From Comamonas sp. (GTDB lineage: Bacteria; Pseudomonadota; Gammaproteobacteria; Burkholderiales; Burkholderiaceae_C), in contig NZ_SPEY01000023.1 of the NCBI RefSeq assembly GCF_009360615.1, positions 62,001 through 126,000 of the forward strand: a DNA stretch of 64,000 nt. Direction: 5' to 3'. This document shows positions 1 to 64,000 of this stretch, piece after piece (position 1 is the stretch's first letter; the number at the start of each line of letters is the position of its first letter). A program made the position numbers and the translations under genes. The notes below the pieces were generated by a model that saw nothing but the letters and a program-made list of their open reading frames with translations, was not told the origin of the DNA and did not search any database.

Positions 1-491
1 CTTTCATCCAGCCCTTTGCCCTGCATGTGGACTTCTACGGGCCCTGCTACGCGCTGCTGCAGTCGCGCAAGACCACCGGTTCGCCCCTTCTCAGCTTCCG
101 CGCGGGGGAGGATGCATCCAACGACCTGGTCGCGTGTGCGCAGCAGGAAAAGATCCTGCGTGAGGCGGGCTCTGAAGTCAGCACCGTGGTCTATGCCAGG
201 GCCGGCCATGACTGGGAAAGCGAGAGGCCGCGCGAGATGACGGATCGCCCCTATCTGGCCGGCTGCACGATCGAGTTCAACGACAGGGACTTTCCCGTCC
301 TCAATGGCCAGCCTCTGATTCCCGCCGGCGCCCAGACCGATCGGCAGACGCGTTACAGGATACGGGTGCAAAGCGGCAAAGCACTGGGAGACTGCGTCAA
401 GGTAGGCTATATCGCCGGACGCGACGAGACCGCACGCAGCCTGGCTGCCAAGCAGCTGCTGCAGTTTCTCAAGGTGAAGTTTGAACAGTAG
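1..491 (+). CDS. Dienelactone hydrolase-like alpha/beta hydrolase, 3' fragment
   Basis: The reading frame is open through the left edge, so only the C-terminal ~162 residues are present. The fragment has the late half of a dienelactone-hydrolase-type alpha/beta hydrolase: a segment reading LSFRAGEDASN, where the catalytic Asp is expected, followed about 40 residues later by AGHDWES, which supplies the catalytic His. The nucleophile lies outside the window. Members of this family hydrolyse esters and lactones, but the substrate cannot be told from this half. A rho-independent terminator follows the stop codon. Its position beside steroid genes is suggestive only. Confidence 0.6.
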   Translation, partial: FIQPFALHVDFYGPCYALLQSRKTTGSPLLSFRAGEDASNDLVACAQQEKILREAGSEVSTVVYARAGHDWESERPREMTDRPYLAGCTIEFNDRDFPVLNGQPLIPAGAQTDRQTRYRIRVQSGKALGDCVKVGYIAGRDETARSLAAKQLLQFLKVKFEQ

Positions 492-513
492 GCAAGGCTC
501 TCGGGGCGCAGCC

Positions 514-537
514 AGGCCAGCGATCGCTGGCCTTTTT
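514..537 (+). terminator. Rho-independent terminator after the hydrolase fragment
   Basis: A perfect GC-rich inverted repeat, GGCCAGCG-AT-CGCTGGCC, is followed directly by five T residues on the plus strand. It lies 22 nt after the stop codon of the partial hydrolase gene. Confidence 0.85.
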
Positions 538-597
538 CATGTCCTGCGTCTGATTGGACAGCATAGGCATGAACCGATCCATGGAGTCGCTGATCAA

Positions 598-629
598 TGG
601 AAAAGCCGCGCGTCCGGGGCTGCGCGGCC
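598..629 (-). terminator. Terminator of the RND operon (minus strand)
   Basis: On the minus strand the stem GCCGCGC/GCGCGGC with a 10-nt loop is followed by TTTT. It lies just past the stop codon of the NTF2-like gene, the last gene of the minus-strand operon. Confidence 0.65.
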
Positions 630-646
630 TGGTGAAGTCCTGCGGC

Positions 647-1108
647 TCAGGTGGCGGGTTGCAGCACGCTGCGATCCCCGAGCTCCAGCAGCATCGTCAT
701 GCTGCGCTTGTGAATGCGCCAGCCTGCCGGCATCCGCACCCATTCGTCTTCGTAAAAGCCGATGGCGTCGTAGCGCAGATGGCTGCGTGCCCCCAGTCCT
801 TGGTGCACGGCACGCACCTGAATCCTGCTGCGCGGTCGATCCGGGTCGTGGGCATCGACCTCCAGATTGCCCAGCAGATGCTGCGTGGGGCCGCAGCCGT
901 CAAGGTGTGAGCTGATCATGCGGCGCACCTTGGCGATCCCCTCGCAGCGGTAACTGCCACCATAGACCGTGGTGCAGTCGGGCGCGAACACCTGCTGCAG
1001 CATGTCCCAGTCGCGGGTGTCGCAGGCCGTGGCATAGCGGATCAGGGGCTGGGTCAGGGCATGCTCCAGGAGAAGCTGCTCCAGCGTGCTTGCTGCGGTC
1101 TGCATCAC
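647..1108 (-). CDS. NTF2-like (SnoaL/ketosteroid-isomerase fold) protein
   Basis: The 153-residue protein has the size and pattern of the NTF2-like cone fold. An N-terminal helix (LIRYATACDTRDWDMLQQVF) leads into alternating strands and a late segment AGWRIHKRSM typical of SnoaL-type proteins. The fold covers isomerases, hydratases and lyases acting on hydrophobic ring compounds, as well as non-catalytic proteins. Its ATG overlaps the stop of the upstream RND gene by four bases (ATGA), so it is probably translationally coupled as the last gene of a three-gene operon. The context suggests a steroid or steroid-intermediate ligand, but no catalytic assignment can be made. Confidence 0.7.
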   Translation of the reverse strand: MMQTAASTLEQLLLEHALTQPLIRYATACDTRDWDMLQQVFAPDCTTVYGGSYRCEGIAKVRRMISSHLDGCGPTQHLLGNLEVDAHDPDRPRSRIQVRAVHQGLGARSHLRYDAIGFYEDEWVRMPAGWRIHKRSMTMLLELGDRSVLQPAT

Positions 1109-3585
1109 ACCTTGCCGTTCACGGAGGACTGGGGTTCTGGTTTGAGCATGCCACCTGCGTGGCCGATGCCGCCTGCGCTGCCTGCGGGGGCATGTCGGGG
1201 CTGCCGTTGCAGTCGCCTGACACGTGCCCTGGCTTCGGCCACGCCCACATTCAACCAGTAGGCCATGGCGGGCAGCAGAAAGATGGCGCCCAGCATGTTC
1301 ACCAGGAACATGAAGGCCAGCAGGATGCCCATGTCGGCCTGGAACTTCAGCGCCGAGAAAGCCCAGGTGCCCACGCCGATGGACATGGTCAGCGCGGTGA
1401 AGATGGCGGCGTTGCCCCGCTGACGCATGGCTTCATAGAAAGCCTCGCGCAGCGTGATGTCGCGCTCGCGCAGCTCGTGCTGCATGCTCTCGAACAGATA
1501 GATGCCGTAGTCCACACCCACGCCCACCCCCAGGGCCACCACGGGCAGCGTGGGGACCTTGAGGCCAATGCCCAGCATGGCCATCAAGGCGTTGCAGAGT
1601 ATGGAAACGATAGCCAGGGGCACGACGATGCACAGCACGGCGCGCCAGCTGCGGAAGGTCAGCCAGCACAGCAGCGTGATGGCGCCAAAGATGGAGCCCA
1701 GCATCTGCACTTCGGCATGTTCCACGGCTTCGTTGGTGGCGGCCGCGACGCCGGCATTGCCCCCTGCCAGCAGGAACTTGACGTTGGGCGTCTTGTCCGC
1801 CGCGATGAAGCGGCGTACCTCGTCCACCACGTGGGTCAGCGTGGCGCCTTCGTGGTCCTTGAGGAAGACCTGCAGATTGATGACCTTGCAGCCCTCGGTG
1901 TTCAGGCCCAGATCGGGAGACAGTGCCTTGGCCCCCGAGCGCAACGCGGCTTCGGTGCGCTGCAGCGCCGCCCAGCGGGGATTGCCCTCGTTGTTGCTGG
2001 ATGCCGCAATCTTGGCCAGACCGGAGACGGTGGAGACCGATTGCACGCCGTCGACCCGTCGCATGCGCGATTCGAAGCGCTCCACGGCATTCATCACCTG
2101 CCAGTTCAGGCAGCCTTCGTCGAGATTGGAGGTTTCCACGAAGACGGAGAGCACATCCATGCCGATCGAGTAGCTGCCGATGATGTTGTCGTTGTCCCGG
2201 TTGTAGCGCGATTCGGCACGCAGCTCGGGCGCACCCGTGCCTACGTCACCGGTCAGCAGCCTGCGCGACTCGTAGGTGCCGGCCGCCAGCAGCACCAGCG
2301 ACACCGCAAGCGTCAGTGCGGCGGGGCGGGACTCGGCCAGTGCCGACAGCTTCCACCAGAGCGGGTTGCGGCCGTTGGCGGTCGGGGTGGGAGCCTGCAA
2401 GGCTTTCTTCTCCAGCCGCAGATTGGCCAGCACCGCAGGCAGGAAGACCTTGTTGGTGATGATCATCAGCAGCACGCCCATGCAGGCAGTCACACCCAGC
2501 TCGTGAACGATGGGGATGTCGATCAGCATGATGACCATGAAGCCCAGGGCATTGGTCAGCAGCGCCAGGGCACCGGGAATGGCCAGCTTGCGAATCGCGT
2601 TCTCGGCGGCCAGGCTGGAGCTGAGGCCGGCGCGCACGTCATGTTTCCAGGCGCCTGTCATCTGCACGGCGTGGGATACGCCGATGGAGAAGATCAGAAA
2701 GGGCACGAGGATGGACATGGGATCGATGCCGTAGCCGATCAGCGGCAGGATGCCCAGCAGCCAGATCACAGGCAGCAATGCCACGGCCAGGCCGACCACC
2801 GTGATGTTGGTGGACCGGGTATAGAGGCGCAGCATGATGGCCGTGATGACAAAGGCGATGGCGAAGAAGGTCATGACCGTGGTCAGCCCTTCCATCACGT
2901 CGCCCAGCACCTTGGAGAACCCGATGATGTGAATCGAGATGTCCTTGCTTTCGAACTTGCTGCGGATCTCCTCCAGGCGCTGCGCAACCTGGTGATAGTC
3001 GAGCTTCTCGCCGCTCTTGGGGTCGACCTCGAGCAGGTCGGCCCGCACCATGGCGGACTTCAGATCGTTGCTGACCAGGGAGCCGATCTGGCCGGACTTG
3101 GCCACGTTGGAGCGCACCTGTGCCAGTCCCTGCTCGTTGGCCTCGAAGCGGGACGGGATCAGTACCTCGCCCACATAGCCGTCTTCGGTGATCTCGATGT
3201 ATTTCACGTTCGGTGTGAACAGCGAGTACACCTGGCCGCGATTGACGCCGGGGGTGAAGAAGACTTCGTCCGTCACGCCGCGCAGCGTATCCAGGAATTC
3301 CTTGTTGTAGATGTCGCCTTGCCGGCCCTTCCACTCCACGCTCACCAGAATGCGGTTGGCACCGGAGAAGGTGGAGGCATGCTTGAGAAATGCCGACATG
3401 TACTCATGGCGCATGGGAATCAGCTTGTTGAAGCCGGGGTCGAGGTGCGTGCGCATGGCGGAGACAGCCAGCAGCGCCGTGGCGACCAGCGTCAGTACGA
3501 CGATGGACTTGCTCCACGAGATCAGCCAGCGTGCCGTGGATGCAATGAACCGGTCCAGCCGGCTGGTAGGTTCGCTCAGAGTCAT
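1105..3585 (-). CDS. RND superfamily (MMPL-type) predicted exporter
   Basis: The 826-residue protein has the architecture of the MMPL/HpnN-like RND family. One N-terminal membrane helix (about 25-45) and a large periplasmic loop are followed by a block of helices (about 235-390), then a second loop and a second block (about 630-785). The repeated glycine-rich helix motifs (for example ALGVGVGVDYGIYL) match the proton-relay helices of this family. It overlaps the genes on both sides by four bases (ATGA), indicating a coupled operon with the YCF48-like and NTF2-like genes. RND and YCF48-type pairs recur beside aromatic and steroid catabolic genes in pseudomonads and comamonads. Transport of a steroid or sterol-like acid across the envelope is an inference. 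The direction of transport cannot be told. Confidence 0.85.
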   Translation of the reverse strand: MTLSEPTSRLDRFIASTARWLISWSKSIVVLTLVATALLAVSAMRTHLDPGFNKLIPMRHEYMSAFLKHASTFSGANRILVSVEWKGRQGDIYNKEFLDTLRGVTDEVFFTPGVNRGQVYSLFTPNVKYIEITEDGYVGEVLIPSRFEANEQGLAQVRSNVAKSGQIGSLVSNDLKSAMVRADLLEVDPKSGEKLDYHQVAQRLEEIRSKFESKDISIHIIGFSKVLGDVMEGLTTVMTFFAIAFVITAIMLRLYTRSTNITVVGLAVALLPVIWLLGILPLIGYGIDPMSILVPFLIFSIGVSHAVQMTGAWKHDVRAGLSSSLAAENAIRKLAIPGALALLTNALGFMVIMLIDIPIVHELGVTACMGVLLMIITNKVFLPAVLANLRLEKKALQAPTPTANGRNPLWWKLSALAESRPAALTLAVSLVLLAAGTYESRRLLTGDVGTGAPELRAESRYNRDNDNIIGSYSIGMDVLSVFVETSNLDEGCLNWQVMNAVERFESRMRRVDGVQSVSTVSGLAKIAASSNNEGNPRWAALQRTEAALRSGAKALSPDLGLNTEGCKVINLQVFLKDHEGATLTHVVDEVRRFIAADKTPNVKFLLAGGNAGVAAATNEAVEHAEVQMLGSIFGAITLLCWLTFRSWRAVLCIVVPLAIVSILCNALMAMLGIGLKVPTLPVVALGVGVGVDYGIYLFESMQHELRERDITLREAFYEAMRQRGNAAIFTALTMSIGVGTWAFSALKFQADMGILLAFMFLVNMLGAIFLLPAMAYWLNVGVAEARARVRRLQRQPRHAPAGSAGGIGHAGGMLKPEPQSSVNGKV

Positions 3586-4589
3586 GGGGTCGCTCCTGGG
3601 TCAGCCTGAGTGGCTGCCTTGGCTTGTGGTGAAGGGGGGAAGGGCTGCAGACCCGCATCGCTGGACATCCAGCCGCTGTCGGGGCCGGTCAGAACGATGT
3701 CGGTCAGGGTGGCGCGGCCTTTGGCGCGTTGCAGACTGAAGCTCTTGCCGCCGTCCTTGCTCAGGCCGAGCATGCTGCCTTGTCCCACCAGGATGATGGT
3801 TCCATCCTTTTCCTGCGCATGGCCGAAAAAGGAGACCGGGGCCTGAATTGCCGACTTGAGCCAGGGCATGCCCGGTGCGGCCTGTACGAAGGCGTTGCCG
3901 CGCATGCCGTAGATCAGCCATCCGCCTTCGCGCGTTGCCATGGCGTTGTAGAAGGAGCCCTTGTAGAACTCTGGCTCGATCTGCCAGTTGGCGCCGGAGT
4001 CTTCGGATCGAATGACCAGACCGCGCTCGCCCACGATCAGCCAGTGCTTGCCGTCCTCGGTGCTGGCAATGCGGTTCATGTGCTTGTCCTCGACCTCTGC
4101 GGGCAGGGCCAGAGGCTCCCAGGTCTGGCCGTTGTCCCTGGAGGTGATGGCACGGCCGAAGGCGCCGACGCTGATCCAGTCGCCCGAGGGAAGGCGTGCG
4201 ATCGACATCAGAGGCTCACCGTTTTCCTTGGAGAAGGCGACCTCCTCCCAGGTGCTGCCGCTGTCTTTGCTGCGCAGAATCCAGCCCTCATGACCCACGG
4301 CAAAGCCGGTCTTTCTGTCGGGCGCAAAAGCCATGCTGATGAGGAGTGCCTGGCGCTGCTCCTTGATCCGTGCCTGCAGCCAGTGTGCGCCCTTGTCGTC
4401 CGAGTACAGGATCTCGCCCAGTGCGCCAGCGGCCAGCAGACGTTCACCCACCTGTGTGACGGTGTTGAAATGGCTGCGCTCGACGCCAATGGTGGTGGGC
4501 GCCAGCGGGGGCGGTGTGCGGGGCGCAAAGGCGAGCGCTGAGGCAAAGGCCACCAATGCTGCTGCGCCTATACCGACGGCTGTTTTCAC
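3582..4589 (-). CDS. YCF48/BNR-repeat periplasmic protein
   Basis: The 335-residue protein begins with a hydrophobic signal segment (about 5-22). It continues with recurring SKDSGSTWE, SRDNGQTWE, SEDSGANWQ and SKDGGKSFS units, the Asp-box/BNR signature of a beta-propeller related to YCF48/HCF136. It probably resides in the periplasm. The gene is first in a minus-strand operon, with a good AAGGAG ribosome site ahead of the ATG, and its stop overlaps the RND gene by four bases. The partnership suggests an accessory or scaffold for the RND protein or its cargo. No enzymatic sialidase activity is implied by the Asp boxes. Confidence 0.8.
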   Translation of the reverse strand: MKTAVGIGAAALVAFASALAFAPRTPPPLAPTTIGVERSHFNTVTQVGERLLAAGALGEILYSDDKGAHWLQARIKEQRQALLISMAFAPDRKTGFAVGHEGWILRSKDSGSTWEEVAFSKENGEPLMSIARLPSGDWISVGAFGRAITSRDNGQTWEPLALPAEVEDKHMNRIASTEDGKHWLIVGERGLVIRSEDSGANWQIEPEFYKGSFYNAMATREGGWLIYGMRGNAFVQAAPGMPWLKSAIQAPVSFFGHAQEKDGTIILVGQGSMLGLSKDGGKSFSLQRAKGRATLTDIVLTGPDSGWMSSDAGLQPFPPSPQAKAATQADPGATP

Positions 4590-4799
4590 GTTGTCTCCTT
4601 GTTGATTCGTACACGCTGTGCATGTATTGCAAACACGGGTGCAGGTTCTTGATTTGGAGCTTCAGCAACATCGTCCGAATGGACGTTTGCCCGGAGAATT
4701 AGGGGTATGTACGGGGCCGGCTTTTTAGTCTCTACAGACGATGGATTCGGTCTGCTTCATTTACACAATGAATGCACACTTTCTTGGTAAGGGAGACAT
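4590..4799. promoter_or_regulatory. Divergent promoter region between the YCF48 operon and the thiolase operon
   Basis: This 210-nt region separates the minus-strand YCF48-RND-NTF2 operon from the plus-strand thiolase gene and must hold promoters for both. It is visibly richer in A and T than its flanks. It contains a near-palindromic element at 4669-4688 and a second partial half-site (AGACGATG) around 4735-4742. No convincing -35/-10 pair was assigned. Confidence 0.6.
4669..4688. promoter_or_regulatory. Candidate operator, site 1 (CATCGTCC-GAAT-GGACGTTT)
   Basis: The core CGTCC-GAAT-GGACG is a perfect 5-bp inverted repeat. The left half CATCGTCC is the exact reverse complement of the half-site GGACGATG found in the promoter regions at 7222-7229 and 12590-12597. 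It sits 89 nt from the YCF48 start and about 110 nt from the thiolase start. The regulator is unknown. In C. testosteroni a LuxR-type protein (TesR) is known to activate steroid genes, but linking it to this site is inference. Confidence 0.45.
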
Positions 4800-6014
4800 A
4801 TGGGTTTGCAAGGAAAAGCGGCGCTGGTTGGCGTCGCGCAGTACAGGCCGCAGAAGTACGCAACGGCACCGCGCATGTTCCATCTGGAGCAGGTGGCCGA
4901 CCTGGCGCTGCAGGCTCTGGAGGACGCCGGCATGGAGCTGTCCGAGGTGGACGGCCTCATCACCAGCGCCCCGCACTTTCATGAAGCCAGCTGCTTTGTG
5001 CCGGCCATGGCCGGCGAGTACCTGGGCGTGCGCCTGAACTTTGCCGAAGTGGTCGATCTGGGAGGGGCCAGCTCCGTGGCCATGGTCTGGCGCGCGGCCG
5101 CTGCGATCGAGCTGGGGCTGTGCAATACCGTGGTCTGTGTGCTGCCGGCGCGCATGGCGCCGATCTCCGAGCATGATGACCACATCAAGGAAGTCATGAA
5201 GGCCAGCCGCTTCGGTGGCCACAGCACCCGTTTTGGCGCACCGGAGGCCGAGATGGATCTGCCCTATGGTCATATGGCGCAGAACACCGGCTATGCCATG
5301 ATTGCCCAGCGCTACGGCGCGATCCATGGCTATGATGCGGCCGCTTTGGCGCGCATCTGCGTGGACCAGCGCTTCAATGCGTGCCACAACCCCGATGCCA
5401 TGTTCTATGGTCAGCCCATCACCGTGGACGACGTGCTGAACTCGCGCATGGTGGCGGACCCTCTGCACGTGCTGGAAATCGTCCTGCCGGCTGCGGGCGG
5501 CGGTGCCATGATCGTCACCCGCGCCGACCGCGCCAGGACCACCAGACACCGTCCCGTCAGCATCGTCGGCTGCGGCGAACATGTGAGCAGCAAGTCCCCC
5601 ACCTATATGGCCGACATGCTCCAGACCCCCATCGGACCGGCCTCAGCCAAGGCGTTCGAAATGGCGGGCATGCGCCCTGGCGACATGCATATGGCGCAAA
5701 TCTATGACTGCTACACGATTACCGTGATGCTGACGCTGGAAGACGCGGGATTTTGTGCAAAGGGCAAGGGCATGGACTTTCTGCGCGACAACGACTTCAC
5801 CTTCAAGGGCAACTTCCCCATGAACACCCATGGAGGCCAGTTGAGCTTCGGCCAGTCCGGCACGGCGGGCGGCATGTCCCAGGTGATCGAAGCAGTGCAC
5901 CAGATCCAGGGGCGAGCAGGCGACAGGCAACTGCCTCGCCACGATCTGGCCTATGTGTCCGGCACCGGTGGCGTGATGAGCGAGCAGGGCGCGTTGATCC
6001 TGCGGGGAGCATAA
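4800..6014 (+). CDS. Thiolase-fold (SCP2/Ltp2-like) protein without thiolase cysteines
   Basis: The 404-residue protein follows the thiolase-superfamily plan of two repeated halves. Where thiolases carry the nucleophilic Cys, it reads DLGGASSVAM (about 87-96). The C-terminal Cys motif is also replaced, by VSGTGGVMS (about 386-394). The His motif NTHGG (about 342-346) and an IYDCYTIT segment (about 301-308) remain. This pattern recalls Ltp2-type steroid side-chain retro-aldol lyases, which use tyrosines and need a DUF35 partner. Such a partner is encoded 4 nt downstream. A C-C lyase acting on a steroid acyl-CoA is therefore more likely than a classic thiolase. This is inferred from family features. 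Confidence 0.75.
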   Translation: MGLQGKAALVGVAQYRPQKYATAPRMFHLEQVADLALQALEDAGMELSEVDGLITSAPHFHEASCFVPAMAGEYLGVRLNFAEVVDLGGASSVAMVWRAAAAIELGLCNTVVCVLPARMAPISEHDDHIKEVMKASRFGGHSTRFGAPEAEMDLPYGHMAQNTGYAMIAQRYGAIHGYDAAALARICVDQRFNACHNPDAMFYGQPITVDDVLNSRMVADPLHVLEIVLPAAGGGAMIVTRADRARTTRHRPVSIVGCGEHVSSKSPTYMADMLQTPIGPASAKAFEMAGMRPGDMHMAQIYDCYTITVMLTLEDAGFCAKGKGMDFLRDNDFTFKGNFPMNTHGGQLSFGQSGTAGGMSQVIEAVHQIQGRAGDRQLPRHDLAYVSGTGGVMSEQGALILRGA

Positions 6015-6018
6015 GAAC

Positions 6019-6957
6019 ATGGCTTGGAACAAACCTCTGCCTCATCCCACGGAAATTTCTGCGCCGTACTGGGAAGGTCTCAAGGCCCACGAAGTGCGCA
6101 TTCAGCAATGCGATCGTGGACATTCGCTGTTTTTTCCACGGACCCATTGCCCCACTTGCGGATCGCGTTCCCTGAAGTGGCGCAAAGTGTCTGGCGAGGG
6201 CACGCTCTACAGCTTCACCATCGCGCGCATTCCCACCATGCCCGAATTCACGGACGAGATGCCCCAGGCCCTGGCCGTGGTCGAACTCCGTGAAGGCGTG
6301 CGCATCAACACCACCATGGTCGGTGTGGATCCCGAGGCGCTGAAAGTGGGCATGGAGGTGCGCCCCGTGTTTGACGAGCGCCCCGGCGAGGTCACCTTGC
6401 TGCGCTTTACCGCCCATGCGGGCAGCCAGCCGGCCGTCATCAAGGTCGACGCCGAGGCCCAGGTTGCCGTGGTGGAGCAGGCTGCCGCAGCCAAGCGCAA
6501 GGTTTCCGTCAAGGACATCGAGGCCATGAAGTCACTGGTGTCCGAGGAGTACAGCGCCTGGTCCAACGAGTTCATCGTGAGCCAGGAAGTCATCAACGAG
6601 TTTGCCAGGCTCTCGGGCGATGACTACTGGATTCACACCGATCCCGTGCAGGCGCGTGAGAAAAGCCCGTTCGGCACCACCATTGCCCATGGCGCGCTGG
6701 TGCAGGTGCTGGCAAGCCAGCTCCGGATTCCGCTGGACTATGAAGTGGTGGATTTCAACAACATGGTCAACTATGGATCGGATCGCCTGCGTTTTCCCAC
6801 CCCCGTGCCCTCCGGCTGCAAGATCCGTGCGCGTGCCCGCATCAAGGCGGTGGAGCAGGTCAGGAGCGGAGTGCAGGCCACGATGGAGCTCCATATCCAC
6901 GTGGTCGGCCAGGATCGTCCCGCTGTCATCAACGACCTGGTGATTCTCTACATGTGA
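6019..6957 (+). CDS. DUF35 OB-fold and MaoC-like hydratase fusion protein
   Basis: The 312-residue protein joins two modules. The N-terminal part (about 15-135) is a DUF35 protein. Its rubredoxin-like zinc ribbon is degenerate: Cys31, Cys44 and Cys47 are present, but the usual second Cys is replaced by Gly34. An OB-fold follows. The C-terminal part (about 165-312) is a MaoC-like hotdog domain with the hydratase pair Asp201/His206 in SGDDYWIHTD. Actinobacterial ChsH2 also joins these modules but, as I recall, in the opposite order. The gene lies 4 nt after the thiolase-like gene and probably forms a lyase-hydratase complex with it. A strong terminator follows. Confidence 0.8.
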   Translation: MAWNKPLPHPTEISAPYWEGLKAHEVRIQQCDRGHSLFFPRTHCPTCGSRSLKWRKVSGEGTLYSFTIARIPTMPEFTDEMPQALAVVELREGVRINTTMVGVDPEALKVGMEVRPVFDERPGEVTLLRFTAHAGSQPAVIKVDAEAQVAVVEQAAAAKRKVSVKDIEAMKSLVSEEYSAWSNEFIVSQEVINEFARLSGDDYWIHTDPVQAREKSPFGTTIAHGALVQVLASQLRIPLDYEVVDFNNMVNYGSDRLRFPTPVPSGCKIRARARIKAVEQVRSGVQATMELHIHVVGQDRPAVINDLVILYM

Positions 6958-7004
6958 TCGCCGATCCCCGCCCGGTGAGGGTGGGGCACTGTCTTCAAGG
7001 GTTG

Positions 7005-7033
7005 GGGCTTTGCGCAGGCAAAGCCCTTTTTTT
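7005..7033 (+). terminator. Rho-independent terminator of the thiolase/DUF35-MaoC operon
   Basis: The stem GGGCTTTGC/GCAAAGCCC with a GCAG loop is followed by seven T residues. It lies 47 nt after the DUF35-MaoC stop codon. Confidence 0.9.
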
Positions 7034-7294
7034 CGGCCATCCGCAGTGGGTTCCCACGCTGCAGTGTGAGTGAATCTGTCCAGCGGGCCGTGCCTGCCTG
7101 AAAAGCGCGGATGGCCCTCGAATGGCTGGAATTCTGCGTGCCAGGATCCGAAGCCATGCGGCGGAGGCACCGAAGTGTCGCTCTGGGGTTGCTACCTAAG
7201 TAAATACCTGCTCATCAAAATGGACGATGTGGCGTTCTCCGTGCCGGCCATACTGCGAGCCAGAAAGGCCATAGAGCCTGCAAAGGAGACAAGC
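7034..7294 (+). promoter_or_regulatory. Leader/promoter region of the small secreted peptide, with candidate operator site 3
   Basis: This 261-nt non-coding stretch lies between the terminator and the small peptide gene. At 7210-7229 it carries GCTCATCA-AAAT-GGACGATG, whose right half GGACGATG equals that of the tesA1/tesA2 site and is the complement of the left half of site 1. The element is 65-85 nt upstream of the start codon. No other structure was recognised. Confidence 0.4.
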
Positions 7295-7498
7295 ATGAAA
7301 ACCTCTTTTCGCTGGATGAATGCACTTCGCGCAGCGTCACTGGCGGCTCTGGCGCTGGCGCTATACCTGCCCGCGATGAATCTGCCTCAGGCGGCCGCCG
7401 TGGCAGCACAGGCAGACACTGCCCCCAGGCTGCCGGCCGGCATCGTGCTGGCCAGTGCCAAAACCTCCTGGAACACCGTGTTCGCCTCGGGCTATTGA
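7295..7498 (+). CDS. Small secreted peptide, unknown function
   Basis: A 67-residue product begins with a classic signal sequence: Lys/Arg near the start, then a hydrophobic run SLAALALALYLPAM (about 15-28), with possible cleavage after an Ala-rich stretch. This leaves a mature peptide of roughly 30 residues without cysteines. The ATG is preceded by AAAGGAG with good spacing, which supports real translation. It stands alone between two terminators and has its own candidate operator, so it may be co-regulated with the steroid genes. I do not recognise a family. Confidence 0.6.
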   Translation: MKTSFRWMNALRAASLAALALALYLPAMNLPQAAAVAAQADTAPRLPAGIVLASAKTSWNTVFASGY

Positions 7499-7644
7499 GC
7501 TCTGGTCCGGCCAGGCTGGCCGATCTGGCGCGGGCACCGCACGGGCGCGCCGTCGGCGCGGCAATGGATGGCTCATGGCGGACCGGGCTGGCGTGCCGGA
7601 CTTCTGCGGCTGTCGCGATGAGACCCCTGATGGGCCGATGGCGT

Positions 7645-7685
7645 AAAAAAAGGGTCCACGACCGCCCCAGGCAGCCGCCGAACCC
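7645..7685 (-). terminator. Possible terminator of the tesA1DEFG operon
   Basis: On the minus strand GGGTTC pairs with GGACCC (one G-T wobble) across a 22-nt GC-rich loop and is followed by seven T residues. It lies 30 nt past the tesG stop. The short stem makes this tentative. Confidence 0.4.
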
Positions 7686-7713
7686 ACGACACAGCGACAA
7701 AGAGAATCTGAAG

Positions 7714-8775
7714 TCAGACGTGTTCGGCTGCCGCAGCCGCCTGATGCGCGGGCTTCTGGCGCTCGCGCACCATGGTCAGTGCCGTGTCCTCGATCATGTC
7801 TTCCTGGCCGCCCACCATGCCGCGGCGACCCAGCTCCAGCAGCAGCTCGCGTGCGGGAATGCCGTACTTGGCCTCGGCACGCTTGGCGAACAGCAGGAAG
7901 CTGCCGTAGACGCCCGCATAGCCGAGGGTCAGCGCGTCGCGGTCGATACGGATGGGGAAATCCATCAATGGCACGACCAGGTCTTCGGCCACATCCTGGA
8001 TGCTGAATACGTCCACGCCCGTTTCGATGCCCATGCGTGCGCACACGGCCACCAGCACTTCCATCGGCGTGTTGCCCGCCCCCGCTCCCAGACCGGCCGC
8101 TGCCGCATCGATGCGGTTGGCACCGACCTCCACTGCAGCCAGCGAGTTGGCGATGCCCATGGCCAGGTTGTGGTGGCCATGGAAACCCAGTTCGGTCTCG
8201 GGCCTGAGGGCCTGGCGCACGGCGGACAGGCGCTCTTTCACGTCGTCCGGCAGCATGTAGCCGGCAGAGTCGGTGATGTAGATGCAGTTGGCACCATAGT
8301 CTTCCATGAGTTTGGCCTGCTTGACCAGGCCCGAGGCCGAGTTCATGTGCGCCATCATGAGAAAGCCCACGGTGTCCATCCCCATCTTGCGGGCCATGGC
8401 GATGTGTTGCTCGGAGACGTCGGCCTCGGTGCAATGCGTGGCCACGCGGAGGGTGGAGACGCCCAGTTCGTGGGCCATCTTCAGGTGATCGACAGTACCG
8501 ATGCCGGGCAGCAGCAGCGCCGAGACCCTGGCCTGCTTCATCAGTGGAATGACGGTGGACAGGTATTCCTCGTCCGTGTGCGCAGGAAAGCCGTAGTTGA
8601 CCGAGCTGCCGCCCAGGCCGTCGCCATGGGTCACTTCAATCAGGGGCACGCCGGCGGCGTCCAGGCCGCAGGCCACGGACTTCATCTGCTCCAGCGTCAT
8701 CTGGTGGCGCTTGGGGTGCATGCCGTCACGCAGCGTCATGTCGTGGACGGTGATCTTCTTGCCTTTGAGGGACAT
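7714..8775 (-). CDS. tesG: 4-hydroxy-2-oxovalerate/hexanoate aldolase (TesG)
   Basis: The 353-residue protein is a class II pyruvate aldolase of the DRE-TIM family. It has the N-terminal [13 protein letters not shown] motif (Arg16, Asp17, His20) and the metal-binding GFHGHHN (His199, His201). In steroid degradation it splits 4-hydroxy-2-oxohexanoate into pyruvate and propanal. It works as a channelling complex with the acylating aldehyde dehydrogenase encoded 15 nt upstream. An AGGAG site precedes the ATG. As last gene of the minus-strand tesA1-D-E-F-G operon it matches the TA441 order. Closely related enzymes serve other meta-cleavage pathways, so the steroid role rests on context. Confidence 0.88.
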
Positions 8776-8790
8776 GTTCTTCTCCTAAGT

Positions 8791-9714
8791 TCAGGCGGCA
8801 ACGGCAGCTTCGGCCAGCTCGAAGCGGCCGGCAAGGATTTCTTCGGCAAACATCTCGGCCGTGCGGGCCGCGGCGGCGGTCATGATGTCCAGGTTGCCCG
8901 CGTACCTGGGCAGGTAGTCGCCCAGGCCTTCGACCTCCATATAGATGGAGACGCGGTTGCCGTCGATCACGGGACCGTTGACCAGCTTGTAGCCGGGCAC
9001 GTATTTCTGGACTTCCTGGATCATGTCCCGAACCGAGGCTTCGATCTCGGCCGGCTTGGGGGCGTCCACCGTGAGGCAGTGGATGGTGTCGCGCATGATC
9101 AGCGGCGGCTCGGCGGGGTTGATGACGATGATGGCCTTGCCCTTTTGCGCGCCGCCGATCTGCTCCACGGCACCCGAGGTGGTACGGGTGAATTCGTCGA
9201 TGTTCTTGCGTGTGCCGGGGCCGACAGAGCGGCTTGACACCGTGGCCACGATCTCGCCATAGCGCACGGCCTGCACGCGCGAAACCGCTGCCACCATGGG
9301 AATGGTGGCCTGGCCGCCGCAGGTGACCATGTTCACATTCATGGCTTTTTCTGCGACCTTCTCGGCCAGGTTCACGCTGGGCACGCAGTAGGGGCCGATC
9401 GCTGCGGGCGTGAGGTCGATCATCAGCACGCCCAGCGCGTTGAGTTTGCGGCTGTTTTCGGCGTGGACATAGGCGCTGGTGGCGTCGAAGGCGATCTGTA
9501 TGCCGTCTTGCTTGACGAAGGGCAGCAGGCCGTCCACCCCTTCGGCCGTGGTCTTGATGCCCATCTCGCGGGCACGCTTGAGACCGTCGGACTCAGGGTC
9601 GATGCCGACCATCCACACTGGCTCCAGCAGGGGCGATCGCTGCAGTTTCATGAGCAGGTCGGTACCGATATTGCCGGGGCCGATCAGCGCACACTTGATT
9701 TTCTTTTGCGTCAT
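8791..9714 (-). CDS. tesF: Acylating acetaldehyde/propanal dehydrogenase (TesF)
   Basis: The 307-residue protein has the short acylating aldehyde dehydrogenase layout. An NAD-binding Rossmann motif GPGNIG lies at about 12-17, and the catalytic Cys132 sits in [10 protein letters not shown]. It oxidises the aldehyde released by the aldolase to the acyl-CoA, here most likely propanal to propionyl-CoA, and pairs physically with TesG in related systems. The start is supported by a GGAG sequence, and the gene is packed 6 nt behind tesE and 15 nt ahead of tesG. Confidence 0.9.
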
Positions 9715-9720
9715 GGGGTC

Positions 9721-10515
9721 TTACTCCGTGAATTGAATGGAACAGCTGCCCATGCCGGCAATGACCATCTCGAAGTGGTCGCCGGCAGCGGCAGGCACCA
9801 GCGGGGCCAGCGATCCCGAGAGAATGAGCTCGCCGGCCTTGAAGGGAATGCCGAATGCGCCCAGGGTGTTGGCCAGCCAGGCCACGGCCTCGGCCGGGTG
9901 GCCCTGTACGGCGCTGCCGAGACCAGCTCCCGCAGGCTGGCCGTTCCTGTGCATCTGCATGGCCGCCTCGGCCAGATCCAGCGAAGCGGGATCGGTGTGC
10001 AGCCTGCCGATCACGAAGACACCGCAGGATGCGTTGTCGGCCACGGTGTCCTGGATCTTGATCTTCCAGTCCTGGATGCGTGAATCGACGATCTCGAAGC
10101 AGGGAGCCACCCACGCGGTGGCGTCCAGCACGTCTTCCTTGCTCACCCCCGGGCCTTGCAGATCCTTCTTGAGCATGAAGGCGATTTCGCCTTCGGCACG
10201 AGGCTGGATCAGGCCGGCCGCCTTGATCGAGACGGTTGCGCCGTCCTCGTATTCCATGCGGTCGGTCAGAAAGCCGAAGTCGGGCTGGTGCACGTTCAGC
10301 ATGTCCTGCACGGGCTTGGAGGTCACGCCGATCTTCTTGCCGATCACGCGCTCGCCCGCCGCTTCGCGCAGGCGCAGCATGTGCAGGGAGATGTGATAGG
10401 CGTCTTCGACCGTCATCGCGGGGTGGCTGTCGGTCAGCGGTGCGAGCGTCCTGGCGCTGCGCAGTGCCTCATACAGGCGCCGGCCTTGCGCTTCGATGAA
10501 ATGCTTGTCATGCAT
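9721..10515 (-). CDS. tesE: 2-hydroxyhexa-2,4-dienoate hydratase (TesE)
   Basis: The 264-residue protein belongs to the 2-keto-4-pentenoate hydratase/fumarylacetoacetate hydrolase superfamily. A typical early segment (GKKIGVTSKPVQDMLN) and the metal-site region around RAEGEIAF and EIVDSRI are visible. In the steroid pathway it adds water to 2-hydroxyhexa-2,4-dienoate, released by TesD, to give 4-hydroxy-2-oxohexanoate for TesG. The gene sits 6 nt after tesD and 6 nt before tesF, in one operon. No strong ribosome site is seen ahead of its ATG, so translation may depend on coupling to tesD. Confidence 0.88.
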   Translation of the reverse strand: MHDKHFIEAQGRRLYEALRSARTLAPLTDSHPAMTVEDAYHISLHMLRLREAAGERVIGKKIGVTSKPVQDMLNVHQPDFGFLTDRMEYEDGATVSIKAAGLIQPRAEGEIAFMLKKDLQGPGVSKEDVLDATAWVAPCFEIVDSRIQDWKIKIQDTVADNASCGVFVIGRLHTDPASLDLAEAAMQMHRNGQPAGAGLGSAVQGHPAEAVAWLANTLGAFGIPFKAGELILSGSLAPLVPAAAGDHFEMVIAGMGSCSIQFTE

Positions 10516-10521
10516 GAGTCG

Positions 10522-11361
10522 TCAGCCGTTCTTCATGAAATCGATGCAGGTGCGGTTGAACATCTCGCGATGCTCGACCTGTACCCAGTGGCCGCACTGG
10601 TTGACCAGCACGACGCGGCAGTGCGGGATGCCCTTGGCCAGCTTGTCGGCACCGCCCACGGGGTTGAAGGCATCCTGCATGCCCCAGAAGGCCAGCACGT
10701 TGCACCTGAGATCGGGCAGCCGCCCGGTCATATCGGGGATGTAGAGCCGCTGGCGCGAGGCCTCGGTCTGGGTCAGCGCGATCGGGGCGCGTTCGTTGAT
10801 GATCTCGTCGGTCAGCAGCGACTGGTCCACCACCTGCATGCTCATGACGGCGCGCATGGCTTCAGGGCCGGTCTTGCCGGACTTGTAGATATTGAACATA
10901 TTGGCAATGCCGGGCATGGCCATATAGGTTTCGAACTCTTCCACGCCGCCGGGTGCCATGAGGATCAGGCTCCTGACGTCCTCGGGGTACTTGAGTGCAT
11001 AGCCCAGCGCCACGGCGCCGCCCAGCGAGTTGCCCAGCAGGGTGATGTTCCTCAGGTCCAGTTGGTCCACCAGGCCTTTGATGCCGGCGATGAAAAAATC
11101 CATGTCGTACTGCCTGGGCTCTTCGGTCTTGGACGAGAGGCCGTATCCGAGCAGATCCGGAACGATGGCGCGAAAGCCGGCCGCCGCAAATTCGGGATAG
11201 TTGCCCTTGAAGTTGCTGTAGCCGCTGGCACCAGCGCCGGCGCCGTGCAGGAAGATGACGGGATCACCCGAGCCTTGCTCGTGGTAGTGCACGCGCTGGG
11301 CATGGCCGGCCACGTTGCCGATGTCCACATACTTGCCTTCTGGGATGGAAAAAGTGCTCAT
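10522..11361 (-). CDS. tesD: Meta-cleavage product hydrolase (TesD)
   Basis: The 279-residue alpha/beta hydrolase has an HGAGAGAS oxyanion loop (about 39-46), the nucleophile elbow GNSLGG with Ser112, an Asp in FWGMQD (about 230) and a His in QCGHW (about 258). This is the HsaD/BphD-type C-C hydrolase signature. In C. testosteroni it cleaves the seco-steroid meta-cleavage product into a C6 dienoate and the hexanorandrostan-5-oic acid that retains rings C and D. The gene lies between tesA1 (77 nt upstream) and tesE. The family also serves biphenyl and phenylpropionate pathways, so the steroid assignment depends on neighbours. Confidence 0.88.
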   Translation of the reverse strand: MSTFSIPEGKYVDIGNVAGHAQRVHYHEQGSGDPVIFLHGAGAGASGYSNFKGNYPEFAAAGFRAIVPDLLGYGLSSKTEEPRQYDMDFFIAGIKGLVDQLDLRNITLLGNSLGGAVALGYALKYPEDVRSLILMAPGGVEEFETYMAMPGIANMFNIYKSGKTGPEAMRAVMSMQVVDQSLLTDEIINERAPIALTQTEASRQRLYIPDMTGRLPDLRCNVLAFWGMQDAFNPVGGADKLAKGIPHCRVVLVNQCGHWVQVEHREMFNRTCIDFMKNG

Positions 11362-11438
11362 CTATGTTCTGGATGCTTGGAGTGGATAGGCGAAGGCTGT
11401 CTCCTGCCTTCGGGTGAGAAATCGGGGAGCGCAGCGCC

Positions 11439-12416
11439 TCAAGCCTTGGCTCGCCAGAGCTTGGGCAGGCCAGGGTCGGTGGCGGCAATGGCTTTCTTGA
11501 GCAGGTTGCGCAAGGTGGCGGCTTCCATCTCGCCCAGGCTTTCGACGAGGCCGGTCTCGACGGCCTTGGCTGCGGCCAGTACGTGCAGGATGGCTTCGTT
11601 GCCCTGTGGTGTGAGCTGCAGGGACTGCTGCCGCTCGCGGCTCTCCTCCACCCAGCCCTTGGCAATCAGTGACTGCAGAGCGACTGCGCCGATGTCGGTG
11701 CCGGTGTAGGCCATGTGAGAGGCAATCTCGGCAGGGGACTGGGGCTGCTGGATGCTCAGCAGCGAGAGCACGTAGAAATCGGCGTCGGTCATGCCGTAGG
11801 CCGCCATGGGTCTGCGCAGTCCGCTCAGGAACTGGAAGTGCGCGCGCCCCATCAGGTAGCCGATCAGGTTTTCGGAATAGGCCGTATCACAGTCGGCAGA
11901 GGGGTCGCTGGCCACGGGGCCAGCCTTGCGCGAGGCCATGGCGTAGCCGCCGGTCACATAGAGCAGAGGAGGGTGCGGGCTGGCGTCGTAGTCGGTCACC
12001 TCGCCCACGAAGATGATGTGGTCGCCACCGTCGTACTGAAATGCGGTCTTGCACCTGAAGCGTGCGCTGCAGTCCTGCAGCAGCGGGGCATGGTCGGACT
12101 CGGAGTCCAGGGGCAGGCCCGAGAACTTGTCCTCGCCGACACGGGCAAAGCGGTTGGACAGCGCTTCTTGCTCGTTGGAGAGGATGTGCACGTTCCAGGT
12201 GCTGGCGCTCTGGAACACGGGCAGGCTGCGCGCGTTCTTGGCCAGGCTCCACAGCACCATGGGCGGGTCCAGCGAAACGGAGTTGAAGCTGTTGGCGGTG
12301 ATTCCTACAGGCTCGCCATTCCCGGCACGGGTGGTGACGATGGTGACCCCGGTGCCGAACATGCCCAGGGCGCGGCGAAAGTCTCTCGGGTCGAAGGTTG
12401 CTGCAGTACTTTGCAT
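11439..12416 (-). CDS. tesA1: Flavin reductase of the seco-steroid hydroxylase, with C-terminal MarR-like domain (TesA1)
   Basis: The 325-residue protein has two parts. An N-terminal flavin reductase-like domain (about 8-165) is followed by a winged-helix MarR-like domain (about 200-320) containing SPAEIASHM and a wing-like region near RERQQSLQLTPQG. The same architecture is known in the C1 reductase of Acinetobacter 4-hydroxyphenylacetate hydroxylase, where the extra domain senses the phenol and relieves autoinhibition. TesA1 should supply reduced flavin to TesA2 for hydroxylation of 3-HSA. HsaB-type actinobacterial partners lack this domain. It is first in the minus operon, divergent from tesA2. 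Confidence 0.87.
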   Translation of the reverse strand: MQSTAATFDPRDFRRALGMFGTGVTIVTTRAGNGEPVGITANSFNSVSLDPPMVLWSLAKNARSLPVFQSASTWNVHILSNEQEALSNRFARVGEDKFSGLPLDSESDHAPLLQDCSARFRCKTAFQYDGGDHIIFVGEVTDYDASPHPPLLYVTGGYAMASRKAGPVASDPSADCDTAYSENLIGYLMGRAHFQFLSGLRRPMAAYGMTDADFYVLSLLSIQQPQSPAEIASHMAYTGTDIGAVALQSLIAKGWVEESRERQQSLQLTPQGNEAILHVLAAAKAVETGLVESLGEMEAATLRNLLKKAIAATDPGLPKLWRAKA

Positions 12417-12694
12417 GAGGTGAATGTCTCCTTGCTGCGAGAGTGCTGCGAACGGCGTTTCGACGAATCCTTCACTTGGACTAGCAGGGGAAAACCGGGC
12501 TCGGTACTTGTCCCAGGCCTGGTGATTCCGGGGCGCCGGATCCGGCTCTGAGAAGCGCCGGAAACGCCTGCTGCGTCGTTAGTCTGATCGGACGATGAAC
12601 GGAAAATAGCGCGGTGCGAGCATTTCTGTCATAGGCGAGAAGCCTTGCCCACCACACCACAAGCCGTCCGGTGGAGCGGCAACCGGAGACCTGA
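12417..12694. promoter_or_regulatory. Divergent promoter region tesA1/tesA2
   Basis: This 278-nt region between the two halves of the hydroxylase must drive tesA1DEFG leftward and tesA2HI-ORF17-scdA rightward. It contains the candidate operator at 12578-12597. A further hairpin-like GC-rich stretch lies around 12525-12565. AAGGAG (tesA1) and CCGGAG (tesA2) ribosome sites are present. No clear -35/-10 pair was identified, which fits activator-dependent promoters. Confidence 0.6.
12578..12597. promoter_or_regulatory. Candidate operator, site 2 (GTTAGTCT-GATC-GGACGATG)
   Basis: The right half GGACGATG is identical to that at 7222-7229 and complementary to the left half of the element at 4669-4688. 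The inner 14 bases AGTCTGATCGGACG match the site 1 core at 10 of 14 positions. It lies 98-117 nt ahead of tesA2 and about 160-180 nt ahead of tesA1. Confidence 0.45.
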
Positions 12695-13891
12695 ATGAAC
12701 ACCATGACAGACAACTACCTCACCCCCGATGCGCTGGCCGTGATCGAGCGTGCCAAGGCTCTGGCGCCCAGGCTGGCGGCCCGCGCCCAGCAGGCGGATC
12801 GCGAAGGCAAGATCAGCGACGAGACCGTTCAGGAGATGGCCGAGGCGGGTCTGTTCCGCGTGCTGCAACCCAGGCGCTGGGGTGGCTATGAAATGGACCC
12901 CCGCGTTTTCTACAGCGTGCAGATGGAGCTGGCCAAGGGCTGCATGTCCACGGCCTGGATCTATGGCGTGGTCGGCGTTCACCCCTGGCAGCTGGCGCTG
13001 TTTCCCGATCAGGCCCAGCAGGACGTATGGGGCCATGACACCGGCGTGCGGATCGCATCGACCTATATGCCCACCGGCAAGGCCGAGCCCGTGGAGGGCG
13101 GCTTCAGGTTCAACGGCCGCTGGAGCTTCTCCACCGGCTCCAAGCATTGCGACTGGCTGTTTCTCGGCGGTCTGCTGCCCAAGCGTGATGGAACTCCGGG
13201 TCTGGAGCACGTGACCTTCTTGCTGCCCAAGGCAGACTATCGCATCGAGGACAACTGGGATGTGCTCGGCCTGCGTGGCACGGGCAGTCATGACATCGTG
13301 GTGGAAGACGCGTTTGTACCCGCACATCGCATCCAGTACACCAACGACCACAGCGATGCGGGTTGCCCCGGCCGCGCACAGAACACCAACTGGCTGTTCC
13401 GCATCCCTTTCACCCATGTGTTCCAGCGCGCGGTGTCCACCGCCTGTCTGGGTGCGCTGGAAAGCGCCATCGCTTCGTTCACCGAGCGCGCGACGTCGCA
13501 TGTGGGCAAGCATGGCAACAAGATGGCCGAGGACGTGAACGCCCAGACGGCCGTGACCGAAGCCACGATTGCGCTGGATCAGCTCAAGGTGGTGCTGTTC
13601 CGCAACTATGCCCGCATCGTGGATGCCGCCAAGACCGGCATTCAGCTGACGCTGGAAGAGCGCCTGCTGCAACGGGCCCAGGCATCGTACGTGCCCAAGC
13701 TGACGGGCTTTCACGCCAACGAGCTGATGCGCGCCTGCGCCGCCAGCGGAACTTTCAAGAGCAACCCCATCGAGCGCATCTTCCGCGACATCCATCAGGG
13801 ACGCACGCATATCGCCAACAATACGGACGCCTATGTCCGCGCTTACGGTTCGCACGTGCTGGGCATTGCCAACCAGGAACCTTTCGTCTGA
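12695..13891 (+). CDS. tesA2: Flavin-dependent seco-steroid monooxygenase, oxygenase component (TesA2)
   Basis: The 398-residue protein has the acyl-CoA dehydrogenase fold used by reduced-flavin monooxygenases of the HsaA/HpaB-C2 type. A helical N-terminal domain with GLFRVLQPRRWGGYE (about 53-67) is followed by a beta domain (WSFSTGSKHCDW, GTGSHDIVVEDAFVP) and a C-terminal four-helix domain. The substrate is expected to be 3-HSA, hydroxylated at C4 to the catechol that TesB then cleaves. Acyl-CoA dehydrogenase activity is unlikely, because the partner flavin reductase is encoded divergently next door. The start follows a CCGGAG ribosome site. Position next to tesH agrees with the TA441 cluster. 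Confidence 0.87.
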   Translation: MNTMTDNYLTPDALAVIERAKALAPRLAARAQQADREGKISDETVQEMAEAGLFRVLQPRRWGGYEMDPRVFYSVQMELAKGCMSTAWIYGVVGVHPWQLALFPDQAQQDVWGHDTGVRIASTYMPTGKAEPVEGGFRFNGRWSFSTGSKHCDWLFLGGLLPKRDGTPGLEHVTFLLPKADYRIEDNWDVLGLRGTGSHDIVVEDAFVPAHRIQYTNDHSDAGCPGRAQNTNWLFRIPFTHVFQRAVSTACLGALESAIASFTERATSHVGKHGNKMAEDVNAQTAVTEATIALDQLKVVLFRNYARIVDAAKTGIQLTLEERLLQRAQASYVPKLTGFHANELMRACAASGTFKSNPIERIFRDIHQGRTHIANNTDAYVRAYGSHVLGIANQEPFV

Positions 13892-13996
13892 CGCCGTTCA
13901 TGCAGCAGGCTGCCGCGACCGCGCATCGCGGTGGCTGCGGCCAGTGTGCATCAGCGCCAGTCCATGCATAAAACAGATAATTGACGGAGACAAGGT

Positions 13997-15727
13997 ATGG
14001 CAGAGCAGGAATACGACCTGATCGTCGTGGGTTCGGGGGCGGGAGCCCTGTTGGGTGCCATTCGGGCCCAGGAGCAGGGTCTCAGGACGCTGTTGGTGGA
14101 GAAGACGGAACTGTTTGGCGGTACTTCGGCCCTGTCGGGCGGCGGCATCTGGATTCCTGTCAATTACGACCAGAAGAATGTCGGCATCAAGGATGACCTG
14201 GAGACTGCATTCGGCTATTTGAAGCGCTGTGTGCGCGGCATGGCGACGGATGACCGCGTGCTGGCCTATGTGGAAACCGCCAGCAAGATGGCCGAGTACC
14301 TGCGCAAGATCGGGATTCCCTACCGTGCCATGGCCAAGTATGCGGATTACTACCCCCACATCGAAGGCTCCAGACCCGGCGGCCGGACCATGGATCCGGT
14401 GGATTTCAATGCCGCCAAGCTGGGCCTGGCGGCATTGGAAACCATGCGCCCCGGCCCTCCCGGCAATCAGCTGTTCGGCCGCATGAGCATCAGTGCTTTC
14501 GAGGCACATTCCATGCTGTCGCGCGAACTGAAATCGCGCTTCACCATCCTCGGCATCATGCTCAGGTATTTCCTGGACTATCCCTGGCGCAGCAAGACCA
14601 GGCGCGATCGCCGAATGACAGGCGGGCAGGCGCTGGTGGCCGGCCTGCTGGCTGCGGCCAACAAGGCCGGTGTCGAGATGTGGCGCAATGCACCGCTCAA
14701 GGAGCTGGTGCGGGCGCCAGGGGGCCGTGTGACGGCGGTCATCGTTGAAAAGGACGGTCAGCGCCTGCAGATCAAAGCCGGACGTGGCGTCCTGCTGGGT
14801 GCCGGTGGCTTTGAGCGCAACCAGGAAATGCGCGACCAGTACCTGAACAAGCCCACCAAGGCCGAGTGGACGGCGACCCCGGCAGGCTGCAATACCGGAG
14901 ATGCGCACCGGGCCGGACAGGCAGTGGGCGCGCAGTTGGCGCTGATGGACTGGTCCTGGGGCGTGCCCACCATGGATGTTCCCAAGGAACCTGCCTTCCG
15001 TGGCATCTTCGTGGAACGCTCGCTGCCGGGATGCATGGTGGTCAACAACCGGGGGCAGCGCTTCCTCAACGAGTCCGGGCCGTATCCCGAATTCCAGCAG
15101 GCCATGCTGGCCGAGCATGCCAAGGGCAATGGCGGCGTGCCCGCATGGATCGTGTTCGACGCCAGCTTCCGCGCGCAAAACCCCATGGGCCCGCTGATGC
15201 CCGGCTCCGCCGTACCGGACAGCAAGCTGCGCAAGAGCTGGTTGAACAACGTCTACTGGAAGGGCGAGACGCTGGAGGATCTGGCGCGCCAGATCGGCGT
15301 GGATGCGGCAGGCCTGAAGGAGAGTGCGCGCCGCATGAGCGAATACGCCAGGGTCGGCAAGGATCCGGACTTCGGCCGTGGCAGCAATGTGTTTGACCGC
15401 TACTACGGCGACCCGCGCCTGGTCAACCCCAATCTCGGCCCCATCGAGAAGGGGCCGTTCTATGCCATGCGCCTCTGGCCGGGCGAGATCGGCACCAAGG
15501 GCGGGCTGCTGACCGACAGGGATGGCCGTGTGCTCGATACGCAAGGCGAGATCATCGAAGGTCTTTACTGCGTGGGCAACAACTCCGCTTCCGTCATGGG
15601 GCCGGCCTACGCCGGCGCGGGCTCCACCCTGGGACCGGCCATGACTTTTGCCTTCCGCGCCGTTGCTCACATGCTGGGCACGCCGCTGCCGCTCGAGAAC
15701 CCGCATCTGCTGGGCAGGACCGTTTAG
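13997..15727 (+). CDS. tesH: 3-ketosteroid delta1-dehydrogenase (TesH)
   Basis: The 576-residue flavoprotein has the dinucleotide motif GSGAGALLGA (about 12-21), then GGTSALSGGGIWIP (about 41-54), a hallmark of 3-ketosteroid delta1-dehydrogenases. Near the C-terminus YAGAGSTLGPAMTF places Tyr538 and Gly542 four residues apart, as the catalytic Tyr/Gly pair of KstD enzymes. It introduces the C1-C2 double bond into ring A and passes electrons through FAD. GGAG precedes the ATG by 7 nt. The gene follows tesA2 after 105 nt and is 15 nt ahead of tesI, so it is likely co-transcribed. Confidence 0.88.
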   Translation: MAEQEYDLIVVGSGAGALLGAIRAQEQGLRTLLVEKTELFGGTSALSGGGIWIPVNYDQKNVGIKDDLETAFGYLKRCVRGMATDDRVLAYVETASKMAEYLRKIGIPYRAMAKYADYYPHIEGSRPGGRTMDPVDFNAAKLGLAALETMRPGPPGNQLFGRMSISAFEAHSMLSRELKSRFTILGIMLRYFLDYPWRSKTRRDRRMTGGQALVAGLLAAANKAGVEMWRNAPLKELVRAPGGRVTAVIVEKDGQRLQIKAGRGVLLGAGGFERNQEMRDQYLNKPTKAEWTATPAGCNTGDAHRAGQAVGAQLALMDWSWGVPTMDVPKEPAFRGIFVERSLPGCMVVNNRGQRFLNESGPYPEFQQAMLAEHAKGNGGVPAWIVFDASFRAQNPMGPLMPGSAVPDSKLRKSWLNNVYWKGETLEDLARQIGVDAAGLKESARRMSEYARVGKDPDFGRGSNVFDRYYGDPRLVNPNLGPIEKGPFYAMRLWPGEIGTKGGLLTDRDGRVLDTQGEIIEGLYCVGNNSASVMGPAYAGAGSTLGPAMTFAFRAVAHMLGTPLPLENPHLLGRTV

Positions 15728-15742
15728 GCAGGAGGCATGGAG

Positions 15743-17479
15743 ATGTCCAATTCCAACAAGCTCGTCAGCACCATCAATCCCGTGGGGGCTGCGCTCGATG
15801 TGCGCTCGGCCGATGAAATACACTGGTCCGATGCCAGTGACGTGGTGGTCGTCGGCTGGGGCGGCGCAGGGGCCAGTGCCGCCATCGAAGCCCGTGAGCA
15901 CGGAGCCGAAGTGCTGGTGATTGACCGTTTCAGCGGTGGCGGTGCCAGTGTGCTTTCCGGCGGTGTGGTGTACGCTGGCGGCGGCACCCGATACCAGAAG
16001 GAAGCTGGTTTCGAGGATTCGCCAGAGGCCATGGCGGCCTACCTCCGGCACGAGGTCAATGGCGTGGTCAGCGACGAAACACTGGCCCGCTTCAGCCGCG
16101 ATAGCGTGGACAACCTCAACTGGCTCGAGAAGCAGGGTGCCACATTTGCCTCCACCATGCCGGCGTACAAGACGTCCTATCCGGCCGATGGCATGTACCT
16201 GTACTACTCGGGCAACGAAGTGGTGCCGGCCTATGTCAACCCGCAGCTGGCCGGCAAGCCCGCGCCGCGCGGTCATCGCGTGGTCGCCAAGGGACAGTCG
16301 GGTGCGACGTTTTTCGCCGCGCTGCAAAAGTCCACGCTGGCGCACGGAGCCCGCACCTTGACGCAGGCCCGCGTCCAGCGCCTGGTGCGCGAGAGGGACA
16401 GCGGCCGTGTGCTGGGCGTGGAGGTGATGGTCTTGCCCCAGGGCGATCCGCGTACCGAGCGCCACAAGAAGCTGGACGTGCTGGTGGCCAAGTGGCGCCT
16501 GTACCAGGCTCCACGGGCCCAGGCTGGGCGCCGCGAAGCGGCGCAGATCGAAAGCGAGATCGGCGAGAGGCGCTATATCCGCGCTCGCAAGGCGGTGGTG
16601 CTGTCCACCGGTGGCTATATCTTCAATTCGGAGCTGCTGGATCGGCACGCACCGGCGTACAAGCCTGGCTGGCTGACCGGTGCGGCGGGCTGTGACGGCT
16701 CGGGTCTGCGCCTCGGGCTCTCCGTGGGAGGGGTGGCTCAGGATCTGAACAATATCTCGGCCTGGCGTTTCATCACGCCGCCATCGGTCTGGCCCAAGGG
16801 GCTGGTGGTCAACACCCGAGGCGAGCGGTTTTGCAACGAGCAGGTCTACGGTGCCAAGCTCGGCTACGAGATGATGGAAAAGCAGGGTGGCAAGGCCTGG
16901 CTCATCATTGATGGCAAGCTTCGCAGGCAGGCAGCCTGGCAGTGCCTGTTCGGAGGCCTGTGGGCCTTTCAGTCCATGCCCGCTTTGGCGCTGATGTACA
17001 AGGTCGCGATCAAGGGCCGATCGGTCGCCGATCTGGCCGGCAAGCTCCATATGGATGCAGCAGTCCTGCAGCGCCAGTTCGACAGCGCCAATGCCGCTGC
17101 ACGCGGCGAGATCGACGACCCGATGGGCAAGTCCCCTGACATGCGCCACGAGTTCAAGGCCGGTTCGCTGTTTGCCATCGATATCTCCATCCACCAGAAG
17201 ATGTTTCCGCTGGCCGTGCTGAGCCTGGGAGGTCTCAAGGTCAATGAGGCCAGCGGTGCGGTGATCGATGGCGCTGGGCGCGACATTCCCGGACTGTATG
17301 CCGCAGGGCGCACCGCCATTGGCGTGGCCTCCTCGCGCTATGTGAGCGGCCTGTCCCTGGCCGACTGCGTGTTCTCGGGCCGCCGTGCCGGCAAGGCGGC
17401 GGCGCTTGACGCGGACGAGCCCCTGGCCGGGCAGGCGGTGCAAGAGCCGGCACCCGCCGTGGAAAGCGTCAGTTCCTGA
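15743..17479 (+). CDS. tesI: 3-ketosteroid delta4(5alpha)-dehydrogenase (TesI)
   Basis: This 578-residue FAD protein belongs to the KstD/fumarate-reductase flavoprotein group but differs from TesH. The FAD motif is VVVGWGGAGASAAIEA, followed by GGGASVLSGGVVYAGGGT. The C-terminal part reads RYVSGLSLADCVFSGRRAG. The gene pair TesI-TesH in TA441 performs delta4(5alpha)- and delta1-desaturation of ring A. The second of two in-frame ATGs is chosen because AGGAGG ends 7 nt before it; the first ATG (15737) lies only one base after that site. Substrate assignment rests on synteny, since other ring dehydrogenases share the fold. Confidence 0.82.
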   Translation: MSNSNKLVSTINPVGAALDVRSADEIHWSDASDVVVVGWGGAGASAAIEAREHGAEVLVIDRFSGGGASVLSGGVVYAGGGTRYQKEAGFEDSPEAMAAYLRHEVNGVVSDETLARFSRDSVDNLNWLEKQGATFASTMPAYKTSYPADGMYLYYSGNEVVPAYVNPQLAGKPAPRGHRVVAKGQSGATFFAALQKSTLAHGARTLTQARVQRLVRERDSGRVLGVEVMVLPQGDPRTERHKKLDVLVAKWRLYQAPRAQAGRREAAQIESEIGERRYIRARKAVVLSTGGYIFNSELLDRHAPAYKPGWLTGAAGCDGSGLRLGLSVGGVAQDLNNISAWRFITPPSVWPKGLVVNTRGERFCNEQVYGAKLGYEMMEKQGGKAWLIIDGKLRRQAAWQCLFGGLWAFQSMPALALMYKVAIKGRSVADLAGKLHMDAAVLQRQFDSANAAARGEIDDPMGKSPDMRHEFKAGSLFAIDISIHQKMFPLAVLSLGGLKVNEASGAVIDGAGRDIPGLYAAGRTAIGVASSRYVSGLSLADCVFSGRRAGKAAALDADEPLAGQAVQEPAPAVESVSS

Positions 17480-17554
17480 CCCCTTGGATGGGGCTCTTGC
17501 ATCGGGACTCCGCCGCAAGATGGCACAGAGAGAGTGAGTAAGGGGTAAGAAGAA

Positions 17555-18622
17555 ATGAGCAGTGAAGCCATGACAACCGCACCGCGCTATCACCCGCTGC
17601 GCGTGCGCGCAGTGATTGACGAGACACACGATACCAAGTCCATCGTCTTTGAAGTTCCGGGGGAGCTGGCCGAGCAGTTCAGCTATCGGCCTGGCCAGTT
17701 TCTGACATTGCGTCTGCCCATCGAGGGGCGATACGTGCCTCGCTGCTATTCCATGTCCAGCGCGCCGGCGATTGACGATGCCTTGCGCGTGACCGTCAAG
17801 CGTGTGGAAAAGGGGCGGGGCTCCAACTGGGTGTGTGACCGGGTTCGGGTCGGAGACTCCATCGAGCTGATGCCTCCCTCGGGCCTTTTCTCGCCGCGCA
17901 ACCTGTCGCAGAACTTCCTGCTGCTGGCCGGTGGCAGCGGTATCACGCCGGTGTTCTCCATTCTGCGCAGCGTGCTCAAGCAGCATCAGGGCAGCGTGGT
18001 GCTGTTCTATGCCAACCGCGACGAGCGCTCGGTCATCTTCAGGAAGGATCTTCAGCAGCTTGCGGCCGAGTACCCGGATCGCCTGCAGGTCATTCACTGG
18101 CTGGACTCGGTGCAAGGTGCGCCCTCCCGGAAGCAGCTAGCGGCCTGGGCCACACCCTGGGTGGCCGATGCGGGCCAGGCGTTCATCTGCGGCCCGGGCC
18201 CCTTCATGGATGCCGCGCAGGCCGCATTGATCGACGCCGGGATGCCTGCCGATCAGGTGCATGTGGAGCGCTTTGTCTCGCTGCCCGACGAAGAGACCCT
18301 GCAGCAGCTTCAGGCGGCGGCAACTCCTGTGGAGGCCGCAGTCGGGGAAGCCGTGGTGAAGCTGCGCCTGGATGGAGAGGAGTACGAATTCCGCTGCAGG
18401 GGGACGGAGACCATTCTCGAGGCCGGATTGCGCGCCGGCATCAACGTACCGTACTCCTGCCAGGCCGGCATGTGCGCGTCCTGCATGTGCCAGGTGCAGG
18501 AAGGCAGCGTACAGCTGCGGCACAACGAAGTGCTGGATGCCAAGGACCTGTCCAAGAAATGGACGCTGGCCTGTCAGTCGGTGCCCACCAGTGAAACGCT
18601 GAGCGTCAGATTTCCGGAGTAA
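17555..18622 (+). CDS. Ketosteroid 9alpha-hydroxylase-type reductase (KshB-like, ORF17 of TA441)
   Basis: The 355-residue protein is a three-domain oxygenase reductase. It has an FAD domain with RCYS (63-66), an NAD(P)-binding domain with GGSGITP (126-132) and CGPGPFM (about 212-218), and a C-terminal plant-type [2Fe-2S] domain with Cys302, Cys307, Cys310 and Cys340. It would pass electrons from NADH to a Rieske oxygenase. In TA441 the gene at this position is needed for 9alpha-hydroxylation. The matching oxygenase component (KshA-like) is not in this window. The gene lies 75 nt after tesI and only 3 nt before scdA. Confidence 0.85.
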   Translation: MSSEAMTTAPRYHPLRVRAVIDETHDTKSIVFEVPGELAEQFSYRPGQFLTLRLPIEGRYVPRCYSMSSAPAIDDALRVTVKRVEKGRGSNWVCDRVRVGDSIELMPPSGLFSPRNLSQNFLLLAGGSGITPVFSILRSVLKQHQGSVVLFYANRDERSVIFRKDLQQLAAEYPDRLQVIHWLDSVQGAPSRKQLAAWATPWVADAGQAFICGPGPFMDAAQAALIDAGMPADQVHVERFVSLPDEETLQQLQAAATPVEAAVGEAVVKLRLDGEEYEFRCRGTETILEAGLRAGINVPYSCQAGMCASCMCQVQEGSVQLRHNEVLDAKDLSKKWTLACQSVPTSETLSVRFPE

Positions 18623-18625
18623 TTT

Positions 18626-20248
18626 ATGTCGAAACCCAACCAGAATGCGATGCCAGAGTCCTCGCTGACCTTGCCGGGCATGCTGGCCGATGTGGTCAGC
18701 CGCTTTGCCGATCGCGCGGCGATTGTCGAGCACGGCAAGTCCATCAGCTACGCCGAGCTTCAGCAGCTGAGCCGTCAGGCCGCACGGGCCCTGATGAGCC
18801 TTGGCGTGCAGGCCGGCGACCGTGTGGCGCTGTGGGCGCCGAATCTCGGCGAGTGGATCGTTGCCGCCTGCGGCGTGCATGCCGCAGGTGGCGTGCTGGT
18901 GCCCCTGAACACCCGCATGAAAGGTGCCGAGGCCGCGGATATCCTGGAGCGCAGCCGCGCCAGGGTGCTGGTATGCGTGGGGGACTTCCTGGGCAACTAC
19001 TACCCCGAGCTGCTGCAGGGCCTGCGTCCTTCCACCCTGGAGCAGGTGGTGGTGCTTGGCGACAAGGTGCTGCCCAGCGCAGACATGAGCTGGGCGCAGT
19101 TCATGGCCAGGGCCGAGGGCACGACCGTCCGGGCCCAGCAGGAGCGCGAAGCCCGGATCAGGCCGGACGACACGGCCGATCTGATGTTCACCTCCGGCAC
19201 CACGGGGCGTCCCAAGGGGGTGATGTGCGCTCACCGCCCGACGATTCTGGCGTTCAAGGCCTGGTCGCAGGTGGTCGGTCTGAGCGAAGGCAGCCGCTAC
19301 CTGATCGTCAATCCGTTCTTTCATACCTTTGGCTACAAGGCCGGCTGGGTGGCGGCCTTGCTGCAGGGCTCTACCGTCTATCCCGAGCAGGTGTTCGATG
19401 CCCAGGCCATCCTGCAGCGCATCCAGAGCGACCGCATCAGCTTCCTGCCCGGACCGCCGACATTGTTCCTGTCCATGCTGGCGCATCCCGGTCTCAGGGA
19501 TTTCGACCTGAGCTCGCTGAAGTCCTCGGTGACCGGCGCGTCCACCGTACCGCCCATTCTCATCAGGCGCATGCGCGAGGAACTGGGCATCCAGAATGTC
19601 ACGACCGCCTACGGCCTGACAGAGTGCGGCGGTTGCGCCACGCTGTGCGAGCCCACCGACAATGTGGAAACCGTGGCCCATACCTGCGGCAAGGCCCTGC
19701 CCGGGACCGAGGTGCGCTGCGTCAACGAACAGGGGCAGCCCGTGGCCCCCGGCGAGGCGGGCGAGGTGTTGCTGCGCGGCTATCACATCATGCAGGGCTA
19801 CTTCGAGGACGAGCAGGCGACGGCCGAGACCATCGATGCCGATGGCTGGCTGCATACCGGCGATGTAGGCGTGCTTGACGAGCGCGGTTATCTGCGCATC
19901 ACCGATCGCCTCAAAGACATGTTCATCGTGGGCGGATTCAATTGCTACCCGGCCGAGATCGAACGCATGCTCTCCAACCACCCCGAGGTGGCGCAGGTCG
20001 CCGTGGTCGGCGTGGCCGACGAGCGCATGGGCGAGGTCGGCTGTGCCTGCGTGGTGACACGCCATGGCATCACGCTGGACAAGGAGGCCTTCACCGCCTG
20101 GTGCCGCGCGAATATGGCGAACTACAAGGTGCCGCGCTTTGTGTTGCAGATGGACGGTCTGCCCGTCAATGCCTCCAACAAGGTGCAAAAGCGCGATCTG
20201 CTGCAGATCGTCAAGAGCAGGCTCGCAGCTGCTTCACAGCCGGTCTGA
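18626..20248 (+). CDS. scdA: Steroid C/D-ring acid CoA ligase (ScdA, ORF18 of TA441)
   Basis: The 540-residue protein is an AMP-forming acyl-CoA synthetase. It has the P-loop [10 protein letters not shown] (about 189-198), the [11 protein letters not shown] motif (about 410) and the C-terminal catalytic-lysine region [10 protein letters not shown]. By position it corresponds to ScdA, which activates 9,17-dioxo-hexanorandrostan-5-oic acid, the TesD product that keeps rings C and D. It is the last gene of the plus-strand steroid operon and stops about 100 nt before tRNA-Gly. Substrate specificity cannot be read from the motifs alone. Confidence 0.82.
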
Positions 20249-20277
20249 GCCAGTGCATCCCCAAAAGCCGCGTGCTT

Positions 20278-20310
20278 TTCGCAAAGCGACTGAAAATCGT
20301 GGCTATAATT
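20278..20310 (+). promoter_or_regulatory. Promoter of the tRNA-Gly gene
   Basis: A perfect TATAAT (20304-20309) lies 38 nt ahead of the tRNA-Gly gene. The -35 region about 17 nt upstream (around TTCGCAAAGC) is only weakly conserved. Confidence 0.6.
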
Positions 20311-20347
20311 CAAGGCTGCTCTGTAAGGCGAACGGCTTTTCAGAAAT

Positions 20348-20423
20348 GCGGGAATAGCTCAGTTGGTAGAGCGATACCTTGCCAAGGTATAGGTCGACGG
20401 TTCGAACCCGTTTTCCCGCTCCA
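20348..20423 (+). tRNA. tRNA-Gly (anticodon GCC)
   Basis: The 76-nt sequence folds as a full cloverleaf. GCGGGAA pairs with TTCCCGC in the acceptor stem, the D-loop region is AGCTCAGTTGGTAGAG, the anticodon stem ATACC/GGTAT encloses TTGCCAA with anticodon GCC at 20381-20383, and the T-arm contains GGTTCGAACCC. CCA is encoded. Confidence 0.97.
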
Positions 20424-20430
20424 GATTTTG

Positions 20431-20459
20431 AAAAGGGAAGCAAAAGCTTCCCTTTTTTA
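20431..20459 (+). terminator. Terminator after tRNA-Gly
   Basis: AAAAGGGAAGC and GCTTCCCTTTT form an 11-bp stem around an AAAA loop, ending in a six-T run. It starts 8 nt after the tRNA. Confidence 0.9.
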
Positions 20460-20523
20460 TTGCGTTGGTCGCCTGGCTGATGCAATACTTCTCCCTGGTG
20501 CCCTGCGCCAGGTGGTGAAGCGG

Positions 20524-20612
20524 GCCTCGATGGTGAAATTGGTAGACACTGCAGACTTAAAATCTGCCGCTTCTAACGAAGCGTGCCGGTTCGATTCCGG
20601 CTCGAGGCACCA
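20524..20612 (+). tRNA. tRNA-Leu (anticodon TAA)
   Basis: The 89-nt sequence has acceptor stem GCCTCGA/TCGAGGC, anticodon stem GCAGA/TCTGC with loop CTTAAAA (anticodon TAA at 20558-20560), a long variable arm as in class II tRNAs, a T-arm with GGTTCGATTCC, and encoded ACCA. Confidence 0.96.
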
Positions 20613-20620
20613 GAATTGAA

Positions 20621-20654
20621 AAGCCTGCTATTTTTTGTGTAGCGGGCTTTTTTA
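20621..20654 (+). terminator. Terminator after tRNA-Leu
   Basis: AAGCCTGCTA pairs with TAGCGGGCTT (one wobble) around a TTTTTTGTG loop and runs into a T stretch. Confidence 0.85.
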
Positions 20655-20837
20655 TTTGTGGATGGATGGCCGCGGCCGCCCGCAGTCTTGCCGAAGGTGG
20701 GAAAATCAAGGGTAGTGATGCTGTAGGGCACTGCGATGTCGGGCTTTGGTCAAGGCACTTGGAAAAGCCCCGGCTTCGATGCAATATGGCTTGCAGTTCT
20801 GTCATGCTGGCGGAGCCTGCACTCCCAGAGAGAAAAG

Positions 20838-21467
20838 ATGTCTAGTTACAACGCTGCTTTTGAAATTCATGTCCACGGTCAGGTTCTGCTCCGTGCCGAC
20901 GTCACGTATGAGCAGCTGCAAGATGCATTGCGTCCCTTGTGGGCCTATGCCGGCGCGCGCTCATTGACGGATGGCGAGGGAAGTCTTTACGAAGAAGAGC
21001 CCGGCATCCAGTTCGACGCCAAAGAACATCTGTTGCAGATGTGCTGGACCGTGCGCGGCGATGATGACTTCCGTCAGGCTCTGGACGATATGTGCATGGG
21101 CCTGAACGAGCTGGCCGAGCAGGGCTCGCCGATCGAAGTGACCTTCTACGACACCGAGTTCGACGAGGAAGAGGCTCCTGCCGAGGCCCAGAGCCGCGAT
21201 GACTTCCTGATGCTGTTTGTGGGCCCCAATCCTGCCGCCATCATGCAGGTGCAGCGCGATCTGCTGGTGCAGGACGTCATCAACATGATGGAGCGCCACT
21301 TCGACGGTGCCGAGCTTGGTGGTGTGGTACAGGAGATCGACAAGCTGTTCTCGCAGCGTTTCGAGGCCCTGGTCAGCTCGCTGGAGCTGGGCAAGCCGCC
21401 GCGTGGCGGATCGGGCGGCTCGGCCTCCGGTCATGGCGGCAATCGCCGTCCTCGCCATCTGCATTGA
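20838..21467 (+). CDS. Conserved acidic protein, DUF6806-like
   Basis: The 209-residue protein starts MSSYNAAFEIHVHG and has acidic centres (FDEEEAPAEA) and a Gly/Ser/His-rich tail (about 188-209). It has no signal peptide or membrane segment, so it is probably cytoplasmic. It resembles a conserved betaproteobacterial family that I recall as DUF6806; the name needs a database check. The function is unknown. The start is chosen at the ATG preceded by a purine-rich GAGAGA; a longer in-frame opening upstream has no such support. Confidence 0.75.
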   Translation: MSSYNAAFEIHVHGQVLLRADVTYEQLQDALRPLWAYAGARSLTDGEGSLYEEEPGIQFDAKEHLLQMCWTVRGDDDFRQALDDMCMGLNELAEQGSPIEVTFYDTEFDEEEAPAEAQSRDDFLMLFVGPNPAAIMQVQRDLLVQDVINMMERHFDGAELGGVVQEIDKLFSQRFEALVSSLELGKPPRGGSGGSASGHGGNRRPRHLH

Positions 21468-21540
21468 TTCTTCGATCCTTCGCCGTCAAAGCCCTCTGTG
21501 CTGCAGTCCCGGGACTGTGACAGAGGGTTTGTCTTTTGCC

Positions 21541-22146
21541 ATGAAGCCCATTCCCACACCCAAGTATTCGGGCGCCGTCACACAGCAGCTTCGCAAGGAC
21601 AGGGCTGCGCGTGTCGGCATGGGCGAAGCAGGGGCGCCCCCGGCCTTGCCCTATCTCTCGGGCTACGCGCCATCGCTGCAGAACCAGGTGCGCGACTGGC
21701 TGCTGGCCGGCAAGGCCGGCGACTGGCTGCTGCGCAAATATCCGCAGGCCCACGCGGTGCGCACGGACAGGGCGCTCTATGACTATGTCGATGCACTCAA
21801 GGCCCGGTATCTGCGCAACGCCGGCCAGTTGCACAAAGTGGCCTACGACAGCAGGATTCATGTGGTGCGCAATGCCCTGGGGTTGCACACCAGGCGTGCG
21901 ATTGCGCATGGCAGCCGGCTCAATGCGCGGCACGAAATTCATGTGGCGGCCATGTTCAAACAGGCGCCCGATGCCTTTCTGCGCATGATCTGTGTGCATG
22001 AACTGGCCCACCTCCGCATCATGGACCACGACAAGGCCTTTTATCAGTTATGCGTGCATATGGAGGCTGATTACCACCAGCTGGAGTTCGATGTGCGCTT
22101 TTACCTCAGCTATCTGGATCAGGGCGGGCAAGCGCTGTGGGCCTGA
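21541..22146 (+). CDS. YgjP-like (M48/SprT-type) metallopeptidase domain protein
   Basis: The 201-residue protein carries the zinc motif HELAH in CVHELAHLRIMDHDKAFYQL (about 155-174). A downstream acidic residue in HMEADYHQLE may complete the site. This is the YgjP/WLM/SprT-type gluzincin arrangement. The N-terminal half shows no clear domain. A function in protein quality control or DNA-protein crosslink repair is known for some relatives but cannot be inferred here. The gene converges on murI with only 7 nt between stops. Confidence 0.7.
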   Translation: MKPIPTPKYSGAVTQQLRKDRAARVGMGEAGAPPALPYLSGYAPSLQNQVRDWLLAGKAGDWLLRKYPQAHAVRTDRALYDYVDALKARYLRNAGQLHKVAYDSRIHVVRNALGLHTRRAIAHGSRLNARHEIHVAAMFKQAPDAFLRMICVHELAHLRIMDHDKAFYQLCVHMEADYHQLEFDVRFYLSYLDQGGQALWA

Positions 22147-22153
22147 CAGGGGG

Positions 22154-23050
22154 TCAGGCGGGGGTTGCCGCAGAACTTTCCGAGCGCACGTTCACGGCCT
22201 GACTGCAATGGGCGGGCAGTTGCAGCCAGCGTTGGGCGGCGGCTTGCAACGCACTCAGGCGGCCGGTTGTCATGAGCTGGATCTGCTCGGCCCGTGCCAG
22301 CTGTGGCGCGTCCCCGGATTCGGGGGTCAGCAGCTTGCGCTGCTCCAGCATGCGTCGGGTCTGGCGCGCGACGGGAGCGCCGGTGTCCAGGAACTGGATA
22401 TCGGGTCCCAGCAGAGCGCGCAGGTCATCCTTGACGAACACGTAATGCGTGCAACCCAGCACCAGCGTATCCATCTGTCCGGTTTTATGGCCGAAACTGC
22501 CCAGGGCGCTTGTGTATTTTCTGCACAGTGCCCGGATCTCCGTAGCGCTTGCCTGCGCAGGCAACGCTTGTTCGGTGCTTTGCTCGATGGCCCTGGCCAG
22601 ACCATCGCAGGCCTGCAGATGAAACTCGGTGTGCAGGCCATGCTCCGAAACCAGACGGGCCACGCGCTGACTGGAGACGGTACCCCGGGTGGCCATCACG
22701 CCCACATGGCGCGTCTGGCTGGAAAAAGAGGCCGGCTTGATGGCGGGTTCCACGCCGATGACAGGCAACTGCGGCATGCGCTCGCGCATCAGCTCCACGG
22801 CCGCCGCCGTGGCAGTGTTGCAGGCAATCACCAGAATCTTGATGTCGTGCTGCTGCAACAGATAATGCGCAATGGCCAGGCTGCGCTCCTGTACAAACGC
22901 GTCCCCCCTGGCGTCTCCGTAGGGAGCATTGCCGCTGTCGGCCAGATAGACGAACCGCTCGTGAGGCAGCTCATGGCGCAATGCCTGTAGCACGCTGAGG
23001 CCACCCACACCGCTATCAAAAATACCGATGGGGGAGTGAGGAGTGGGCAT
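22154..23050 (-). CDS. murI: Glutamate racemase
   Basis: The 298-residue protein has IGIFDSGVGGLSVL at its N-terminus and the two catalytic cysteine motifs IACNTATA (about 81-88) and LGCTHY (about 198-203) of glutamate racemases. It interconverts L- and D-glutamate for peptidoglycan synthesis in the cytoplasm. The start at MPTPHSPIG is chosen because it lies just before the conserved opening strand. A longer in-frame extension of 50 residues looks unlike protein. Confidence 0.92.
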   Translation of the reverse strand: MPTPHSPIGIFDSGVGGLSVLQALRHELPHERFVYLADSGNAPYGDARGDAFVQERSLAIAHYLLQQHDIKILVIACNTATAAAVELMRERMPQLPVIGVEPAIKPASFSSQTRHVGVMATRGTVSSQRVARLVSEHGLHTEFHLQACDGLARAIEQSTEQALPAQASATEIRALCRKYTSALGSFGHKTGQMDTLVLGCTHYVFVKDDLRALLGPDIQFLDTGAPVARQTRRMLEQRKLLTPESGDAPQLARAEQIQLMTTGRLSALQAAAQRWLQLPAHCSQAVNVRSESSAATPA

Positions 23051-23138
23051 GTTGCAAAGAGGGTGAGTGCAGGCAATGATGCGCCCGCAAGTATGCGCCG
23101 ATTTGCACTTGTGTGGCGCGTTCAGGGGATTGGGGAGA

Positions 23139-23678
23139 TCACCCGTCGCGGTCGTCGCGGGCTGCGGGCAGGCCGCAGACCGGGCAGAAGGCGTCGTCAT
23201 GGCCGATCTCGTGACCGCCAGGACAATGGCGGACAGACGTCATGGTGGACGGGTTCGAGCGCGAGAAGAAGATGCAGAACGCCATGCCGTAGAAGAGCAT
23301 CCAGTGGCCGGAGAAGAGGCGCATGCCGTGCTGCGACTCCGCCATGCCGCTGCCGATGCCCAGGAAGAAGTTGACAATGGCGTATGCAAAGAGTCCATAA
23401 GCGCTGTTGCGCATCCAGGCGGGACAGCCTGCGAGCACCTTCCTCCACGAAAAATGAAGGCGGTTGCCATTGTTGATGCGCTGGGCGATCAGCGCCGCAG
23501 GCATCCAGACGGCAAAAATCCCGAGACTCATCACGCTGGTGAACAGTCCTAAAGCATCTTGAGGTAAATGCATTTCTATTGCATCGATCTGCCCTGCAAG
23601 TGCCGCCAGGTGCGTGATTGCGCTGAGTACAAAACCCATGCCTGAGATCAGCATCAGTGGCAGCAGAAGATATTGCAT
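23139..23678 (-). CDS. Membrane protein with C-terminal zinc ribbon, unknown
   Basis: The 179-residue protein has about four hydrophobic helices (near 3-20, 42-62, 95-115 and 125-145). It ends in a cytoplasmic-looking tail with a C-x8-H-x5-C-x2-C type cluster (HCPGGHEIGHDDAFCPVC), suggestive of a zinc ribbon. I do not recognise the family. An alternative start at 23780 would add 34 polar residues and overlap the upstream gene by 11 nt. The shorter form begins directly at a membrane helix and is preferred, though neither start has a strong ribosome site. It probably forms an operon with the upstream membrane protein gene. Confidence 0.6.
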   Translation of the reverse strand: MQYLLLPLMLISGMGFVLSAITHLAALAGQIDAIEMHLPQDALGLFTSVMSLGIFAVWMPAALIAQRINNGNRLHFSWRKVLAGCPAWMRNSAYGLFAYAIVNFFLGIGSGMAESQHGMRLFSGHWMLFYGMAFCIFFSRSNPSTMTSVRHCPGGHEIGHDDAFCPVCGLPAARDDRDG

Positions 23679-23769
23679 GGTGAAAGAAAAATAGAAAACG
23701 GAGCTGGTAGCGCCTGTTTGATGTGGGTTTCGCCCTAAAAGCAGGCATCTTTTTATTGTGGCACGGCGA

Positions 23770-24360
23770 TCAGTGCTCATCTTTTTGCTGTGGTGTGGTC
23801 AGGCGAACGCTCTCCACCCAGCTGCCGAAGTAGCCCTGGCGCAGGGATAGCCGGGCGGGCAAGGGTGTCGATGGCAGGTGCTCGTAGCCCTCTTGGTCCA
23901 TGCAGAACTCGAAGAACAGGTAATCGACTTCGCGTAGCTTGAGCTGATAGCGGCAGGCGTGACGGCCCGAGCCCCGCTTTTTCTCGGCAAGTGTCTGCAT
24001 GCTGGCATGGCTCCCCGTTGCTGCCGTGTAGGCCATGGGCAGGGTGGCCGCCAGATTGAACCAGAGCATCAGCGTGACGAAGGCGCTGCAGAACAGGGCC
24101 ATCAGCCAGCGCCTGGCACGACCGTAGCCGGGCCACGGGCCTGCCGGCTGCCAGTGCCCCATTTCATGCAACTGCCGGAGCCAGATGCCGGCGCCAGCGG
24201 TGAGCGCCAGAGCCAGATACAGCGCGGTCTGCTGCCAGTGCACCGTCGGTATGAAGCTGCGCCAGAAGATCGGGGCGAGCGCGCCCGTCATCACCGTCAT
24301 GAAGATGGTGATCAGCCATTTCTGCGCAGTGGAGGTCCCAGGTGTCCAGAGCCAGTGCAT
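23770..24360 (-). CDS. Membrane protein, unknown function
   Basis: The 196-residue protein has three probable transmembrane helices (near 14-34, 45-60 and 85-110). A soluble C-terminal domain (about 112-196) carries CRYQLKLREVDYLFFEFCMDQEGYE and two Cys pairs. No known family was recognised. It is probably co-transcribed with the downstream zinc-ribbon membrane protein. The upstream GNAT gene ends 26 nt before it on the same strand. Confidence 0.6.
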   Translation of the reverse strand: MHWLWTPGTSTAQKWLITIFMTVMTGALAPIFWRSFIPTVHWQQTALYLALALTAGAGIWLRQLHEMGHWQPAGPWPGYGRARRWLMALFCSAFVTLMLWFNLAATLPMAYTAATGSHASMQTLAEKKRGSGRHACRYQLKLREVDYLFFEFCMDQEGYEHLPSTPLPARLSLRQGYFGSWVESVRLTTPQQKDEH

Positions 24361-24386
24361 GCTTGCCTCGTCTGCCGGCGCTGAGC

Positions 24387-24851
24387 TCAGAGCTTTTTGC
24401 GCATATGCGCGTTGCCAAGGGCTACGCCCCGCACCACAGGCATCTGCCGATACTGCAGCGCAAAGCCGAACCGCGCGAAGAAAGCCTGTGCATGGAGACT
24501 GACGTCCGCGCTCAGCTCCTGCAGGCCTTGTTGCCGCGCTGTCTGCTCGATGTGCGCGAGCAGTCGTCGACCCACGCCTTGGCGCGCATGTCGCGGAGCC
24601 ACAAAAAAGTGATCGATATAGCCATTGGCTTGCAGATCCGCGTAGGCCATGGGGCGATCATTGGCGCAGACGGCGACAAAAGGGCTCAGTGCCTGAATGC
24701 GCCTGCGCCATTCCGCCTGGTCGGTCTGCGGCGGTGCCCAGGCATCGAGCTGCTCGGGGCTGTAGTGATTTGCGGCCAGTTGATGCACCGCGTCGTGGAA
24801 CACCTGCCTCAGCGCGGTTTCATCTCCGGGGCGATAGCTTCGTACATGCAT
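24387..24851 (-). CDS. GNAT family N-acetyltransferase
   Basis: The 154-residue protein shows the GNAT fold, with the acetyl-CoA-binding signature FVAPRHARQGVGRRLL (about 77-92) and a C-terminal strand FFARFGFALQYRQMPV. The likely donor is acetyl-CoA; the acceptor is unknown. The ATG at MHVRSYRPGD is preferred because it begins at the first strand of the fold. A 35-residue upstream extension has no homology-like features. Confidence 0.8.
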   Translation of the reverse strand: MHVRSYRPGDETALRQVFHDAVHQLAANHYSPEQLDAWAPPQTDQAEWRRRIQALSPFVAVCANDRPMAYADLQANGYIDHFFVAPRHARQGVGRRLLAHIEQTARQQGLQELSADVSLHAQAFFARFGFALQYRQMPVVRGVALGNAHMRKKL

Positions 24852-25078
24852 GGGTTGGCAGATGGATTGAGTTTGGCAAAAATGATTTTCAGCACCAGGG
24901 GGCATGTCATTGGTTTGCGGTGCATGGGTGGGGCGGATGTACTTCCTTATCTGCATGCAACCCGCTGTTTTGATGGATTTTCTGTCATCAAATGAAGCAG
25001 AACAGTGGTCTAAAGTCTGTGAAATGCTCAGGTTTTTATAGCGGAAAAAATAAAGTCAACCTCTAGAATGATCCGCCC
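24852..25078 (+). promoter_or_regulatory. Upstream region of the Mrp operon
   Basis: These 227 nt separate the divergent GNAT gene and mrpA. The last 80 nt are AT-rich (around TTTTTATAGCGGAAAAAATAAAG) and are the obvious place for the mrp promoter. No defined operator, riboswitch or strong ribosome site was seen. Confidence 0.4.
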
Positions 25079-28054
25079 ATGCCCTTGATCTACCTCATCC
25101 TCCTACCTTTTGCAGGCAGCCTTCTCGCTGCCTTATTGCCTGCAAATGCGCGCAATACGGAATCCACACTTGCAGGTGTCATCGCGCTGATATGCGCGAT
25201 TCAGGTAGGGATGCTGTTCCCGGAAATGGCCGATGGCGCGGTGCTCAGGCAAGAGGTGTCCTGGCTGCCGGCGCTGGGCCTGAACCTGGTGATTCGCATG
25301 GACGGATTTGCCTGGCTGTTCTCCATGCTGGTCTTCGGCATCGGGGCCCTGGTGGTGCTCTATGCGCGCTACTACATGTCACCTGCCGATCCGGTTCCCC
25401 GCTTTTTCTCGTTTTTTCTGGCCTTCATGGGGGCCATGGCGGGGGTGGTGCTCTCGGGAAACATCATTCAGCTGGTGTTCTTCTGGGAGCTGACCAGTCT
25501 TTTTTCATTCCTGCTGATCGGCTACTGGTATCACCGCAAGGATGCGCGCCGCGGTGCGCGCATGGCCTTGACGGTCACGGGCACGGGCGGGCTGGCCATG
25601 CTGGTAGGCATGCTGGTACTGGGTCATATCGTGGGCAGCTATGACCTCGACAATGTGCTGGCTGCAGGCCAGCAGATTCGCGATAGTCACCTCTATCTTC
25701 TGGCATTGGTGCTGATTTTGCTCGGTGCGCTCACCAAAAGCGCTCAATTTCCATTCCAGTTCTGGCTTCCCAATGCCATGGCGGCGCCGACGCCCGTGTC
25801 GGCCTATCTGCACTCGGCCACCATGGTCAAGGCCGGCGTGTTTCTGCTGGCGCGGCTGTGGCCGGTGCTGGCGGACACCGATGCATGGTTCTGGCTGGTT
25901 GGCGGGGCCGGCGCCATGACGCTGCTGATCGGCGGCTATTGCGCGATGTTCCAGCATGATCTCAAGGGTTTGCTGGCGTACTCGACGATCTCGCACCTGG
26001 GGCTGATCACCTTGCTGCTGGGTCTGAACAGCAAGCTGGCCGCCGTGGCCGCAGTTTTTCACATCATGAACCATGCGACCTTCAAGGCGTCGCTGTTCAT
26101 GGCGGCAGGTATCGTGGATCACGAAAGTGGAACGCGTGACATCCGGCGACTGTCGGGTCTGCGCTTCATGATGCCGATCACGGCCACGCTGGCCTGCGTG
26201 GCCAGTGCCGCCATGGCCGGCGTGCCGCTGCTCAACGGATTCATCTCCAAGGAAATGTTCTTTGCCGAGACCGTCTATCTGGATGCAGCGCCCTGGGTCA
26301 AGACCGTGCTGCCGGTGGCGGCGACGGTGGCCGGCATGTTCAGCGTGGCCTATTCGCTGCGCTTCACCTTCGATGTATTCTTCGGTCCCAAGGCCGACGA
26401 CCTCCCTCACGAGCCCCACGAGCCGCCGCACTGGATGCGTGTGCCGGTGGAGCTGCTGGTGCTGGCCTGCCTGATCGTCGGCATCTTCCCGGCCTGGGCG
26501 GTGGGGGGATTTCTCGCGGTCGCCGCGACGCCTGTCGTGGGTGGCGACCTGCCGGAGTACAGCCTGGCCATCTGGCATGGCTGGAACATGCCGCTCATCA
26601 TGAGTCTGGTGGCGCTGGCCGGCGGTATCGTGCTCTACACCATGCTGCGCTGGCAGCGCACGGTCGGGCACTTCGACACCACGCCTGTGCTGGGCCGTGT
26701 CAGCGGTCGCCGGATCTTCGAGAACCTGCTGGCCCGCATCACCTGGCTGGGCCGGGCGGGGCGCCGCAATCTGTCCACGCGCCGCCTGCAGTGGCAGATG
26801 CTGTGGCTGGTCTGCGTCGCCCTGGTCGCGGCGGCCCTGCCGCTGTGGCTATGGGGCATGAAGCTCGGTGACCGCGGCACCTTGCCGGTGTCTTCGGCCT
26901 TTGTGCTGCTGTGGGCGATCGGCTGCCTGTGCGCGCTGGGAACGGCCTGGAAAGCCAAGTACCACCGGATGACCGCACTGATCATGCTGGGCGGCACGGG
27001 GCTTTGCACGGTGCTGACCTTCCTCTGGTTCTCGGCGCCCGACCTGGCGCTGACACAGCTGGTGGTGGAAGTTGCCACCACGGTGCTGATACTGCTGGGG
27101 CTGCGCTGGCTGCCCAAGCGGGACAAGAACATGCGCACCGCCGACAACGCCGATGCGAGGGCCAAGGCTCGCCGCCTTCGCGATCTGGTGCTGTCGCTGA
27201 TTGCCGGAGGCGGCATGGCCTGGCTGGCCTTTGCCATGATGAGCCGGCCTTTCTACGAGAGCACCTCCACCTTTTTCCTCGAAAACGCGCTGGGCGGCGG
27301 CGGAGGCACCAATGTGGTCAATGTGACGCTGGTGGACTTCCGTGGTTTCGACACCTTCGGCGAGATCGTGGTGCTGGGCATCGTGGCCGTCGTCATCTAT
27401 GCGCTGCTGCGCCGCTTCCGTCCTGCGCGCGAGGCCATGGATATTCCGGAACAGCAGCGCTATGTGCCCGGCGACCTGCAGACCGACTTGCTCAACCCCC
27501 GCAATGCCAGCGATACGGCGGTGGGCTATCTCATGGTGCCTGCCGTGCTGGTGCGGCTGCTGCTGCCGTTTGCGACACTGGTGGCGGCCTACATCTTCGT
27601 GCGCGGCCACAACCAGCCGGGTGGCGGTTTCGTGGCCGGGCTGGTGTTCTCGGTCGCCTTGCTGATGCAGTACATCATCTCGGGCACGCATTGGGTGGAA
27701 GCGCATTTGCCGCTGTATCCGCGCCGCTGGATTGCTGCAGGGCTGTTGTTTGCGCTGGGCACGGGCCTGGGCTCGGTGGCCGTGGGCTACCCCTTCCTGA
27801 CCAGCCACAGCTTCGACTTTTCGCTGCCCCTGGTGGGTCATGTGCATTTCGCAAGTGCCACCTTCTTCGATATCGGCGTGTTTGCGCTGGTGGTGGGCTC
27901 CACCATGCTGATCTTGACGGCGATTGCCCACCAGTCGGTGCGCGGACACCGTTTCCATGCGCGTTTGCTGGAAGAGCAGGAACAAGAGGCCAAAAAGGCC
28001 GAGGCCGAGGTGCAGGCGGCCACGGCCGCAGCCCTGGCAAGGGGAGGTATGTAA
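25079..28054 (+). CDS. mrpA: Mrp-type Na+(K+)/H+ antiporter, fused subunits A and B
   Basis: The 991-residue polytopic membrane protein is related to NuoL. WELTSLFSFLLIG carries the conserved helix-5 Glu, and LGALTKSAQFPFQFWLPNAM and VSAYLHSATMVKAG carry the proton-path Lys and His residues. After the MrpA part (to about 790) comes an MrpB-like domain with FVRGHNQPGGGFVAGL (about 840-855), so A and B are fused as in group 2 (Pha-type) systems. It is the first gene of a six-gene operon. It exchanges Na+ or K+ for protons across the inner membrane for pH and salt tolerance. Confidence 0.93.
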   Translation: MPLIYLILLPFAGSLLAALLPANARNTESTLAGVIALICAIQVGMLFPEMADGAVLRQEVSWLPALGLNLVIRMDGFAWLFSMLVFGIGALVVLYARYYMSPADPVPRFFSFFLAFMGAMAGVVLSGNIIQLVFFWELTSLFSFLLIGYWYHRKDARRGARMALTVTGTGGLAMLVGMLVLGHIVGSYDLDNVLAAGQQIRDSHLYLLALVLILLGALTKSAQFPFQFWLPNAMAAPTPVSAYLHSATMVKAGVFLLARLWPVLADTDAWFWLVGGAGAMTLLIGGYCAMFQHDLKGLLAYSTISHLGLITLLLGLNSKLAAVAAVFHIMNHATFKASLFMAAGIVDHESGTRDIRRLSGLRFMMPITATLACVASAAMAGVPLLNGFISKEMFFAETVYLDAAPWVKTVLPVAATVAGMFSVAYSLRFTFDVFFGPKADDLPHEPHEPPHWMRVPVELLVLACLIVGIFPAWAVGGFLAVAATPVVGGDLPEYSLAIWHGWNMPLIMSLVALAGGIVLYTMLRWQRTVGHFDTTPVLGRVSGRRIFENLLARITWLGRAGRRNLSTRRLQWQMLWLVCVALVAAALPLWLWGMKLGDRGTLPVSSAFVLLWAIGCLCALGTAWKAKYHRMTALIMLGGTGLCTVLTFLWFSAPDLALTQLVVEVATTVLILLGLRWLPKRDKNMRTADNADARAKARRLRDLVLSLIAGGGMAWLAFAMMSRPFYESTSTFFLENALGGGGGTNVVNVTLVDFRGFDTFGEIVVLGIVAVVIYALLRRFRPAREAMDIPEQQRYVPGDLQTDLLNPRNASDTAVGYLMVPAVLVRLLLPFATLVAAYIFVRGHNQPGGGFVAGLVFSVALLMQYIISGTHWVEAHLPLYPRRWIAAGLLFALGTGLGSVAVGYPFLTSHSFDFSLPLVGHVHFASATFFDIGVFALVVGSTMLILTAIAHQSVRGHRFHARLLEEQEQEAKKAEAEVQAATAAALARGGM

Positions 28055-28419
28055 TGGAAATCGTTCTGGCCATTGCCATCGGTGTGCTCACTGGCTCGGG
28101 GGTCTGGCTGCTGCTGCGTCCGCGCAGCTACCAGGTCATCATGGGGCTGGCGCTGCTGTCGTATGCCGTCAACCTGTTCATCTTCTCTATGGGGCGTCAG
28201 GGTCTCTCGATCAACAAGGTGCCGGTGCTGCAAAACGGTGTCCCTACCGATTTGTCGCACTATGCCGACCCCATGCCGCAGGCGCTGGTGTTGACCGCCA
28301 TCGTCATCGGCTTTGCCATGACGGCACTGTTCCTGGTCGTGCTGCTGGCATCGCGTGGCGCTTCCGGCAATGACCATGTGGATGGTGCCCATTCGCGCAC
28401 CGAACAGGAAATGCTATGA
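28054..28419 (+). CDS. mrpC: Mrp antiporter subunit C
   Basis: The 121-residue protein has three transmembrane helices and is homologous to NuoK. The pattern GSGVWLLLRPRSYQVIMGLALLS (first 20 positions 14-33) and the later ADPMPQALVLTAIVIGFA are typical for MrpC. The ATG overlaps the mrpA stop by one base (TAATG), so translation is coupled. It forms part of the membrane Mrp complex with the NuoL/M-like A and D subunits. Confidence 0.92.
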   Translation: MEIVLAIAIGVLTGSGVWLLLRPRSYQVIMGLALLSYAVNLFIFSMGRQGLSINKVPVLQNGVPTDLSHYADPMPQALVLTAIVIGFAMTALFLVVLLASRGASGNDHVDGAHSRTEQEML

Positions 28420-30248
28420 GCGGCTGGATCGAGCGACTGATGCCGCACCTGATGCTGGCGCCGATCATGCTGCCCATGCTGACGGCAGCGCTGATGCTTT
28501 TTTTGCGGGAGGAGCGCCAGCGGCTGAAGCTGGGCATGAACATCCTCTCCACCACGATCAGCCTGGCGATCGTGGTCATGCTGCTGAGCTGGACCAATCA
28601 GGCTGGATCGGCCGTCACCATGTCGGTCTACATGCCCGGCAACTGGCCTGCGCCATTTGGCATTGCGCTGGCACTGGACCGGCTCACCGCCCTGATGCTG
28701 CTGGTCACCTATGTCGTGGCACTGGCCGCGCTGGTGTTTTCCGCCGCGCGCTGGCACAAGGCCGGCGTGCACTTCCACCCGCTGTTCCAGCTGCAGCTGA
28801 TGGGGCTCAGCGGCGCCTTCATCACGGCAGACCTGTTCAATCTGTTCGTGTTCTTCGAGATCATGCTCGCAGCCTCTTACGGGTTGTTGCTGCATGGCTC
28901 GGGCAGCACGCGCATTCAGGCCGGTCTTCACTATATCGCCATCAATCTGGCAGCGTCGTCGCTGTTCCTGATCGGCGTGTCCATGCTCTATGGCATTACC
29001 GGCACGCTCAATATGGCCGATCTGGCCCGAGCCATTCCGCTGGTGCAGGATGCCGATCGCGGCCTGCTGCATGCGGCGGCAGGCGTGCTGGGCACGGCCT
29101 TTCTGATCAAGGCGGCACTGTGGCCGCTGAACTTCTGGCTGGTGCCAGGCTACAGTGCGGCGACTGCGCCCGTGGGGGCCCTGTTCGCGCTGATGACCAA
29201 GGTGGGGGTCTATGTCATCTTGCGTCTGTGGACCTTGCTGTTCAGCTCGGAAGCCGGGGCCTCTGCGCTGTTTGGCAGCACCTGGCTGATCGTGGGCGGC
29301 ATGCTGACCATGGCTTTCGGTGCCATCGGTCTGCTGGGCTCTCAGCGGCTGACCCATCTGGCGGGCTTTGCGGCCATTCTTTCGTCCGGCACCCTGCTGG
29401 CCGCGACGGGCTTCGGGCAGAACCTGCTGACGGCCGGTCTGCTGTACTACCTGCCGGGCTCCACGCTGGCCGTGGCCTCCCTGTTCCTGATCGCCGATGT
29501 CGTGGATCGCTGGCGTGTGGATGACGATGCGGGCGAGCCCTACGAGGATGATGAAGCGCCGTTCCTGAATGCCGAACTGCTGCCGACCGAGGGTTTCAAC
29601 CTCGACGATGAGGAAGAGCTCATGATCGGCCGGGCCTTCCCGGCAGCCGCCGCCTTTCTGGGTCTGAGCTTTCTGGCCTGTACGCTGCTGATCTCGGGCT
29701 TGCCGCCGCTCTCGGGCTTTGTCGGCAAATTCGCCATGCTGACCAGTCTGCTCAACCCGCTGGGCATGGGAACCTCCAGTGGCCTGAAGGCGGGCCCGCT
29801 GGGCTGGAGCATGGTGGCGCTGCTCATCATCACGGGTCTGATGGCGCTGATTGCGCTCACGCGCGCCGGCATCCGGCATTTCTGGGCCAACCCGGAGCAG
29901 AGCGCTCCGTCGCTCAAGGTGGCAGAAGGCCTGCCCATCGCTGCACTGCTGCTGTGCTGCATGGCGCTGACGGTCAAGGCCGATGATGTGATGCGTTATA
30001 CCCAGCGTGCGGCCAATGCACTGCATTCGCCCGATGTCTATGTGCGTACTGTCATGGGCCTGGCCCCGGTTCCGGCGCCCCGGGAAAAGAAGGCTCAGGA
30101 GGCGGCTGGCCCCGAGGCAGCAGCGCGCGCGGCCGCGCTGGAAATGCAGGCCGAGCTACTGCCCGGCATCGGTGACGAGCGTGTAGCCGAGGGCGGCACC
30201 GCGACCCGGACCACGGCTTCGGCCCAGAAGGAGGACAGCCGCCCATGA
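28416..30248 (+). CDS. mrpD: Mrp antiporter subunit D
   Basis: The 610-residue polytopic protein is NuoM/N-like, with FNLFVFFEIMLAASYGLLL (conserved Glu) and GTAFLIKAALWPLNFWLVPG (conserved Lys). It carries a long hydrophilic acidic insertion, EDDEAPFLNAELLPTEG (around 375-400). A C-terminal tail of about 70 residues is rich in Ala and Glu. It is longer than typical MrpD proteins of about 500 residues because of these additions. It overlaps mrpC by four bases (ATGA). Confidence 0.92.
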   Translation: MSGWIERLMPHLMLAPIMLPMLTAALMLFLREERQRLKLGMNILSTTISLAIVVMLLSWTNQAGSAVTMSVYMPGNWPAPFGIALALDRLTALMLLVTYVVALAALVFSAARWHKAGVHFHPLFQLQLMGLSGAFITADLFNLFVFFEIMLAASYGLLLHGSGSTRIQAGLHYIAINLAASSLFLIGVSMLYGITGTLNMADLARAIPLVQDADRGLLHAAAGVLGTAFLIKAALWPLNFWLVPGYSAATAPVGALFALMTKVGVYVILRLWTLLFSSEAGASALFGSTWLIVGGMLTMAFGAIGLLGSQRLTHLAGFAAILSSGTLLAATGFGQNLLTAGLLYYLPGSTLAVASLFLIADVVDRWRVDDDAGEPYEDDEAPFLNAELLPTEGFNLDDEEELMIGRAFPAAAAFLGLSFLACTLLISGLPPLSGFVGKFAMLTSLLNPLGMGTSSGLKAGPLGWSMVALLIITGLMALIALTRAGIRHFWANPEQSAPSLKVAEGLPIAALLLCCMALTVKADDVMRYTQRAANALHSPDVYVRTVMGLAPVPAPREKKAQEAAGPEAAARAAALEMQAELLPGIGDERVAEGGTATRTTASAQKEDSRP

Positions 30249-30745
30249 AGACCGTCATGAAATCCATCTTCCCGGCACCGCTGCTGTCGATCGCGCTGCT
30301 GGTGCTGTGGCTGCTGCTCAACCGCTCGGTCGGCGCCGGCCAGATCCTGCTGGGCCTGATCCTGGGTCTGTTGATCCCCGTGCTCCTGCGCGGCCTGCGC
30401 CCCTTGCCGGTGAGGGTCAGCCATCCGCTGAGCATTCTCAAGCTGGCATTTCGGGTGGTGTGCGACACGTCGATTTCCAACTTCAACGTGGTGCGTTTTC
30501 TCCTGTTTCCGCGCATGCGCAAGCACCCTGCGGCCTTTGTGCCGATCCCGCTGGAGCTGCGCGACCCCAACGGGCTGGCGGTGCTGGCCATGATCGTCTG
30601 CCTCACGCCCGGCACGTCCTGGGCCGAGATTTCGCGTGACCGCTCCATGCTGCTGCTGCATGCACTGGAGGTGGAAGATGCCAGGAAGCTGGCCGACTTC
30701 GTGAAGTCCCGCTACGAAAGCCTGCTGATGGAGATTTTCGAATGA
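30245..30745 (+). CDS. mrpE: Mrp antiporter subunit E
   Basis: The 166-residue protein has two or three N-terminal membrane helices (about 10-60) and a cytoplasmic C-terminal domain with TPGTSWAEISRDRSMLLLHAL, a conserved MrpE segment. It overlaps mrpD and mrpF by four bases each, showing tight coupling. Confidence 0.9.
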   Translation: MKTVMKSIFPAPLLSIALLVLWLLLNRSVGAGQILLGLILGLLIPVLLRGLRPLPVRVSHPLSILKLAFRVVCDTSISNFNVVRFLLFPRMRKHPAAFVPIPLELRDPNGLAVLAMIVCLTPGTSWAEISRDRSMLLLHALEVEDARKLADFVKSRYESLLMEIFE

Positions 30746-31020
30746 ACCCCTGGTTTTACTGGGTGCTGATGGCATCCCTGGTCATGCTGCTGGCGGCCAT
30801 GGGCTGCTCGGTGCTGCGCCTGCTCAAGGGGCCGCATGCGCAGGACCGCGTGCTGGCGCTGGACTGCATGTATCTGAACGGCATGCTGGCCATGCTGGTC
30901 ATGGGCATTCTGTATGACAGCACCAACTACTTCGAGGCGGCCCTGCTGGTGGCCCTGTTCGGCTGTGTGGGCTCGACGGCCATGGCCAAGTTCCTGCTGC
31001 GCGGCGAGGTGATCGAATGA
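30742..31020 (+). CDS. mrpF: Mrp antiporter subunit F
   Basis: The 92-residue protein has three transmembrane helices with the MrpF motif LLKGPHAQDRVLALD (about 27-41) and ends FLLRGEVIE. Four-base overlaps with mrpE and mrpG indicate translational coupling. Confidence 0.9.
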   Translation: MNPWFYWVLMASLVMLLAAMGCSVLRLLKGPHAQDRVLALDCMYLNGMLAMLVMGILYDSTNYFEAALLVALFGCVGSTAMAKFLLRGEVIE

Positions 31021-31445
31021 GTACCGAGGTCATTGGCGTGGATCTGCCGCTGTGGGCCCAGATTCTGGTGGCGGCGCTGGTGTTCGGCGGCTCCCTGATT
31101 GCGCTCATGGGCTCCGTGGGCCTGCTGAGGCTCAAGAGCTATTTCGAACGCGTGCATGCGCCGTCCATCATCGCCACCATGGGCTGCTGGCTCATCATGC
31201 ATGCCACCTGGATCTACTTTTCCGTCAGCGGCCAGGGTTTTGTCATGCACTCGGTGCTGATCGCCATCTTCATTGCCGTGACCGTGCCCATCACCACCAT
31301 CTTCCTGATGCGCGCGGCGCTGTTCCGCTCCCGCCGCGCAGGAGAGAGCGTGCCGCCCACGCTCAGCAACCTGGTACGCAACGAGCCCCTGGACGAAGAA
31401 GAGGCCGCTGATGCCGTTGAAAAGCCCGTGGCGAACAAAGGCTGA
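31017..31445 (+). CDS. mrpG: Mrp antiporter subunit G
   Basis: The 142-residue protein has three membrane helices and the MrpG pattern SVGLLRLKSYFERVHAPS (about 38-55). A hydrophilic acidic C-terminal tail of about 35 residues follows. It is the last mrp gene; crcB begins 53 nt later in the same direction. Confidence 0.9.
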   Translation: MSTEVIGVDLPLWAQILVAALVFGGSLIALMGSVGLLRLKSYFERVHAPSIIATMGCWLIMHATWIYFSVSGQGFVMHSVLIAIFIAVTVPITTIFLMRAALFRSRRAGESVPPTLSNLVRNEPLDEEEAADAVEKPVANKG

Positions 31446-31498
31446 CATTCTGCTTCCCGAGCCTTTTGGGATCGCCCACATGCGCTAGATTGGCAGCC

Positions 31499-31876
31499 AT
31501 GCTCAATATTTTCGCCATCTGCACCGGTGCCTGCCTTGGCGCCCTGTCGCGCTGGGGGCTGGGACTGTGGCTCAGCGCAGGTGCCAGCCTTCCCTGGGGC
31601 ACCCTGGCGGCCAATCTGATCGGCGGCTATCTGATCGGTATCTTCATCGCGCTGTTCCAGGCCATGCCCCAGCTGGATCCGGCCTGGAAACTGGCCATCA
31701 TCACGGGTTTCCTGGGCGCCCTGACCACGTTTTCCAGCTATTCGGCCGAGGTCATCGGCCTTTTGCAGCAGCAGCGTCTGGCTGCAGCCCTGGGCTGGGC
31801 CGGCGTGCACCTGGTCGGCTCCCTGTTCATGACCTACATGGGCATGCTCAGCTGGAGCATCGGGTTCAATCGTTAA
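31499..31876 (+). CDS. crcB: CrcB/Fluc fluoride channel
   Basis: The 125-residue protein has four transmembrane helices. It shows GALSRWGLG near the N-terminus and GFLGALTTFSSYSAE (about 63-77), the Fluc signature with its central Phe/Thr-Thr-Phe-Ser motif. It works as a dimer exporting fluoride by channel action. The 53 nt between mrpG and its ATG are too short for a fluoride riboswitch, and none is seen. The ATG at MLNIFAI is chosen over an upstream in-frame start. Confidence 0.88.
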   Translation: MLNIFAICTGACLGALSRWGLGLWLSAGASLPWGTLAANLIGGYLIGIFIALFQAMPQLDPAWKLAIITGFLGALTTFSSYSAEVIGLLQQQRLAAALGWAGVHLVGSLFMTYMGMLSWSIGFNR

Positions 31877-32093
31877 GCTGGCAGACCATTTGGCACTATT
31901 GCGGCAAACTGCTTCAGCGTTTAGAGGCGAAATACTCTCATGGGCTATAGCTTTGTGAGCGTATAGTGCAAGCATCATATGCATTACAGATGCATTTGAT
32001 CTTGAAGTATTTGACGGATGGGTGGTCAGTGCTACGAAATCTTTAGGGATAGCAGTAGCCCGCACTGCTCAGCATTCTAAGAACCGAGGGTCC
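31877..32093 (+). promoter_or_regulatory. Intergenic region upstream of the LOG-family gene
   Basis: These 217 nt between crcB and the LOG-family gene are AT-rich in the middle (around GCATCATATGCATTACAGATGC). They include ATGCATTACAGATGCAT, which places the inverted halves ATGCAT and ATGCAT around TACAG. This may be an operator. No promoter was fixed. Confidence 0.35.
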
Positions 32094-32966
32094 ATGCAAA
32101 TTTCTTCTCCCCTGTCCGATACCGATCTGGCCAATGCCTGGGCCGAGCTGCACAACCAGGCCCACAACGGCAAAGAGCTGGAGCCTCAATCCAACCGTCT
32201 CGCATTCGCCGATCCGGAATTCATGTTCCGCCGCGAAACGCGTGGCATCCGCATGCAGCTGGAAATGCTCAAGCCCGATCTGACCCAGATCGAGCGTGGC
32301 ATCGAGCACACGGTGGTGGTCTACGGCAGTGCACGCTTTGTCGACATGGAGCTGGCGCGCGAGCAGCTTGCGCAAGCCAAGGCCAGCGGCGATACCCAGC
32401 GCATGGCGCTGGCCGAGCGCGGCATGCGCAACGCCGAGCGCTATGAGGCGGCCCGCGCTTTTGCACGCATCGTGGCGACCGAAGGCATGAAGCAACCGCC
32501 CAGCGAGCGCTTCTACATCTGCACGGGCGGTGGCCCCGGCATCATGGAAGCGGCCAACCGCGGCGCGCATGATGCGGGTGCACCCAATGTGGGGCTGAAC
32601 ATCTATCTGCCGCATGAGCAGCATGGCAACCCCTACATCACGCCCGGGCTGAGCTTCAAGTTCCACTACTTTGCGCTGCGCAAAATGCATTTCATGATGC
32701 GCGCCAAGGCGCTGGTGGCCTTCCCGGGTGGCTTCGGCACCATGGACGAGCTGTTTGAAGTGCTGACGCTGGTGCAGACCCACAAGAGCAAGCCCGTGCC
32801 CGTGATCCTGTTCGGCACGGAATTCTGGAAGCGCGTGCTGAACTTCGATGTGCTGGTGGAGGAGGGCACCATTTCCGCCAAGGATCTGAACCTGTTCCGC
32901 TACACCGACGATCCGGCCGAGGCCTGGTCCTTCATCCAGCAGTTCTATCAGAGCGGCTGGAACTGA
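32094..32966 (+). CDS. LOG-family (TIGR00730-type) nucleotide N-glycosidase
   Basis: The 290-residue protein has a Rossmann-like lysine-decarboxylase-like (LOG) fold with CTGGGPGIMEAANRGA (about 141-156) and PGGFGTMDELFE (about 210-221), the active-site motifs of phosphoribohydrolases that release adenine or cytokinin bases from nucleoside 5'-monophosphates. It is longer than the ~190-residue LOG proteins because of an N-terminal ~100-residue region, as in the larger bacterial group. The ATG at MQISSPLSD is chosen; an upstream in-frame extension is less plausible. The true substrate in this bacterium is not known. Confidence 0.82.
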   Translation: MQISSPLSDTDLANAWAELHNQAHNGKELEPQSNRLAFADPEFMFRRETRGIRMQLEMLKPDLTQIERGIEHTVVVYGSARFVDMELAREQLAQAKASGDTQRMALAERGMRNAERYEAARAFARIVATEGMKQPPSERFYICTGGGPGIMEAANRGAHDAGAPNVGLNIYLPHEQHGNPYITPGLSFKFHYFALRKMHFMMRAKALVAFPGGFGTMDELFEVLTLVQTHKSKPVPVILFGTEFWKRVLNFDVLVEEGTISAKDLNLFRYTDDPAEAWSFIQQFYQSGWN

Positions 32967-32984
32967 TGCCGGCCGCAGCCGTAC

Positions 32985-33012
32985 AGACAAGCTGCCCGCG
33001 GGCAGCTTGTCT
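32985..33012. repeat. Perfect 28-nt palindrome after the LOG gene
   Basis: Each half reads AGACAAGCTGCCCG and its exact complement, without a spacer. There is no T run, so a classic terminator is uncertain. The position between convergent genes still suggests a transcription-end hairpin. Confidence 0.7.
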
Positions 33013-33070
33013 CATGGGCATCCCAGGAAAATAGCCTGCACCATCCGTGCGCGGGCCTCCAAGCCTGTTT

Positions 33071-33757
33071 TCAGGCCGATTCCCGCAGGGTCTTGCGAAA
33101 CACCAGTGTGCGGTTGTTGGCCGGCATGGCCTGATCAAGCACCAGTTGCAGGCCGTGCAGCCTGGCCAGCGCCACGATGGCTTCAAAGTCGCGCAGGCCG
33201 CTGCGCGCATCACGCTGGCGCAGCCAGGCGTCGAAGGTGCGGTTGCTGTCGCTGGTGAAACGGCCTCCATCGTTGAATGGCCCGTAGAGGGCAAACACCC
33301 CGCTTTCGGGAAGCGCTGAGCCCACCAGACCGAACATGCGCTGTACCAGCGGCCAGGCCATGATATGGCAGGTGTTGCTGGTGAAGACGGCATCGAAGCC
33401 GGAGGAATCCGCGTTTGCGGGCCAGGCATCGGTCGCCAGGTCGAACTTTAGCGGTGCACGCAGATTGGGCGCGCCATGTGCGGCATGCCATGCCAGGATG
33501 CCCGGGTGGCTGTCGGCCAGGTCGCTGGTCTGCCAGACCAGCTGCGGCAGGCGTGGCGCGAAGTACACGCTGTGCTGTCCGGTACCGGAGCCTATCTCCA
33601 GCACATGCCGGCAGTGCAGGAAGGCGGATTGCAGCACCTCGAAAATGGCGGCCTGGTTGTTCTCGCAGGCCTGGGAAAAAGGCAGTTGCCGGGATGTCGA
33701 TGCAGAGTTCGGGATCATGAGGACTTGGCGGGCAGATACGGGAAATCGCTCAGGCAT
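33071..33757 (-). CDS. DUF938 SAM-dependent methyltransferase-like protein
   Basis: The 228-residue protein contains the SAM-binding motif VLEIGSGTGQHSVYFA and downstream segments FTSNTCHIMAW and FALYGPFNDGGRFTSDSN that typify the DUF938 family. Methyltransferase activity is inferred from the fold; the substrate is unknown. The ATG at 33757 is preceded by AGGAG. The conserved part begins at MIPNSASTSRQ (33718), so that shorter start is possible. Confidence 0.78.
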   Translation of the reverse strand: MPERFPVSARQVLMIPNSASTSRQLPFSQACENNQAAIFEVLQSAFLHCRHVLEIGSGTGQHSVYFAPRLPQLVWQTSDLADSHPGILAWHAAHGAPNLRAPLKFDLATDAWPANADSSGFDAVFTSNTCHIMAWPLVQRMFGLVGSALPESGVFALYGPFNDGGRFTSDSNRTFDAWLRQRDARSGLRDFEAIVALARLHGLQLVLDQAMPANNRTLVFRKTLRESA

Positions 33758-33796
33758 CTTCTCCTGGAATGGCAAGTCCCCGCAGAGCCACGGCCT

Positions 33797-34381
33797 TCAC
33801 GGCTTGAAGCGCAGCCGGATCTCGGGGCGCACGTCCAGGCCGCCGACTTTCCAGCTGTACGCCCCGAGGCCCAGCGTGGGCGTGGAGCTGGCGTTTTGCG
33901 AGAGCACCTCGGCATTGCGGGGCAGGCTGACCTTCAGGATTCCGTTCATGGTGATGCCCAGTTGCGCGAAGTCTCTCTTTTCCTTGTCCTTGAGCGGCTT
34001 GGCGGCAATCGTCATCACGCCGTTCCTGTCGGTCTGCACGGTGAACAGGTCCAGCAATCGCAGACCTTCGCCGGGTTTGCGCTGGCCGGCAATCTCCAGC
34101 GCATAGCGGGCATTGCCGGTGTACACGGCTTTCCTGACCTCCGGGTCGCGGCTCAGTTGCTGCGCCTGCGCCGCCAGCCCCTGGTGGTCTTTCTCGCTCA
34201 GCACGCCCTGCTTTCTGAGCTTCATCACGGCCATGGCATTCACCACCGTACCGTCAAAGCGGTAGCTGTAGCTGCCATCGGCCTGCACGTCCACGCTGGC
34301 GGCGAATCGTTCGGGCACCAGACAGGCGGTCAGCAAGGCGACGAGGGTGGTGGCGGTGGACAGCGCAAAGAGCTTGTGCAT
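33797..34381 (-). CDS. Predicted lipoprotein, unknown function
   Basis: The 194-residue protein starts with a short charged segment, a hydrophobic run and the lipobox LLTAC (Cys20), so it should be lipidated and anchored in the envelope. The mature part is mixed alpha/beta with no recognised domain. AGGAG lies 5 nt before the ATG. It sits between the DUF938 gene and a secreted protein gene on the same strand, but a terminator-like hairpin (34509-34552) separates it from the latter. Confidence 0.72.
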   Translation of the reverse strand: MHKLFALSTATTLVALLTACLVPERFAASVDVQADGSYSYRFDGTVVNAMAVMKLRKQGVLSEKDHQGLAAQAQQLSRDPEVRKAVYTGNARYALEIAGQRKPGEGLRLLDLFTVQTDRNGVMTIAAKPLKDKEKRDFAQLGITMNGILKVSLPRNAEVLSQNASSTPTLGLGAYSWKVGGLDVRPEIRLRFKP

Positions 34382-34508
34382 CAGGACTCCTTTCGAGCGG
34401 CATCGCCGCATCCCGGGGTGCAGAGGTCTGGGTCATCGTAGAACAAACAGGGCTCGCGCCGCCAGGGAATGCCATCAGACGGCATGGAAGTCTTGCCGCA
34501 AGATTATT

Positions 34509-34552
34509 CAAAAAAATGTAGCCTCGCTCTGTTCGTGCGTGAGGCTCCATGC
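34509..34552 (-). terminator. Terminator downstream of the secreted protein gene
   Basis: On the minus strand AGCCTC pairs with GAGGCT, extended by ATG/CAT across one mismatch, around a 15-nt loop, and runs into seven T residues. A T run on the other side suggests it can work in both directions. Confidence 0.7.
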
Positions 34553-34589
34553 ATTTTTTGCGGTTGTTCCGGGCTTGATCGAGGGTGCT

Positions 34590-35309
34590 TCACCTGGATC
34601 TGGGATCGGCTTTGAGCTGGCTGATGGCTTCCTGGTAACCCTGCAGATATTTGGTGCGCGTCTGCTCGGCGAGGGCCGGCCACTGGGAGGCCGGCAGGCT
34701 CAGCGATTCCAGTGTCAGCCTGGCGGCGAGTTGCGGGTCCCGTGAGGCCTGTACCGCCTGCATGCCGTGCAGATTGATCCAGTGCGGGTCGTAGGCGTGG
34801 GGCGTGCGGCGATCCCAGTCCACCACCTTGGTGATCAGATCCAGCGCCTTGTCCAGATCCTGAAAGAGGTGGCGGTTGATGGGGGCTCCATAGCTCTGAT
34901 TCATCACATCGACCGCCTGCCGGGCGGTGACGTCCGTGCAGCGATTGGCGTCGAAGCGGGCACGCAGCTGGCCGGCGTAGAACCAGAATGCGGCTTCATC
35001 GCGCTGGCCGGCCTTGAACAACGTTTGCGACAGCACATAGAAAACCGGGGGCTGGAAGCGCTCGGGCGCGGCGCGTACGCGCTCCAGCACGGCTTGCTGC
35101 TGCTGAGGCGTACCCTGCGACAGCAGGCGAAGAGCCTCCTGCCCCAGTCTGGTGTCGATCTGCGCATACACCCCCTGTGGGGCCAGTACCGGGGTCGCCG
35201 CAGAGGGCGCAGGCTTGGGCGCAGCCGGTGGCTGCTGAGTCTGTGCGAAAGCAAAGCCCGAGAGCGCCACCAGCGCACCGCTCACCCTCTTTGCTGCGAC
35301 ATGGCCCAT
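34590..35309 (-). CDS. Secreted protein of unknown function
   Basis: The 239-residue protein has an N-terminal signal segment (GALVALSGFAFAQT, cleavage probably after FAFA). A Pro/Ala-rich linker (about 25-45) and a helical domain follow (LGQEALRLLSQGTP, FYVLSQTLFKAGQRDEAAFWFYAGQL), reminiscent of tetratricopeptide-like helices. It probably lies in the periplasm. I do not recognise a family. AAGGAG precedes the ATG. Confidence 0.7.
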   Translation of the reverse strand: MGHVAAKRVSGALVALSGFAFAQTQQPPAAPKPAPSAATPVLAPQGVYAQIDTRLGQEALRLLSQGTPQQQQAVLERVRAAPERFQPPVFYVLSQTLFKAGQRDEAAFWFYAGQLRARFDANRCTDVTARQAVDVMNQSYGAPINRHLFQDLDKALDLITKVVDWDRRTPHAYDPHWINLHGMQAVQASRDPQLAARLTLESLSLPASQWPALAEQTRTKYLQGYQEAISQLKADPRSR

Positions 35310-35625
35310 GCTGAACTCCTTGTGCTTGCGTTGCAAATCATTCCGGACGGTGTCAGACAAATACCCACTCTGTCGCATATCTTAAATAGCATGCGTGTGA
35401 CCGGTGTCTCGTATTTACCAAGATGCGTTGATTCCCAAGAAAAGCAGTTCGTGCCTGTCGTCAGGAAGCCTGCAGTCCGTAGGGGCTGGCGAGGCCCCGA
35501 TACCTGCTTCCACGATGCGTGCAGACACCACGGTGCGTGGGGTCTGTTTCATCCAGGATGCATCGTGGATGCACGCTGTCGGCCGGCAACGACGCCGAGC
35601 CGGCCGGCTGACTGGAGTGCGCGTC
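35310..35625. other. Non-coding stretch between the secreted protein and GNAT genes
   Basis: No gene was recognised in these 316 nt. They contain a hairpin at 35522-35546 (CAGACACCACG/CGTGGGGTCTG with one mismatch and a GTG loop), a smaller GGGGC/GCCCC hairpin near 35482-35498, and the short repeat GGATGCA twice near 35558 and 35570. None ends in a T run. The AT-rich part around 35370-35390 may hold the promoter of the secreted protein gene. Confidence 0.4.
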
Positions 35626-36126
35626 TCAGCCTCGGGCATCGAAAGCGCGGTGATAGCTCACTTCTCCTTGTGGTGTCGAGCCTGCGAAAGACAGTGCCTG
35701 AAAGTAGCCGGCAGGCACTCCCGGGAGCACCAGGCTTGGCACCGCCCGGAAGCCGAAGCGCCGATAGTAATACGGCTCGCCGAGCAGCACGCATCCTTGC
35801 GCGTACTGCGTCCGCAGGGTGCCGATGGCCGCCTGCATCAAGGCGCTGCCTATGCCTTGTTGCTGCTTCTCAGGGAGGACGGAGAGCGGGCCCAGGCCAA
35901 ACCAGTCTTTGCTGCCATCGCTGATGGTGACGGTGGAGACGGCGACATGCCCGACGATCTGTCCATCGATCTCCGCGACCAGAGACAAGGCAAGAGCCCC
36001 GGCCGCACGCAGTGCACGCACGATGAACTGCTCGGTGTGGTCGGAATGCGGTGCGTCCTTGAAGGCCTGGATCGTCACCTGCTCGATGGCCTGGGCATCG
36101 GCGGGGAGTTCTGCTCGGATTTGCAT
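35626..36126 (-). CDS. GNAT family N-acetyltransferase (YhbS-like)
   Basis: The 166-residue protein shows the YhbS-type GNAT pattern: GHVAVSTVTI, LGPLSVLPEKQQQGIGSALM with the acetyl-CoA pyrophosphate loop (about 77-96), and VLLGEPYYYRRFGFRAV near the C-terminus. The donor is likely acetyl-CoA; the acceptor is unknown. The start at MQIRAELP fits the first beta strand of the fold. Confidence 0.82.
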   Translation of the reverse strand: MQIRAELPADAQAIEQVTIQAFKDAPHSDHTEQFIVRALRAAGALALSLVAEIDGQIVGHVAVSTVTISDGSKDWFGLGPLSVLPEKQQQGIGSALMQAAIGTLRTQYAQGCVLLGEPYYYRRFGFRAVPSLVLPGVPAGYFQALSFAGSTPQGEVSYHRAFDARG

Positions 36127-36236
36127 GGCTTGGAATGGGTTCACAAAAATTTTGCCTCGACTATGCCGCACACAGAGAAAGAGCCGGGGAAATGGCCCAT
36201 GGCCCTGCTGCAGCCGCTGTCCAGGCGATCGGGCAT

Positions 36237-36260
36237 GAAAAAACCGCCCGAAGGCGGTTC
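36237..36260 (-). terminator. Terminator of fumA
   Basis: On the minus strand AACCGCC-TTCG-GGCGGTT forms a tetraloop hairpin running into a T tract. It lies 24 nt past the fumarase stop. Confidence 0.9.
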
Positions 36261-36284
36261 TTCAAGGCAGGGCCTGACGGGGGA

Positions 36285-37838
36285 TTACACGCCGGCCACT
36301 TCAATGCCCTTGAATTCCCCGGTCGCGATCTTTTCCTTCCAGATGGCAGGGCCGGTGATGTGGGCGCTGGTGCCGCCGGCATCCACGGCCACGGTCACAG
36401 GCATGTCGACCACGTCGAATTCATAGATGGCTTCCATGCCCAGGTCTTCAAAGCCCACCACCTTGGCCTGCTTGATGGCCTTGGAAACCAGGTAGGCGGC
36501 GCCGCCCACGGCCATCAGGTAAGCACTCTTGTGCTTCTTGATGGCATCGATGGCGACCGGGCCGCGCTCGGACTTGCCGATCATCGAGATCAGGCCGGTC
36601 TGCGACAGCATCATCTCGGTGAACTTGTCCATGCGGGTAGCGGTGGTGGGGCCGGCAGGGCCAACCACTTCGTCGCGCACGGGGTCCACGGGGCCGACGT
36701 AGTAGATCACGCGGTTGGTGAAGTCCACGGGCAGCTTTTCGCCTTTGGCCAGCATGTCCTGGATGCGCTTGTGGGCCGCGTCGCGGCCGGTCAGCATCTT
36801 GCCGTTGAGCAAGAGGGTGTCGCCGGGCTTCCAGCTCGCCACTTCTTCCTTGGTCAGCGTATTCAGGTCCACGCGCTTGGACTTGTTGTAGTCCGGCGCC
36901 CAGTCGATCTTGGGCCAGGTGTCCAGCGATGGGGGGTCCAGGTACACGGGGCCGGAACCGTCCATCACGAAGTGGGCGTGGCGGGTGGCGGCGCAGTTGG
37001 GGATCATCGCCACGGGTTTGGATGCGGCGTGTGTGGGATACATATTGATCTTGACGTCCAGGACCGTGGTCAGGCCGCCCAGGCCCTGGGCGCCGATGCC
37101 CAGTGCGTTGATCTTCTCGAACAGCTCCAGGCGCAGCTTTTCCACGTCGTCGAGCTCTGCACCGCTGGCAGCCTTCTGCTGCAGCTCGTACATGTTCAGG
37201 TCTTCCATCAGGCTTTCCTTGGCCAGCAGCACAGCCTTCTCGGCCGTGCCGCCGATGCCGATGCCCAGCATGCCGGGGGGGCACCAGCCCGCGCCCATGG
37301 TGGGAACGGTCTTGAGCACCCAGTCGACCAGGTCGTCGCTGGGGTTCATCATGATCATCTTGGACTTGTTCTCGGAGCCGCCGCCCTTGGCGGCAACGGT
37401 CACGTCCACCTTGTCGCCAGGCACGATCTGCACATTGATCACGGCGGGGGTGTTGTCTTTTGTGTTCTTGCGCTTGAAATGAGGGTCGGCCACCACCGAG
37501 GCACGCAGCGTGTTGTCGGGGTGGTTGTAGCCGCGGCGCACGCCTTCGTTGATGGCGTCTTCCAGGCCCATGGTGAAGCCTTCCCACTTGACGTCCATGC
37601 CCACCTTCAGGAACACGTTGACGATGCCGGTGTCCTGGCAGATGGGGCGCTGGCCGGTGGCGCTCATCTTGGAGTTGGTCAGGATCTGAGCCATCGCATC
37701 CTTGGCCGCAGGGCTTTGCTCACGCTCATAGGCGCGGGCCAGATGCTGGATGAAATCCGGCGTGTGGTAGTAGCTGATGTACTGGAGGGCACCTGCGATC
37801 GAATCGATCAGGTCCTGCTGGCGGATGGAGGTGGTCAT
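36285..37838 (-). CDS. fumA: Class I (iron-sulfur) fumarate hydratase
   Basis: The 517-residue protein has the two-domain class I fumarase layout with the [4Fe-4S] ligand motifs CQDTGIVNVF (N-terminal domain), a Cys in IPNCAATRH and a C-terminal domain with VGPAGPTTATRMDKF. It hydrates fumarate to malate in the TCA cycle and is oxygen-sensitive. The ATG at MTTSIRQQD is preferred over one eight codons upstream. A separate class II fumarase is encoded 2.6 kb away on the other strand. Confidence 0.93.
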   Translation of the reverse strand: MTTSIRQQDLIDSIAGALQYISYYHTPDFIQHLARAYEREQSPAAKDAMAQILTNSKMSATGQRPICQDTGIVNVFLKVGMDVKWEGFTMGLEDAINEGVRRGYNHPDNTLRASVVADPHFKRKNTKDNTPAVINVQIVPGDKVDVTVAAKGGGSENKSKMIMMNPSDDLVDWVLKTVPTMGAGWCPPGMLGIGIGGTAEKAVLLAKESLMEDLNMYELQQKAASGAELDDVEKLRLELFEKINALGIGAQGLGGLTTVLDVKINMYPTHAASKPVAMIPNCAATRHAHFVMDGSGPVYLDPPSLDTWPKIDWAPDYNKSKRVDLNTLTKEEVASWKPGDTLLLNGKMLTGRDAAHKRIQDMLAKGEKLPVDFTNRVIYYVGPVDPVRDEVVGPAGPTTATRMDKFTEMMLSQTGLISMIGKSERGPVAIDAIKKHKSAYLMAVGGAAYLVSKAIKQAKVVGFEDLGMEAIYEFDVVDMPVTVAVDAGGTSAHITGPAIWKEKIATGEFKGIEVAGV

Positions 37839-37973
37839 CGTGAAGCTTCTCGGGGGTTGCAATCTGTACGCGTGGGGCGCGCACGGTAAACCCGTCGATT
37901 ATCGGCCCAGACGACAAATCTTGCAGCCATAACCCACCAGTCTTATATATGACTTGCGGGGGCGACGCGTTGC

Positions 37974-40160
37974 TCAGCCGGTCAGCACTCCGAGGATGGA
38001 TGCCGAGAAGTCGGCCTGGCCTGCGTGCTGATCGCCTCTGGCCCAGGCCAGCAGGCTGTCTGCGGGCATGGGGCGCGCGTAGAAGTAGCCCTGAAGCTCA
38101 TCGCATTGCATGTCGATCAGAATGTCCCGCTGACCTGCGGTCTCCACACCTTCTGCCACCACGCGCAGTCCCAGCGCATGCGCCAGGCGCACGACGGCAT
38201 GGACCACGGCGCGGGCATCCTCCTCGGTTTCGAGGTCTCGAATGAAGCTGCGGTCGATCTTCAGCTGCTGGGCCGGCAGCTGGCGCAGATAGTTGAGGCT
38301 GGAGTAGCCCGTGCCGAAGTCGTCGATCGACAGAAAGATGCCGATGTCGCGCAGTTCCTCGATCGCGCGCTGAGTGGCCTGGGTGTCCTCCATGGCCACG
38401 GACTCGGTGATCTCGCACAGCAGCTGGCTGGCCTGTACATCGTGTCGTTGCAGCGTCTGGGTGATGCGCTCCGCCAGACCGCTTTCGCGCAGCTGGTGCA
38501 CGGAAAGATTGATCGCCACCCGCATCTGCAGCCCCATGTTGCGCCACAGGGCCAGTTGGCGGCAGGCTTCCTCGATCACCCAGTTGCCCAGGCTGTTGAT
38601 GATGCCGAAGCGCTCGGCCAGCGGGATGAAGATATCGGGCGCAATCATGCCGCGTTCGGGGTGGACCCAGCGCAGCAGGGCCTCGACCCCGATGATGTTG
38701 CCGCGCTCGCTGTCGATCTTGGGCTGGTAATGCAGTTCCATCTGGCCGCGCTGAATGGCGTGGCGCAGGTCGTTTTGCAGTTCCAGCTGCTCGGAGGCAT
38801 CGCTGCCCATATGCGGCTCGAACACGGCAAAGCCGTTGCCGCCATTTCGCTTGGCGGCATACATGGCGGCATCGGCATTGGCAATCAGGTGGTCGCGGTC
38901 TCCATGGTCGGGATAGGCCACGATGCCGATGGAACAGGTGATCTGCAGTTCCTTGTTGCCAAGTCTGAAAGGCTGGGCAAGGGCGTTGAGAATGCGGTTG
39001 GCCACTGCCATGCAGGCGGCCACGTCCTGGGTGTCCTCCAGCAACACCAGGAACTCGTCGCCGCCCACCCGGGCCACGGTATCGCTGCTGCGGGCCTCCG
39101 CCATCAGCCGCTCTGCCGCGCTGATGAGGATCTGATCGCCTGCGGCATGGCCAAAGGAGTCGTTGATGGGTTTGAATCCGTCCAGATCCACGAACAGAAT
39201 GCCCAGCCGCTCCTTGATTCGCGAACGGTTGGCGCGCTCCAGGCGCAGAAGGGCGTGGATGAGCCGGTCTTCAAACAGCAGCCGGTTGGGCAGATTGGTC
39301 AGCGGATCGGCAAAGGCGCGTTGGCGCAGCTCCGTGTTGGCCTGTTGCAGTTTGGCGTTGGTTTCCTGCAGTGACTGGTTGAGCTTGAAGGCCGTGCTTT
39401 GCAGGCGCGCATCGAGCAGGGTGCTGAACAGCGCGGCAATCAACAGCATGACCGTGGTGATGATGATGATGGTGGTCAGCTCCGGACCGCTCAGCGCTTC
39501 CGCACTGAGGCAGACGGAACCGCTGGCAAAGCTGGCGGCCGACATTCCGGTGTAGTGCATGCCACAGATGGCAAAGCCCATGACCAGTGCCGCCAGCGTC
39601 TGGAACAGCCACAGCCGCTTGCCGGAGAGCGAGAACAGTGCGCGAAACAGATTCAGCGCCGTGGCAGAGGCCAGTACCGCGATCAGAGCGGATGCCGTCA
39701 CCAGAGGCCAGTCCCAGACGATCGGAATGGACATCTCGATGGCGAGCATGCCCAGGTAGTGCATGGCGCAGATGCCGCCTCCCATGAGCAGCGAAGCGCC
39801 CAGCAAATGAGGCCAGCGGCATTCGGGCCTGGTCGCCACGCCGAAGGCCAGCGCCGAGGCCGCGACGGCCGCAACCCAGGAGGCCAGCGTCAGCGCGCCG
39901 CTATAGCCGAGGGTGATGGGCAGCTCAAACGCCTGCATCCCGATGAAGTGCATGGCCCAGACCCCCGTGCCCATCACCATGGCGCCAATGGCCCACCAGA
40001 TACGTCCGATCCTGCCCGAAGCCATGCGCATGCGACGAGCCAGACCCAGCGTCACGAAGGAGGCACACACCGCGATGACGATGGAGACACACACCATCGT
40101 CGCGCTGTAGCTTGATGACATGAAGGTGTTGGCGACAGGGGTGGAAAGATCAGTGAACAT
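37974..40160 (-). CDS. MHYT-GGDEF-EAL c-di-GMP signalling protein
   Basis: The 728-residue inner-membrane protein begins with an MHYT sensor of seven helices (motifs MHFIGM near 70, MHYLGM near 133, MHYTGM near 201). A short coiled linker (about 255-280) leads to a GGDEF domain with an intact GGDEF signature at 366-370 and an RxxD inhibitory site (RSSD, 357-360). An EAL domain follows, with intact EAL at 493-495 and DDFGTGYSSL at 613-622. Both cyclase and phosphodiesterase residues look intact, so the net direction cannot be predicted. MHYT is thought to bind copper and sense O2, CO or NO. Confidence 0.92.
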   Translation of the reverse strand: MFTDLSTPVANTFMSSSYSATMVCVSIVIAVCASFVTLGLARRMRMASGRIGRIWWAIGAMVMGTGVWAMHFIGMQAFELPITLGYSGALTLASWVAAVAASALAFGVATRPECRWPHLLGASLLMGGGICAMHYLGMLAIEMSIPIVWDWPLVTASALIAVLASATALNLFRALFSLSGKRLWLFQTLAALVMGFAICGMHYTGMSAASFASGSVCLSAEALSGPELTTIIIITTVMLLIAALFSTLLDARLQSTAFKLNQSLQETNAKLQQANTELRQRAFADPLTNLPNRLLFEDRLIHALLRLERANRSRIKERLGILFVDLDGFKPINDSFGHAAGDQILISAAERLMAEARSSDTVARVGGDEFLVLLEDTQDVAACMAVANRILNALAQPFRLGNKELQITCSIGIVAYPDHGDRDHLIANADAAMYAAKRNGGNGFAVFEPHMGSDASEQLELQNDLRHAIQRGQMELHYQPKIDSERGNIIGVEALLRWVHPERGMIAPDIFIPLAERFGIINSLGNWVIEEACRQLALWRNMGLQMRVAINLSVHQLRESGLAERITQTLQRHDVQASQLLCEITESVAMEDTQATQRAIEELRDIGIFLSIDDFGTGYSSLNYLRQLPAQQLKIDRSFIRDLETEEDARAVVHAVVRLAHALGLRVVAEGVETAGQRDILIDMQCDELQGYFYARPMPADSLLAWARGDQHAGQADFSASILGVLTG

Positions 40161-40403
40161 TGATGTGGCGGTCCAGCAAGGCCGTTCGGATTCTTTGTCC
40201 GATATTGATTTAATGTAACTTTGTATTTCTGGCCTTGCCGGCGCAGGGGTGTTGCCCCCCGTTGTGCTTGCCGCCTGACGGGGTGCGCTAGCATGGGCCG
40301 GTTGTGGAGGTCGCCTGCCTGACGGTGGGCGGACTTCCGTTTGCGGCCGACGGCAGCCACATCTTCAGCCAGCTGCGCCGAGTTGTATGCAAGGAGCGAT
40401 TCC
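40161..40403 (+). promoter_or_regulatory. Divergent promoter region between the c-di-GMP gene and fumC
   Basis: This 243-nt region separates the two divergent genes. The part next to the c-di-GMP gene is AT-rich (around TTGATTTAATGTAACTTTG). AAGGAG at 40391-40396 is the fumC ribosome site. No operator was recognised. Confidence 0.4.
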
Positions 40404-41795
40404 ATGACAGTCACCCGCCAGGAAAAAGACACGTTTGGCCTGATCGATGTACCCGCCCACAGGCTGTGGGGCGCGCAGACGCAGCGTTCGCTGCAGAATT
40501 TTGACATCAGCGGCGAGCAGCAGCCGCGCGAGATCATTGCGGCGCTGGCGCAGGTCAAAAAGGCCTCCGCCAGCGTCAACCATGCGCTGGGTCTGCTGGA
40601 CGAGAAGAAAACCAGAGCCATCAATGCGGCCGCCGATGAGGTGCTCGCGGGCAAGCACCCTGATGAGTTCCCTCTGGTGGTCTGGCAGACCGGTTCGGGC
40701 ACGCAGACCAATATGAACGTCAACGAAGTGCTGGCCAACCGGGCCAGCGAGCTGATGGGCGGCGAGCGCGGAGAAGCCCGGCTGGTGCACCCGAACGACG
40801 ATGTCAACAAGAGCCAGTCCAGCAACGATGTCTATCCCACGGCCATGCATGTGGCGGCCGTGACCGCCATCCAGCACAAGCTGCTGCCCGCCATCGCCAG
40901 GCTGCGTGTCACCCTGCTGGCCAAGAGCGAAGCCTTTGCCGATATCGTCAAGATCGGTCGTACGCATCTGCAGGATGCCACGCCGCTGACGCTGGGCCAG
41001 GAGATATCCGGCTGGGTGGCCCAGCTGGCCCATGGTGAAGCCCATGTGCGTGCCGCATTGCCGCATCTGCACGAGCTGGCCCTTGGGGGGACGGCCGTGG
41101 GTACGGGGTTGAATGCCCCCAAGGGGTATGCCGAAGGCGTGGCGGCGGAGCTGGCCAGGCTGACGGGCTTCCCGTTTGTCACCTCACCCAACAAATTCGA
41201 GTCGCTGGCGAGCTGCGATGCCCTGGTTCATGCCCATGGCGCTCTCAAGACAGTGGCTGCCAGCCTGATGAAAATTGCCAACGATGTGCGCTGGCTGGCA
41301 TCCGGTCCGCGCAGCGGCCTGGGCGAGATCTCGATCCCCGAGAACGAGCCGGGTTCGTCCATCATGCCGGGCAAGGTCAATCCCACGCAGTCCGAAGCCG
41401 TGACCATGCTGTGCGCCCAGGTGTTCGGCAACGATGTGGCCATCAACTTCGGCGGAGCCTCGGGCAACTTCGAGCTCAATGTGTTCCGCCCCATGGTGGC
41501 GCACAACTTCCTGCAAAGCGTCCGCCTGCTGGCCGATGGCATGGTCAGTTTCAACGATCACTGCGCCGTGGGCATCGAGCCCAATCGCGCACGTATCGAG
41601 GAGCTGGTGGGGCGTTCGCTGATGCTGGTGACGGCGCTCAACACGCATATCGGTTACGACAAGGCGGCCTATATCGCCAAGAAGGCGCACAGGGAAGGCA
41701 GCAGCCTGCGTGATGCGGCGATCGCCAGCGGCCACGTGACGGCCGAGCAGTTTGATATGTGGGTCGTGCCGGAGCAGATGGTCGGCAATCTGTAA
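40404..41795 (+). CDS. fumC: Class II fumarate hydratase
   Basis: The 463-residue protein belongs to the fumarase/aspartase superfamily, with [14 protein letters not shown] (about 98-111), [12 protein letters not shown] and the active-site loop [11 protein letters not shown] (about 317-327). It is iron-independent and oxygen-stable. AAGGAG lies 7 nt before the chosen ATG. Together with the class I enzyme it gives the organism two fumarases suited to different iron and oxygen conditions. Confidence 0.95.
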
Positions 41796-41818
41796 GAGGG
41801 TTCAGGCCGGAGCAGGGG

Positions 41819-41847
41819 GAGCCCGCATGTCGGGCTCTTTTCTTTTT
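41819..41847 (+). terminator. Terminator of fumC
   Basis: GAGCCCG-CATGT-CGGGCTC forms a 7-bp hairpin followed by TTTTCTTTTT, 24 nt after the fumC stop. Confidence 0.85.
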
Positions 41848-41894
41848 GCCCAGGGTTTGCACACAATGCGGCATCGTTGATGACTGGAGTCAGC

Positions 41895-42533
41895 ATGCCC
41901 GCACAGCAGCACCTGGAGAAGGTTTCGGTGGCGGATCTCAGGCCCACGCAGATGACGGTCGGCGCTGCCGAAGTGGCGCTCAAACGCTCACAGTGGGCCC
42001 AGCTCAAATCCAAGGCACGAGACCAACTGTTGCTCAGTCACTGGTTTCCTGCAGTGAAAGGGCCGCAGGGACGGTTTTTTATCGTGGATCACCATCACCT
42101 GGGGCAGGCCTTGCTGCATGAATCGGTCAAGAACGTCTGGGTCATGCAGCTGGCCGATCTGAGCGAACAGGGCGTGGAGATGTTCTGGCGCGTCATGGAG
42201 TTCCATCACTGGGCGCACCCTTATGACGAGAAGGGGCGGCGATGCGAATATTCGCAGATCCCCCCGCAACTGAGCCAGCTCAGGGACGACCCTTATCGCA
42301 GCCTGGCGGGGGAGGTGCGCAAGGCGGGTGGCTATGCCAAGGATGCCTCGCCCTATGCCGAGTTCCTCTGGGCTGATTTCTACCGGCCTCTGTTTCGCAA
42401 GGCTGATCTGCGCAGCAACGGAGGCCGGGGTCTGCCCGAGTCCGCGGTCGTGGAGGCTGTCGCTCTCGCCCGTAGCGTCAAGGCGCAGTTCCTGCCCGGC
42501 TGGTCCGGAGTCTCCAGTTCGCTGCACAGATAA
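41895..42533 (+). CDS. ParB/Srx-fold-like protein
   Basis: The 212-residue protein has an N-terminal region (VSVADLRPTQMTVGAAEVALKR, first 20 positions 10-29) resembling the start of ParB/sulfiredoxin-type domains. The segment FFIVDHHHLGQAL sits where ParB-like proteins have the 'DGHHR' nucleotide-binding motif. The C-terminal half is unfamiliar. It lacks a ParB-type DNA-binding domain, so chromosome partitioning is not implied. GGAGT lies 4-5 nt before the ATG. Its stop is one nucleotide ahead of the SulP ATG, so the two are likely co-translated. Confidence 0.65.
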   Translation: MPAQQHLEKVSVADLRPTQMTVGAAEVALKRSQWAQLKSKARDQLLLSHWFPAVKGPQGRFFIVDHHHLGQALLHESVKNVWVMQLADLSEQGVEMFWRVMEFHHWAHPYDEKGRRCEYSQIPPQLSQLRDDPYRSLAGEVRKAGGYAKDASPYAEFLWADFYRPLFRKADLRSNGGRGLPESAVVEAVALARSVKAQFLPGWSGVSSSLHR

Positions 42534-42534
42534 C

Positions 42535-44205
42535 ATGGCTCAAACGCTCAGAGGCTTGCTTGCTGCTCCGGTTCGCGCCGACTGGGTGGCTGGCCTGTCC
42601 ATTGCGGGACTGCTGCTTCCGGAAGCAGTGGCTTACGCCGGTCTGGCCGGCGCACCGCCGCAGGCCGGGGTGGTGGCCTTGTTCGCCGGGCTGCTCGTCT
42701 ACGGACTGGCCGGAAGCAGCCGCTTTGCGGTCGTATCTGCGACCTCCTCTTCGGCGGCAGTGCTGTTGGCCGCCAGCAGTTCGGTGCTGCATGTTCCGGC
42801 CGAGCATCGCACCGCCATGGGCATAGGTATGGTGTTGGTGGCGGGCATCATCTTTGTACTGGCCGGGCTGATGCGGCTGGGTGCCATCTCCCAGTTCATC
42901 GCCAAGCCCGTCCTGCGCGGCTTTGCCATGGGTCTGGCATTGACCATCGTGCTCAAGCAGCTGCCGCTGGCGATCGGAGTGCATCCGCAGCGCAGCGACT
43001 TTTTCCATTTCGCCTGGGAGCTGCTGGCCATGCTGCCGGACTGGAACTTCCGTGGGCTGGCCATGCTGGTGCTGGCCTTGCTGACGCTGCATCTGCTGGG
43101 CCGATGGCGGGCCATGCCGGCGGCGCTGCTGGTAATCGTGGCCGGTATTGCGCTTGATGTCTGGGGATATGGCCGGCGCTGGGGGATACCTTCGGTCGGG
43201 GCGCTGGAGCTCGGGGGCGTGCATCTGACCCTGCCCGACCTGGCCTGGCCCGACTGGCTGCGCGCCGGACAGCTGGCCGTGGCGCTGGCCCTGATTCTGT
43301 ATGCCGAGTCCTACAGTTCCATCCGCTCCCTGGCATTGCGCCACGGAGATGCGGTTTCCGCCAATCGCGACCTGCTGGCCCTGGGGGGGGCGAACATGGC
43401 TTCGGCCCTGTTTCAGGGCCTGCCCGTCGGAGCCGGCTTTTCAGCCAGTTCGGCCAATGAGGCGGCGGGAGCCAGGAGCCGGGCTGCAGGGCTCATTGCC
43501 TGTGCCGTCGTTGCGCTGCTGGTGTGGCAGTTGCTTCCCTGGATGGAGCGCATTCCCGAACCCATGCTGGCCGCCATCGTCATGCACGCGGTAGGTCATT
43601 CGCTCAACGGGAGCGGATTGAGACCGTATTTTGTCTGGCGCCGTGACCGGGCCCTGGTGGTCACTGCCTTTGCCGCCGTCATCCTGCTGGGGGTGCTGGA
43701 TGGATTGCTCCTGTCCATGGTGCTCAGCATTGCCCTGCTGCTCAAGCGCATGGCACAGGCAAAAGTCAGCGAGCTGGGGCAGCTGGCGCATGGCCATGAT
43801 TTTGTGGACAGACAACGGCATCCCGAGGCCTCGGCGGTACCCGATGTGCTGATCGTGCGTCCCGAGGAGCGCTTGTTCTTTGGCAATGCCGATGCCGTCA
43901 TGGCCGACATCGGCGCCCGCGCGGGGCGCGTTCCTGGTCTGAGGGCGCTGATACTCAGTCTTGAGGAGTCTCCGGATCTGGATAGCACCAGTATCGAGGC
44001 CCTGAGCGAGCTTGCCAGGCAGCTGGCACAGAAGGGCGTTCAGCTGCGACTCGCGCGCGTCAAGGATGGAGTGCGGGAGCTGCTGCAACGTGCGCAGATC
44101 CCGGGCCTGGGGCCGCATGCCTACGCCGCCTGGAGTGTGGATGATGCGGTGCAGGGGATCGAAGATTCGGTCCGGTCTTCGAAAGCCGTGCCCGCAAAGT
44201 CCTAG
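42535..44205 (+). CDS. SulP family anion transporter with STAS domain
   Basis: The 556-residue protein has about 12 hydrophobic helices (to about 400) with the SulP signature near LLLPEAVAYAGLAGAPPQAG (20-39). A C-terminal STAS domain (about 435-545) contains LRALILSLEESPDLDSTSIEAL. The family transports sulfate, bicarbonate or other inorganic anions across the inner membrane; the anion cannot be told here. The gene is one base downstream of the ParB-like gene. Confidence 0.88.
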   Translation: MAQTLRGLLAAPVRADWVAGLSIAGLLLPEAVAYAGLAGAPPQAGVVALFAGLLVYGLAGSSRFAVVSATSSSAAVLLAASSSVLHVPAEHRTAMGIGMVLVAGIIFVLAGLMRLGAISQFIAKPVLRGFAMGLALTIVLKQLPLAIGVHPQRSDFFHFAWELLAMLPDWNFRGLAMLVLALLTLHLLGRWRAMPAALLVIVAGIALDVWGYGRRWGIPSVGALELGGVHLTLPDLAWPDWLRAGQLAVALALILYAESYSSIRSLALRHGDAVSANRDLLALGGANMASALFQGLPVGAGFSASSANEAAGARSRAAGLIACAVVALLVWQLLPWMERIPEPMLAAIVMHAVGHSLNGSGLRPYFVWRRDRALVVTAFAAVILLGVLDGLLLSMVLSIALLLKRMAQAKVSELGQLAHGHDFVDRQRHPEASAVPDVLIVRPEERLFFGNADAVMADIGARAGRVPGLRALILSLEESPDLDSTSIEALSELARQLAQKGVQLRLARVKDGVRELLQRAQIPGLGPHAYAAWSVDDAVQGIEDSVRSSKAVPAKS

Positions 44206-44240
44206 GTCCCGAGCTCTCGGGGGCTCGACCTCGGGCGGTG

Positions 44241-45437
44241 TCAGGCACCGACGGATCGGCTCAGGCGCAACGCCTGCCGGAAGCCCAGCTGCCCCACAAC
44301 GCAGGCAATCAGCAGCACCGAAAACGCCGACAGTGCGGGGCTGCTGCCCAGGCTGGCTCCCAGCGTGCACAGGCCGCCCACGGCCATCTGGGCGAAGCCA
44401 TAGACTCCGGCGGCCGAGCCCGTCAGGTCGCTGTGAACGCCCAGAGCCTTGGCGAGTGCTGCGGGGCTGGTCATGCCGGAGCCCAGGGTGAACAGGAGCA
44501 TCAGGGTCACGACCACCGGCACGTTGATCAGCTGCAGCAGCGTGAGGGCAACCAATGCCGCAGCGCAGCCCAGGCTCAACAGATTGCCGCCCAGTATCAG
44601 TCGCTCCAGTGGCCAGCGCTTGATGAGCTGGCGCGCCAGTGCATTGCCCGCGGCCATGCCGGCCATCAACATTCCCAGGTAAATGCCAAGCTGGGCCTTG
44701 CTGGAGTGGAGCTGCTCGATGAAGATGAAGGGCGCCGCGGCGATAAAGGCGTACACGGATGTGGTCGCGCTACCGCCGCCGATGGCGAAGCCCAGAAATG
44801 GGGGCGAGCTCAACAAGGTGCGATAGTCGTTGCGCACCGTGCGCCATTTCAGCTCGCCGGTGGGGTGACCTGTTTCCGGCAACAGGCGCCAGACCCCGAA
44901 GGCCGTGAGCGCGCCCATCAGCGCCAGCACCGCAAAAATGACGCGCCAGCCGAACATGGCGTCCAGGCCGGAGCCGATGGAAGGAGCGATGCCCGGGCCG
45001 ATCATCATCATGAGGTTGAGCAGTGCCAGGCTCCCCACTGCCGTTTCGGGTGTCGCGGTGTCGCGGGCGATGGCGCGACCCAGTGCCAGGCCGGCGCAGC
45101 CGCCCAGAGCCTGGATCAGGCGCGCGCCAATCAGCATATTCGCACTGGGAGCCAGAAAGGCCGCAAGGCTGGCAACCGTGTAGAGGCCCAGACCGGCCAG
45201 CAGCAGGGGGCGGCGGCCCAGTGCATCCGACATGGGGCCGTAGATCAGCTGGCCCAGCGCCAGGCCCAGGATGTAGACGGTGATGGTCTGCTGCATCTGT
45301 CCGCTGCTGGCACCGAAGTGGCGGGCTGCGTCGGGCAGCGCGGGAATGAACATATGCATGGCCATGGTGCCGGCGATGGTGACCATGACCAGCAGCCAGA
45401 GCGGCGCTTTGCGTGCAGGGGTTGCAGGACTGAGCAT
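44241..45437 (-). CDS. MFS transporter, Bcr/CflA-type drug efflux
   Basis: The 398-residue protein has 12 predicted transmembrane helices. FIPALPDAARHFGASSGQMQ and GPMSDALGRRPLLLAG (the DHA1 loop 2-3 motif) mark the Bcr/CflA subfamily, which exports drugs and small metabolites with proton antiport. It follows a MarR-type regulator gene by 52 nt on the same strand, a typical regulator-pump pair. The ATG at MLSPATPARK is chosen because it directly precedes the first helix; the ribosome site is weak. Confidence 0.87.
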   Translation of the reverse strand: MLSPATPARKAPLWLLVMVTIAGTMAMHMFIPALPDAARHFGASSGQMQQTITVYILGLALGQLIYGPMSDALGRRPLLLAGLGLYTVASLAAFLAPSANMLIGARLIQALGGCAGLALGRAIARDTATPETAVGSLALLNLMMMIGPGIAPSIGSGLDAMFGWRVIFAVLALMGALTAFGVWRLLPETGHPTGELKWRTVRNDYRTLLSSPPFLGFAIGGGSATTSVYAFIAAAPFIFIEQLHSSKAQLGIYLGMLMAGMAAGNALARQLIKRWPLERLILGGNLLSLGCAAALVALTLLQLINVPVVVTLMLLFTLGSGMTSPAALAKALGVHSDLTGSAAGVYGFAQMAVGGLCTLGASLGSSPALSAFSVLLIACVVGQLGFRQALRLSRSVGA

Positions 45438-45489
45438 ACAAAAGGAATTCGAGGCGTGTCGAGGGGATGCAGTGGTGTGTTGCGCCACG

Positions 45490-45972
45490 TCAGCGGCCGG
45501 GGGTGAAGCAGGGGCTGGCGCCCGTCTCCAGGTCCGCCATCTTTTCCTGCATGGTGGCCAGGGCCTCCAGCATCGCGTCCAGCAGCTCGGGAGCCAGCTC
45601 CTGCATGACCTCGCGTCGGACATCCGACACGATGCTCTGGACCTGCTCGACCTGCGCCAGTCCGGCTGTCGTGAGCTGAAGGCGTTTGACGCGGCGGTCG
45701 GCATCGTCAAGGCGTTCCACCCAGCCCTGGGCCTGAAGACCGTCAATCAGGCGCACGAGAGAGGAGCTGTCCAGCGCCAGCGCCTGGGCCAGATCCTTTT
45801 GCCGCATGGTGCCTTCGCTGCGCTCCAGGTGGACCAGGGGCAGCCATAGCGCCTGCGTCAGGCCCAGCGGGGCCAGCACCTTGTCCAGTGTGCGGCGCCA
45901 TTGCTTGTTGACCTGTGCCATGACGAACATGAGCTGCCGCTGACGGCTGGAGAGGGGCTCGGTGCGGGGCAT
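45490..45972 (-). CDS. MarR family transcriptional regulator
   Basis: The 160-residue protein has the MarR winged-helix pattern: LGLTQALWLPLVHLERSE, the recognition helix LALDSSSLVRLIDGLQAQGW, then the wing DDADRRVKRLQLT. It probably represses the downstream MFS pump and itself. An inverted repeat 30-50 nt upstream of its start is a likely binding site. The start at MPRTEPLSSRQ fits the domain border. Confidence 0.87.
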   Translation of the reverse strand: MPRTEPLSSRQRQLMFVMAQVNKQWRRTLDKVLAPLGLTQALWLPLVHLERSEGTMRQKDLAQALALDSSSLVRLIDGLQAQGWVERLDDADRRVKRLQLTTAGLAQVEQVQSIVSDVRREVMQELAPELLDAMLEALATMQEKMADLETGASPCFTPGR

Positions 45973-46001
45973 GTTCTGTGTATTCAAATAGTTGGCATTC
46001 C

Positions 46002-46023
46002 AATTATTGCAGAAGCAATATTT
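46002..46023. promoter_or_regulatory. Candidate MarR operator
   Basis: The perfect inverted repeat TATTGC-AGAA-GCAATA is extended by AA/TT one base further out. A second, shorter repeat TTGG-CATT-CCAA (45992-46003) adjoins it. Both lie within 51 nt of the MarR start, inside an AT-rich promoter-like stretch. Confidence 0.55.
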
Positions 46024-46571
46024 ATCCTGTGAACAGGGTTTTGGGCGAAGCCGCTGCGGCCCTCCGGCACCGGGCCTGGTGCGATGGCGAAAGGCTGATC
46101 CATTGCCCCGAGGGCGCAGGGACAAGCCCGTGATGCGAGTCGCTTCTGTGCACCCGGAAAAACCGCAGCTGGCGGGAGGGACGCGGATCCGCCTCATATC
46201 GCTTCAGGTCAGGCCGGCATGGTGGGGCGAGGGATTTCCGCCTTGTCCCTGCAGCCGTCATGCTGCCCCAGCGTGTGAAAGGGCGTGGCGCATGCCCCCC
46301 GCCCTGGAGGTGATGCACGTGGTGGTTGCACGCGGGCCGGGTGTGGTGATCCCTTGCCCTGCGGTTGCCGTGCAGATCGGACTGCAAAGGCTGCCGCGAT
46401 GGCCTCAGCCACAGTGCGGCCGTCCAAAGGTGCGGCGGTTGGAGAATGTCTTCGGGAGAGGCTGATGCGCCGGACGTCCCGCATGAGGATCCGGTCCTGC
46501 GCGCTCGCAGTCCGTCCACCGTCTGCGAAAGGCGACCTCCGGGATCGCCTCGGAACGGCGTGTCTCTCGTG
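46024..46571. other. Long non-coding gap between marR and the DUF3334 gene
   Basis: I see no convincing gene in this stretch of 548 nt. Open frames on both strands lack ribosome sites and have basic, low-complexity translations. No terminator for the minus-strand DUF3334 gene is obvious. It could be a decayed gene or hold a small RNA. Confidence 0.4.
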
Positions 46572-47270
46572 CTACAGGCCGAGCGACTTGAGCAGGTCGT
46601 CGGTGTCGCTGGAGGACACCGCCGAAGGGGTCGCGGCAGGTACCTGGCCAGACTGGGCTTCACGGGCCTGGGCCATGACCAGATCGGGGTCCGGCTTCTC
46701 CTGGGCCTCGAAGTCCTTGATCTTGATGAATTCCATGTGATCCACCGCCATCTCCAGATAGAAGATGTTGTTGTTGCCGGTGTAGAAGGTCACGCGGCGC
46801 GCTTCCGGAGCATCCAGATTGGCATCCACGCTCAGATTGACCTGCTTGTTCAGGCGGATCATCTTGGGCTGGCTTTGCGCGATGTGGGTCTGCAGCTCAC
46901 GCTGCACCTTGCTGGTAAAGTCGCCGACGACCTGGTTCATCAGCTCGCCCATGACGTTGCTCACGTCGTCGGACGTGTAGGAGTTGGCCAGATCGCTCTC
47001 GGCCATGCCCATGGACAGCAGGTAGCTGCGATAAAGCTCCATGGCCGCATCGGCCGAGAAGTTGATGATGATGAGGGCCGAAAATCCACCGTCGATCAGC
47101 ACGAAGCAGCCGATATCGGGCTTGAGGCTGGTCTTGGTGATGCGCTGCACCATGCCCGAATACTGGATCGGGCACTGGGTGGCCACCTGCAGCACCCGCG
47201 AGACGGAGTTGCACAGGGCAATCAGCACATCTTCGGTGCCGTGGACGATGGGGGCGGTAGGTTGGCTCAT
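46572..47270 (-). CDS. DUF3334/CheX-like protein
   Basis: The 232-residue protein resembles the DUF3334 family: TEDVLIALCNSVSRVL near the N-terminus, PDIGCFVLIDGGFSALIIIN, and DDVSNVMGELMNQVVGDFTS, which recalls the ExxN helix of CheC/CheX-type phosphatases. The last ~40 residues are polar and end in DTDDLLKSLGL, a tail like that of chemotaxis or flagellar adaptor proteins. A role in chemotaxis phosphatase or phase control is possible but not shown. No chemotaxis genes are nearby. Confidence 0.72.
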   Translation of the reverse strand: MSQPTAPIVHGTEDVLIALCNSVSRVLQVATQCPIQYSGMVQRITKTSLKPDIGCFVLIDGGFSALIIINFSADAAMELYRSYLLSMGMAESDLANSYTSDDVSNVMGELMNQVVGDFTSKVQRELQTHIAQSQPKMIRLNKQVNLSVDANLDAPEARRVTFYTGNNNIFYLEMAVDHMEFIKIKDFEAQEKPDPDLVMAQAREAQSGQVPAATPSAVSSSDTDDLLKSLGL

Positions 47271-47303
47271 GGCTGCATTGGTTCAAGGGATGGCTGATTA
47301 TGT

Positions 47304-47322
47304 ATGCAACACTTTGTTGCAT
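47304..47322. promoter_or_regulatory. Inverted repeat in the DUF3334/lipoprotein divergent promoter region
   Basis: ATGCAAC-ACTTT-GTTGCAT is a perfect 7-bp inverted repeat, 34 nt upstream of the DUF3334 start. A second, CTGCA-GCAAT-TGCAG, follows at 47331-47345. They may be regulator sites for either divergent gene. Confidence 0.4.
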
Positions 47323-47394
47323 CGAGATATCTGCAGCAATTGCAGGACGCGGCTGTCTGTTAACGTGCCTGCTTTTGGAAAATCAGAGGTATTC

Positions 47395-47907
47395 ATGCAG
47401 AGCAAGCTGTGGCGCCTGGGTGCCAGTGTCATTGTGGTGATGGGTTTGACCGCCTGTTCGAGCTTGTCCGGCATGACGGACAAGGTTTCCCGGACCTGGG
47501 ACAACACCTGGAGCGGTCTCACAGGCAAGAAACCGGCACAGACACAGGCAGCGGGCCAGGAGGCCGGGCCGGTATCCGGGGGGCTCAAGCCTGTCCGGGA
47601 AAGTGGTCGCTGGCAGGGCCTGTACAGCCTGGACGGCGAGACGCCTCGGTTTCAGGAGTGCGAAAGCGGCCAGATCATCGGCGTGCTGCCCGAGGGCGAT
47701 AGCGTGCTGCTGGAGCAGGCCTATCTGAACACGCGCAGCAGCGCCACCATTGCCATGCTGGCCGAGGTGCAGGGCCGGGTGGTAGAGCAAGCCGTGGCCG
47801 ATCCGGTGCTGGCCCGGCAGGGGCGCAAGATGCTGGTGCTGCGCGTGGAGCGCTTTGTCGCACTGTCGAGCCAGGCAGCCTGCCGCAATGCCAAGGCCAA
47901 CTGGTAG
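47395..47907 (+). CDS. NlpE-like lipoprotein
   Basis: The 170-residue protein has a signal peptide with lipobox LTAC (Cys21). A linker and one domain (about 70-165) follow, with WQGLYSLDGETPRFQECESG and VLLEQAYLNTRSSATIAMLAEVQGRVVEQ, a pattern like the NlpE/COG3650 domain that reports envelope stress. It should be anchored in the outer or inner membrane facing the periplasm. The lineage of this domain is broad, so an NlpE role is not certain. The divergent DUF3334 gene shares its promoter region. Confidence 0.7.
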   Translation: MQSKLWRLGASVIVVMGLTACSSLSGMTDKVSRTWDNTWSGLTGKKPAQTQAAGQEAGPVSGGLKPVRESGRWQGLYSLDGETPRFQECESGQIIGVLPEGDSVLLEQAYLNTRSSATIAMLAEVQGRVVEQAVADPVLARQGRKMLVLRVERFVALSSQAACRNAKANW

Positions 47908-47943
47908 GCTGCAGCCCGCTTCGCAAATCATTTTGATATCTGT

Positions 47944-47977
47944 CAGCGCTTTCCTGTCAAGCGCTGCAGCCGTTTTT
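47944..47977 (+). terminator. Terminator of the NlpE-like gene
   Basis: CAGCGCTT and AAGCGCTG form an 8-bp stem with a 7-nt loop; five T residues follow after a 6-nt gap. It lies between convergent genes. Confidence 0.6.
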
Positions 47978-47982
47978 GATCC

Positions 47983-49029
47983 TTATTTGGCAGCGGCGCG
48001 CGCTTGCGCCAGCCAGCCGTCAAAAGTCTGCCGATGGGCCTTGATCCAGCCGTCTACATGGCGGCTGACATCGGCCTCGCTGCTCTCGCCCTGGCGCATG
48101 CGCATGTTCTGGGCGTTGATGTCCTCTATGGGCAACTGCATCACGGCAAACAGCTTGGCAGCGGCCGGATTTTTCTCCGCCCAGGCCTTGTTGGCCAGGA
48201 TGTATTGCTGATTGAGCTTGAAGCCGTAGTTCTTGCCATTGGGCAGCTGGGTCTGGTCCTCTCCCTGGGCACCCGGGATGTTGGGTACCTCCAGCCAGCT
48301 GACCTCCTTGCCGGGGCGCAGCACGGTGTTCACCCAGAACGGGGTCCAGACATAGTAGAGAATGGGCTTGCCGCTTTTGTAGCGGGTGATGGTGTCGGCA
48401 ATCAGGGCCTGGTAGTTCCCCTGCCTGTGGGTGATGCGGGACTCCAGATCCAGCCCCTTGAGATGTTTGTTGATGGCCAGCTCGCAGCCCCAGCCAGGGT
48501 TGCAGCCCGTCAGATCGGCCTTGCCGTCGCCATCTGTGTCGAACAGCGCTGCCAGCTTTGGGTCCTTGAGTTGCGTGATGCTGGTGATCCCGTATTTCTC
48601 GGCCGTAGCCTTGTCGATCAGATAGCCTTGCACCGCATTGCGCGAATAGGTACCGGCGCGATAGAAGGCTTTTTCACCGCCATTGTTCTCATAGAAGGCT
48701 CGGTGCAGTGGCATCCAGTGCGTGGCGGTAAACGTGGCGTCGCCCTGGGCCACGGCCACATGCTGGGTGCCGTTTTCCAGACTCTTGACGGGCTGTACCC
48801 GGTAGCCCAGCTTCTCCAGAGCGCGCGAAACCAGCAGGGTCTGGAACATTTCCTCATCCACCGTGCCCTTGAGCGGTTGCACCGAGACGCCTTTGCCGGG
48901 CAGGTCGCCAGCGTTCGTTTGCGCGTGTGCGGCAGCGGCGCCAAAGGTCAGCAGGGCGATGGCAGTCAGACAGCGGTATTGGTACTGCAGGTTTGGGAAA
49001 GGCGAATGTGCGGGCTTGTTGCTGTGCAT
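47983..49029 (-). CDS. proX: Glycine betaine-type ABC transporter substrate-binding protein (ProX copy 1)
   Basis: The 348-residue periplasmic protein starts with a Sec-type signal ending AAAAHAQ (about 36). It keeps the ProX aromatic cage motifs [16 protein letters not shown] and VWTPFW, which contribute tryptophans for the quaternary ammonium group. The Cys pair in GCNPGWGCE matches the disulfide of E. coli ProX. It is the third and last proX in the series, 106 nt behind copy 2. The ligand is probably glycine betaine, proline betaine or a related compound. AAGGAG precedes the ATG. Confidence 0.88.
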
Positions 49030-49135
49030 GAATACTCCTTGGGTGCTGGGTGCCTACCCCGAAATCGGCATGAAAAAGCGAGAGGGTGGATGAAGGAAAC
49101 GGCGCTCGGATCCGGTCCGGTGCGCCGTGGGCGAA

Positions 49136-50206
49136 TCAGGATTTCAGGGCTGCGGCCCTGGCCTGGGCAATCCAGGCATCAAAAGTTTTCTGGTGGGCCT
49201 TGATCCAGGCGTCCACATGGCGCTGGGTATCGGCTGGCTTGCTTTCCCCATCGCGCAGCAGCCGGTTCTGACGGCTGATGTCGGTGATGGGAATCTGCAT
49301 GATCTCGAACAGCCTGCCGGCCGCCGGGTTCTCTTCGGCCCAGAGCTTGTTGGCCACGATGTGCTCGTTGTTGAGCGGAAAGCCGTAATTGCGCCCGTTG
49401 GGCAGCCGGGTGTCGGTGCCGGCCTGTACGCCGGGCATGGAGGAGCGTGTCACCTGCAGCCACACCACTTCCTGGCCGGGACGCAGCACATTGCTGAGCC
49501 AGTAGGGCGTCCAGGCGTAGTACAGCACGGGCTTGCCGGCCTTGAAGCGCGCCAGCGTGTCGGCAATCAGGGCCGGGTAGTTGCCCTGGGTGTAGCCGAC
49601 GGTGTTTTCCAGGCCGAAAGCCTTGATATGGTGGGCCACCACGGCCTCGCCACCCCAGCCGGCATTGGGGCCGATCAGATTGGCCTTGCCGTCGCCGTCG
49701 ATATCGAACAGGGCCGCGAGTGCAGGATCTTTGAGCTGGTCGATGTGGGTGATCTGGTATTGCTCGGCGGTCTTCCTGTCGATCATGTAGCCCTGGGCCG
49801 CTGCGGCTGCATACACGCCCTTGCGCGAGAGCTTGGCGTCGCCGCCGGCCTGCTGGTAGAAGTCGGCATGGTGCGGGTTCCAGTGGTTGGCCATGAAGGT
49901 GGCGTCGCCATTGGCAACGGACAGATGGATCAGCGGGTAGTCCAGCTCTTCCCAGGGCTTGACGGTGTAGCCCAGCTGCCGTAGCGCCTTCATCACCAGC
50001 AGCGTCTGGAAGTTTTCCTCGGCCAGAGCGCTCTTGACGGGCAGCACGGTGATGCCTGTGCCCGGAAGCGCATCGCCTGTCACCTTCCGGCCGGCCGCCC
50101 GGCTCGGTGACGGTCCCAGACCCAGCGCCGCAGCGCCGGCCGTGCCCAGCAGCAGCTGGCGCCTGGTGTGTCGGCCTGGGGTCGGGGTCTGCACAGACTG
50201 GCTCAT
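49136..50206 (-). CDS. proX: ProX-like substrate-binding protein with Tat signal (ProX copy 2)
   Basis: The 356-residue protein begins with a Tat-type signal peptide: TRRQLLLG (about 14-21), then a hydrophobic stretch and SPSRAAG before the mature part. The aromatic cage motifs NHWNPHH, AGWGGE and AWTPYW are retained. The Cys pair flanking GWG in the other two copies is absent (GPNAGWGGE). Export in folded form by Tat would fit loss of a periplasmic disulfide. It lies after the minus-strand terminator at 50339-50369, so it may have its own promoter within 50207-50338. Confidence 0.87.
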   Translation of the reverse strand: MSQSVQTPTPGRHTRRQLLLGTAGAAALGLGPSPSRAAGRKVTGDALPGTGITVLPVKSALAEENFQTLLVMKALRQLGYTVKPWEELDYPLIHLSVANGDATFMANHWNPHHADFYQQAGGDAKLSRKGVYAAAAAQGYMIDRKTAEQYQITHIDQLKDPALAALFDIDGDGKANLIGPNAGWGGEAVVAHHIKAFGLENTVGYTQGNYPALIADTLARFKAGKPVLYYAWTPYWLSNVLRPGQEVVWLQVTRSSMPGVQAGTDTRLPNGRNYGFPLNNEHIVANKLWAEENPAAGRLFEIMQIPITDISRQNRLLRDGESKPADTQRHVDAWIKAHQKTFDAWIAQARAAALKS

Positions 50207-50294
50207 TGTTCTTGTCTCTCCTTGGTTGGGTTGGGTTGGGCTTGCCGCCCGATTGAAATTGACACGCCACGCTCCCCACTGCGTGTGGTTCGCT

Positions 50295-50317
50295 GCCCCT
50301 TCAGGAGGGGCGTTTTT
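50295..50317 (+). terminator. Plus-oriented hairpin with T run between proX copies
   Basis: GCCCCT-TCAGG-AGGGGC followed by GTTTTT reads as an intrinsic terminator on the plus strand, although no plus-strand gene precedes it. It could stop antisense transcripts, or be incidental. Confidence 0.4.
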
Positions 50318-50338
50318 ATCTTGGGGCGGCCCGGCGAT

Positions 50339-50369
50339 AAAAAAACGGCGGCCGCGCAAGCGGTCGCCG
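50339..50369 (-). terminator. Terminator after proX copy 3
   Basis: On the minus strand CGGCGACCGC pairs with GCGGCCGCCG (one mismatch) around TTGC and is followed by seven T residues, 15 nt past the stop of proX copy 3. It would limit read-through from proVWX into the two further proX genes. Confidence 0.8.
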
Positions 50370-50384
50370 TGATTGGGGGAGGGA

Positions 50385-51440
50385 TCAGGACTTCTTGGCA
50401 GCCGCCAGCGCCTGGCTGATCCAGCCGTCGAACGTCTTCTGATGGGCCTTGATCCAGCCGTCGGTGTGACGCTCGATGTCGGAGGCCTTGTTCTGGCCCT
50501 GGCTCATCATGTAGTTCTGGGCATTGATGTCGCCCACGGGCAGCTTGATGATTTCAAACAGCTTGGCTGCCGCAGGGTTCTGCTCGGCCCAGGCCTTGTT
50601 GGCCACGATTTGCTGGTTGTTGGCAATGAAGCCGTAGTTCTTGCCGTTGGCCAGCTTGGTGTCGGTGCCGGACTGCTCGCCGGGCAGCGCGGAGAACGGC
50701 ACCTCCAGCCACACCACGTCCTTGCCGGGCTTGAGCACATTGCTCACCCAGTAGGGCGTCCAGGTGTAGTAGAGGATGGGCTTGCCGGCCTTGTAGCGTG
50801 TGATGGTGTCGGCCATCAGCGCCGAATAGGTGCCCTGCTTGTGCGTGACCGTCTCGCGCAGCTTGTAGGCGCCGAGCTGGTGTTCGATCATGGCTTCGCA
50901 GCCCCAACCGGGCGTGCAACCTGTCAGGTCGGCCTTGCCGTCACCGTCGGTGTCGAACAGCTTGGCAATTTCGGGGTCCTTGAGCTGGCCCAGATTCGTG
51001 ATCTTGTGCGCATCGGCCGTCTTCTTGTCGATCAGATAACCCTGAGCGGCATTGGCCGAGAACACACCCTTGCGGTAGAGCTTGGCGTCGCCGCCCGCAT
51101 TCTTGTAGTAGTCGGCGTGCAGCGGGTTCCAGTGATTGGCCATGAAGGTAGCATCGCCGTTGGCCAGGGCAATATGGGCCGTGGGGTATTCCACTTCCTT
51201 CATGGGCTGGACCTCGTAGCCCAGCTTTTCCAGGGCCTTCATGACGAGCTGGGTCTGGAAGGTCTCTTCTGCAATCGAGCTCTTGAGCGGCTGGACCTTG
51301 ATGCCCTTGCCTGGAAGCCCGTCGGCAGCGAAGGCGCCGGTGCTGACCATGGACAAGGCCAGGGAGGCTGCGGCTGTGCTGGCAAGCAGCCAGTGGCCCA
51401 GACCGTGGCGGATGCTGGCAGTGTGGTTGGCGGTATTCAT
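50385..51440 (-). CDS. proX: Glycine betaine ABC transporter substrate-binding protein (ProX copy 3, operon-linked)
   Basis: The 351-residue protein has a Sec signal with cleavage near GAFAADG (about 38). The ProX cage motifs are [16 protein letters not shown] (both Cys present) and [19 protein letters not shown] segment precedes the cage in this copy and in copy 1. It starts 20 nt after the proW stop, with AAGGAG before the ATG, so it is the copy that belongs directly to the proVW operon. It binds betaine-like osmoprotectants in the periplasm and delivers them to ProW. Confidence 0.92.
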
Positions 51441-51460
51441 GTGTTCTCCTTGTTCTCGAT

Positions 51461-52705
51461 TCAGATCGCCGCGGGCTTGGCGGCCTCGCTGCCGGGCTTG
51501 GGGGCCTGCGCAGAGCGCTTGCTGTCGAGCAGGCGCATGACCAGACCGGCCGGGCCGGACGCCCACCAGCGTGCACTGCCGCGCTTGGGCTCGCCCATGG
51601 CCTGGGTGATGCGGTCCAGCACGATGGCCAGCAGCACGATGCCCAGGCCGCCGACGGTGGCCAGACCCATGTCCAGACGGCCGATGCCGCGCAGCACCAT
51701 CTGGCCCAGGCCGCCCACGGCAATCATGGAAGCGATCACCACCATGGACAGGGACAGCATCAGCGCCTGGTTGATACCGGCCATGATGGAGGGCATGGCC
51801 AGCGGCAGTTGCACCTTCCACAGCAGTTGGGCCGGCGATGCACCGTAGGCGCGGCTGGCCTCGATCAGGTCAGGGCGTACCTGGCGAATGCCCAGGTTGG
51901 TCAGGCGGATCAGCGGCGGCAGCGCAAACACGATGGTCACGATCACGCCGGGCACATTGCCGATACCGAACAGCATGACCACCGGCACCAGATAGACGAA
52001 GGCCGGTGTGGTCTGCATGGCGTCCAGGAAGGGACGCGTCCAGCGCTGGGCGCGATCGCTGCTGGCCAGCAGAATGCCCACGGGCAGGCCGATGGCAATG
52101 CAGAAGAACAGCGAGGTCAGCACCAGGGCCAGGGTGACCATGGCTTCGGACCAGATGCCCAGCAGGGCCACGCCCAGCAGGGCGACGGCCGAGCCGATGG
52201 CCAGCTTGCGGCCCGCAAACTGCCAGGCCAGCAGGGCGATCAGCAGCACCAGTGCGGGCATGGGAATGGTCTGCAACACCTCGGTCACGCCGTTGAGCGT
52301 GGCGTCGATCGGCGTGCGAACGGCCTGGAAGAAGGGGCGGAAATGATCGACCACCCAGGTGAGGCCGTGATTGATCGAGTCCTGCACGGGCAGGCCTTCG
52401 GTGGTGATCTGGTGCCAGAGCTGGCCAATGCCGCCGTCATGTCCGGGCACATCGGTGGGAGAGGGGGCGCTGAGCCAGTCGGTGGTGCCGGCCTGGCCGG
52501 CGGCATCGCCGCTGCTCCAGGCATCGGGGCTCGAGCTGGCATCCGCATCGGCATAGGAGGCTGCCCAGGGGTCGGCGTCTGCGGCCGAAGCGGTGGCATC
52601 GGCGCTGGTGGGCTCGGTGGCGGGTGCCGAGGCTGCTGCCCACGGGTCCTCGAAGGCCGCGCTATTGGTTTCTGTGTGGTTGGTGTTCAGTGCGTTGTCG
52701 TTCAA
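51461..52705 (-). CDS. proW: Glycine betaine ABC transporter permease ProW with long N-terminal extension
   Basis: The 414-residue protein has a typical ProW permease core (about 115-390): [20 protein letters not shown] and [26 protein letters not shown], the EAA loop that contacts ProV. The first ~85 residues are unusual, rich in Ala, Asp, Ser and Pro, with repeated DPWAA units. The start is TTG; AAAGGAGGG lies 8-9 nt ahead and no ATG occurs before the core. The gene lies 15 nt after proV and 20 nt before proX copy 3. Confidence 0.9.
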
Positions 52706-52720
52706 ATCGGCTCCCTCCTT

Positions 52721-54016
52721 TTATGGCGCTGCATGCTGAGCGGCTTGCGTGTTGGGCTTGGGCTGGAAGTGTGGGTCCAGCTTGATGGGTGGAATTTCCT
52801 TCTGGGGCGGTGGCACCGGCGGGGTGGCCCGATCCAGGAACTTGAGCATGGTGGTGCGGCTGATCACGCCCAGGTACTTGCCGTCCTCGTCGACCACCGG
52901 CAGCGGGTAGGCTGGGGCGGCAACGGCACCGAACAGCTCGGCCACCGGGGTGCTGCTGGCAATCGGATCCACATCGGGGATAAAGGCGTGCTTGAGGCCG
53001 AGCATTCCATCGTGGCCCTGCAGCGCATCGCGCAGCGACTGCGACGAGACCACCCCCAGAAAACGTTTACGGGCATTGAGCACATAGGCGTAGTCGCGGT
53101 CGGAATCCTCCAGCAGGCGCAGGGCGGCCCGGCAGCCGCGGTCGCTGTGCTCGGAAATCACGGTCAGCGCCTGACGGGCGATGTCGGAGGCCTTGAAAAC
53201 GGCCGCCGCATCCACTCCCTGGATGAACGTGCGCACATAGTCGTTGGCCGGGTTGCGCAGGATCTCGTCGGGCGTGCCGACCTGCTGCACCATGCCGTCC
53301 TTCATGATGGCGATGCGGTCCCCGATGCGCATGGCTTCGTCCAGGTCGTGAGAGATGAAGACGATGGTGCGGCGCTTGATTTCCTGCAGGCGCAACAGCT
53401 CGGACTGCATTTCGGTGCGGATGATGGGGTCCAGCGCCGAGAAGGCCTCGTCCATCAGCAGGATGGAGGGGTCGGAGGCCAGCGCACGGGCCAGACCCAC
53501 GCGCTGCTGCATGCCGCCCGAGAGCTCGTCGGGATAGCTGGCGCCCCAGGCCCCCAGGCCCACCTGCTCCAGTGCATCCTGTGCCTGCCGCTGGCGTGTC
53601 GCGCGGTCCACGCCGGCCAGCTCCAGGCCAAAGGCCGTGTTGTCCAGCACGGTGAGGTGGGGCATGAGGGCAAAGGACTGGAACACCATGGAGATGTCCT
53701 TGCGGCGCAGCGCACGCAGCTCCTTGTCACTGAGTGCATTGATGTCCTGGCCATCGACCAGGATGCGGCCGCTCGTGGGCTCGATCAGGCGGTTGAGCAT
53801 GCGCACCAGAGTGGACTTGCCCGAGCCCGACAGGCCCATGACCACGAAGATTTCACCGGCTTCGATGGTGAAGTCGGCGTCGAACACGCCGATGGATTGC
53901 CCGGTCTGGGCGAGGATCTCCTGCTTGCTCAGGCCCTGCTTCACCAGGCTGAGTGCGGTTTTCGGATCGTTGCCGAAGACCTTGAAGACATGATCGATAG
54001 CGATTTGCTTGGCCAC
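52721..54016 (-). CDS. proV: Glycine betaine ABC transporter ATPase ProV
   Basis: The 431-residue protein has the ATPase domain with Walker [10 protein letters not shown] (about 61-69), signature [15 protein letters not shown] and Walker [14 protein letters not shown]. Two CBS motifs (about 285-395) then precede a Pro-rich tail. CBS domains in this family act as ionic-strength sensors controlling uptake. The start codon is GTG with AAGGAG 9 nt before it. It is the first gene of proV-proW-proX. Substrate preference is betaine/proline by family. Confidence 0.93.
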
Positions 54017-54678
54017 TGTGGCGTTCTCCTTTTTGATGGGATGGAACACAGTCCAGCGCCCACGACCGGCAATGCCGGCGGGCGCTGGCGCACAAGCCAA
54101 AATAAAAGCCCTGATGCCGCAGCGCAGCCCGGTCTGGTGGACAGGACTGCGCAATGCAGATGGCGCAGCGATGGCGCCGAGTTTCAGCCCGGATGGCACA
54201 GCCAGGTGTGCGCAAGAGCTGGCAAATGGGAAGAAGCAGCTGGCTGGCAGAGCTGGTACCGACTGGCACGCATCTGCACGGCTTCTTGTCAGGCCAACCC
54301 CGGCACATCGGCCGGGGAGAGCCCCCTACATCAGGGCCGTGTTTCGGCCCGGTTGACGGGGCTGCGCCAAAGAGCGGCAAGCGCTCTTGAATTGACACAA
54401 CGATCCGCCGGGAAGTGAGTCAACCGCATCTCAACAATGCGTTGACGACCTGCACGGCAGGTTGTAAATGACTTTTTAATATATCGAATTGAGTTTTATG
54501 CGTCAAATACAGCTGTAAGCTTTGCCCTCAGCATCCGCCGGAAATGGCGCCGCTGAAACATTCGCATACGTAAAAATAGCTGGCGCAAGTCATTGATAGA
54601 TAAGGACTTGCGCTGGATTGATGGATTATTTTTGACGGTTGTCAGCTTTGGGCGAGCTTTGCGCTCGCTGAAGACATG
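54017..54678. promoter_or_regulatory. Upstream region of proVWX, gene-free
   Basis: No gene was recognised in these 662 nt. The AT-rich stretch at about 54466-54520 (TGACTTTTTAATATATCG) is the best place for the proV promoter, which would leave a leader of roughly 450 nt on the minus strand. Farther upstream an inverted repeat lies at 54583-54613. A riboswitch or attenuator cannot be ruled out. Confidence 0.4.
54583..54613. repeat. 9-bp inverted repeat upstream of proV
   Basis: GCGCAAGTC and GACTTGCGC are perfect complements separated by 13 nt of AT-rich sequence. The shape suits either a hairpin or a dimeric regulator site. It lies between the proV leader and the YqhA terminator. Confidence 0.5.
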
Positions 54679-54717
54679 AAAAAAGCCCCTTCATGGACAA
54701 CCATGCGGGGCTTTTTT
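54679..54717. terminator. Bidirectional terminator after the YqhA-family gene
   Basis: AAAAAAGCCCC and GGGGCTTTTTT pair around an inner CATGG-ACAA-CCATG stem. T runs exist in both directions. It ends 16 nt before the stop codon of the minus-strand YqhA-like gene. Confidence 0.9.
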
Positions 54718-54733
54718 GGGGAGCAGTGCGGCT

Positions 54734-55372
54734 TCAGTGGTGAGCGCTTTGGGTGAGCTTGTCGGTCAGCGCAATGGCCAGCGCGCTGAGCAGGAAGACC
54801 ACATGGATGATGGTCTGCCACATCAGCACCTGGACTTCATAGCTGCCGGCATTGATGAAGCTCTTGAGCAGGTGGATGGAGCTGATGCCGATGATGGACA
54901 GCGCCAGCTTGACCTTCAGCACCGAGGCATTCACATGGCTCAGCCATTCGGGCTGGTCGGGATGGGACTCCAGGCCCATGCGGCTGACAAAGGTTTCGTA
55001 GCCTCCGACGATGACCATGATCAGCAGATTGGAAATCATGACCACGTCGATCAGGGCCAGCACCACCAGCATGATGATGGTCTCGTTCAGATGGGTGATC
55101 TGCACATCGCTCTTGTAGCCGATATTGGTGATCAGCGCATGCAAGGCTTCCTGGTTGCCGAAGACCGCCTCCACCAGATGCCATAGCTCCAGCAGAAAGT
55201 GCCAGACATAGACGCCCTGGGCGGCAATCAGGCCCAGGTACAGCGGCAGTTGCAGCCAGCGGCTGGCAAAGATCAGCGAGGGCAGGGGGCGCAATGCCCC
55301 GGAAGGCTGGTAGCCGCCATGCGGCGCGTGGTGTGTGGAGTTGCCTGCTTCGTCGGAAGGGATGCGGCTCAT
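54734..55372 (-). CDS. YqhA/UPF0114 (TIGR00645-type) membrane protein
   Basis: The 212-residue protein has four probable transmembrane helices, including LPLYLGLIAAQGVYVWHFLL (about 40-60), IIMLVVLALIDVVMISNLLIM (first 20 positions about 97-116) and VLMWQTIIHVVFLLSALAIAL near the C-terminus (first 20 positions shown by context). The motif LIDVVMISNLLIMVIVGGYE marks the UPF0114/YqhA family, whose function is unknown. The N-terminal ~35 residues are polar and His-rich. No strong ribosome site is seen at the chosen ATG. Confidence 0.85.
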   Translation of the reverse strand: MSRIPSDEAGNSTHHAPHGGYQPSGALRPLPSLIFASRWLQLPLYLGLIAAQGVYVWHFLLELWHLVEAVFGNQEALHALITNIGYKSDVQITHLNETIIMLVVLALIDVVMISNLLIMVIVGGYETFVSRMGLESHPDQPEWLSHVNASVLKVKLALSIIGISSIHLLKSFINAGSYEVQVLMWQTIIHVVFLLSALAIALTDKLTQSAHH

Positions 55373-55731
55373 GATGTGTATGCGGGGCGGACTGGATGCA
55401 ATGGGTGGGCGACGGGACGCCGCCACCTTGTAAGACTGGTTTTGCGGGGGCCGCGTCCCGGACTGCCTGCGCTTTCGAGAGCAGACCGCAAGGCGGGCAC
55501 CGGCCTCTGCAGCAGCAGGTGCGCGATTCTAAGGGTTTGTTCCGGGGCAATGGGAGAAAAGTGCAAGCAAATCAACACCAAACAGGCGCTGTCAGCTGCA
55601 AAAATGGGAGTGAATGACGGGCTTGACGGCGCGCAGAAGCCGCTTCTCAATTTCAGTCAGTGGGGTGTAAGACCGAGCCTTGACAGTACACCCACAATTA
55701 TTTCATTGCTGATGCATCAGGAGACAAAACG
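55373..55731. promoter_or_regulatory. Divergent region upstream of acs
   Basis: This 359-nt gene-free region separates the YqhA-like gene and acs. A TTGACA (55680-55685) lies inside a 7-bp inverted repeat GGGTGTA/TACACCC with 17-nt spacing (55663-55693), about 40-70 nt ahead of acs. The -10 is unclear. CAGGAG at 55718-55723 is the acs ribosome site. Confidence 0.5.
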
Positions 55732-57726
55732 ATGAGCGCTGCGACATCAACCATCGAATCCGTGCTGGTGGAAAACCGTGTGTTTCCACCCCCTGCGGAT
55801 TTCGCCGCCAAGGCCCGTGTCTCGGGAATGGCGCAGTACCAGGCTTTGTGCGATGAAGCCGAACGCGACTATGAAGGCTATTGGGCACGCCTGGCCCGTG
55901 AGAACGTGAAGTGGACCAAGCCCTTCACCCAGGTGCTGGACCAGAGCAACCCGCCGTTCTACAAATGGTTTGCCGATGGCGAGCTCAACGCCAGTGCCAA
56001 CTGTCTGGACAAGCACATGGGCACGCCCGTGGAGAACAAGACGGCCATCATCTTTGAAGCCGATGGGGGCGAGGTCACCAAAGTCACTTACAAGGAGCTG
56101 CTGGCCCGTGTGAGCCAGTTCGCCAATGCGCTGAAGGCGCGCGGCGTGCAAAAGGGCGACCGCGTGCTGATCTACATGCCCATGACCATCGAGGGCGTGG
56201 TGGCCATGCAGGCCTGCGCACGCATCGGTGCCACGCATTCCGTGGTGTTCGGCGGCTTCTCGGCCAAGGCCGTTCAGGAGCGCATTGTGGACGTGGGTGC
56301 CAGCCTGGTGGTCACCTCCAACTACCAGATGCGCGGCGGCAAGGAGCTGCCGCTCAAGGCGATTGTCGATGACGCGATTGCGCTGGGCGGCTGCGAAGCG
56401 GTCAAGAGCGTGCTGGTCTACGAGCGCACCGCTACTGCCTGCCATATGGTCGCAGGCCGCGACATCACCTTCGCCGAGGCATTGGCCGGGCAGTCCACCG
56501 AGTGCGAGGCCGTCCCCGTCAACGCCGAGCACCCGCTGTTCATCCTCTACACCAGCGGATCCACCGGCAAGCCCAAGGGCGTGCAGCATGCCACCGGGGG
56601 GTATGTGCTGTGGGCCAAGCAGACCTTCGAGTGGACCTTTGATGCCAGGGACAGCGATGTCTTCTGGTGCACGGCCGACATCGGCTGGATCACCGGACAC
56701 AGCTATGTGGCCTACGGTCCGCTGGCGGCCGGTGCCACGCAGATCGTCTTCGAGGGCGTGCCGACTTTCCCCAATGCCGGCCGCTTCTGGCAAATGATCG
56801 AACGGCACCAGTGCAGCATCTTCTACACGGCGCCCACGGCCATCCGCTCGCTGATCAAGGCAGCGGACTCCGACTCCAGCGTCCACCCCAGGAACTGGAA
56901 CCTGTCCAGCCTGCGCCTGCTCGGCTCGGTGGGCGAGCCTATCAACCCCGAGGCCTGGATGTGGTATCACAAGCATGTGGGCGGCGAGCGCTGCCCCATC
57001 GTGGACACCTTCTGGCAGACCGAGAACGGCGGCCACATGATCACGCCCCTGCCCGGTGCCACGCCGCTGGTGCCCGGCTCCTGCACCCTGCCTCTGCCCG
57101 GTATCACGGCGGCCATCGTCGATGAGTCCGGCAACGAGATTCCCAACGGTGCCGGCGGCATCCTGGTGGTGAAAAAGCCCTGGCCCTCGATGATTCGCAC
57201 CATCTGGGGCGACCCCGAGCGCTTCAAGAAGAGCTACTTCCCCGAAGAGCTCAAGGGCTACTACCTCGCCGGTGACGGTGCCGTGCGCAGCGAGGACCGC
57301 GGTTATTTCCGCATCACGGGCCGTATCGACGATGTGCTCAACGTCTCGGGCCACCGCATGGGAACCATGGAAATCGAGTCGGCCCTCGTGGCCAAGACCG
57401 ATCTGGTGGCCGAGGCCGCCGTGGTTGGTCGTCCCGACGACCTGACCGGCGAAGCCATCTGCGCCTTTGTGGTGCTCAAGCGTGGCAAGCCCACGGGCGA
57501 AGAAGCCAGGCAGATCGCGGCCGAGCTGCGCAACTGGGTAGCCAAGGAGATCGGTCCGATTGCCAAGCCCAAGGACATCCGCTTCGGCGACAACCTGCCC
57601 AAGACCCGCAGCGGCAAGATCATGCGCCGTCTGCTGCGTTCGCTGGCCAAGGGCGAGGCGATTACCCAGGACACCAGCACTCTGGAGAATCCGGCGATTC
57701 TGGAGCAGTTGTCGGAGACCCACTGA
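55732..57726 (+). CDS. acs: Acetyl-CoA synthetase
   Basis: The 664-residue AMP-forming ligase has the P-loop [10 protein letters not shown] (about 278-287), the WWQTE-like motif [12 protein letters not shown], and the C-terminal [13 protein letters not shown] with the catalytic Lys that is a target of acetylation in this family. It converts acetate to acetyl-CoA in the cytoplasm. Some proteobacterial Acs-like enzymes prefer propionate, which would matter in a steroid degrader that forms propionyl units. Length and motifs favour acetate. Confidence 0.92.
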
Positions 57727-57827
57727 TACGGCACTTTCCGTCCGCAGCGCGCCGCGCTGCGGCCCGTGCGAGGTGGCTGGAATACCGGGATGTCCCGTCA
57801 AAGCCCCTGATCTGACTGCGCAATGAC

Positions 57828-57860
57828 GACAAGGCCGCTCGAGACAGCGGCCTTGTCATT
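57828..57860 (+). terminator. Terminator after acs
   Basis: GACAAGGCCGCT and AGCGGCCTTGTC form a perfect 12-bp stem with a CGAGAC loop; only a short ATTT follows. It lies 100 nt after acs. Confidence 0.65.
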
Positions 57861-57933
57861 TCTGGCGCTGGCTGACGCAAGCCGATGCGATCTTGGGTTA
57901 AAACACGGCATCCCGGAGTACAAGGAGAAGAGC

Positions 57934-58389
57934 ATGAACTTTCGCACCATCTGCATTGCCCTCATCGTGGCCCTCATTGCCGTGCTGGCCGCCTTCAACT
58001 GGACGGCACTGTCCACGCCCGCCGCAGTATCGCTGGGCCTGACCGAAATCCAGGCACCGCTGGGCGTGCTCATGCTGGCGCTGACGATTTTGCTGAGTGT
58101 GTTCTTTATTGCCTACGTGCTATGGATGCAGGGCTCGGTGCTGCTGGAGGCGCGTCGCCACGCCAAGGAGATGCAGGCCCAGCGCGATCTGGCCGACAAG
58201 GCCGAGGCTTCGCGGTTTACCGAACTGCGCAGCGTGCTGGAAGCGCTGCATGCCAGGGACAAGGAGGAGCTGATGGCCCGGCTGGATGTGCTGGAGGCCC
58301 ATCTGGTGCAGCGCGCCCAGGAGTCGGACAACAGCACGGCCGCCTATGTGGGGCAGCTGGAGCAGCAGATGCAGCAGATCAATCGCTGA
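57934..58389 (+). CDS. LapA-like membrane protein with coiled coil
   Basis: The 151-residue protein has two transmembrane helices (about 5-25 and 45-68) joined by a short loop, then a long alpha-helical, charged C-terminal tail rich in Leu, Glu and Arg (about 75-150). The tail looks like a coiled coil ending in QLEQQMQQINR. This matches the LapA/YciS-type (DUF1049) plan but with a longer tail. AAGGAG precedes the ATG. Its function is unknown; relatives assist lipopolysaccharide assembly. Confidence 0.65.
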   Translation: MNFRTICIALIVALIAVLAAFNWTALSTPAAVSLGLTEIQAPLGVLMLALTILLSVFFIAYVLWMQGSVLLEARRHAKEMQAQRDLADKAEASRFTELRSVLEALHARDKEELMARLDVLEAHLVQRAQESDNSTAAYVGQLEQQMQQINR

Positions 58390-58450
58390 CGAAGCAAGAT
58401 CGATCGCTGTCATCAATGGATCGACAGGCGATCGAAGCTCGTCCCGCATG

Positions 58451-58480
58451 AAAAAAGCCGCTGCACTGCAGCGGCTTTTT
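58451..58480. terminator. Bidirectional terminator between the LapA-like gene and argG
   Basis: AAAAAGCCGCTGC-ACT-GCAGCGGCTTTTT is a perfect stem with A/T tracts on both sides, suited to stop both convergent transcripts. Confidence 0.92.
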
Positions 58481-58497
58481 CGTGGGCGCGGGCCGGA

Positions 58498-60259
<1,762 letters not shown>

Positions 60260-60350
60260 GGAAGAAGTACGCTGTGCGTGGTCGAAGATCAAAAGCATTG
60301 ATTTTAGGCCACGGGATTTGCAACTGCGCGAATGCCTGGCAAAGGCTGGA

Positions 60351-60376
60351 AAAACAAAAGCCCCTCTAAGGGGCTT
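60351..60376 (-). terminator. Terminator of the glycine-zipper gene
   Basis: On the minus strand AAGCCCC-TTAGA-GGGGCTT is followed by TTGTTTTT, 32 nt past the gene's stop. Confidence 0.85.
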
Positions 60377-60407
60377 CTGGGCAGCCTGGAGGCCATGTTG
60401 TTTCGGG

Positions 60408-61160
60408 TCAGCGGCGCCAGCCATGGCCGCCATGGCCGCCATGGCCGCCGTGCCAGCCCGGTCGGTAGTAATGGCCGGGACGGGTGGCGTAGTAGGCGCC
60501 CGCACCAATGGCGGCACCGATCAGCAGCGGCGCCACATAGTCCGTCGCCGAGTAGGTCGTACCCGCAGAATAGGCCGGCGCTACGGGCTGGGGGGCGTAG
60601 TAGCCGCTGTCGTAGCTTTGCGGATAGCTGGTGCTGTAGGCACCCTGAGGAGGCGTCTGGGTGCTGTAGTAGCCGCCGCTGCTGTAGACCGGGTCGTTGA
60701 CCACGGGCTGCACATTCAGCGCAATCCATGGGCCGGGCGGGTTGGCGGTCTGTGTGGTGTAGTTGCGACCGTTGTACTCGTAGGTCACGTTGTAGCCCAC
60801 GGTACGGTTCTGATAGTAGGTTTGCGTGCTGCACTGGCGCATGTTCTGGTACTGCACCGGACCGGAGGCTTCGGCCTGGTTGCCCAGCATGGCACCGCCG
60901 ACCACACCGGCTGCCGTGGCGGCTGCACGGCCCCCGCCGCCGCCGATGGCATTGCCGATCAGGCCACCGGCAATGGCTCCGACCACGGCACCTGCACCGG
61001 TCGGGCGGGGTGCGACCGCTACCGGCTGGTCACTGCAGATTTGCTGCGGTACGGCGACTTGCTGGGTAATGGGGGTCGAGGACAGCACGCGCCCGCGCTC
61101 CTGGGCATAGGCCCCGGAGGCGGCTACGGCGGTCAAAGTCAAAACTGCCAGGGTTTTCAT
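60408..61160 (-). CDS. Glycine-zipper envelope protein with Gly/His tail
   Basis: The 250-residue protein has a signal peptide (cleavage near GAYAQE, about 20) and a glycine-zipper region AGAVVGAIAGGLIGNAIGGG (about 57-76) and GVVGGAMLGNQ, as in the Rickettsia 17-kDa antigen/2TM family. A Tyr/Ser/Thr-rich part follows, and a second short hydrophobic segment near the C-terminus. It ends in HGGHGGHGGHG. It probably sits in the outer membrane. The second of two adjacent ATGs is used because AGGAG is 8 nt before it. Function unknown; the His tail could bind metal. Confidence 0.8.
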   Translation of the reverse strand: MKTLAVLTLTAVAASGAYAQERGRVLSSTPITQQVAVPQQICSDQPVAVAPRPTGAGAVVGAIAGGLIGNAIGGGGGRAAATAAGVVGGAMLGNQAEASGPVQYQNMRQCSTQTYYQNRTVGYNVTYEYNGRNYTTQTANPPGPWIALNVQPVVNDPVYSSGGYYSTQTPPQGAYSTSYPQSYDSGYYAPQPVAPAYSAGTTYSATDYVAPLLIGAAIGAGAYYATRPGHYYRPGWHGGHGGHGGHGWRR

Positions 61161-61285
61161 CAGCATCTCTCCTGTCTCTGAGGCTTTGAGCCCTCAGATC
61201 ACCAGAAAGTTTAGGGGATCCGCGTCACTACAAGCTATCGGCCCCGTAAAACTAGGTAAAGCAATGTGTAAATGTGAGCGTTTGC

Positions 61286-61648
61286 TCAGGTGCTGCGCGT
61301 CGCATTCCAGTCATCGGCCTTGAAGCCGACGGTGATGGTCCCATCGGCCCACTCCACGACAGGGCGCTTGATGGTGCTGGCGTGCTCCTGCATCACGATG
61401 GCGGCACTGGCGGCGTCCACGGCGCGGCTCTTGGTGGCGTCATCGAGCTTGCGCCAGGTCGTGCCCTGGCGGTTGAGCAGCTTTTCCCAGCCCACGGCCT
61501 GCATCCATTGGGGCAGGCGGTCGGCAGGAACACCTTGCTTTTTGAAGTCATGGAACTCGTAAGTGATACCTTGCTCACTCAGCCAGCTGCGTGCTTTCTT
61601 GACGGTGTCGCAGTTGGGGATGCCATAGACGGTGGTGATCTTGCTCAT
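61286..61648 (-). CDS. ArsC/Spx-family (YffB-like) protein
   Basis: The 120-residue thioredoxin-like protein has TVYGIPNCDTVKKARSWL (about 5-22), with one Cys (12) in place of a CxxC, and a late IKRPVVEW segment, as in the YffB/Spx/ArsC group. Arsenate reductase activity is not implied, since the group includes proteins of other function and no ars genes are near. The ATG at MSKITTVYG fits the first strand. It is divergent from folC. Confidence 0.82.
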   Translation of the reverse strand: MSKITTVYGIPNCDTVKKARSWLSEQGITYEFHDFKKQGVPADRLPQWMQAVGWEKLLNRQGTTWRKLDDATKSRAVDAASAAIVMQEHASTIKRPVVEWADGTITVGFKADDWNATRST

Positions 61649-61748
61649 GGTGTTCGGTGTCGGTGAAACGGTTGGAGTCAGATGTAACGCATTTGCCAAG
61701 TGCCGGCCACCATAGGGCCTCTGACAGTGGGCGACAATAGCGCCCAGT

Positions 61749-63074
61749 ATGCACACCATATTTCCCACCTTGGATGCCTGGCTGGCTTATTGCGAGCGCC
61801 TGCATCCCCAGAACATCGCCCTGGGTCTGGATCGCGTGCGTGAAGTCGCACAGCGCATGGGCCTGCAATTCGACTGCCCTGTCATCACGGTGGCAGGCAC
61901 CAATGGCAAGGGGTCGACCTGCGCCATGCTGGAGGCCGTGGCTCTGCAGTCCGGCTATCGCCCTGGTGTCTATACCTCGCCGCATCTGGTTCACTTTGAA
62001 GAGCGCTGCCGTGTGGGCGGCGAGATCGTGAAGGCCGAGGAACTGATTCCGCATTTTGAAGCGGTGGAGCAGGCCAGGGTCAAGGACGGCAAAGAGGTTG
62101 CGCTCACTTACTTCGAGTTCACCACGCTGGCGATCCTGCGTCTGATGAGCCTGTCCAGGCTGGATGTGGCGATTCTGGAGGTGGGTCTGGGGGGCAGGCT
62201 CGATGCCACCAACATCATCGATGCCGACTGCGCCATCATCACCAGCATCGATCTCGATCACATGGAGCTGCTGGGGCCGGACCGCGAAAGCATAGGCCGC
62301 GAGAAGGCCGGCATCATGCGCGCCGGTCGCCCTGTCATTGTCAGCGACCCGGTGCCGCCGCAAAGCGTGATCGATCACGCGGCCGAAATCGGTGCCGACC
62401 TCTGGCGCTTCGGCAAGGACTTCAACTACGACGGCGACAAGCAGCAATGGGGTTGGGCCGGTCGTGGCCGTCGCTATGCGGGGCTGGCCTACCCGGCGCT
62501 GCGCGGCGCCAATCAGCTGATGAATGCCTCCGGCGTGCTGGCCGCCTATGAAGCCATTCGCGCCAAGCTGCCGGTGACGGCGCAGGCCGTGCGCACGGGC
62601 CTGTCCATGGTGGAGTTGCCCGGTCGCTTCCAGATCGTCCCTGGTCAGCCCACGCTGGTGCTGGATGTGGCGCACAACCCGCACTCGGTGGCAGCGCTCA
62701 CCGCGAATCTCGATGCCATGGGCTATTTCCCGACCACGCATGCCGTGTTCGGTGCCATGGCCGACAAGGACTGGGAGCCCATGCTCACCAAGGTGGGGCC
62801 GCTGGTCGATCGCTGGTATTTCTCCGATCTGCCCACGCCGCGTGCCGACTCGGCAGAAAACCTCAGGGCCAGGCTGCAGCAGCTGCAGGCCCAAGGCGTG
62901 ATCCGCAAGGAGGTGAGCATGCAGACCTTTGCCAATCCCCAGCAGGCCCTGGATGCCGCAGTCGCGGCCTCGGAGGCGGCTGATAGAATCGTGGTCTTTG
63001 GATCGTTCTTCACCGTGGGCGGAGTGTTGCAAAACGGCACGCCTCGTCTGAACGCCAAACACCTGACTCACTGA
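61749..63074 (+). CDS. folC: Folylpolyglutamate synthase/dihydrofolate synthase
   Basis: The 441-residue Mur-ligase-type enzyme has the ATP loop AGTNGKGSTCAMLEA (about 48-62), the metal motif near TSIDLDHMELLG and the C-terminal VLDVAHNPHSVAAL (about 303-316). It adds glutamate to dihydropteroate and to folates in the cytoplasm. It is followed 57 nt later by a SPOR-domain gene, an arrangement that in many betaproteobacteria continues into cvpA and purF. Confidence 0.94.
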   Translation: MHTIFPTLDAWLAYCERLHPQNIALGLDRVREVAQRMGLQFDCPVITVAGTNGKGSTCAMLEAVALQSGYRPGVYTSPHLVHFEERCRVGGEIVKAEELIPHFEAVEQARVKDGKEVALTYFEFTTLAILRLMSLSRLDVAILEVGLGGRLDATNIIDADCAIITSIDLDHMELLGPDRESIGREKAGIMRAGRPVIVSDPVPPQSVIDHAAEIGADLWRFGKDFNYDGDKQQWGWAGRGRRYAGLAYPALRGANQLMNASGVLAAYEAIRAKLPVTAQAVRTGLSMVELPGRFQIVPGQPTLVLDVAHNPHSVAALTANLDAMGYFPTTHAVFGAMADKDWEPMLTKVGPLVDRWYFSDLPTPRADSAENLRARLQQLQAQGVIRKEVSMQTFANPQQALDAAVAASEAADRIVVFGSFFTVGGVLQNGTPRLNAKHLTH

Positions 63075-63131
63075 GTCAGCGGCCTGCCCCACCGGCCTTG
63101 CCGGGCGGCAGGCCTCAACAAGTCCTCACTC

Positions 63132-64000
63132 ATGGCATTTTTCAATTTCCGTTGGCCTGGCAAAAAAGACGAAGCCGAGTCCGTGGCTGGAGCCAAGCGT
63201 CCCAGCCGCCTGGCCCAGGGCGAAAGCGTGGAAGCCATGCGCCGCCGCGCACGTCATCGCCTCATCGGGGCGGCCGTGCTGGTGCTGATCGGTGTGGTGG
63301 GCTTCCCGCTGTTGTTCGATACGCAGCCACGTCCCATTCCGGTCAATATTCCGATTGAAATTCCCGATCAGGCCAATTCGGCCCCTGAAGTCGTCCCTGG
63401 CGCCCGCGTGGCGAGCCAGGCGGCCGCGCCGTCGGGACGTGTTGCAGCCAATGCGTCTCTGGATGACGGTGAAGAGGTGCTGGCGCCCTCTGCCAGGCCG
63501 GCAGCTCCTGCAGCGCCTGCGGCTTCGGCCAGTGCGCCTGCGGCACCTGCAGTAGGGGCCGCAGTGGCTGCTGCCGCCGCAGGCACTGCCGCAGCAGTGA
63601 CATCCCAGGTCAGGCCCGAGCCCAAACCAGACGTCAAACCTCAGCCCAAGCCCGAACGCAAGCCGGAGCCCAAGCCCGAAAAGCCCAAGGCCGAGGTCAA
63701 GCCAGAGGTTAAATCGGAGATCAAGAAGCCGGAAGCCAAACCCGAGCCCAGGCACAAGCCTGAAGCACCCAAGGTGGACGAGGCCGCCCGTGCCCGTGCA
63801 CTTCTGGAGGGGCGCAGTACCTCGGAAGCTGCTCCGGCCAGGGAGGCTGCAGCGACGAACGAACGCTTCATCGTGCAGATCGGCGCCTTTGCCGAAGTCG
63901 GCAAGGCTAACGAAATCAAGGGCAAGCTCGGTGCCGGAGCCTTTACCCAGACCGTGGATACCAAGGACGGCAAGCGTACACGTGTTCGCATGGGGCCGTT
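63132..64000 (+). CDS. SPOR-domain protein (DedD-like), 5' part cut by the window edge
   Basis: The open frame runs to the right edge without a stop, so at least 289 residues are visible. A short cytoplasmic region is followed by one transmembrane helix (LIGAAVLVLIGVVGFPLLF, about 44-62), then a long Ala/Pro-rich periplasmic linker and a block of KPEPKPE-like repeats (about 155-210). A SPOR domain begins at RFIVQIGAFAEVGKANEIK (about 246). SPOR domains bind denuded peptidoglycan at the division site, so a cell-division role is likely. The C-terminal end of the SPOR domain is missing here. Confidence 0.85.
   Translation, partial: MAFFNFRWPGKKDEAESVAGAKRPSRLAQGESVEAMRRRARHRLIGAAVLVLIGVVGFPLLFDTQPRPIPVNIPIEIPDQANSAPEVVPGARVASQAAAPSGRVAANASLDDGEEVLAPSARPAAPAAPAASASAPAAPAVGAAVAAAAAGTAAAVTSQVRPEPKPDVKPQPKPERKPEPKPEKPKAEVKPEVKSEIKKPEAKPEPRHKPEAPKVDEAARARALLEGRSTSEAAPAREAAATNERFIVQIGAFAEVGKANEIKGKLGAGAFTQTVDTKDGKRTRVRMGP

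Follow-up and report, generated by a model that had tools for sequence, protein, structure and literature searches.

Gene organization and boxes of the steroid cluster

The DNA analyzed here, hereafter the window, is a stretch of 64,000 nucleotides (C32:62001-126000) from a contig, C32, of the source genome (G000; 5.26 Mb). The source is a Comamonas near C. testosteroni, with a TesA2 96-97% identical to those of ATCC 11996 and JL40. Positions 1105-20248 of the window fall within the tesG end of the steroid mega-cluster that the excerpted text of PMC13101464 describes for TA441. The cluster is about 104 kb long and extends through C32:1-62000. At the start of C32, the last part of a thiolase gene (81-752) precedes tesR (861-2036). 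The contig C56 contains tesB and breaks off within the genes that precede this thiolase. C56 and C32 therefore appear to be neighbouring contigs.

A sequence-only reading had pointed to three near-palindromic 20-mers in the window, at 4669-4688, 7210-7229 and 12578-12597. All three are present, with the letters it gave, and each contains an exact GGACGATG or its complement, as it had said. This list of real sites missed a degenerate one at tesA1, and the half-site that it called partial, near 4735, actually belongs to a complete box (TTTAGTCT-CTAC-AGACGATG). We call this element the tes box. Our working list for the cluster, which covers C56 and C32 including the window, contains 17 boxes (Table 1).

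Table 1. Boxes of the steroid cluster and associated features. Positions without a contig name are those of the window.
Feature	Position	Strand	Remarks
tes box facing divergent YCF48-like/RND genes	4669-4688	-	20.6 bits; GACGATG half towards the minus strand
Predicted -10 (GAACCT), YCF48/RND promoter	4643-4648	-	exact register, dyad at -42.5; putative +1 near 4636
tes box, thiolase/dehydratase operon	4724-4743	+	24.1 bits, top oriented score on C32; 37.2 with -10
Predicted -10 (CACAAT), thiolase operon	4764-4769	+	exact register; putative +1 near 4776
tes box, 67-aa peptide gene	7210-7229	+	17.2 bits
Predicted -10 (CATACT), peptide gene	7249-7254	+	register shifted by one base; dyad at -41.5
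Gene of the 67-aa peptide, following the 7210 box	7295-7498	+	kept in six Comamonas loci examined
Degenerate tes box, tesA1-D-E-F-G operon	12466-12485	-	4.7 bits only, but conserved
Predicted -10 (CACTCT), tesA1	12440-12445	-	putative +1 near 12433
tes box, tesA2-tesH-tesI-kshB-fadD3 operon	12578-12597	+	27.7 bits; in 20/20 betaproteobacterial loci
Predicted -10 (GAGCAT), tesA2	12618-12623	+	exact register; putative +1 near 12630
Box	C56:48175		
Box before tesB	C56:51722		
Box before operon seemingly ending in tesR	C56:65888		
Boxes	C32:9496, 19453, 21855, 27686, 29288, 45318, 58244		
Box, kshA-like	C32:25360		
Box, hsdA (PDB 1FJH)	C32:39259		

The box at 4669 was assigned to the minus-strand YCF48/RND genes and not to the thiolase operon, because of the polarity of its half-sites and its -10. 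The same 22-mer is found in L034, L036 and L039. The 4669 and 4724 boxes also stand as a pair in L034, L036-L041 and L046, where 46-233 bases separate them. The box of the peptide gene is also found upstream in L031, L032, L034 and L035. Of 15 loci examined for the tesA1 box, 14 keep its CTAGTCC half, and in each of these, as in the window, the -10 stands in register. The gap between tesA1 and tesA2 was searched against plasmids, and no match was obtained.

The motif was also to be compared with its frequency at random positions. The bare half-site and the strict palindrome stayed at chance level. That is, GGACGATG occurs four times in the window against 2.9 in shuffled sequences (34 of 100 shuffles reach four), and its 326 copies in the 5.26-Mb genome give 3.97 expected per window. 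The palindrome CATCGTCC-N4-GGACGATG, with up to three mismatches, has two matches in the window, which 9 of 100 shuffles equalled. These two measures were set aside as tests of the observation, being too weak to judge it either way. In contrast, the matrix and the pattern including the -10, described below, are enriched in the cluster. The signal is the pairing of the halves, their placement and their distance to the -10. The chance-level counts, and a half-site that is common throughout the genome, would suit the view that the likeness of the sites is due to chance or codon usage. This view is refuted by the conservation, intergenic clustering, -10 register and genome-wide co-occurrence, and we give it practically no weight.

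Consensus and conservation of the box

Comparative genomics gave the operator consensus TTAGTCY or CATCGTCY-N4-RGACGATG. The ideal site is thus not the perfect palindrome that had been supposed, because the far half is frequently TTAGTC. We prepared a symmetric matrix from nine variants of the tesA2 site of other loci and seven sites of the own genome. At 14 bits or more, this matrix gave 8 matches in C32:1-84000 and none in C32:84000-180000, as compared with 0.39 per 100 kb in Markov sequence. Six of the 8 matches are intergenic. The two scored as coding are C32:44674, inside a gene, and the 7210 site, which was so counted because the gene caller had over-extended the peptide ORF (from 67 to 107 aa; the caller also shortened the genes at window positions 3582-4589 and 6019-6957).

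Among the 17 listed boxes, 10 score at least 14 bits, six score 11.8-13.6 bits and the tesA1 site scores 4.7 bits. The low-scoring boxes were accepted for their -10 and their position before an operon, and the tesA1 box for its conservation. The list omits other matches of at least 10 bits, namely those inside coding sequence on C32 and C56 and an intergenic one outside the cluster, C32:157572 (12.1 bits). The coding matches at C32:44674, C57:3408 and C108:6258 are probably due to chance. A first genome pattern, which had a wrong spacing and served as an accidental control, gave one match on C32, outside the steroid cluster.

The box lies upstream of tesA2 in all 20 of the loci L031-L050, which we take to be betaproteobacterial from the names of the organisms; nine of the variants found there are those that seeded the matrix. 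Its sequence is CGTTAGTCTGATCGGACGATGA in seven of eight Comamonas loci, CGTTAGTCCGTTCAGACGATGA in four of five Zoogloea loci, and TCATCGTCTGAACAGACGATGA in Pandoraea. The density of matches was 15.1 per 100 kb in betaproteobacterial loci, 2.3 in gamma- and alphaproteobacterial loci, and 0.26 in actinobacterial and other distant loci, where the single match in 390 kb was coding. We also scanned 80 kb in each of three other genera (G004, G168 and G178), picked for having TesR. The matrix found 33 matches of at least 14 bits, of which 31 were intergenic, in sequence 93-94% of which is called coding. Forty column-permuted dyads, used as the control in the same three genera, gave a mean of 0.35 matches and a maximum of 5.

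Distance and direction of the box relative to the -10 element

The box is followed, after about 18 bases, by NANNAT. The matrix had been built without information on the -10. Nevertheless, ANNNT was found at the exact distance in 27 of the 45 oriented sites of G004, G168 and G178, a few of which, at tesA2, had gone into the matrix, against a mean of 2.4% at other distances. The exact register is lacking at 18 sites, of which 4 and a further 5 are one base off. In the own genome, the register was exact at 9 of 13 sites. If transcription starts six bases past the -10, the fixed distance places the centre of the dyad at about -42.5. A dyad of about 20 bp located at promoters is what is seen in LuxR-type class II operators.

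The box also has a direction, because the -10 accompanies a proximal half of GACG (34 of 55) and hardly ever one of GACT (1 of 22). Sixteen boxes carry GACG in both halves; a -10 accompanies both halves in 3 of them, a single half in 10 and neither half in 3. The possibility that GACGAT is itself a -35 hexamer was considered and rejected, since at the observed spacing probably no more than the final three bases of the box would occupy the -35 slot, and these are unlike TTGACA.

TesR and its co-occurrence with the box

Nineteen GerE matches were found in the own genome, and TesR is the protein encoded at C32:861-2036. If the two contigs are joined as above, tesR is the last gene of the tesB-tesR cluster, after the thiolase gene. 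The protein possesses a C-terminal LuxR-type (GerE) HTH, with PF00196 above its cut-off. It agrees with TesR/TeiR of C. testosteroni in gene neighbourhood, in 98% identity to the protein of ATCC 11996 (the genome of L031), and in that the reported targets carry boxes. In a structure model (mean pLDDT 71, pTM 0.48), two regions resemble sensors and the C-terminus forms a helical HTH; the best PDB matches of the model in Foldseek are sensor modules of the phytochrome type, with low TM-scores.

Full-length TesR of at least 60% identity was found in 10 of 299 genomes of the family, in 7 genera. G116 has a TesR of 41% identity, and the remaining full-length matches are at most 36% identical. We then compared this distribution with that of the box, using the pattern GTCY-N4-RGACGATG-N21-ANNNT; this symmetric pattern was used in place of a looser one, which was noisy and gave up to 18 matches in G069, a genome without TesR. 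Box plus -10 matched 5-11 times in every one of the 10 genomes whose TesR is at least 60% identical, and 7 times in G116. Among the other 288 genomes, 50 have at least one match and 287 have at most two, the exception being G104 with 6. The reversed control pattern gave, by our count, a total of 4 matches. The probability that all 10 would fall among the 12 genomes with at least 5 matches by chance is 5e-17, or 3e-14 when the two Comamonas are left out, both uncorrected for kinship.

The two genomes with many matches that lack a TesR of at least 60% identity, G116 and G104, also have the steroid pathway. TesA2 was found, at E 1e-90, in 11 of the 299 genomes. These are the same genomes save that G094, which has TesR and 6 matches, has no TesA2 at this cut-off, and that G104, which is 76% complete and has a partial TesA2, has no TesR. 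Thus, the architecture of operator plus -10 is nearly restricted to genomes with TesR or a steroid pathway. Because TesR, the box and the steroid pathway mostly occur together, co-occurrence alone cannot single out TesR. Seventeen genomes behind TesA2 loci, from the family and beyond it, were searched at E 1e-10; 16 gave a TesR-like match, and the best match of each genome is 28-98% identical.

The 12 best orthologues, which are 49-98% identical over all, share the recognition helix RRNTARAHLRSIFSK unchanged; it is altered in Pseudomonas and beyond. It is kept in G004, G168 and G178, and also in the 41% TesR of G116, there as far as one base beyond the helix. TeiR-like genes are mentioned for P. 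stutzeri Chol1 in the excerpts of PMC8399759. A report cited in the excerpted text of PMC6895838 found tesR-like genes only in C. testosteroni; contrary to this report, TesR orthologues are spread beyond that species.

In the own genome, 10 of the 14 matches of box plus -10 lie inside the 104-kb cluster. Outside it, the box at C12:16326 precedes a DUF1329 gene and then a 3beta/17beta-HSD (PDB 1HXH, E 5.5e-146), and that at C107:10251 precedes a paralogue of TesR. For the other two, C20:1677 and C34:4745, we have no explanation; no gene is called over C20:1677.

The genome encodes two such paralogues (C107:10503 and C39:25864). These proteins might share the site, because their recognition helix is nearly the same as that of TesR, to which they are 61% and 60% identical. 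The box could then be bound mainly by one of them, or by all three proteins, with TesR as an upstream sensor. That one paralogue has its own box would agree with this, as would the kinase cascade to which the excerpts of PMC6678751 relate TeiR. On the other hand, within the scanned family a paralogue of at least 60% identity besides TesR is listed only for G000 and G128, and the other TesR genomes are equally rich in boxes. We therefore regard this explanation as improbable.

Comparison with published induction

According to the excerpts of PMC6895838 and PMC6678751, TesR/TeiR is required to induce tesB-tesR, tesA1-tesG, tesA2-ORF18, 3,17beta-HSD and 3alpha-HSD. Each TesR/TeiR-dependent target named in those excerpts has a box in our genome. 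This requirement also bears on the idea that the box is bound by another regulator of the cluster. The candidates are regulators of the LysR type, for example HsdR, with genes at C32:2588, 30399 and 42059, and an XRE/ScfR-type protein (C56:46560); all of them travel with the cluster. But TesR is the factor that those sources name as needed for the boxed operons, and a 20-bp dyad at a fixed -42.5 suits a LuxR-type class II activator. Binding by one of these regulators thus seems very improbable.

The testosterone responses of the same cluster in C. testosteroni strain JLU460ET are given in Table 4 of PMC10637631. Its 93 rows were matched to the own genome from their order and their descriptions, and this was done with knowledge of the values. 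Most of the boxes were already on our list at that point; formal scoring of the tesA1 site came afterwards. The 66 rows assigned to boxed operons have a log2 change of at least 4.37 (median, 7.08), and the 16 rows without a box have one of at most 1.40, unlisted values being set to 0. All 20 predicted operon heads rise by log2 4.37 or more. The remaining 11 rows were set aside, and several of these are induced without a clear box: GM003907-3912 (5.34-6.33), 3882 (4.40), 3883 (3.34), 3904 (4.23), 3905 (1.94) and 3856 (2.57; the gene is absent in the own genome). GM003857, which we took as the 67-aa peptide gene, rises by 6.46 log2. GM003916, a LuxR-family gene taken as tesR, rises by 4.88 log2, which fits the box found ahead of the operon in which tesR seems to be last.

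Discussion

The computations established the site, its conservation, its fixed distance to the -10, its co-occurrence with TesR and its fit with published induction. We consider it very probable that the tes box is the operator of TesR/TeiR, a LuxR-type activator inducible by steroids, with the binding of TesR inferred from these results. The evidence favours the earlier suggestion that one regulator, perhaps TesR, controls the thiolase, RND, peptide and tes operons together. The regulon is larger than had been proposed, comprising about 17 boxes in the cluster, an unlinked 3beta/17beta-HSD locus and a TesR paralogue.

We suppose that a dimer of TesR would bind the 20-bp dyad CATCGTCY or TTAGTCY-N4-RGACGATG, centred near -42.5. 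The box would stand in for the -35 element, and TesR may help RNA polymerase to use the weak -10 (NANNAT) in the class II manner. The half on the -10 side, nearly always GACGATG, together with a far half of CATCGTC or TTAGTC, would give the box its direction, and symmetric boxes between divergent genes, such as the one at C32:27686, could serve both sides. The occupation of the box by TesR, the class II contact, the transcription starts and the control by steroids at the box are thus predictions of the model.

LuxR of Vibrio fischeri activates class II promoters through a 20-bp lux-box dyad that lies at about -42.5 and replaces the -35 element. The tes box resembles the lux-box in being a 20-bp dyad for a LuxR-type HTH at about the same position with the -35 replaced. 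It differs in its half-site and in having a directional far half, and TesR has a predicted GAF/PAS-like sensor, not an acyl-homoserine-lactone domain. VqmA (PAS plus LuxR-type HTH; PDB 6ide) is alike in combining a sensor with a LuxR-type HTH, and ranked 39th in Foldseek with a TM-score of 0.26 and 15% identity. KstR and KstR2 of actinobacteria also exert regulon-wide control of steroid catabolism. They differ from TesR, however, in being TetR-type repressors, and the tes box is essentially absent from actinobacterial loci. No description of a TesR operator was found in the literature searched. As far as this literature goes, the tes box is a new and well-supported operator, for an activator of a known type.

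Published descriptions of TesR/TeiR differ, some making it a LuxR-type transcription factor and others a membrane kinase; the excerpts of PMC6678751 mention a report of a membrane protein working via kinase activity. The box makes the direct-binding view testable. We can go further, with a little less confidence than doubt, and propose that TesR is a direct-acting GAF/PAS-LuxR activator, and not chiefly a membrane kinase, at the head of a wider proteobacterial family. Its operator would be directional, with GACGATG facing the -10 and TTAGTC at the back, and fully symmetric boxes would work as switches in both directions, recruiting polymerase at -42.5 to one or the other of two divergent steroid promoters.

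The present findings provide proteobacterial steroid degradation with a box of defined position and direction and with a list of target promoters. The box points to uncharacterised steroid genes, such as the YCF48/RND genes and the 67-aa peptide gene. The findings also extend TesR to more genera, and the boxed promoters are suggested for use in a steroid biosensor.

Tes boxes and TesR homologues outside the tes promoters

The tes box, a 20-bp dyad that is the putative operator of the LuxR-type activator TesR, was also found at genes encoding DUF1329 proteins. On a contig separate from the main steroid cluster, a box precedes a DUF1329 gene and a 3beta/17beta-HSD gene (L127:4323-6764), and a second DUF1329 gene with a box lies within the main cluster (C32:58390). 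A high-scoring box was located within an enoyl-CoA hydratase gene, and it is either a chance match or an internal site.

Two paralogues of TesR are listed in the table below. The first has its own box at C107:10247, and genes of c-di-GMP turnover adjoin it. The XRE/ScfR-type gene likely corresponds to GM003938 of strain JLU460ET, for which no change is listed in the testosterone-response table of that strain (PMC10637631).

Coordinates and properties of the features
Feature	Position	Property
Box in enoyl-CoA hydratase gene	L085:4674-4693	18.3 bits
67-aa peptide gene	window 7295-7498	hydrophobic N-terminus, conserved C-terminus
TesR paralogue 1	L119:6399-7661	61% identity to TesR
TesR paralogue 2	L122 (G000:C39:25864-27015)	60% identity to TesR
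XRE/ScfR-type short-chain acyl-CoA regulator gene	L117:16560-18035	steroid cluster edge; no box
TesA1 (flavin reductase)	window 11439-12416	MarR-like C-terminal stretch (weak Pfam match, below cut-off)

Among the loci compared, the 67-aa peptide gene also occurs in six Comamonas relatives. In C. testosteroni ATCC 11996 it is followed by a TonB receptor gene (L031:2826-4844), which is missing from the window. No reading frame was called in L083:9560-10200, where the JLU460ET table has a fabG gene, and this stretch looks broken in the present assembly.

In genome G094 (contigs C21, C27, C42 and C144), we found a TesR at 61% and six matches to the box with a -10-like ANNNT at fixed distance, and TesA2 was not found at the search cut-off; either this genome has a TesR regulon without the TesA2 step or its assembly is incomplete. 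Pseudomonas, a further gammaproteobacterium and a member of the Alphaproteobacteria also carry intergenic box-like sites (L051:1316, L051:4286, L053:6779 and L066:16267).
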